Shown in pieces: positions 1 through 25,835 of a stretch of 25,835 nucleotides of DNA. Numbering within the stretch: the first letter of the stretch is position 1; each line of letters starts with the position of its first letter. Source of the stretch: a virus. A program made the translations under genes and the position numbers. Location of the stretch: positions 1-25,835 of IMG/VR virus record IMGVR_UViG_3300027771_000086, one strand, 5' to 3'. Below the pieces are notes generated by a model. The model was not told the DNA's origin. It did no database searches and worked only from the letters and a program-made list of their open reading frames with translations.

Positions 1-2
1 GT

Positions 3-236
3 AGGCCCAAAATACAGATACTGAACACATGCCCTAACCTGATACGCGAACTGCAAAGTATTCCTCTGGATAAACGCAACCCAGAAGATGTAGATACACA
101 TGCGCCTGACCATGCTTATGACGCACTTAGGTATTTGATTATGTCTAGGCCACGTATAAATGATACGTTGAATCAAATGCGACAATTTCATAGGGAGAGA
201 ATCTATTCTCCGATGGACTCAACTTTTGGATATTAA
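3..236 (+). CDS. terL: Terminase large subunit, C-terminal end (partial)
   Basis: The reading frame is open from the left edge of the window and stops at TAA 234-236, leaving 77 residues. It contains THAPDHAYDALRYLIM. This matches the end of the RNase H-like nuclease domain of large terminase subunits, where an acidic residue in a D-H-A-Y/x-D-A-L-R-Y context helps bind the catalytic metal. The enzyme pumps DNA into the procapsid through the portal and cuts the concatemer. The ATPase domain lies outside the window. The position just upstream of head genes and the portal fits this call. A basic 30-residue tail rich in R, Q and F follows the motif. Family membership is recognised from the motif and context, not from an alignment. 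Confidence 0.85.
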   Translation, partial: RPKIQILNTCPNLIRELQSIPLDKRNPEDVDTHAPDHAYDALRYLIMSRPRINDTLNQMRQFHRERIYSPMDSTFGY

Positions 237-275
237 AAAAACTAAAAAAAACTAAAATAAAAAGAGGAAGAAATT
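237..275 (+). promoter_or_regulatory. A-rich leader with ribosome binding site
   Basis: This short gap between terL and the next gene is almost pure adenine with two copies of an A-run/ACT/A-run pattern, ending in AGAGGAAG at about 263-270. That is a good Shine-Dalgarno sequence with suitable spacing to ATG 276. The poly-A stretch could enhance initiation. No convincing promoter -35/-10 pair is visible. Confidence 0.5.
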
Positions 276-851
276 ATGTCAACAGCTACAGGTCAAGTAA
301 ACATCCGTAAAAACATTAACGATGGGGCAATAGCCTCAGACGTTCGTCTTCTGTCAGAGCGCGTTGGCGCACAAACAGAAGTAACTACAGCTACTATTGC
401 AGTAACTGATGACACTCACACTGACGTTTCTTTTGTGCAACCTGCCGGAACAATCATCCGTAACTTGATTGCTATCCCTGCGGGTAACATTGTAACAGGC
501 GGTAGTAGCGGCAATGACGTAGACTTTAGTCTGGGTACGGCTGCGGGTGGTGGGCAGATTATCGCTACTGAAGCTATTCTAGATGACGGTGGTGCTGCTG
601 TAACTTGGGCTGCTAATGCTCCTTTGTATCTTATTAAAGATTCACACGGACATGCAGCTAACCAGTTTGTAACTACCTCTGTAACCGCAGGTGTTGTAGG
701 TGGCCCCGCTACTTCAGAAGCTATTGTAATTGCAAGCACTTTGTACTCTGCTGCTAATCGTACACTACATGCTCGTTTAACTCCTATTGGAGCTGATCTA
801 GCTACTGCTGCAACAACTGTTAAGTACATTGTTCAGTTCCAAGCACTATAA
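276..851 (+). CDS. Hypothetical protein, possible capsid decoration/surface protein
   Basis: This 191-aa protein lies between terminase and portal, with a strong ribosome binding site (AGAGGA) before its ATG. It is rich in Ala, Thr, Val and Gly with few charged residues. It reads as alternating short hydrophobic strands and small-residue loops (for example AGTIIRNLIAIPAG and YLIKDSHGHAANQFVTT), with no signal peptide and no membrane helix. Such a beta-rich composition next to packaging and portal genes is typical of head decoration or surface proteins, but no specific family is recognised, so the role is inferred from composition and position only. It is followed at once by a strong hairpin terminator, which suggests its mRNA level is set separately from that of the portal. 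Confidence 0.7.
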   Translation: MSTATGQVNIRKNINDGAIASDVRLLSERVGAQTEVTTATIAVTDDTHTDVSFVQPAGTIIRNLIAIPAGNIVTGGSSGNDVDFSLGTAAGGGQIIATEAILDDGGAAVTWAANAPLYLIKDSHGHAANQFVTTSVTAGVVGGPATSEAIVIASTLYSAANRTLHARLTPIGADLATAATTVKYIVQFQAL

Positions 852-865
852 AACTAAGTACTACG

Positions 866-899
866 CCTGCCTGATTCTTCGGATGACGGCAGGTTTTTC
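866..899 (+). terminator. Rho-independent terminator with UUCG loop
   Basis: CCTGCC at 866-871 pairs perfectly with GGCAGG at 888-893. Inside lie a 4x4 internal loop and a short C-T/A-G stem closed by the stable TTCG tetraloop at 879-882 (flanked by C and G). TTTTT follows at 894-898. It lies between the 191-aa gene and the portal gene and probably ends, or partly ends, transcription of the upstream gene. Confidence 0.75.
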
Positions 900-920
900 T
901 GTATAATGTAGGGAAATTAC

Positions 921-3101
921 ATGGCTAACGAAAAAGACGGATTATTTGGAAACGCGGGTGAGATCTACTTTGAAGCTGTTGAGGGCGAAAGTGGTCTTGA
1001 CTTAACTCTTGAGGAATCCATTCGTCTTCAGTTTGTAGGTTTAGTTCAAGATCGCTTTGCACAAGCAGAGTCAGCAAGAGAATCAGATGAAGCTAGATGG
1101 CTACAAGCCTATCACAACTTCCGTGGACTCTATGGTAAGAACGTAAAGTTCCGCGAGTCAGAAAAGTCTAGAGTATTTATCAAAGTTACAAAGACTAAAG
1201 TAATTGCAGCATTTGGTCAGTTAGTAGATGTAATGTTCGGAACAGGTAAGTTCCCTATTGGTGTTAAAGAAACAAAAATACCGGAAGGTGTGTCAACATA
1301 TAGACACCTAGACATGGCTCCTAACATTGAAACAAGCGAACCAGAAGCCAAAGAACCAGAAACAGCAGAAGAAAAAGCACTAGACCCCTTTGACGTAGGC
1401 TACGAAGGTGACGGAAGAGTACTGAAAGCAGGAGCAACTTTCTCAACAGGTGAAAATGCTTTTGAAGACGCAATAAAAGAAGCAGAACTTGAATTTAAAG
1501 ACGGTGTACATCCAAATCCACAAGTTTTAGAAATAGCTCCTGCTAAAGATGCAGCACGTTTAATGCAGAAACTTATACACGATCAGATCGAAGAGTCTAA
1601 CGGGTCTTCTGAACTACGTAATGCGCTATTTGAATCTGCTTTGTTTGGTACAGGTATTGTTAAAGGCCCGTTTAACTTCAACAAAACACTTAGTCGTTGG
1701 GAAAAAGACGAAGAGACAGGCGAAAGAACGTACAATCCGCTATCTGTTCGTGTTCCGCGCATTGAGTTTGTTTCTATTTGGGATTTCTTTCCCGATCCCA
1801 ATGCTACTACTATTGAAGAGTGCGAATACACGTTTCATAGACATAAATTAAACCGATCACAGCTTAGAAACCTAGCTAAACTTCCGCATTTTAGCAAAGA
1901 TCAGATTCGTGAGTGCTTAACGATGGGATCAAACTACGTTGAGAAAGACTACGAGTCTGAATTGAAAGATGATCACCGCAATGAAGACTACGGCAGTGGT
2001 TTATTTGAAGTTTTAGAATACTGGGGAGTCATGGATGCTCAATACGCAAGAGAAGCAGGCATGGACATCCCTGATGAAGTGGATGACCTAGATGAAGTAC
2101 AAGTTAATGCATGGATTAGTAATGGTAAGCTGTTACGTGGCGTTGTTAATCCATTTACTCCGTACAGACTCCCATACAATGCCTTTCCTTACGAGCGTAA
2201 TCCTTATTCTTTCTTCGGTATTGGCGTTGCTGAAAATATGGATGACTCTCAACAGATAATGAACGGACACGCACGTATGGCAATAGACAACCTAGCGTTG
2301 TCAGGCTCTATAGTCTTTGACGTAGACGAGTCTGCTTTAGTTGGCGGGCAGTCAATGGAAATATATCCCGGAAAAGTCTTTAGGCGACAGTCAGGAATGC
2401 AAGGTCAGTCAATACACGGCTTAAAGTTCCCTAACACTACGCAAGAAAACTTACAAATGTTTGATAAGTTCCGTCAGCTTGCAGATGAGCAGACCGGAAT
2501 ACCTAGTTACTCGCATGGACAGACAGGCGTACAGAGCATGACTCGTACAGCGTCAGGTATGTCGATGCTTCTAGGTGCAGCAAGTCTTAATATTAAAACA
2601 GTTGTTAAGAACGTAGATGATTTCTTGTTGAAGCCTTTAGGTAAAGCTTATTACCAGTGGAACATGCAGTTCTTTGAAGGCGAATTAGATATTGAAGGCG
2701 ATTTAGAAATTAACGCAATGGGTACTAACAGCCTAATGCAAAAAGAAGTTCGTAGTCAGCGTTTGACCATGTTCTTACAAACCGCACAGAACCCCGCTAT
2801 TGCACCGTTTGTTAAAATCTCTAAGATTGTTAGTGAACTTGCATACAGTTTAGACTTAGATCCTGATGAGATACTCAACGATCCTGAAGAAGCTGCAATC
2901 ATGGCACAGATCATAGGAGCGCAAAATGTTGGACAAGCAAATGGCAGCGAGGTTGTCACCCCTGACGAGCAACAAGGAGCTATGGGAGGCGCTCAAGGAG
3001 CATCTCAACAACCTCAAGGACTTGGAGCTACAGGGACTGGCGGTGGCAACATTGGAACTGGAAGTGTTCCGCAAGCAGGGGAAAGTGAGTTCTCTGGTTA
3101 A
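921..3101 (+). CDS. Portal protein
   Basis: This 726-aa protein forms the dodecameric ring at the capsid vertex through which DNA enters and leaves, and to which the adaptor attaches. An N-terminal helical segment (about 35-75, with ARESDEARWLQAYHNFRGLYG) is followed by SRVFIKVTKTKVIAAFGQL (about 83-101), a clip/wing pattern common in podovirus portals. A Glu/Pro-rich insert covers about 108-180. LRNALFESALFGTGIVKGPF (about 233-252) is the usual wing motif. The crown-side helices include ENMDDSQQIMNGHARMAIDN and the stretch TRTASGMSMLLGAASLNIK. The last 55 residues are Gln/Gly-rich and look disordered. The length is close to that of the P22 portal (725 aa) and longer than that of T7. The gene follows terminase and precedes scaffold and capsid, as expected. 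Its ribosome binding site (AGGGAAA) is modest. Confidence 0.9.
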   Translation: MANEKDGLFGNAGEIYFEAVEGESGLDLTLEESIRLQFVGLVQDRFAQAESARESDEARWLQAYHNFRGLYGKNVKFRESEKSRVFIKVTKTKVIAAFGQLVDVMFGTGKFPIGVKETKIPEGVSTYRHLDMAPNIETSEPEAKEPETAEEKALDPFDVGYEGDGRVLKAGATFSTGENAFEDAIKEAELEFKDGVHPNPQVLEIAPAKDAARLMQKLIHDQIEESNGSSELRNALFESALFGTGIVKGPFNFNKTLSRWEKDEETGERTYNPLSVRVPRIEFVSIWDFFPDPNATTIEECEYTFHRHKLNRSQLRNLAKLPHFSKDQIRECLTMGSNYVEKDYESELKDDHRNEDYGSGLFEVLEYWGVMDAQYAREAGMDIPDEVDDLDEVQVNAWISNGKLLRGVVNPFTPYRLPYNAFPYERNPYSFFGIGVAENMDDSQQIMNGHARMAIDNLALSGSIVFDVDESALVGGQSMEIYPGKVFRRQSGMQGQSIHGLKFPNTTQENLQMFDKFRQLADEQTGIPSYSHGQTGVQSMTRTASGMSMLLGAASLNIKTVVKNVDDFLLKPLGKAYYQWNMQFFEGELDIEGDLEINAMGTNSLMQKEVRSQRLTMFLQTAQNPAIAPFVKISKIVSELAYSLDLDPDEILNDPEEAAIMAQIIGAQNVGQANGSEVVTPDEQQGAMGGAQGASQQPQGLGATGTGGGNIGTGSVPQAGESEFSG

Positions 3102-3159
3102 TTTAATGCAGCTTAAAGACCAAGTTGGCGAAGCTAAACAACGAACAGAAGGTTCTTAA
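3085..3159 (+). CDS. Candidate mini-ORF overlapping portal 3' end (24 aa)
   Basis: A +1-frame reading frame starts at GTG 3085, overlaps the last 17 nt of the portal gene and ends at 3159, two bases before the next ATG. The peptide is hydrophilic and Lys/Glu/Gln-rich (LMQLKDQVGEAKQRTEGS at its end). An AGGGG lies upstream, but with only about 3 nt spacing, which is short. An alternative ATG at 3106 gives 17 aa. It neatly fills the only otherwise empty gap between the portal and the next gene, which is why it is listed, but the ribosome binding site is poor and no family is recognised. It may be a chance frame. Confidence 0.25.
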   Translation: MSSLVNLMQLKDQVGEAKQRTEGS

Positions 3160-3161
3160 TT

Positions 3162-4919
3162 ATGAATAAAATGTATAACATGGGTGGCGAAACCGCTGAC
3201 GATAAGCGTTACAGAATGCAAATGCAAAAGAAGCGCGGCTCGTATGACGAAGGTGGTGGAGCTGAAATGTCTGATGTTGATAAGTTTATAAAATTAAACG
3301 CTGATTTAGACGCAGCCCAACAAAAATACAAAGGCAATTCTGAAGCTTTAGAAAACGTAGCTCGACATCGCCGTGATATTGAAAATAGTTTTAGCTCAGA
3401 AACCCGCGCCGAAGCGTTTCAAAAAATGGATGCAGATGCAGAAGCCCTTGATTCAAGTGAACGAAGAAACAAGCAACAGACTATTCAAGATTCTGGTGCG
3501 GGTCTTCTTGAAGAAGTTCGCAACCGCAGGAGCATGGGCGGTGAAATGGATGACCGTGAAGGCTACGCTTCTGGCGTTTCACTTGTTAACTATTTTATTA
3601 AGTCTAAAGAAGGCCAAAGCATTATAAAAGATCTAGTAAAAGGCGTAGATAAGCCTCTTAAAGCTGATGCTAGAGTGGCTAAAGTTCTCACAGACGACTA
3701 CGATTCGGTTGATTTGCAAAGAATGGCTGAAGCTTTAGCAACAACTGTACAGGCAAATACAAAATACAGTGCTGACGGTGTAGCTTCTTTAACAACAAAC
3801 AAGTCAAATATTGTAAACGAAGCAGCCAATCAAGCTAATATAGGAATCAGTGGGACTAGCCTTAAAACAATAAGCCCTCAAGCTTTAGAAACTATGCTAT
3901 ATTTAAACAATCAAGGAGCAGGGGGAGGCAAGTCTAAAGGGATTTTAAATACTATTGTTCAGTTTAAAAGAGCCTTAACAGAAAAACCAAGTTTAATGTC
4001 TGGGTATACTCCTGATATTTCATCAACTGGAAAAGGAAAAAAAGCAGTAGGGCAAGGAATTGTAGCAGGAACAGGAGTAGGAATTGTAGCAGGAGCAGGT
4101 GGAGTATTGCTTTTTGCAGACGAAGACAAAACTGAAAAATCAGTTGAAGCTCCAATGTCAGAAGAAATTGAAAAAGATGCAAAAACTTTAGAAGCCGAAA
4201 ACTTTGATAGGGTATTCAGTAAAAAAATAAAAAATGCTGAAAAAGGACAGACTTCATATATGTATAAGCCTTTAGATCCAGACGCGCCTGAAAGAGAAAT
4301 TGCACTTGAACTTGAAGCGGGAGACACTAAGCTAGTTCCAAAAAACAAAGGCGGCATGATGAAGTACGCTGAAGGCTCTATGCTTATGCCACCCGAAATG
4401 GAAATGGAAGAAGACATGCCTGAAGATACCTACGACAACATCCCAGAAGATGAGATGGATGCTGTAGAAGCTTCACAGCTTCCAGACTCAGAAATGGAAG
4501 AGGACTACACAGGCTATGTATTAGGGCAGTCTTTAGACACAGAAGAACAAGATTATTTAATGGGCGTTCTAGAAACAGACGAGCGTTTAAGTGGCATCTT
4601 TGACAAGGTTATGGATGTTGCAGGAGAATTTGCCGGAGAAGGAGCCGTAGAAGGCCCCGGAACTGGCACATCAGATTCGATACCCGCAAGGTTGTCGGAT
4701 GGTGAATTTGTTTTCACCAAGAAAGCCACCGATCAAATGGGCGCGGATCAGCTACAAACTATGATGGACGATGCTGAACGTGCTTATGATGGTGGTTACA
4801 TGAAGAAAGCATTCGGAGGTTTAACTAGCGAAGACGATATAAAAATGTCTTCTTATGACAGTGATGACGAAGTTAAGAAACAAATGGTCACTGCTAACCG
4901 GATGCCAAGCGTAAGATAA
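3162..4919 (+). CDS. Virion-associated protein with one membrane segment and GTGTSDSIPA motif
   Basis: This 585-aa protein sits between portal and scaffold. The start ATG has GAAGG about 9 nt upstream. The N-terminal part (about 1-290) is hydrophilic and helical, with Met/Gly/Gly tags (YNMGGE, RSMGGEMDD). Residues 295-319 form a Gly/Ala/Val membrane-compatible segment encoded by a near-perfect 24-nt tandem repeat (GIVAGTGV then GIVAGAGG, 4056-4103). A long acidic stretch (Glu/Asp/Met-rich, about 405-455) follows. The C-terminus contains GPGTGTSDSIPARLSDGEFV (about 499-518), a motif I recognise from many marine phage virion and tape-measure-like proteins, with no known function. A GGYMKKAFGG tag is close to the end. 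The context suggests a head or ejected protein. A tape measure is unlikely because no tail-tube genes are present. No enzyme motif is seen. Confidence 0.75.
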   Translation: MNKMYNMGGETADDKRYRMQMQKKRGSYDEGGGAEMSDVDKFIKLNADLDAAQQKYKGNSEALENVARHRRDIENSFSSETRAEAFQKMDADAEALDSSERRNKQQTIQDSGAGLLEEVRNRRSMGGEMDDREGYASGVSLVNYFIKSKEGQSIIKDLVKGVDKPLKADARVAKVLTDDYDSVDLQRMAEALATTVQANTKYSADGVASLTTNKSNIVNEAANQANIGISGTSLKTISPQALETMLYLNNQGAGGGKSKGILNTIVQFKRALTEKPSLMSGYTPDISSTGKGKKAVGQGIVAGTGVGIVAGAGGVLLFADEDKTEKSVEAPMSEEIEKDAKTLEAENFDRVFSKKIKNAEKGQTSYMYKPLDPDAPEREIALELEAGDTKLVPKNKGGMMKYAEGSMLMPPEMEMEEDMPEDTYDNIPEDEMDAVEASQLPDSEMEEDYTGYVLGQSLDTEEQDYLMGVLETDERLSGIFDKVMDVAGEFAGEGAVEGPGTGTSDSIPARLSDGEFVFTKKATDQMGADQLQTMMDDAERAYDGGYMKKAFGGLTSEDDIKMSSYDSDDEVKKQMVTANRMPSVR

Positions 4920-5062
4920 CGATAAAGCCACTTTATTAATTTAAACCCTTTATCACAAAATATAATCCAGAGGCCACCTTGAAGTATCAAGACCCTATAT
5001 TACAAACGCGAGTAATATAGCCACCTTGAAAGACTAGCAAGCCCCAAAAGGAGAGTGACAAG
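4920..5062 (+). promoter_or_regulatory. Non-coding leader upstream of scaffold with inverted and direct repeats
   Basis: This is the largest gap in the window. TATAAT at 4961-4966 looks like a -10 box, but no clear -35 accompanies it. Further on, GCCACCTTGAA occurs twice (4973-4983 and 5020-5030). Between the copies lies a perfect 9-bp inverted repeat, CTATATTAC (4995-5003) and GTAATATAG (5012-5020), with an 8-nt loop, plus a small CTTGA/TCAAG stem (4979-4992). No T-run follows, so it is not a standard terminator. AGGAG at 5049-5053 is the scaffold ribosome binding site. It is plausibly a promoter or structured mRNA leader controlling the highly expressed scaffold/capsid genes. That role is inferred. 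Confidence 0.55.
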
Positions 5063-5905
5063 ATGAGTAATGTAACAGAACAACTTGATGAACCCGAAGC
5101 CAATCCATACAATTCTCGAAAGGCGTGGCACACAGAAGACGCCCCCAGTCGAGGATCAGCAGATGGGCTATACCAAGAAGAGACACCTAAGAAGGCTACC
5201 CGCAAAGCGGCCCCTGAAGAGGAAGCTCAGACAGGTACTACAAATTATAAGAAACGATACGATGATCTAAAGAAACATTACGATCAGAAAATTGCAGACT
5301 TTAAGCAGAAAGAACTACAACTTACAGCAGCGGCAACAGAAACGCAACCTGCGTATGCCCCGCCTAAGTCAGCCGAAGATCTTGAAAACTTTCGTGAGCA
5401 ATATCCTGATCTATATGAAACCGTAGAAACTGTTGCACACTTACAAAGTGAACAACAAATGCAAGCTTTAAAAACTAAAATGTCTGTTCTTGAAGAACGA
5501 GAATTAAACATACAGCGAAAAGAAGCTGAATCTACACTACGCTCACGGCATCCTGATTTTGAGGATATACGAGGCGATGATAAGTTCCACGAATGGGCTA
5601 AAGAACAACCTGAAGTAATTCAAGGTTGGATCTATGAAAACCCAGACAATGTTAATTTAGCAGTCAAAGCTATTGATCTTTATAAAATGGAGAACGGCAT
5701 CAAGACAAGTAAGAAGCAAAAACCGTCTAAGTCACAATCTTCCAACTCTTCAGCAGCAGATATGGTATCTACAAGAACTACTCGCGTAGATTCTAAGCAG
5801 CCAAAGATTTGGACACAACGGGAAATTGCAGCTTTGTCTATACAACAATATGATAAGTTTGAACAAGAAATTGATTTAGCTATCATGGAAGGCAGAGTGC
5901 AGTAA
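5063..5905 (+). CDS. Capsid assembly scaffolding protein
   Basis: This 280-aa protein lies directly upstream of the major capsid gene, the usual place for scaffold. Residues 1-60 are polar and disordered. About 60-90 and 110-160 are highly charged Lys/Glu/Gln helices of coiled-coil character (NYKKRYDDLKKHYDQKIADF; LKTKMSVLEERELNIQRKEA). A Ser/Lys-rich linker at about 213-235 leads to a C-terminal helix-turn-helix (WTQREIAALSIQQYDKFEQE, ending in AIMEGRVQ). In P22- and T7-type scaffolds such a C-terminal basic/helical hairpin contacts the coat protein. The protein chaperones procapsid assembly and is lost before or during DNA packaging. No protease motif is seen, so recycling or external proteolysis is presumed. 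The ribosome binding site AGGAG is clear. Confidence 0.85.
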   Translation: MSNVTEQLDEPEANPYNSRKAWHTEDAPSRGSADGLYQEETPKKATRKAAPEEEAQTGTTNYKKRYDDLKKHYDQKIADFKQKELQLTAAATETQPAYAPPKSAEDLENFREQYPDLYETVETVAHLQSEQQMQALKTKMSVLEERELNIQRKEAESTLRSRHPDFEDIRGDDKFHEWAKEQPEVIQGWIYENPDNVNLAVKAIDLYKMENGIKTSKKQKPSKSQSSNSSAADMVSTRTTRVDSKQPKIWTQREIAALSIQQYDKFEQEIDLAIMEGRVQ

Positions 5906-5938
5906 CTACTTATTGTCTTTTTTTAGGAGTAACACAAC

Positions 5939-6928
5939 ATGGCTTTTAACCAATCGGACGCTCTATTTGAGCAAGGCACAGACACTAACGGTAACTTCGG
6001 TAACTCAGTAGCTGGCCAAACTAACAGTTTCTTTCTTCCTTCGATTTACTCGAAGAAAGTTCTTAACTTCTTTCGCAAAGCTTCTGTAGCTGAAGCAATT
6101 ACCAACACTGATTACAGTGGTGAAATTTCGTCTTTTGGTGATTCTGTAAAGGTTATCAAAGAACCAGTAATTACTGTTTATCAGTATGAGCGTGGTGCAG
6201 ACGTAACTCAAACTAAGCTAACTGACCAAGAAATTACTTTGGTTGTTGACGTAGCCAACGCATTTAAATTCATCGTTGATGATATTGAAACTGCAATGTC
6301 TCACGTTAACTTTAAAGAAGTTGCTGCTTCTTCTGCTGCTTACGCATTGAAAGATGCTTTTGACGCAGGTGTAATTGCGAAGATGATCGCGGGCGTTTCA
6401 GCTTCAAGCCCTAACCACATCCTTGGTAGCGACAGTGCTACTGACCTAGCCGCCGGAACTTTTGACGGTACTGGTAACTTGGATATTGGTTTTGGAACTA
6501 ATGAGCATGATCCTCTTGATCTTATGGCGTACATGGCCCGTCTTCTTGACGAGCAAAGCATTCCAGAAGAAGGTCGTTGGTTCTTGGCTCCACCTAGCTT
6601 TTACGAGCAGTTGTCTCAGTCTAGCTCTAAGCTAATGTCTGTAGACTTCAACGCAGGCCAAGGCTCTATCCGTAACGGTCTAGTATCATCTGGCAAGCTA
6701 CGCGGCTTTGACATGTACAAGTCTAACAACATTGCTACTCCAAGCAATGCTGCGGGTCAAGTACTGTCTGGTCACATTAGCTCCACTGCAACTGCACAGA
6801 CTATCACAAGCACTGAGGTCATCCGTGATCCAGATAGCTTCGGTGACATCTGTCGTGGTCTGCACGTATATGGTGCTAAAGTATTACGTCCTGAAGCAAT
6901 GGTTTCAGCGTTCTACGGTATCGACTAA
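5939..6928 (+). CDS. Major capsid protein
   Basis: This 329-aa protein follows the scaffold gene after 33 nt, with a strong AGGAG ribosome binding site, and a hairpin terminator comes soon after it. The sequence suits an HK97-fold coat of podovirus size. It has an extended N-arm (FFLPSIYSKKVLNFFRKASV), an E-loop/strand region (GDSVKVIKEPVITVYQYERG), the segment AFKFIVDDIETAMSHVNFKE typical of spine-helix entry in T7-like and related coats, and an A-domain with EEGRWFLAPPSFYEQLSQSS. The last residues, ending in ALVSAFYGID-like sequence (EAMVSAFYGID), form the usual C-terminal strand. There is no N-terminal protease-cleavage delta domain, consistent with the separate scaffold. Assignment rests on position, length and fold-like pattern. 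Confidence 0.85.
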   Translation: MAFNQSDALFEQGTDTNGNFGNSVAGQTNSFFLPSIYSKKVLNFFRKASVAEAITNTDYSGEISSFGDSVKVIKEPVITVYQYERGADVTQTKLTDQEITLVVDVANAFKFIVDDIETAMSHVNFKEVAASSAAYALKDAFDAGVIAKMIAGVSASSPNHILGSDSATDLAAGTFDGTGNLDIGFGTNEHDPLDLMAYMARLLDEQSIPEEGRWFLAPPSFYEQLSQSSSKLMSVDFNAGQGSIRNGLVSSGKLRGFDMYKSNNIATPSNAAGQVLSGHISSTATAQTITSTEVIRDPDSFGDICRGLHVYGAKVLRPEAMVSAFYGID

Positions 6929-6940
6929 GTAAGTAACTAG

Positions 6941-6970
6941 AGATGGGGGTGTAAAAGCCCCCTGATCTTT
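6941..6970 (+). terminator. Hairpin terminator/attenuator after the capsid gene
   Basis: GGGGG at 6945-6949 pairs with CCCCC at 6958-6962 across an 8-nt loop. AGAT before and ATCT after extend the stem across a 2-nt TG bulge. Only a short T-run (TTT) follows, so it probably acts as a leaky terminator or mRNA-stabilising hairpin. A strong stop signal behind the capsid gene is common in podoviruses and would keep capsid mRNA in excess over tail mRNA. Confidence 0.6.
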
Positions 6971-6983
6971 ATAAGAGGTATTT

Positions 6984-7157
6984 ATGCCACTAGTAGGAAG
7001 CGACAACAAGCCTGTAATGATTAAAGGAAACAGCAAGAAAAGAATTCTTGGAGACACAGGTAACTGGTACAAGCCAGAGAATAAAAAAAAATACGAAGAT
7101 AACTGGGACGCTATTTTCGGAAAGAAAGAAACTGAAACTAAATCAAAGGCGCAATAA
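6984..7157 (+). CDS. Small basic hypothetical protein (57 aa)
   Basis: ATG 6984 has AGAGG 7 nt upstream, and the frame ends at TAA 7155-7157, three bases before the adaptor start. The protein is very Lys-rich (about one residue in four is Lys or Arg), with GDTGNWYKPENKKKYEDNWD as its aromatic core, and ends in a polar Lys/Glu/Thr tail. No membrane segment or known domain is seen. The good ribosome binding site, tight packing between capsid and adaptor, and compact composition argue that it is a real gene. Its place suggests a minor head or head-completion protein, but this is only positional inference. Confidence 0.7.
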   Translation: MPLVGSDNKPVMIKGNSKKRILGDTGNWYKPENKKKYEDNWDAIFGKKETETKSKAQ

Positions 7158-7160
7158 TTT

Positions 7161-7931
7161 ATGGCAACAACCTACCTTGAATTAACTAATGAGCTTCTAC
7201 GAGAACTCAATGAAGTTGCCCTTACATCAACAACTTTCGCAGGCGCGTTAGGTGTTCAACAACATGTCAAAGACTCAGTAAACCGCGCTTACTTTGATAT
7301 TATAACTGAAGAACCACAATGGCCTTTTCTAGCTTCGGCAGAAAGTGGTGAGACAGATCCCATGTACGGCAACGTATATGTTGAGACTGTTGCAGGCACA
7401 AGATTTTATGAACTAAAACCCGCTAGTTCAAACATTACAACGGATTTTAGTTCAATAGACTGGGACAACTTCTACATGACCACCGTAGGTGTCTCAGGTG
7501 AAGTAGCTCCTTATGTAGCTAGAAACTTACGCTTTATGACTATAGAAGCTTGGAAAGACTTTCGCAGAATTTCGGAGAACTTAGATGATGCAGACTCTCA
7601 ACAATTTGGTGTACCTAACGCTGTTATACGTAGCCCTGACTCTCGCAAATTTGGACTCAGTCCCATTCCTGACAAGGTCTACCGCGTCTGGTTCTACGCT
7701 TGGGATCTTCCTTCAAGACTCTCTGGACACGGAGACACTATAGTTTTTCCAGATTTGTATACGGGCGTTCTACAAGCTAGAGCTAGGTACTACATCTGGC
7801 AGTTTAAAGATAACCCGCAAGCAGCAGCTTTTGCACTAGAAGATTATAGAAAAGGTTTACGTAGCATGCGCTCTAATCTTATTGAGCCAGTACCTGCGGA
7901 TATTAAAGATGACCGGATGAGGTTCGTTTAA
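7161..7931 (+). CDS. Head-tail adaptor (connector) protein
   Basis: This 256-aa protein begins with a helical stretch typical of podoviral adaptors (TTYLELTNELLRELNEVAL, then VKDSVNRAYFDIITEEPQWP). A beta-rich middle follows (TRFYELKPAS; FGVPNAVIRSPDSRKFGLSP; YRVWFYAWDLPSRLS). The C-terminal helices include VFPDLYTGVLQARARYYIWQ. This order (two N-terminal helices, a beta insertion, C-terminal helices) matches the adaptor family of short-tailed phages that includes T7 gp11-like tail tubular protein A and the SU10 adaptor. It binds beneath the portal and links it to the nozzle. The stop overlaps the next ATG by one base (TAATG), implying translational coupling with the nozzle gene, its structural partner. 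Confidence 0.75.
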   Translation: MATTYLELTNELLRELNEVALTSTTFAGALGVQQHVKDSVNRAYFDIITEEPQWPFLASAESGETDPMYGNVYVETVAGTRFYELKPASSNITTDFSSIDWDNFYMTTVGVSGEVAPYVARNLRFMTIEAWKDFRRISENLDDADSQQFGVPNAVIRSPDSRKFGLSPIPDKVYRVWFYAWDLPSRLSGHGDTIVFPDLYTGVLQARARYYIWQFKDNPQAAAFALEDYRKGLRSMRSNLIEPVPADIKDDRMRFV

Positions 7932-9535
7932 TGGCTGCTTCACAACCCTTTGGTATTTCATGCAGAGGTGGTTTAAATACTAACCTTAATCAACTTGAAA
8001 TGCTCGCACAGCCCGGAGTTGCTACAGAGTTATTAAACTTTGAAGTTAATCCAGATGGCGGGTACAGACGTATAAACGGTTACTCAGCTTTTGGTGATAC
8101 TCGACCTAACGGTGGTAATCGTATTCTTGGTGTGCAAGTATATGCAGACGGAGTAATTATTTGTAGTGGCGTTGGAATTTTCTTTAGTCAAGATGGCGAA
8201 ACTACTTGGTTACAGATTAACAAAGCAAGCGTTGCAAGTGGAGGAGATAACTTCTCAACTTTTTCAGGCCGCAGTGCAGACGATAGAACTGCACAAGCTC
8301 AAACATCTTTTGCAGTATTTGAAGGAAACACCGATTACGGCTCAGTTGTTATTACTGACGGAGTTAATAAGCCTTTTCTTTTTAAAATGACAGGAACAGG
8401 AACTTTAGCTAACCGTACATTTTTTGCAGAAGAAGTAACTGTTAGCGGGACAACAGCACCGACCACATGCGCTATACATAATAATCACTTAGTTGTAGCA
8501 GGCGCACCAACCGCAAAAAACACAATCTTTTATAGCTCAACACTTGATCCATCTAGTTTTTCTGGTTCAGGTGCAGGCAGCATCTTATTGCCAGACCAAG
8601 TAGTAGGCATCAAAAGCTTTCGTGATGACTTAATTATCTTTTGTCGCAATAGCATACACAAGCTTATCAACATTACTAGTTCTTCTAACATTGCAATTGT
8701 TCCAGTTACTAAAAACGTAGGTTGCTTGAGTTCACATAGCATCCAAGAGATTGGCGGTGACTTGGTGTTTCTTTCACCGGATGGCATACGTTCAGTAGCA
8801 GGTACAGCACGTATTGGTGACGTTGAATTAGGATCAGTAAGTCGGCAAATACAGTCTGTAATATCTACACTTGCAAAGTCTGTAAATACTTTTACGCTTG
8901 CTAGTACAGTACTCCGAAGCAAATCACAATACAGATTATTTTTTAGTCAGGTTGGTGGTGCTTCGTCTATTGCGCTTGGAATTATAGGAACATTAACACC
9001 TAACGGTTTTGAATGGTCTGAAACAAAAGGAATACAAGCAACAGGTCTAACATCGGGCTTTAACAAAGATGGCGTGGAAAAAACATTTCACGGAGATAGC
9101 AAAGGCTATGTTTATAACCATGACTCAGGCAATGCATTTTCTGATGATGGAACAGCTTTTAATATTTCAGCAAAATATAGCACACCCAATTATGATTTTG
9201 GAGACATTGGAACTCGAAAGACTTTGTACTACGTTAAAATATCTGTGTCTCCTGAAGGCCAGATACTTCCGTTTCTAAGACTTCGATATGATTACGAAGA
9301 CTTAGACATTCCTCAACCTGCACCATATCCCGTAGTAGGAATTCCAATTCCTTCTTCTTTTGGAAACGTAGCGTTTGCAGCATCAACATTTGGCGGCAGT
9401 AAAGATCCAATGTTTAGACAAGCAGTAGAAGGAAGTGGACACGTAACAAACTTTAGAATTACCAGTGATGACCAAAACGCACCCTATGCAATTAACGGCT
9501 TGTACGTTGATTACGTCCCATCAGGCAGGAGATAA
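7931..9535 (+). CDS. Tail nozzle / tail hub protein (tail tubular protein B-like)
   Basis: This 534-aa, strongly beta-rich protein is coupled to the adaptor gene by TAATG. Its N-terminus, PFGISCRGGLNTNLNQLEML and then TELLNFEVNPDGGYRRINGY, is a pattern I recognise in marine phage nozzle proteins: a GG-hairpin followed by a description of the first beta-propeller blade. The rest resembles propeller-like repeats (RILGVQVYADGVIICSGVGI; NHLVVAGAPTAKNTIFYSST; FRDDLIIFCRNSIHKLI; GGDLVFLSPDGIRSVAGTAR). Nozzle proteins of podoviruses (T7 gp12, P22 gp10) form the hexameric end of the short tail and carry the fibres. The adaptor gene upstream and the fibre gene downstream fit this. The fold assignment is by pattern, not by structure comparison. 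Confidence 0.75.
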   Translation: MAASQPFGISCRGGLNTNLNQLEMLAQPGVATELLNFEVNPDGGYRRINGYSAFGDTRPNGGNRILGVQVYADGVIICSGVGIFFSQDGETTWLQINKASVASGGDNFSTFSGRSADDRTAQAQTSFAVFEGNTDYGSVVITDGVNKPFLFKMTGTGTLANRTFFAEEVTVSGTTAPTTCAIHNNHLVVAGAPTAKNTIFYSSTLDPSSFSGSGAGSILLPDQVVGIKSFRDDLIIFCRNSIHKLINITSSSNIAIVPVTKNVGCLSSHSIQEIGGDLVFLSPDGIRSVAGTARIGDVELGSVSRQIQSVISTLAKSVNTFTLASTVLRSKSQYRLFFSQVGGASSIALGIIGTLTPNGFEWSETKGIQATGLTSGFNKDGVEKTFHGDSKGYVYNHDSGNAFSDDGTAFNISAKYSTPNYDFGDIGTRKTLYYVKISVSPEGQILPFLRLRYDYEDLDIPQPAPYPVVGIPIPSSFGNVAFAASTFGGSKDPMFRQAVEGSGHVTNFRITSDDQNAPYAINGLYVDYVPSGRR

Positions 9536-9541
9536 CCAGAC

Positions 9542-12500
9542 ATGGCAGGATCAAGTTATACTAGACAAAGCACACTTACAGATGGCGATACAATCACCGC
9601 TGCACTTTTTAATGACGAATACAATAAACTTGTATCTGCGTTTGCATACACTTCTACTGGAACTACCGGACACCAACATGACGGTGGAGCAGGAGAAGGT
9701 GGTAACATTGAAATTATTGGCGATCAAGATTTCTTAAACAAGCTTGTAGTCGATACCACTAACAACCGTTGGGGATTTTTTGTACAGGTAAGCAGTGCAG
9801 CAGTAGAACAGATTCGCATCCAAGACGGTGCAATTGTTCCTGTAACTGATTCAGACATTGACTTAGGTACTAGCTCTTTAGAGTTTAAGGACGGCTTCTT
9901 TGACGGAACTATCCATGTAGATACACTAGACGTAGATGCTAACGCAACCATTGCAGGCACTCTAGGCGTAACAGGCAACACAACTGTTGGTGGCACACTA
10001 GGTATAACAGGCAACACAACTATCGGTGGAACTCTTGTAGTCACTGGTACTACAACACTTAATGGCGGTACGCTTACTCTAGGTGACGCAGCAAGTGATA
10101 ATGTTGTATTCGGTGCAGATGTAAATAGTAATATTATCCCTAACACTGACAGTGCATTTGATCTTGGAAGCTCTGGACAAGAGTGGCGTGATCTTTACTT
10201 AGACGGTACAGCACACATAGATACACTAGATGTAGATGTGAACGCAACCATTGCAGGTACACTTGGTGTTACGGGTGTGTTGACTGCTTCTTCTTTAGAC
10301 ATTTCTGGAGATATAGACGTAGACGGCACTACAAACCTTGATGTTGTTGATATTGACGGAGCTGTTGACATGGCTACAACGCTTGCAGTTGCAGGCAACG
10401 TAGATTTTAATGGCGATTTAGATGTAGACGGCACTACAAACTTAGATGTTGTTGACATTGATGGTGCTGTAAACATGGCGACCACTGCACTCGTTACAGG
10501 CGTATTAACCACAACCGCTGCTACTGTGTTTAATGGTGGCTTTGCTTCTAATGCTGATTCTACTCTTGGCACTGATAAAAAAGTCCAGTTCAGAGACTCA
10601 GCAATCTACATTAACTCTAGTGCTGATGGACAACTAGACATAGTAGCTGACACAGAAATTCAAATAGCTGCAACTACAATTGATATTAACGGAGCTATCA
10701 ATGCAAGCGGTGAGATAATCGCTGCATCTCTAGACATCTCAGGTAACGTAGATATTGACGGAACTACTAACCTTGACGTTGTGGATATTGACGGTGCGGT
10801 TGATATGGCTTCTACGCTGACTGTTGCAGGTGTTCTAACAGGAGCTTCTTTAGACATCTCTGGCGATATAGATATTGACGGAACTACCAACCTTGACGTT
10901 GTGGATATTGATGGCGCAGTTGACATGGCTTCTACACTGACTGTTGCAGGAGTCCTAACAGGTGCTTCCTTAGACATTTCAGGCGATATAGATATTGACG
11001 GCACGACTAACCTAGACGTTTTAGATGTTGACGGTGCATCTAACTTTGCAGCAGATGTCACCTTTGCTACGGGTGCAGACATCATCACGGCTTCAGCAGG
11101 AACAAGTAACTTCCGCGCAGGCGTAAACGCAGGTAACAGCATTGCAAGCGGTGGTAATTATAATGTGGTCGTGGGCGATGAAGCAGGTACTGCGATTACT
11201 ACTGGTGATTTTAATGTTGCGGTTGGTACTTTCACTTTAGAGGCAGATACTTTAGGCGCTCGCTCTACTGCTATTGGATATGGTAGTTTGAGGACACAAA
11301 ATTTCACATCTGCTACCGATGCCTACAACACAGCAGTGGGTTTTGCCGCAGGAGCCGCAGTAACCGCAGGCGTTCAAAACACCCTCATCGGTGGTCTTGC
11401 AGGTGATGTCCTGACTACTGGCTCTTCTAATGTAGCATTAGGGCAATCTGCATTAGGGTCGGATGTAGCAGGAGCCAGAACTACTGCCATAGGTTATCAA
11501 GCCTTAACTTCTCAAAGTTTTTCTTCAGGAACTTATAGCTACAATACAGCATTAGGCTATAACGCAGGAGCCGCAGTAACCACAGGCAAAGAAAACACCC
11601 TAATTGGTGCTCAAGCGGGTGATTCGATTACAACTGGCTCTTCTAATGTTGCAGTAGGACAAGGCTCTTTAGACGCGAACACCACCGCTAATAACAATAC
11701 CGCAGTTGGACATGACTCTATGAAGTCTAATACAACTGGTGCAGAAAATACGGCAGTGGGCAAAGGTGCTTTAAATGGGAACACTACAGCTTCAAACAAC
11801 ACAGCAGTGGGCAGAAGTGCTTTATTAGCAAACACCACGGGCACAAGAAACAACGCAGTAGGAGCCTTAGCTTTAGACGCAAACACTACAGGTAATTACA
11901 ACAATTCTTTTGGCTACGCTTCGTTAAGCCAAAACACCACAGGGTCTAATAACCTCGCACTAGGAGATGCCGCTTTAAATGCTAATACAACAGGCACATA
12001 CAACGTAGCCGTTGGTGATCAAGCAGGTCTATCAGTAACCACAGGCGTTCAAAACACCATCGTGGGCGCACTAGCCGGTGACGCTTTAACGGATGCTGAT
12101 TTTAATGTAGCTGTCGGTCAACGCGCTCTTTCAGCAGACACTTTAGGCAGTAGGTCTGTTGCTATAGGTTATCTATCTTTACTTTCACAAAACTTTACTT
12201 CGGCAACCAATGCATATAATACAGCCGTAGGTTCTCAGGCAGGAATGTTAGTCACCACAGGCGTTCGTCAAACTTTAATTGGCGCACTAGCCGGTGACGC
12301 TCTAACAACTGGAGATAACAACACCGCAATCGGCTACAACTCTTTAAGCACAATGACTGTGGGTGACAGGAACGTAGCAGTTGGTGTAGGCACGTTAGCC
12401 ACTGCAAATGTAACCTCAAACGCTGATACCTACAACACCGCAGTGGGTTTTGATGCAGGTAAATCAGTAACCACAGGCGTTCAAAATGTTCTTATGGGTG

Positions 12501-13609
12501 CTTTAGCAGGTGATGCTTTAACTTCCTCAAATAACAACCTTGCGATTGGTTATAAGGCACTTAGTGCTGACACCGTTGGAACAAAAACTACTGCCATAGG
12601 TTTTGAAGCTCTTATGAGCCAAAACTTTACTTCAAATACGGATAGTTTCAACGTGGCTGTGGGTTACACCGCAGGTAGGGGAATCACCACAGGCACTGAG
12701 AATGTTTTAATCGGTGGTCTTGTAGGTGATTCAATCACTACTGGCGAAAGAAATACCGCTATAGGCGGTCAAGCATTAAGCAGCAATACAACAGCATCTG
12801 CTAACTCCGCAGTGGGTTACAAGGCATTGTTTGAAAACACGACAGGCGCTAATAATACTGCGGTGGGTCAAGACGCTTTAAGGCTTAACACCACTGCCTC
12901 TAACAACACAGCCGTTGGATTGTCTGCTTTACGCGCAAACACCACAGGCGCTAACAACACTGCTGTCGGACACTCATCAGGAACCGCAGTAACAACAGGC
13001 ATTGAAAACACTTTTCTTGGCTCTGTTGCAGGTAATGGTGTTACATCTGGCAGTAAAAACGTTTGCATTGGATATAATGTTGATAGCGGTAGCGTAACTG
13101 ATGAACACGTTATCGTTATTGGTCATGGAATTACAGGAAATGGCAATGACTTTAGTTTCGGTAAAGCTTCCCATGTTGTAAGTAATGACTTTAACGCTGA
13201 CGCTAACTGGTCACGTTCTTCAGACGAACGACTAAAGAAAAACATTACAAATCAAACACTAGGTTTAGATTTTATCAACGCCCTTCGGACTGTTAAGTAT
13301 AACTGGAAAGCAAGTGGTGAGCTTGATGCTTCGGATGCTCAGTTAGCACATCTACGAGAAGAAGATGCTGACGGTAATATTATTAACCACATGGACACAG
13401 ACGTAGTAATGCACAACTTTATTGCTCAAGAAGTTAAAAGCGCATTGGATACTGCGGGTGTATCAAACTTTGGGGGATGGAAAGAAGATCGACACGGTGT
13501 ACAGCAAGTGTCCCGTGAGATGTTTGTAATTCCTTTAGTTAAAGCTATGCAAGAACAAACCGCTGTTATCGCAGCACTCACCGCAAGAATAGAAACCCTA
13601 GAAGGATAA
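9542..13609 (+). CDS. Tail fibre with YadA-like head repeats and C-terminal S74 chaperone
   Basis: This 1355-aa protein is the receptor-binding fibre. The N-terminal anchor (about 5-55) contains LTDGDTITAALFNDEYNKLV and GHQHDGGAGEGGNI, seen in many marine phage fibres. Residues about 100-330 hold beta-repeat shaft sequence, with a duplicated block around HVDTLDVDANATIAGTLGVTG. Residues 395-514 hold 40-residue Asp/Ile-rich units (LDISGDIDIDGTTNLDVVDI). From about 539 to 1204 a trimeric-adhesin-like head follows: 17-residue units (NNTAVGxxALxxNTTG) and five 72-residue super-units. S1227-K1232 in SSDERLKKN are the Ser-Lys pair of peptidase family S74. Self-cleavage before S1227 should release a 129-residue trimerisation chaperone ending in a coiled coil (QEQTAVIAALTARIETLEG). 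AGGAG inside the nozzle gene end serves as its ribosome binding site. Confidence 0.92.
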   Translation: MAGSSYTRQSTLTDGDTITAALFNDEYNKLVSAFAYTSTGTTGHQHDGGAGEGGNIEIIGDQDFLNKLVVDTTNNRWGFFVQVSSAAVEQIRIQDGAIVPVTDSDIDLGTSSLEFKDGFFDGTIHVDTLDVDANATIAGTLGVTGNTTVGGTLGITGNTTIGGTLVVTGTTTLNGGTLTLGDAASDNVVFGADVNSNIIPNTDSAFDLGSSGQEWRDLYLDGTAHIDTLDVDVNATIAGTLGVTGVLTASSLDISGDIDVDGTTNLDVVDIDGAVDMATTLAVAGNVDFNGDLDVDGTTNLDVVDIDGAVNMATTALVTGVLTTTAATVFNGGFASNADSTLGTDKKVQFRDSAIYINSSADGQLDIVADTEIQIAATTIDINGAINASGEIIAASLDISGNVDIDGTTNLDVVDIDGAVDMASTLTVAGVLTGASLDISGDIDIDGTTNLDVVDIDGAVDMASTLTVAGVLTGASLDISGDIDIDGTTNLDVLDVDGASNFAADVTFATGADIITASAGTSNFRAGVNAGNSIASGGNYNVVVGDEAGTAITTGDFNVAVGTFTLEADTLGARSTAIGYGSLRTQNFTSATDAYNTAVGFAAGAAVTAGVQNTLIGGLAGDVLTTGSSNVALGQSALGSDVAGARTTAIGYQALTSQSFSSGTYSYNTALGYNAGAAVTTGKENTLIGAQAGDSITTGSSNVAVGQGSLDANTTANNNTAVGHDSMKSNTTGAENTAVGKGALNGNTTASNNTAVGRSALLANTTGTRNNAVGALALDANTTGNYNNSFGYASLSQNTTGSNNLALGDAALNANTTGTYNVAVGDQAGLSVTTGVQNTIVGALAGDALTDADFNVAVGQRALSADTLGSRSVAIGYLSLLSQNFTSATNAYNTAVGSQAGMLVTTGVRQTLIGALAGDALTTGDNNTAIGYNSLSTMTVGDRNVAVGVGTLATANVTSNADTYNTAVGFDAGKSVTTGVQNVLMGALAGDALTSSNNNLAIGYKALSADTVGTKTTAIGFEALMSQNFTSNTDSFNVAVGYTAGRGITTGTENVLIGGLVGDSITTGERNTAIGGQALSSNTTASANSAVGYKALFENTTGANNTAVGQDALRLNTTASNNTAVGLSALRANTTGANNTAVGHSSGTAVTTGIENTFLGSVAGNGVTSGSKNVCIGYNVDSGSVTDEHVIVIGHGITGNGNDFSFGKASHVVSNDFNADANWSRSSDERLKKNITNQTLGLDFINALRTVKYNWKASGELDASDAQLAHLREEDADGNIINHMDTDVVMHNFIAQEVKSALDTAGVSNFGGWKEDRHGVQQVSREMFVIPLVKAMQEQTAVIAALTARIETLEG
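10724..11040 (+). repeat. 120-bp tandem repeats encoding the DIDG shaft units
   Basis: Three in-frame units start at 10724, 10844 and 10964 and are 120 bp long (40 residues). The third diverges after about 75 bp. The core GATATTGACGG recurs exactly 120 bp apart (10752, 10872, 10992). Two older, more diverged copies lie at about 10300-10500. Wobble-position differences show the units are not brand new. They build a repetitive beta shaft whose length can vary by recombination. Confidence 0.85.
11207..13153 (+). repeat. Fibre head array: 17-residue units and five 72-residue super-repeats
   Basis: Super-repeats of exactly 216 bp (72 aa) lie at 11207-11422, 11423-11638, 12098-12313, 12314-12529 and 12530-12745. 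Each is built from blocks of 17+22+16+17 residues around ADTxGxRxTAIGY, SQNFTSxT and TTGVQNTLIGALAGD. Between the second and third lie nine consecutive 17-residue units (11639-12097). After the fifth lie eight more (12746-13153). The NTAVGxxAL and NTTG signatures resemble the left-handed beta-roll of YadA-type trimeric adhesin heads. Confidence 0.9.
13220..13606 (+). other. Peptidase S74 intramolecular chaperone domain of the fibre
   Basis: This is the C-terminal 129 residues of the fibre, beginning at the predicted autoproteolysis site SDERLKKN. In endosialidase-type S74 domains the serine at this position and the lysine five residues later form the catalytic dyad, and both are present (S1227, K1232). 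YNWK, HNFIAQEVKSAL and EMFVIPLVKAMQEQ are the usual conserved family segments. The domain aligns and trimerises the fibre and is then cut off. Confidence 0.9.
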
Positions 13610-13614
13610 AGACA

Positions 13615-13860
13615 ATGGAAGATCGTACAGCAGAACAACTCGCACAAGACTACTCAGCAATGGGTGATAGCGTAGCTTTAATCACAGACGTAATTGCAGG
13701 CAACTGTATGGCTGACGAAGATGCCGAAGACCGCCAAGGCTGTGTAGACCGCAACACTCAGCACCTAGAGTTGATGGTAGCAAAAGACGATTGGGGCAGT
13801 GAAGACATGACAGCCACAAATGCCGCCATAGTCTCAGGCAACGGGTACACCGCAAGCTAA
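13615..13860 (+). CDS. Small acidic hypothetical protein next to the fibre (81 aa)
   Basis: AAGGA lies 8-9 nt before the ATG, within the end of the fibre gene. The protein is acidic, with two Cys residues (GNCMADEDAEDRQGCVDRN) that could pair or bind metal, and ends in DRNTQHLELMVAKDDWGSED, a pattern I have seen in small proteins beside fibre genes of marine phages. It has no membrane segment. Function is unknown. Position suggests a role in fibre assembly or as a fibre accessory. Its stop overlaps the start of the next tiny gene (TAATG), which implies coupled translation. Confidence 0.75.
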   Translation: MEDRTAEQLAQDYSAMGDSVALITDVIAGNCMADEDAEDRQGCVDRNTQHLELMVAKDDWGSEDMTATNAAIVSGNGYTAS

Positions 13861-13949
13861 TGTTAAAACAAAAACTACTTTTTTTAATTATAATTTTACC
13901 GTTTGTTGTAGCAATAGTATATTCGTTTATACAAACTTCTGGAGTATAG
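13860..13949 (+). CDS. Tiny single-pass membrane peptide (29 aa)
   Basis: ATG 13860 overlaps the stop of the upstream gene (TAATG), and the frame closes at TAG 13947-13949. A basic N-terminus (MLKQK) precedes one long hydrophobic stretch (LLFLIIILPFVVAIVYSFI) and a short polar tail, the layout of a type I-like single-span membrane peptide with positive residues inside. It sits immediately upstream of two other small membrane proteins, the last a holin candidate, so a role in lysis (accessory holin or regulator) is plausible. The gene is below usual annotation length. The coding call rests on the coupled start, perfect hydrophobic profile and context. Confidence 0.5.
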   Translation: MLKQKLLFLIIILPFVVAIVYSFIQTSGV

Positions 13950-13955
13950 AAAACA

Positions 13956-14117
13956 ATGGAATATTTATTAGACCTTTACGTGCTTGCAACCTCATTAGTA
14001 TCTATTGCTAGTGTTGTTTGTAATTACACAGAAACTCCTAAAGACGATGAGCTTGTTGCTAAAGCTTATAAGATTTTAGAGCAGTTTGCATTCTTGAATA
14101 ACAAAGCTAAACAATAG
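13956..14117 (+). CDS. Small membrane-anchored protein of the lysis region (53 aa)
   Basis: ATG 13956 has GGAG about 11 nt upstream, and the frame ends at TAG 14117. An N-terminal hydrophobic helix (MEYLLDLYVLATSLVSIASV, about 1-22) is followed by NYTETPKDDELVAKAYKILE and a basic tail. A short hydrophobic helix followed by T-P-K-D-D and a Lys/Leu helix is a pattern I recognise from small proteins in the lysis regions of marine phages. The protein is probably anchored in the inner membrane with a cytoplasmic C-terminus. It could be a holin partner (antiholin-like), but no direct evidence decides this. Confidence 0.65.
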   Translation: MEYLLDLYVLATSLVSIASVVCNYTETPKDDELVAKAYKILEQFAFLNNKAKQ

Positions 14118-14132
14118 CAGAAGGGTGTAACT

Positions 14133-14312
14133 ATGGCTGTACAAGAATCAGTAAAAGAAACAGTAGATATAGTAGCCGCTTCAACGGGGCTAATGTCTTT
14201 AGTAGCGTGGCTGCCCCCAACAGCATCTTTGTTTACAATTGTATGGTTAGGGATTCGTATTTTTGAAACAGAAACAATTCAAAAACTTTTAAACAATTGT
14301 AGGAGTAAATAA
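14133..14312 (+). CDS. Holin, class II-like (59 aa)
   Basis: ATG 14133 has AAGGG 7-8 nt upstream, and the frame stops one base before the next gene. The protein has two hydrophobic segments: about 12-27 (DIVAASTGLMSLVAWL), a P-P turn, and about 31-44 (ASLFTIVWLGIRIF), then a Glu/Lys/Arg-rich cytoplasmic tail. Two short transmembrane helices, a WLPP turn and the IVWLGIRIFE sequence correspond to small holins common in podoviruses of marine bacteria. Holins permeabilise the inner membrane so that endolysin reaches the cell wall. Here the putative endolysin (M15 peptidase at 25711) is more than 11 kb downstream. Function is assigned by topology and motif. Confidence 0.75.
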   Translation: MAVQESVKETVDIVAASTGLMSLVAWLPPTASLFTIVWLGIRIFETETIQKLLNNCRSK

Positions 14313-14313
14313 T

Positions 14314-17022
14314 ATGGGTGCATCAGGGTATGGAAATAACTTTGGAGGAGGCTATAAAACGCCCGAACAAAAAGCAGCAGAAGAAAAAAGTAAACAAAAA
14401 GCTAAAGAAATAGCAGCAATTAATCGAAAAAAAGAAGCAGAAAAAAGAACTGAAGATATGGCTGCTGCTCAACTTCGTGCTTCTGTTGACGCAGATTCAA
14501 ATGCAGCAGCAGGAACTATAGGAGGAACAGGAGCGCCCGTTGCAGACGCTTCAGGCGCTCCAACATCTATTATACAAGAACGTCCTGTTGCGGCAACAGT
14601 ACCAGACGCTACAAAAGGTGTAGTAGGCGCTGATGTAGCTAGTGGAATAAGTACAGATATTAAGCAACTAGATGACAATTATACAAAAGCTACAACTGAT
14701 GGTGTTACAGCCCCTGCTGATATTAAAACTACAGAAACCGCAGCAGCCACAGGCACTGCCGGAAAAGCAACTACTACTACGTTTACAGCAGACAGAGCAG
14801 GCGACTTAGCAGCCACACAAGTAGCACAAGGACAAGTAAGCCCAGAAGCTATTGCTTCAGCAGAAGGCGCAACAATGACTGCTCCTGCCGAAGCTGCTGA
14901 ACGAAATGTGGCGGCTGAGTCTGCGGCTTTGTCAGAAAAAGTAGGCTTCGATGTTTCTACAAAAGCCTATGTAGACAAAGTAACTGGAAAAGAAGTTACT
15001 ATAGCTTCGACACCTGAAGCCGAAGCAGCACAAAGAAACGCCATTACAGACGATACACTTACTACAGGCCAAGCAGCTAAGATTATAGGCACAGTAGGCT
15101 TTGAAGCTTCTCAACGTAGAGCCATAACAGGCGAAGCCGCCAAAGGCGCAGCAGCTTCTATGATTGCAGAAGTAGGTGGCTTGCCGCCCGAAATCTCAGC
15201 AGCTATTGTTGAAGATCCTGCAACAGTTGAGGCTGCATTAGACAACGAGCCTGTTGAAGTACGAGCGGCTATTGCTGCTTTACCTACAGAAGCTTTAGTA
15301 TCTTCACAAATGGAAAGCTTGTTAGGAGGCATAGAAGAAGGCAAGACCCCTGCGTGGGCAAGACCTGCTGTTGATGCTGTTAATGAAATGTTAGCTAAAC
15401 GAGGCTTAACAGCGTCTTCAGTTGGTCGGGATTCGTTGTTTAACGCTATTATTCAAAGTGCTTTGCCTATGGCTCAGAGCAATGCTCAAGCCCTTCAGAC
15501 TCGCGCAGCACAGAATCTTAGCAACGAGCAACAAGCTAATATGTCTACGGCCACATTAGACGCACAAAGACGTATGGCTAATCTATCTAATCAGCAAACT
15601 GCTAACTCGCAGACTGCTCAGATGGCTCAACAGATGTCTACAATGCAGAGTCAGTTTAGACAAGATGCTGTTATGACTACTGCACAAATACAACAACAGT
15701 CTAGACAACAAAACTTAGCAAATCAACAACAAGCTGCAATGCAGAATACTCAAAATCAACAAGCAATGAATGCTCAGAATTTAGGCAATGAGCAACAAGT
15801 AGAGCTTGCTAATATGCAGTACATGAATGCTGCTGAGTCAGAAAACATGTCAGCAGTGCAACAAGAACGCATGGTTGAAATGCAAACAGCGGCAGATTTC
15901 TTATCTAAAAACGCTGCCTTTGCACAACAAATGACTTTAGCTAACATGTCTAGTGAGCAACAAACAAAACTTGCAAATCTTTCAGCGTTAAATCAAGCAG
16001 GCTCTGAAAACTTAAACGCTTCACAACAGATCGAACTAGCTAATTTAAACACTCGTATGCAAACAAACTTAACTCAAGCAAAGATTGCAGAGTCTATGGG
16101 AGTAGCGCAGCTTAATGTAGATCAACAAAGAGCCGTTACAAACGCTTCTATGATTGCTAATGTAGACTTAACTAAGTTTAATGCAGCACAGCAGGTTGCG
16201 TTAACTAACAGTAAGTTTATGCAAACAATGGTTGTAACAGACTTTAACGCTGAACAACAGGCAGCAATGCAGAATGCTACTACAATGGCTACAATGGATT
16301 TAGCAAATGCTGACCAACGTACAAAGTTAGCTGTTACAAATGCACAGTCTTTCTTGCAAATGGATATGACTAATTTAAGTAATGTTCAGCAAGCTAGAGT
16401 GTTAGATCAACAAATGTCTCAACAGCGTTTACTTTCAGACCAATCAGCCGCTAACGCTTCTAAACAGTTTAACGCTTCTTCTGAAAACCAAACCTCACAG
16501 TTTATGGCAAGTTTAGCTAGTAACATGTCACAGTTTAATACTACGCAAACTAACGCAATGACTCAATTTAATAACTCAGAGAAAAATAAAGCTGCTGCAC
16601 AAGACGCAGGCAACGAACTTCAAGCTGCTAGTGCTAATGCACAAATAGAAGCCGACATCAGTAAGTTTAATTCTAGCGTAGATACGCAACGCGATCAATG
16701 GAACGCGGCAAACGCACAAGCTATCGAACAATCAAATGTTAACTGGCGAAGACAAGCTAACACAGCACAAACTGCCGCTGCTAATGCTGCTAATCAACAG
16801 AATGTTCAAAACGCTTATAATATTTCTGCACTCGATCAAACTCAAATGTGGCAGCAGTTGCGAGATGAGTCAGCTTACATACGACAAGCATACGAAAATA
16901 ATGAGCAACGAGAAGCTCAACTAATTGCGACTGCTATTGGAAATGAATCAGGAGCTACTAAAGATAACACTACTAGTACTTCAGGTTTATTAGATTTAAT
17001 TGCAAAATTTGGAGGATTTTAA
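14314..17022 (+). CDS. Large Gln/Asn/Ala-rich internal virion protein with helical repeats
   Basis: This 902-aa protein has AGGAG 8 nt before its ATG. A charged helix (about 15-55, TPEQKAAEEKSKQKAKEIAA) precedes an Ala/Thr/Glu-rich low-complexity region (about 60-330). Next comes a more conserved block (about 335-390) with GKTPAWARPAVDAVNEMLAK and RGLTASSVG, W348 at its centre. Residues about 395-850 are long Gln/Asn/Met-rich repeats with a recurring QQ-x-x-L/V-x-N core. Spacing between several QQ cores is 22 or 33 residues, multiples of 11, which suggests hendecad-type helices. No enzyme motif or membrane helix is seen. Large helical internal proteins in podoviruses are ejected and form the DNA conduit across the periplasm. 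This is the inferred role. A tape measure was considered and rejected. Confidence 0.7.
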   Translation: MGASGYGNNFGGGYKTPEQKAAEEKSKQKAKEIAAINRKKEAEKRTEDMAAAQLRASVDADSNAAAGTIGGTGAPVADASGAPTSIIQERPVAATVPDATKGVVGADVASGISTDIKQLDDNYTKATTDGVTAPADIKTTETAAATGTAGKATTTTFTADRAGDLAATQVAQGQVSPEAIASAEGATMTAPAEAAERNVAAESAALSEKVGFDVSTKAYVDKVTGKEVTIASTPEAEAAQRNAITDDTLTTGQAAKIIGTVGFEASQRRAITGEAAKGAAASMIAEVGGLPPEISAAIVEDPATVEAALDNEPVEVRAAIAALPTEALVSSQMESLLGGIEEGKTPAWARPAVDAVNEMLAKRGLTASSVGRDSLFNAIIQSALPMAQSNAQALQTRAAQNLSNEQQANMSTATLDAQRRMANLSNQQTANSQTAQMAQQMSTMQSQFRQDAVMTTAQIQQQSRQQNLANQQQAAMQNTQNQQAMNAQNLGNEQQVELANMQYMNAAESENMSAVQQERMVEMQTAADFLSKNAAFAQQMTLANMSSEQQTKLANLSALNQAGSENLNASQQIELANLNTRMQTNLTQAKIAESMGVAQLNVDQQRAVTNASMIANVDLTKFNAAQQVALTNSKFMQTMVVTDFNAEQQAAMQNATTMATMDLANADQRTKLAVTNAQSFLQMDMTNLSNVQQARVLDQQMSQQRLLSDQSAANASKQFNASSENQTSQFMASLASNMSQFNTTQTNAMTQFNNSEKNKAAAQDAGNELQAASANAQIEADISKFNSSVDTQRDQWNAANAQAIEQSNVNWRRQANTAQTAAANAANQQNVQNAYNISALDQTQMWQQLRDESAYIRQAYENNEQREAQLIATAIGNESGATKDNTTSTSGLLDLIAKFGGF

Positions 17023-17024
17023 TT

Positions 17025-18332
17025 GTGGGATTTTTAAGTAAAGCGTGGAAAGGAATTAAAACAGGTGTTAAAAGCATTGCAAAAGGAGTTAAAAAAGCTT
17101 TTAAAAGTTTTGGTAAATTTATGGGTAAGTTTGGAGTACTAGGCCAAGTAGCTATGTTTTTTGTTATGCCGTATGTGGGGGCTGCGTTAGGAGCGGCTTT
17201 TACAGGAGCGACAACTGCATTATCTACATATACAGGTATAGGATCAACTATTGCTAATGCTGCGGGTAGCGTAATGAAGTACGCGGCAAACGCAGCTAGT
17301 AAAGTCGGCAACACTTTTTCTAATATTACTTCAGGAATTACTGACACTCTTGGAAACTTTGCAAAAACCGCAGGTAAGAAAATGGGGTTTACAGGCGATA
17401 TGTTTGCAAACGCATCAGATAACTTTTTTAGTTCAGGTGGTACTGGCAATGGAGGAATGTCTGCGTGGGAAAAAAGCACAGGCGCAACTTCTCGTTTTGC
17501 AAATGTTACCGAAAAGTTTACAACGGCTATAGATCAGACATTAAAAGAAAGCATGCCTAAAGTTAATGAAGGACTTCAAGGAACACTTGATGAACAACTT
17601 TCAAGCATAACGCCAGATTCTGCAAGATTTGATAATATTCCGGGTTCTGTTGTAACGCCTGAAGGACTTGTTAATCCAGATATAACAACTGGTATAACTA
17701 GTCCTACTATAGACGGACTAGGGGTTGTTGATAGCTCTATTTCAACAGCCACAACATTTGGAAACGCACCTGTTGTTGTAACGCCTAAAATAAATAATCA
17801 GTTTGGTGCAGGAGGAATACAAGATGTAGCAAGCTCTATACCTTCAGCTACTGGCGAACTAATTAGCACTACAGTTGTTCCAGACCCTAGTTTTCAGCCG
17901 GGATTTGGGCCACAACAAGATACTAGAAGTTTGCTTACAAAAGTAAAAGATTACACAACAGAGCAAGCAAGTTCTGCTATGGATAGAGTTACAGCAGTTA
18001 AAGATAAAGTTATAGCTGATCCTATTGGAACAGTAAAAGATGTTGTAATTGGAGATGATCCTGTAGGCAAAATAAGAGACACCGCAGTTACTAAAACTGT
18101 AAACACTGCAATTAATAAGTTAGCCTATGGTGATCCAGAAGCTCCTACTTATAATTCTTACGCTACTTACATCCCAAGCTTTGACACCTTTGGTAGCGGC
18201 GGTGGAGGGTTTGGCGCTCAATCAATAATGGGTGCGCGTGATTTTGAACAGAATGTAAGTAATAATTCTAATCCTTACGGCTACACAGCTTTTCAATATA
18301 ACCAATACATGTCTCAATATGGCACAGCTTAA
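17025..18332 (+). CDS. Internal virion protein with cationic amphipathic N-terminus
   Basis: This 435-aa protein starts at GTG 17025, which is supported by GGAGG at 17011-17015, 9 nt upstream. The first 35 residues are a strikingly basic amphipathic helix (FLSKAWKGIKTGVKSIAKGV, then KKAFKSFGKFMGKFGV) with a repeated G-K-x-x-K spacing, followed by a hydrophobic Gly/Ala region (about 40-90, VAMFFVMPYVGAALGAAFTG). The remainder is Ser/Thr/Gly/Asn-rich with no domain I know, ending in a Gly/Tyr/Asn-rich tail (NPYGYTAFQYNQYMSQYG). The start resembles that of internal or lysis-associated proteins of many marine phages and membrane-active peptides. The inferred role is ejection and membrane insertion at infection. 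Confidence 0.7.
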   Translation: MGFLSKAWKGIKTGVKSIAKGVKKAFKSFGKFMGKFGVLGQVAMFFVMPYVGAALGAAFTGATTALSTYTGIGSTIANAAGSVMKYAANAASKVGNTFSNITSGITDTLGNFAKTAGKKMGFTGDMFANASDNFFSSGGTGNGGMSAWEKSTGATSRFANVTEKFTTAIDQTLKESMPKVNEGLQGTLDEQLSSITPDSARFDNIPGSVVTPEGLVNPDITTGITSPTIDGLGVVDSSISTATTFGNAPVVVTPKINNQFGAGGIQDVASSIPSATGELISTTVVPDPSFQPGFGPQQDTRSLLTKVKDYTTEQASSAMDRVTAVKDKVIADPIGTVKDVVIGDDPVGKIRDTAVTKTVNTAINKLAYGDPEAPTYNSYATYIPSFDTFGSGGGGFGAQSIMGARDFEQNVSNNSNPYGYTAFQYNQYMSQYGTA

Positions 18333-18346
18333 AAGGTTTTAAAACT

Positions 18347-18970
18347 ATGGCAACAACACAAGAAGAATACACTAAAATACAAGCAAGCGGCGGGAGAGCA
18401 ATTCCCGGCCAGTCTTTAACGGATGATCCTGAAAATCCTGCACCTTATGAAAAGCCTCCTAAGTTTACTTCAGTACACGCAGCTTCAGAGTTTTTGTGGG
18501 AATCTTTTATTGAGCCAGACACTTATGTAAAACTTTTAAAAGCTGTTTCTCAAGGAGTCCCTCTTGCAGATATTGCTCAGATTATATTATTTAAGGAGTT
18601 TCAAAACGGAGCTTGGAATCCTGATTTAATGATGATGTTGTTTGAGCCTACAGTTTATATGATCATGGCCCTTGCAGAGCGTATAGACTTGCCGATGACA
18701 ATATATGAAGGTGAGCTTGATGATGAAGACGAAGAAGAGCCAATTCTAAATAGTAAAATAGATGAAGAAATTATTAGAAAGCTTGTTAAAGACGGAGCAA
18801 GCGGCAGGATTCCTGAAGGTGTTATAAATGCAGAGATGCAAAAGTCTTTAGAAAACTTGCCTGAAGTAGATTTAGAAAAACCTACAGAAAGTTTAATGGC
18901 TTCACCGTCTGAAGAAGCTACGCCACAGCCCCAGAGTTTGATGGCCCCACCAGTAACAGCAGGAGTTTAA
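18347..18970 (+). CDS. Conserved-type phage protein of unknown function (207 aa)
   Basis: This 207-aa protein begins after a 14-nt gap. Its sequence IPGQSLTDDPENPAPYEKPP near the N-terminus, the helical core FIEPDTYVKLLKAVSQGVPL and IAQIILFKEFQNGAWNPDLM, and then FEPTVYMIMALAERIDLP, form a pattern I recognise as widespread in marine phage genomes without known function. A strongly acidic patch (DDEDEEEP) follows, and two S-L-M-A/P repeats (ESLMASPSEE; QSLMAPPVTA) mark the flexible C-terminus. It has no signal peptide or membrane helix. It lies among the internal virion proteins, so a virion or virion-assembly role is likely. Confidence 0.75.
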   Translation: MATTQEEYTKIQASGGRAIPGQSLTDDPENPAPYEKPPKFTSVHAASEFLWESFIEPDTYVKLLKAVSQGVPLADIAQIILFKEFQNGAWNPDLMMMLFEPTVYMIMALAERIDLPMTIYEGELDDEDEEEPILNSKIDEEIIRKLVKDGASGRIPEGVINAEMQKSLENLPEVDLEKPTESLMASPSEEATPQPQSLMAPPVTAGV

Positions 18971-18974
18971 GAGT

Positions 18975-20459
18975 ATGGCTATTAGAGATTTTGGTAATTC
19001 GTTACTTGCAGATGTTAGAAAACGTAGTGACGAAAGCAAAGTAGAAGCTCGTAGGTACGCAGAGAAACAAGAAAACAAAAATCTTTTAAAAGGTTTAGCC
19101 GTAATGGGGGCAGGAAAAATAGCTCAAGGTGTTGGCGGCTTTATTAAAAATGCAGTAGCTGACAAAACTGAAGATTTTTTAGCTAATAGTTCGTTGCAGA
19201 ATAATCAAATATATATGTCTAAAGCGACAACAGAAATTGAAGAACAAACAAAAGATTATACTGATGCTAAAGCAAAAGACATTAGTTTGAATAACTTCTA
19301 TTTAAATCAGAACGCTACACAAAGACTAGCTCAGTTAAAAATAGAAGAGCCTGAAAAATATCAAACTGAAGATGACACTTATTATATTTCTGCTATGATG
19401 AAAAAACAAATTAATATAGATAAAGCAACAGAGCAAGTTGCATACAACACAAAAGTACGTGGCATGGCTGTTGATTTTGCAGCAGGTAAAGCCTCTGGTA
19501 AAACATTAACATCTTTATCAACTAGAGAAAAAAACAGAGGTTTAACCTCAAGATTTTTTAGAAAAATAACTGGGCAAACAACATCTGTAGAAGCTTTTAA
19601 TGCTTCAATGGATGATTTAAGACAGGTAGAAATTGCTAAAGAACTTTACGCTATAAATCCTGAAGTTCTTGAAGCAGCTAGGATTGTTGCTGCAAAAACA
19701 GGCAGTCCTGCCGCAGCCGCTGCTGCCGTAGGAATGAACTTTACTCCTGAACAGCACAAAATAATTTTAGAAAGAGCTAAAGCCGGACATAAAGTTTCAT
19801 TTACAAGTGACGTAGAGAAAGATATTAACGGTAATTTAACTTCTATTACAACTCAAACAACAACGAATAGTAAAGGAGATGTGATAGGGAAACCTGTAGT
19901 AACTAGTAAGCAAATAGGAAATAAAACAAAAGTTTTAACACTGGAAGAGATGACTAAAGTTATTTCTAACAGCAACAAAATTATGGAAAACGTAGAAGCA
20001 ATGGTAGGTCAAAAAGGCAAAGCTGACTTTATAAAAAAAGCAACTGAACTAGGAATTTATAGAGATCCTTCAAGGATGACTCCTGAAGACTATATAAAAC
20101 TTCAGCAACTGTCACACGATACCGCAAAATATACAACAATAGAGCCTAAAGATAAAATAAGCGAAGAGGTTGCTTTGGCGCGAGCAAAATTTTTAGAAAC
20201 ACAAGACCGAAAATTTGCAATCATAGGCAATGATGCTCTGCCTGAAGAAGAAAGAAGAAAAGCGCAGAACGAACTAATAATAGGTTTAGCAATGATTGAA
20301 GAAGCTGTTACATCGTCAGCTAAAATTGCGGCAGGACTACAGGCAGGGACAGCAACACAGAAAAAAGCAAAACAACCCGTGAAAGGAGAACGTATGGCAG
20401 ACCCCACCCGTCCCAACAAGTTATTAGAGTTTGACGGAAAAGATTGGATACAGCTATGA
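18975..20459 (+). CDS. Internal virion protein of unknown function (494 aa)
   Basis: AGGAG at 18961-18965, inside the end of the previous gene, lies 9 nt before the ATG. The protein is mostly helical and charged. An N-terminal Lys/Arg/Glu stretch (LLADVRKRSDESKVEARRYA) is followed by a moderately hydrophobic Gly-rich segment (about 37-62, LLKGLAVMGAGKIAQGVGGF), long helices rich in Lys, Ala, Thr and Gln, a short Ala run (SPAAAAAAVG, about 242-251), and a compact C-terminus (PNKLLEFDGKDWIQL). No enzyme signature is seen. Its stop overlaps the next start (ATGA at 20456-20459), indicating coupling to the giant protein gene, with which it may act during ejection. Confidence 0.7.
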   Translation: MAIRDFGNSLLADVRKRSDESKVEARRYAEKQENKNLLKGLAVMGAGKIAQGVGGFIKNAVADKTEDFLANSSLQNNQIYMSKATTEIEEQTKDYTDAKAKDISLNNFYLNQNATQRLAQLKIEEPEKYQTEDDTYYISAMMKKQINIDKATEQVAYNTKVRGMAVDFAAGKASGKTLTSLSTREKNRGLTSRFFRKITGQTTSVEAFNASMDDLRQVEIAKELYAINPEVLEAARIVAAKTGSPAAAAAAVGMNFTPEQHKIILERAKAGHKVSFTSDVEKDINGNLTSITTQTTTNSKGDVIGKPVVTSKQIGNKTKVLTLEEMTKVISNSNKIMENVEAMVGQKGKADFIKKATELGIYRDPSRMTPEDYIKLQQLSHDTAKYTTIEPKDKISEEVALARAKFLETQDRKFAIIGNDALPEEERRKAQNELIIGLAMIEEAVTSSAKIAAGLQAGTATQKKAKQPVKGERMADPTRPNKLLEFDGKDWIQL

Positions 20460-23400
20460 GTACAGCTATGAATATTGATTTTACTGAAACTCTCTTAAAT
20501 AAAGTAAAAAAAGCTGTTACCTCTGGAATTCTTTTGCCCAAAGATTATGGAGATGCAATTCTGGCTTCTCGTAATGATCTTGCGGTTGAGCAGTATCTTG
20601 GAAGTTTAATGCCTGAGTATAACGTACAAGCATTACCTGCTGAGTCTGAAGAAACAGCAACGGAAGTAGTCAGTCCCGTTGTTCAAACGTTTTCTGAAGG
20701 AGCCGCTAGGAAAGTTGAAGAGGTTGAAGAGCCTGTTCAACAAACAGAAAAAAAGATTTATAAAGGATCTCTTGATGAAAATGGCCGTCCTATTAAAACG
20801 CCAGTTAAGCAAGTAGAAAAAAGAATTTATAAAGGATCTCTTGATGAAAATGGTCGGCCTATTAAAACTCCAGTTAAGAAACAGTTTGGGCCGTTACGCA
20901 CAGGATACAAAGGAATAGATGAAGAAGTAAATGCTTTAATGTCTAAACCAATAACAGAAACAGAAACAGAACTAGAGATAGAAGACGAAGACGATGATAC
21001 TGGATACATGATTGTATATCGTGGCAACATGCCAAGAAGAATTAAACGTAGCGAGTATCTTAAATCTACAAAGCAAGGTGTTGTAGATTTAGAAAACTTT
21101 GGCGTTGATATTCAAAAAACGTCTATTAAAGTTGTAAGAGGCGCAGTAGATTTAGCAGCTAGTGGGTTTTTAAAAGCTTTAACAGATATAGACTTGTCAG
21201 ACGCTTCGCCTAAAGACCGCGAAGACTTTGTAAATATCTTAACAGAAAAAGCAATTGAAACAACTCCGGCTGCTTTTGTATTGGGCGATTGGAAAAACAA
21301 CCCTGCTATAGTTAATCAAGACACTGGTCGTATGCAGTTTGCAACCACTAAAGCAGGAATGGCTTTAGAAATGGGTGCGGTTGCATTTTCTATAAATAAA
21401 GCTTCTGCGGCTACAGAGCTTGCATTTTTAGGATCGCGGTTTGTTCCAACAATTGCTCCTATATCGGCTAACTGGGCGCGTACTACGGTTGTAGCTACTC
21501 AGAATGCAGGTAAGTATATAACTACTAAAAATGTAACAAATCCAAACCTTGTTAAAGGTCTTTCATTTTTAGCAGGCGCTGAACTAGTAACACAGGTGTA
21601 TTTTGATCCAGATGATAGTATGTTTAATGCACTTGAAGAAGCAATACCTGAAGGCGCGGGCGGTAAAATAGAAATGCTTAGAGATATAAGTTCGTTTTTG
21701 TCTTCAGAAACAACTGATTCAGAACTTGAAAAACGTCTAAAACTTTCTGTTGAAGGCTTAGTAGTATCTGGTATTTTTACAGGTCTTATAAAATCTCCTA
21801 CTATTGCTCGATATATGGTAGGCAAAGATCCTTCTCAGATGACTAAACTAGAACAAGAAACTATATTACTAAAAGCTTTAGAAGACGAAAAACAAATAAG
21901 AATGATGCAAGATCCTTCTCAGCTTACATTAATTAAAGAAACCCCTGAAGGTTTAGCGCAAGTAGAACGACAACGAGATTCTTTCTTATTTAGAATGAAT
22001 CAAAAATGGTTTCAAAGTCGTGGCTACTCTACGCCTCTAATGTTTCACGCAGCAAACAACGCTAAGTTTACACAGAAAGCACTTGTTAATGATGCTCAGT
22101 TTGTTGCAGAACAATTAGACCGCGCAATAATTAGCGCAGCAGATGATCCAAATATTAGTAATAAAGTTTTTAACTTGTTGGAAACAGATGTTAATGCAAT
22201 ATTAAAGCTCGATGTAGACCAACAAGCCAGTGCTATGTCTAAAGAATATAAAGTTCCTGAAGACGTAGCAGAGCAAGTTTTAGAATTTAGAAGACTTCAA
22301 GACGGGTTGTCACAACGTATTTTAAATATGGACGGTTTTAGTGACGAAGCTAAAGAAGTAATAACTGAAAACCTTGGAAAATATGTACGAAGAACGTACC
22401 GCGCTTATGAAGATGCAGGATACAAGCCCACCAAAGCTGTAAAGAAAAATGCTATAAAATACTTTATTGATAAGATACAAGCGAAAGCGGAAGTTGACGG
22501 TATAGTTATATCTCCAAAGCAAGCTCTTAAACAAGCTGAAAGAGAAGTTAAAAAACTTCTTAAAAACGATGATGAAATGATAGATTATGTAGCTCAAATA
22601 AACAGAGTGGCAAGCTTAAAAAAGAAGAAAGATATTGATCCTGAAATACGCGCACTGCTTGGTGAAATTACAAACCCTTCTGAGAAGATTGTTCTTTCTC
22701 TTGCCAAGCTTACTCGCGTTTCTGAAATGCAACAATATTATAACGTCATCAATCAACTATCCAAAGGAGCCAAGGGATATGTTCAAGGCAAAGAAAACGT
22801 AGCGCGTGGCTTAACTGTCCAGATTAAAGGAACTAATTCTATACTAGACTCTAAGTGGACTACTCCTGAAATAGAACGTGCTATTTTAAATAAAGAATCA
22901 TCATACGCAACCTTAACGGACAGCGACACTCTTCTTGCAGACGGTTGGAGATTTTATGTAGGAGCTAAAGGTTTGTCTCAGTCTATGCAAACAGTTTACA
23001 ACGTGTCTACACAAGCGCGTAACGCTATTGGGGGCGCTTCGTTTCTTGTTGCCAACGGTCATGTGGGTCTTGGACTTAAAGGATCTTTAAAATCTGCCAG
23101 TGTTTTAGAAGATAAAATATTTGGAGTAAGATCAGGAGTTGGACGTAAGACAGGCTTATATACAGTAGATGAAAAAGCCCTTTCTGCGTACTACTCAGAG
23201 ATGCAAAGCCTTGGCGTGGTTGGTACAAGTGTAAACGTAAATCAATTCCGTGAGATGATAAGCACAGGTTTTAAAGGCTCTACTAGCATAGCTAGAGATA
23301 TAGGTGCGGGACAGTCTAGGACAGTAAAAGGCGCAAAAACAATATTTACTAAACCACGGGACATTTATTCAGGCACAGATGACTTTGCTAAAATAATTTC

Positions 23401-25711
23401 TTTTGAAAACGAAATAGACACCTTACGTCTGGCTTTTCCAGATGCGTCTGAAAGTTTATTAAAACAACGCGCAGCTTCAATTGTAAAAAATACACTTCCT
23501 AACTATGAAGCTATCCCAATGGGAATTAAACAGCTTCGTAACTTACCTTTAGGTAACTTTATTTCTTTTCCTGCCGAAGTATTGCGTACAAGTTTTCATA
23601 TTGTTAAGCAGTCAGCTAAAGAAATAAACTCTACAAACTCTGTTATAAAACGAAGAGGACAAGCACGGCTACTTGGTTTTGTTACAGCCAATGTAGGATA
23701 CGGCATGCTTGCAGAAATGTCTCACAAAACATTTAACATGAGCGATCAAGAAGTAGAAGACCGCAGAATATTAAAATCAGGCGAGTACAGTTCGGGTCAC
23801 GATTTAATTTATTCTCAAGATGAAAACGGTGATTACTACACTACAAATACAGAGTACTTAAACTCTTATTACTATCTCAAAGAACCCGCTTTGGCTTTTT
23901 ATGATCGGATTAAAAACGGTAACTTGAGAGGCGAAGAATTAGATAGCATGCTACTTGGTGCTTTGGGTGCAGGTATTAAAGCGTTAACAGATCCATTTAC
24001 AGCAGAGTCTATGGTTTTAGAGCCGTGGATACGGATGGCTGCTGCTTCTCTTTCTGAAGACGGTGAAGATTTTAACGGTGTGTTGTTGTTTCCTGACAAA
24101 GCTAGTGGCGTTGATAACTTTTCAACTGTTATTACTGAAGCTTTAAAACCTTTAATTCCCGGGACTGTTAAGAACGCAATGAAGTTGTCGGACGCTATTC
24201 AAGAAAAGCCAGACAAGTGGGAAGGGCGTTTTAGAAATATAGAATACGCAAAGATGGAACAGTTTGGAATTAAAAAAGATCTTTACCGTGCAGATGACTA
24301 CCTTAAATGGGCAGCAAGAGACTATAGGCTACAAAACAGGCAAAACAGAATGGATGGAGTTAATCTAGAAACTACAAGTGAAGATATGATAGTAGACTAT
24401 TTTAAAACTAATTCCGTTGAGTATCAATATCAGCAAGAGCTTTGGGTTAAAGGTTCAGCTTATTCAAGATTGTTTGGAAGAGCAAAAGCTCTTGATCTTT
24501 TAGTTGAGGTGGGTATTCCTCTAAATAAAGCAGATACAATTTTAAACGGGCAATTTATACCGCTACTATATTCTACTGATCCAACAAGGCACAGAAGGGC
24601 TGCTCTTTTAACACAGTCTGGAGAAGATCAAAGTAAAATGATTCGGCAAATGGACGAAGCTGAAGTGTTGCAGTTTAGAGCTTTTAAAGAAATGCAAACT
24701 TTATCTTTATTTAATCCTGAAGGCTATTCATTTACTCCTCCAGATAAAAACCAAAGAAAATTAGAAATAGATCCTGAGTTTGATACCTCGTTTTTAAATC
24801 CTCCGGCAGTTAAAAAAGCTACGGGTGGTGAGATATCTAAGCCTGTTGCTAACGCGCCTACGGAACCTGATGAGCGTATCAATAAGCTTACAGGACTGCC
24901 GTACAACGAAGAGGCAGGAGCGGCTTACATGGATGCGGATGATCCTTTAAGGGCTATGAACATGGCAGCGGGTGGAAGGGTTAAAAAAGGTCTAGGCTCT
25001 TTACTTTTAAAAGCGCTCCCAGTAGAAGAAGCAATTGAAACAGCCGTCCAAAGAAAAGCTAGGCGTATTGCTAATAACAGCGACTCATCAGAAACTCAAA
25101 GATCAAACACTACAAGCACAGCTAGAAAAGCTAGTGAGTATTTAGACGAGCAAGGAGCAGAGGGGCTTACGCTTGACTACGGAGCAGGGCTTGGAAAAAA
25201 TGCAAGAGCTATAAACGCAGACGAAACTTTTGAGCCGTTTCCACAAAAAGGATTCAAGCCTAGTTATATTGATCCTACGCTTATTCCTGAAGGGAGGTTT
25301 GGCAGACTTATTTCTACTAACGTGCTTAATGTGTTGCCGCGAGACATTAGGGATGATGCTGTACTAACAATTGGAAAGAGTTTAAAAGACGGGGGCCAAG
25401 CTGTTGTTCATGCGTGGGACATTGCAGCTATTAAAGCGAGAATGAAAAGCAAAAACTTTAAAGCAGCCGAAGAGTCTAACTCGTCTAGAAGTCTTGAAGG
25501 CGGTAAGTTTCAAAAGGGGTTTAGTAAAGCTGAACTCAGAGATTACATACAAGAGACTTTAGGTGACGGCTTTACAGTATCTACTGTGCCAAACAAACGC
25601 GGAATTAAAATGTCATCTGTTCTGATAAAGAAGATAGCTAAAGGAGAAGAGCGGCTACAAAAACACTGTGGCGGTAAAGTACTAGACACATTGAAAAGGA
25701 ACCGGACGTAA
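20456..25711 (+). CDS. Giant internal virion protein with C-terminal methyltransferase domain
   Basis: I chose ATG 20456 (1751 aa), which overlaps the preceding stop as ATGA. An upstream in-frame TTG at 20444 is possible but unlikely. Residues about 98-143 are a 23-residue tandem duplication (IYKGSLDENGRPIKTP twice). The long middle (about 200-1430) is helical with several hydrophobic Gly/Ala/Val stretches (KAGMALEMGAVAFSINKASA; LKLSVEGLVVSGIFTGLIKS; LVANGHVGLGLKGSLKSASV) and the segment LPLGNFISFPAEVLRTSFHI, which I recognise from giant proteins of marine phages. Residues about 1475-1510 carry a RINKLTGLPYNEEAGAAYMD/AGGRVKKG linker. The final part (about 1545-1735) is a class I SAM-dependent methyltransferase (LTLDYGAGLGKNARAI with D1574, N1622-V1626 NVLNV). 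It is probably ejected with the DNA. Its stop overlaps the next start (TAATG). Confidence 0.8.
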   Translation: MSTAMNIDFTETLLNKVKKAVTSGILLPKDYGDAILASRNDLAVEQYLGSLMPEYNVQALPAESEETATEVVSPVVQTFSEGAARKVEEVEEPVQQTEKKIYKGSLDENGRPIKTPVKQVEKRIYKGSLDENGRPIKTPVKKQFGPLRTGYKGIDEEVNALMSKPITETETELEIEDEDDDTGYMIVYRGNMPRRIKRSEYLKSTKQGVVDLENFGVDIQKTSIKVVRGAVDLAASGFLKALTDIDLSDASPKDREDFVNILTEKAIETTPAAFVLGDWKNNPAIVNQDTGRMQFATTKAGMALEMGAVAFSINKASAATELAFLGSRFVPTIAPISANWARTTVVATQNAGKYITTKNVTNPNLVKGLSFLAGAELVTQVYFDPDDSMFNALEEAIPEGAGGKIEMLRDISSFLSSETTDSELEKRLKLSVEGLVVSGIFTGLIKSPTIARYMVGKDPSQMTKLEQETILLKALEDEKQIRMMQDPSQLTLIKETPEGLAQVERQRDSFLFRMNQKWFQSRGYSTPLMFHAANNAKFTQKALVNDAQFVAEQLDRAIISAADDPNISNKVFNLLETDVNAILKLDVDQQASAMSKEYKVPEDVAEQVLEFRRLQDGLSQRILNMDGFSDEAKEVITENLGKYVRRTYRAYEDAGYKPTKAVKKNAIKYFIDKIQAKAEVDGIVISPKQALKQAEREVKKLLKNDDEMIDYVAQINRVASLKKKKDIDPEIRALLGEITNPSEKIVLSLAKLTRVSEMQQYYNVINQLSKGAKGYVQGKENVARGLTVQIKGTNSILDSKWTTPEIERAILNKESSYATLTDSDTLLADGWRFYVGAKGLSQSMQTVYNVSTQARNAIGGASFLVANGHVGLGLKGSLKSASVLEDKIFGVRSGVGRKTGLYTVDEKALSAYYSEMQSLGVVGTSVNVNQFREMISTGFKGSTSIARDIGAGQSRTVKGAKTIFTKPRDIYSGTDDFAKIISFENEIDTLRLAFPDASESLLKQRAASIVKNTLPNYEAIPMGIKQLRNLPLGNFISFPAEVLRTSFHIVKQSAKEINSTNSVIKRRGQARLLGFVTANVGYGMLAEMSHKTFNMSDQEVEDRRILKSGEYSSGHDLIYSQDENGDYYTTNTEYLNSYYYLKEPALAFYDRIKNGNLRGEELDSMLLGALGAGIKALTDPFTAESMVLEPWIRMAAASLSEDGEDFNGVLLFPDKASGVDNFSTVITEALKPLIPGTVKNAMKLSDAIQEKPDKWEGRFRNIEYAKMEQFGIKKDLYRADDYLKWAARDYRLQNRQNRMDGVNLETTSEDMIVDYFKTNSVEYQYQQELWVKGSAYSRLFGRAKALDLLVEVGIPLNKADTILNGQFIPLLYSTDPTRHRRAALLTQSGEDQSKMIRQMDEAEVLQFRAFKEMQTLSLFNPEGYSFTPPDKNQRKLEIDPEFDTSFLNPPAVKKATGGEISKPVANAPTEPDERINKLTGLPYNEEAGAAYMDADDPLRAMNMAAGGRVKKGLGSLLLKALPVEEAIETAVQRKARRIANNSDSSETQRSNTTSTARKASEYLDEQGAEGLTLDYGAGLGKNARAINADETFEPFPQKGFKPSYIDPTLIPEGRFGRLISTNVLNVLPRDIRDDAVLTIGKSLKDGGQAVVHAWDIAAIKARMKSKNFKAAEESNSSRSLEGGKFQKGFSKAELRDYIQETLGDGFTVSTVPNKRGIKMSSVLIKKIAKGEERLQKHCGGKVLDTLKRNRT
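20747..20884 (+). repeat. 69-bp tandem duplication in the giant protein gene
   Basis: Two adjacent 69-bp units (20747-20815 and 20816-20884) encode 23 residues each with the core IYKGSLDENGRPIKTPVK. They are near identical at DNA level and differ mostly at synonymous sites, as expected for a fairly recent in-frame duplication. They form a hydrophilic, proline-ended linker close to the N-terminus. Confidence 0.9.
24916..24931 (+). promoter_or_regulatory. Possible internal ribosome binding site and start for the methyltransferase
   Basis: AGGAG at 24916-24920 is followed after 8 nt by an in-frame ATG at 24929 (residue 1492 of the giant). Starting here would give a separate 260-residue protein with a short linker plus the whole methyltransferase domain. 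Spacing and match are as good as at the confirmed starts in this window. The AGGAG also encodes part of EEAGAAYM, so it could be chance. Confidence 0.35.
25081..25680 (+). other. Class I SAM-dependent methyltransferase domain
   Basis: This is the last 200 residues or so of the giant protein. A helix (TARKASEYLDEQGAEG) leads to motif I LTLDYGAGLGKNA (D1574, G1576, G1578, G1580), the SAM-binding glycine loop. FEPFPQKGFKPSYIDPTLIP, then GRLISTNVLNVLPRDIRDDA, and SLKDGGQAVVHAW complete strands 4-5 with the usual D/G-G turn. There is no DPPY/NPPY or PC motif, so it is not a typical DNA adenine or cytosine methylase. The substrate is unknown. Confidence 0.8.
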
Positions 25712-25835
25712 TGAGCAACTTTAAATACTTTAAGCTAGAAGACTTTGACTGCCAAGAAACGGGCGAGAATGAAATGTCAGAAGCGTTTATACATTGTTTA
25801 GACGAACTACGAGAAACCTGTGGCTTTCCGTTTAT
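25711..25835 (+). CDS. M15-type peptidase, probable endolysin (N-terminal part only)
   Basis: ATG 25711 overlaps the stop of the giant gene (TAATG), with AAGGA 9-10 nt upstream. Only the first 41 codons are inside the window. The sequence FKLEDFDCQETGENEMSEAF, then LDELRETCGFPF, is the characteristic start of M15 D-Ala-D-Ala carboxypeptidase/L-Ala-D-Glu peptidase-like phage endolysins. The zinc ligands (H, D, H) lie beyond the right edge and cannot be checked. It would degrade peptidoglycan cross-links once the holin opens the inner membrane. Confidence 0.85.
   Translation, partial: MSNFKYFKLEDFDCQETGENEMSEAFIHCLDELRETCGFPF

Follow-up and report, generated by a model that had tools for sequence, protein, structure and literature searches.

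The closest described systems, as presented in the available portions of the sources cited here, are the polyvalent proteins, large phage proteins encoded near virion genes that combine mixed enzymatic domains (ART, lysozyme) and are thought to be injected (Iyer et al., 2017, PMC5512222). P1 DarB is packed in the head, co-ejected with the DNA and active in antirestriction, and DarB-type domains are N6-adenine methyltransferases with an NPP(Y/F) motif that are fused to a helicase (PMC5512222, PMC12810830). Ejection proteins of the T7 gp16 type are giant and largely helical, have their C-terminus in the cytoplasm and need five basic C-terminal residues for infectivity; domain swapping among ejection proteins has been noted as well (PMC8954989). 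MuF-effector fusions (PMC9503650) and polymorphic toxins (PMC3482391) likewise join a constant part for delivery to C-terminal enzymatic domains that can be swapped.

The window, that is the whole stretch of 25,835 nucleotides analysed here (IMG/VR virus record IMGVR_UViG_3300027771_000086), encodes a giant protein that ends in a methyltransferase domain. An earlier note on this DNA had placed both in one polypeptide, and this fusion is confirmed: the frame 20456-25711 (plus strand) comprises 1751 codons and has no stop before the methyltransferase. Its start overlaps the upstream ORF (18975-20459) via ATGA, and portal, capsid, tail, and tail-spike matches lie upstream, which puts the giant among virion genes in a late-gene position, after the tail genes and far from the portal gene. 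The methyltransferase is the sole domain recognized in the giant by domain scans, which found no helicase. The main parts are:

20456-25711, plus strand: giant ORF, 1751 aa, probable internal virion (ejection) protein with C-terminal methyltransferase cassette; orthologs L094-L098
20750-20881, plus strand: repeat of about 22 aa, two tandem copies, in the N-terminal part of the giant
22253-24235, plus strand: constant core, aa 600-1260, mostly helical (blastp; alignment A7; model)
24821-24982, plus strand: signature block, aa 1456-1509, about 54 residues, immediately before the cargo slot (alignment A6)
25061-25654, plus strand: class I SAM methyltransferase cargo domain, predicted, aa ~1536-1733 (homologs, alignment, predicted fold, dN/dS)
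25667-25708, plus strand: conserved C-terminal tail CGGKVLDTLKRNRT, last 14 codons (motif count in giants)

Like DarB and the DarB-like methylase-helicase polyvalent proteins, the giant combines a methyltransferase with a very large protein (PMC5512222, PMC12810830, in the portions available), and like polyvalent proteins in general it sits among virion genes. In some relatives, the methyltransferase occurs together with an ART, a lysozyme, or a cell wall hydrolase domain. Unlike DarB, it has neither an NPP(Y/F)-type motif nor a detected helicase, and its methyltransferase belongs to another family; from the DarB-type adenine methylases treated in the available text of PMC5512222 it is further set apart by its fixed slot between block and tail. 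With the gp16 type it shares large size, a mostly helical core and a short basic C-terminal tail, whereas gp16 carries an N-terminal transglycosylase and not a C-terminal cargo (available portions of PMC8954989). MuF-effector fusions and polymorphic toxins, in the accessible parts of their descriptions, differ by their constant part, and the cargo here often precedes a conserved tail instead of being terminal. The available portions of PMC10853773 and PMC5512222 describe neither this methyltransferase family nor the slot, the word methyltransferase does not occur in the main texts of PMC10386132 and PMC8954989, and the literature searched yielded no description in print of the family and the slot. 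Polyvalent and ejection proteins with enzymes are a known class, of which the methyltransferase domain, the slot and the tail look like a new variant.

We consider it fairly likely that we are dealing with an internal virion (ejection) protein of the polyvalent type whose C-terminal cargo slot, in this group of phages, either receives different domains through recombination or stays empty, and that its cargo here is a class I SAM methyltransferase. On the model of T7 gp16, P1 DarB, T4 Alt, and N4 vRNAP, the giant would be packaged in the capsid and ejected together with the DNA, and the enzyme would act in the host before phage genes are expressed.

Core and probable virion location

Of the block-bearing ORFs, 55 exceed 900 aa; blastp found the core in 40 of them, near-duplicates included, and no match to it in the other 15. 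Its model is of moderate quality (pLDDT 69). Searched against PDB sequences, the core profile returned nothing significant, and comparison of the model with two phage ejection-core proteins stayed within noise (8vb2: Z 5.4, rmsd 5.8, 163 aligned; 9vvp: Z 3.1, rmsd 8.0, 152 aligned), unrelated transporters ranking above both among the insignificant PDB matches. In BFVD, 12 of the 28 matches of the core at E <= 0.001 are named 'large polyvalent protein associated'; a scan of 8 records for LPD38 gave no match, with controls that were equally silent. A membrane span like that of gp16 gains no support from a plain hydropathy scan of the giant, which revealed no clear membrane segment (peak 1.31 at aa 428).

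A homolog of aa 634-1125 of the giant, gp123 of Cellulophaga phage phi18:3, is annotated as 'structural protein, experimental MS/MS proteomics'. It covers about 490 aa of the giant body at 25% and is absent from the methyltransferase matches. Since the giant also occupies a late-gene position past the portal, capsid, and tail genes, a location in the virion, as the earlier note had proposed, is likely. Other family members, too, are encoded close to portal and/or head genes (Roseobacter phages CRP-738 and CRP-3, Mycobacterium phage Myrna) or, as stand-alone copies, to terminase and/or portal genes (the four loci listed below). A swappable end-module in a probable virion protein suggests that the phages have a built-in means of bringing different tools into the host at infection, and, if this is right, a methyltransferase family other than that of DarB would join the candidate virion-associated enzymes.

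The methyltransferase domain and its relatives

The earlier note had assigned 25081-25711 to the methyltransferase. The larger part of this assignment stands, with the domain itself at about 25061-25654, but the last 14 codons form the separate conserved tail. The motifs that it had quoted are all present, KDGGQAVV at aa 1644-1651 and the others as part of the following features:

25172-25201, plus strand: motif I, putative SAM-binding loop LDYGAGLGKN, aa 1573-1582; L, D, and two G invariant in 41 sequences
25229-25243, plus strand: FEPFP, after strand 2; E-P invariant in 41 sequences
25316-25333, plus strand: TNVLNV, aa 1621-1626, presumably in the place of motif IV; no NPPY-type motif
25505-25537, plus strand: KFQKGFSKAEL, with the family hallmark QKGF..EL (FQR..E in TIGR04096-type proteins)

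The class I fold suggested in the earlier note was recovered by structure prediction: AlphaFold yields a Rossmann-type methyltransferase (pLDDT 89.0, pTM 0.85) whose best structural match has a VIA Z of 15.9 (rmsd 3.0, 176 residues), and 985 of the 1000 aligned PDB chains reach Z >= 8. Both a GxGxG-type motif I (LDYGAGLG) and an acidic residue after strand 2 (FEPFP) are present, the latter probably contacting the SAM ribose as in class I methyltransferases. With dN/dS between 0.12 and 0.22 in three comparisons, the sequences indicate that the domain is under purifying selection (dN/dS about 0.2). On the predicted structure, the cargo is plausible as a catalytically competent class I SAM methyltransferase.

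A tblastn search with the domain retrieved 12 phage records at E-values from 1e-9 to 7e-32, which represent 10 phages because two appear twice, an alignment of 10 family sequences contains 23 invariant columns, and Pfam Methyltransf_23 matches 9 of these 10 members. The window copy itself matches that profile weakly (E 0.032, 14.4 bits, cut-off 27), and scans of the window domain alone against Pfam, PHROGs, and NCBIfam gave no family over cut-off. The relatives, the invariant columns, the Methyltransf_23 matches and the confident fold together place the similarity beyond chance. A hutU match to the window domain (E 0.03-0.07) was taken as chance. Matches to pentatricopeptide (PPR) sequences in the PDB, mostly designed proteins and with E-values down to 6e-15, were also rejected; the PPR score is a sum over repeats, because no single stretch passed, and the predicted fold is that of an alpha/beta methyltransferase.

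The nearest named family is TIGR04096 (NCBIfam, dnd_rel_methyl), the 'DNA phosphorothioation-associated putative methyltransferase', whose Dnd setting we take from its name. Both families have LDYGxGxG, VLNV, and FQ(K/R) motifs in common, and hhalign aligns them with a probability of 97.9 over 123 columns. In 6 of 8 family members the TIGR04096 model matches with 18.3-32.7 bits against a cut-off of 150, over model positions 21-154 of 478 only; the window copy is not among the matches in the NCBIfam scan. To judge from these alignments, the family is distantly related to TIGR04096, far below that model's cut-off, and differs from it here in the fusion to a probable virion protein. This distant link is to a family named after a DNA-modification defense system. 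A scan of bacterial genomes for the phage family gave 9 loci from 126 pattern matches, all on MAG contigs or in uncultured isolates, and TIGR04096 had one match, below cut-off, in the 8 bacterial genomes behind family loci. In a plasmid collection, a family member matches 12 records at no more than 29.6% identity; two of these records carry a TIGR04096-type annotation.

IMG/VR holds 339 relatives of the methyltransferase family, the best 80 of which were taken for analysis (several contigs occur also in the block set described below, or under two locus ids), and 27 of the 75 relatives examined are stand-alone genes. The earlier note did not mention these stand-alone relatives, the kinship with TIGR04096 or the cassette nature of the domain.

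Cassette, signature block and tail

Five orthologous giants (L094-L098), four of them 54-56% identical and one 36%, have no methyltransferase; in these, NMAAGGRV or NMAAGGKV runs straight into the tail, leaving an empty site. Conversely, the window giant and that of L004 are 29-31% identical in the body and 84% in the cassette, with a sharp switch in identity near aa 1440. In L143, a truncated methyltransferase start is followed by a whole copy, an arrangement that reads like a replacement scar. Judging from these sequence comparisons, the methyltransferase forms a cassette that is optional, since orthologs lack it, and exchangeable, since it has moved between diverged giants. The orthologs with an empty slot would provide a natural control for function and delivery.

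The slot is bounded by the signature block and by a short basic C-terminal tail, GGKVLxxLKR. The block has 343 relatives in IMG/VR, and the best 80 of these loci were analyzed, several contigs being shared with the methyltransferase set. Among these 80, profile search identified only L116, L117, L140, and L143 as methyltransferase carriers; L139, L141, and L142, suggested by a text search for QKGF, were dropped after it. Of 64 distinct giants, 29 have the tail motif within their last 30 aa, whereas it occurs nowhere in 54,014 core residues and in one of 422 other ORFs, a count that is a description and not an independent test, because the motif was defined on the counted sequences, which are related by descent and include near-duplicates. 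The other 35 giants end without it, some of them with a closely similar block (L120-L123, L127).

Pfam was run on 20 slot regions, chosen from the 55 loci in which the motif is followed by 100 aa or more. Over cut-off were Phage_lysozyme in L127 and L189, Phage_lysozyme2 in L176, LysM in L178, L187, and L190, and Phage_L5_gp82 in L173. Two of these seven, L176 and L187, belong to the 40 proteins that share the core; L173, L178, L189, and L190 have no core match by blastp, and L127 is too short for the comparison. At E 0.01, Pfam recognized nothing in seven of the 20 regions, and in 6 others the families stayed below cut-off, so that the label 'effector' is not extended to these 13.

T4 capsid-targeting sequences and encapsulin cargo-loading peptides offer models for a tag of the kind that the tail might represent. 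A possible, tentatively held generalization is that podovirus ejection proteins possess a 'polymorphic cargo slot': in the manner of polymorphic toxins, the constant core and the block would be followed by an exchangeable effector, and the GGKVLxxLKR tag would load or eject the cargo that precedes it. The methyltransferase would then belong to a set of effectors that act before phage gene expression and are exchanged according to the defenses of local hosts. If this is true, the sequence between signature block and tail is a genomic handle on proteins injected before expression, and the tail, should it prove to tag proteins for loading or ejection, could become a tool for placing chosen proteins in phage particles.

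Possible target and site of action

Once in the host, the enzyme might methylate nucleic acid, either the incoming phage DNA or a host DNA or RNA component of defense. We weakly favor such methylation, as early counter-defense, as its most likely action. That the delivered enzyme instead has its substrate among small molecules, proteins or envelope components, for example a defense signal molecule or a metabolite, appears rather doubtful. The lack of DPPY/NPPY and PC motifs noted earlier was borne out, and is in keeping with such a target: aa 1536-1751 contain no match to [DNSH]PP[YFWL] and no PC catalytic motif of C5-cytosine DNA methyltransferases. The best structural neighbors of the domain are small-molecule and sugar methyltransferases, with the tRNA enzymes METTL6 and Trm9 among them, and some other slot regions contain wall-related domains. 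However, neighbors of a fold as common as class I are uninformative on substrate, and the nearest named relative, TIGR04096, is linked, albeit by name only, to a DNA modification system.

It is unlikely that the methyltransferase works in the producing cell or in the particle, modifying DNA during packaging or a head protein, with the fusion bringing it to the packaging site. The gene order of relatives would suit this: all four stand-alone loci with scanned neighbors lie beside terminase and/or portal genes, with TerL before and portal after in L056 and in L053 (there with a 150-aa ORF between), portal after in L046 and TerL before in L085. Fused copies, too, lie only one or two small genes past the portal in CRP-738 and CRP-3. 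The window giant, however, is encoded far from its portal gene, and the partners of the methyltransferase in relatives fit delivery better: one polypeptide combines it with ART-PolyVal in L006 (in L012 and L035 as well, ART-PolyVal there being below cut-off), with Hydrolase_2 in CRP-3 gp36 and with Phage_lysozyme in gp54 of the pelagiphage HTVC104P. The 27 stand-alone relatives, however, need not be injected, a point against the delivery reading, which we prefer.

A domain without catalysis, serving as a structural or SAM-sensing module, would agree with the weak scores of the window copy against general methyltransferase profiles, but is very improbable given that this copy keeps the invariant motif I and E-P residues and that dN/dS is about 0.2. 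Finally, a chimeric contig or chance frame, for which no supporting point was found, is practically negligible against an open frame of this length, because the domain recurs at 100% identity in L002 and L003 (two further IMG/VR contigs from two datasets), at 84% in L004 and at 73% in L005, and lies likewise inside a giant frame in L003, L004, and L005, while L002 ends at the contig edge.

The giant gene and its methyltransferase domain

The late-region giant of this virus carries a real, conserved and movable methyltransferase cassette. In the window, a single IMG/VR virus record (25,835 bases), the ORF at 20456-25711 (+) encodes this protein of 1751 aa; its start shares ATGA with the upstream ORF, and the next gene (window 25711-25835), whose product may be an M15-type peptidase endolysin, starts at the last base of its stop codon. 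Judging from their matches, the upstream genes form the late region of what is probably a short-tailed phage:

921-3101, portal or head-tail adaptor (PHROGs match)
5939-6928, major head protein (PHROGs match)
7161-7931, tail protein (PHROGs match)
7931-9535, amidase/virion-structural match (PHROGs)
9542-13609, tail spike with Pfam S74 chaperone domain (PHROGs and Pfam matches)
17025-18332, tape-measure families (PHROGs match, best E 4.8e-7)

Between 14314 and the giant, the ORF at 17025-18332 is the only one with a PHROGs match. Near the N-terminus of the giant lie two near-identical tandem repeats of ~22 aa (window 20750-20881), at whose place the orthologues L095 and L098 (L-numbers denote numbered loci, mostly IMG/VR contigs) apparently have other repeats.

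The earlier note had described a class I methyltransferase fused in frame to the end of the giant. The fusion is borne out by the single uninterrupted ORF, in which aa ~1536-1733 are predicted to form a class I SAM methyltransferase domain, and the fold is upheld by an AlphaFold model (pLDDT 89.0, pTM 0.85) with PDB neighbours of Z up to 15.9. The substrate cannot be read from the fold, as these neighbours comprise methyltransferases for sugars, small molecules, quinones and tRNA. Relatives of the domain were detected in 12 phage records by tblastn, and the stretches LDYGxGxG, EPFP, NVLNV, QKGF and EL are conserved in alignments. Methyltransf_23 was matched by nine of 10 family members, weakly by the window copy. 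DPPY/NPPY-type and PC motifs, noted earlier as missing, are indeed absent: neither [DNSH]PP[YFWL] nor PC occurs in aa 1536-1751. The domain is under purifying selection, with dN/dS values of 0.20 (window vs L004), 0.22 (window vs L005) and 0.12 (L004 vs L005); silent sites are saturated in the comparison with L006.

Empty and filled cargo slots

A scan with the giant's body (the protein outside the cassette) retrieved the same giant without methyltransferase from five other contigs, L094-L098; the sixth contig, L093, is that of L003. Over most of the body, L094, L095, L096 and L098 share 54-56% and L097 36.5% identity with the window giant, and in all five the following gene starts like the window's next gene. 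The giants of L094 and L098 terminate in NMAAGGRVQKNAGGKVLNALKRNCS, those of L095 and L096 in NMAAGGKVLNKLKGGCS and that of L097 in NMAAGGKVLNQLRRNCN, whereas the window giant continues from NMAAGGRVKKG through ~230 residues including the methyltransferase to CGGKVLDTLKRNRT. The L004 cassette is 84% identical to that of the window, compared to 29-31% for the body: per 60-residue step, identities amount to 6-28 of 51-60 up to aa ~1440, and beyond it to 39/48 and then 44, 50, 52 and 54 of 60. L005 is similar (methyltransferase 73%, body 30%). In L143, whose giant ends 336 aa counted from the motif, a complete window-like methyltransferase (67.5% identical) comes after the initial ~20 residues of an L140-like one, an apparent footprint of cassette replacement. 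The empty sites, the identity contrasts of L004 and L005 and the apparent scar in L143 together show that the cassette has been gained or lost, and exchanged between giants.

The slot is preceded by a signature block of ~54 residues (aa 1456-1509) that is conserved among otherwise diverged giants and has 343 relatives in IMG/VR. Among the best 80 of these (which include the contigs of L003, as L116, and of L004, as L117, and again those of L094-L098), 25 loci have no cargo (<60 residues counted from the motif) and four a methyltransferase (L116, L117, L140, L143). Twenty chosen slot regions were scanned against Pfam: seven had matches over the cut-off (Phage_lysozyme 2, Phage_lysozyme2 1, LysM 3, Phage_L5_gp82 1), six below it only (Phage_L5_gp82 2, DUF6973 2, Hydrolase_2 1, TraF_2 1) and seven none. 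Of the 55 ORFs >900 aa that bear the block, near-duplicates included, 40 matched the giant's core (aa 600-1260) in blastp; 18 of the 40 have an empty slot and 22 contain 136-887 residues counted from the motif. Recognized cargos here are the methyltransferase (L116, L117, L140, L143), LysM (L187) and Phage_lysozyme2 (L176), the remainder being weak matches or unrecognized. The lysozyme, LysM or gp82 carriers L173, L178, L189 and L190 gave no blastp core match, and L127 is too short for this comparison. The slot regions of L153, L177, L180, L184, L185 and L191 span 447-814 aa with no Pfam match over the cut-off; those of L177, L180 and L191 include an internal GGKV..L motif, which may separate successive modules.

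Behind the slot, 29 of 64 distinct giants have the tail motif GG[KR][VI][LYIF]xxL(x)[KRGNS] within 30 residues of the C-terminus, 24 of them exactly 13 residues from the end; it accompanies the methyltransferase, other cargos or an empty slot. It is absent from the end of the other 35, including L120-L123 and L127 with a closely similar block. No copy of the motif is present in 54,014 core residues, and one of 422 other ORFs has it; after shuffling of the C-terminal parts, the mean count was 0.01 (maximum 1).

Distribution of the methyltransferase family and its relation to TIGR04096

Relatives of the methyltransferase are encoded on 339 IMG/VR stretches, the best 80 of which were examined, and at nine loci in bacterial genomes. 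Among the 75 loci L018-L092 from this set, 27 consist of a stand-alone closed ORF (<=320 aa) and 40 of a closed ORF of at least 553 aa in which the position of the domain varies; in eight the ORF runs off the contig end. The longest closed ORF has 2466 aa. In four of four contigs examined, stand-alone copies adjoin terminase and/or portal genes, a gene order that wants its own explanation:

L056:7899-8612, terminase directly before, portal directly after
L053:7839-8606, terminase before with a 150-aa ORF between, portal directly after
L046:1328-2221, portal after
L085:7668-8585, terminase before

In phages CRP-738 and CRP-3 the domain is part of a large protein encoded one or two small genes past the portal, in Myrna of gp97, two genes ahead of the major head protein, in HTVC104P of the product of a 4.9-kb gene, and in MD07 of a ~3100-aa protein two genes past an internal virion protein; in MJing1 a small gene encodes it, upstream of the DUF5309 gene. 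Across 12 fused proteins, Pfam identified as partners ART-PolyVal (over the cut-off in L006; below it in L012 and L035), Hydrolase_2 (CRP-3), Phage_lysozyme (HTVC104P) and SAP (L025), and DUF7178 (PF23802) recurs in the giants of CRP-3 (L008), L012, L030 and L089. L032 had methyltransferase matches only, and L009 (Myrna), L031 and L067 no Pfam match at all.

Among named sequence families, TIGR04096 ('DNA phosphorothioation-associated putative methyltransferase') comes closest; seven of 10 members of the methyltransferase family match it at E <= 1 (best 7.3e-8). Six of eight members in a second set gave a match, scoring 18.3-32.7 bits where the cut-off is 150, and aligned to positions 21-154 of the 478-position model. 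Comparison with a profile of two TIGR04096-annotated proteins and one Streptomyces homologue gave a probability of 97.9 (E 3.8e-13, 123 columns). Given these partial matches below the cut-off and the profile probability, the family is a distant relative of TIGR04096 and not a member. On two alphaproteobacterial plasmids, TIGR04096-annotated genes (L110:3419-5365, L111:3371-5380) directly follow an FtsK/SpoIIIE-domain gene, with which they perhaps form a defence pair.

Probable virion location, proposed delivery and substrate

Support for the giant being a virion protein comes from a homologue, gp123 of Cellulophaga phage phi18:3: it aligns with giant aa 634-1125 (25% identity) and carries the annotation 'structural protein ... 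experimental MS/MS proteomics'. The core model is moderate (pLDDT 69); among its 28 matches to viral structures at E <= 0.001, 12 are named 'large polyvalent protein associated' and one is a phi19:3 protein. Its PDB matches include two phage ejection-core proteins (8vb2, Z 5.4; 9vvp, Z 3.1), with Z values within noise and ranked under unrelated transporters.

The earlier note, right on the facts, had reasonably proposed delivery with the DNA. By analogy to P1 DarB, T4 Alt, N4 vRNAP and T7 gp16, the giant would be ejected into the host. DarB is predicted at ~45 copies in the head, with co-ejection of Dar proteins (PMC12810830), and Alt and vRNAP are further precedents for ejected proteins (PMC9503650, PMC5512222). 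Large injected phage proteins with enzymes are a known class. New, as far as literature searches show, are this methyltransferase family in such a role, its link to TIGR04096, and the slot anatomy of empty-site orthologues, signature block and C-terminal tail. On account of the kinship with TIGR04096 and of the gene settings linked to packaging, we favour a nucleic acid substrate and a counter-defence role, a reading that we nevertheless hold to be short of probable because amino-methyltransferase motifs are absent and the structural neighbours mixed.

In T7 gp16, the C-terminal domain presumably enters the cytoplasm, and infectivity depends on five basic residues at the C-terminus (PMC8954989). 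The tail of the window giant is likewise basic and, as a guess from this likeness, may play a similar part.
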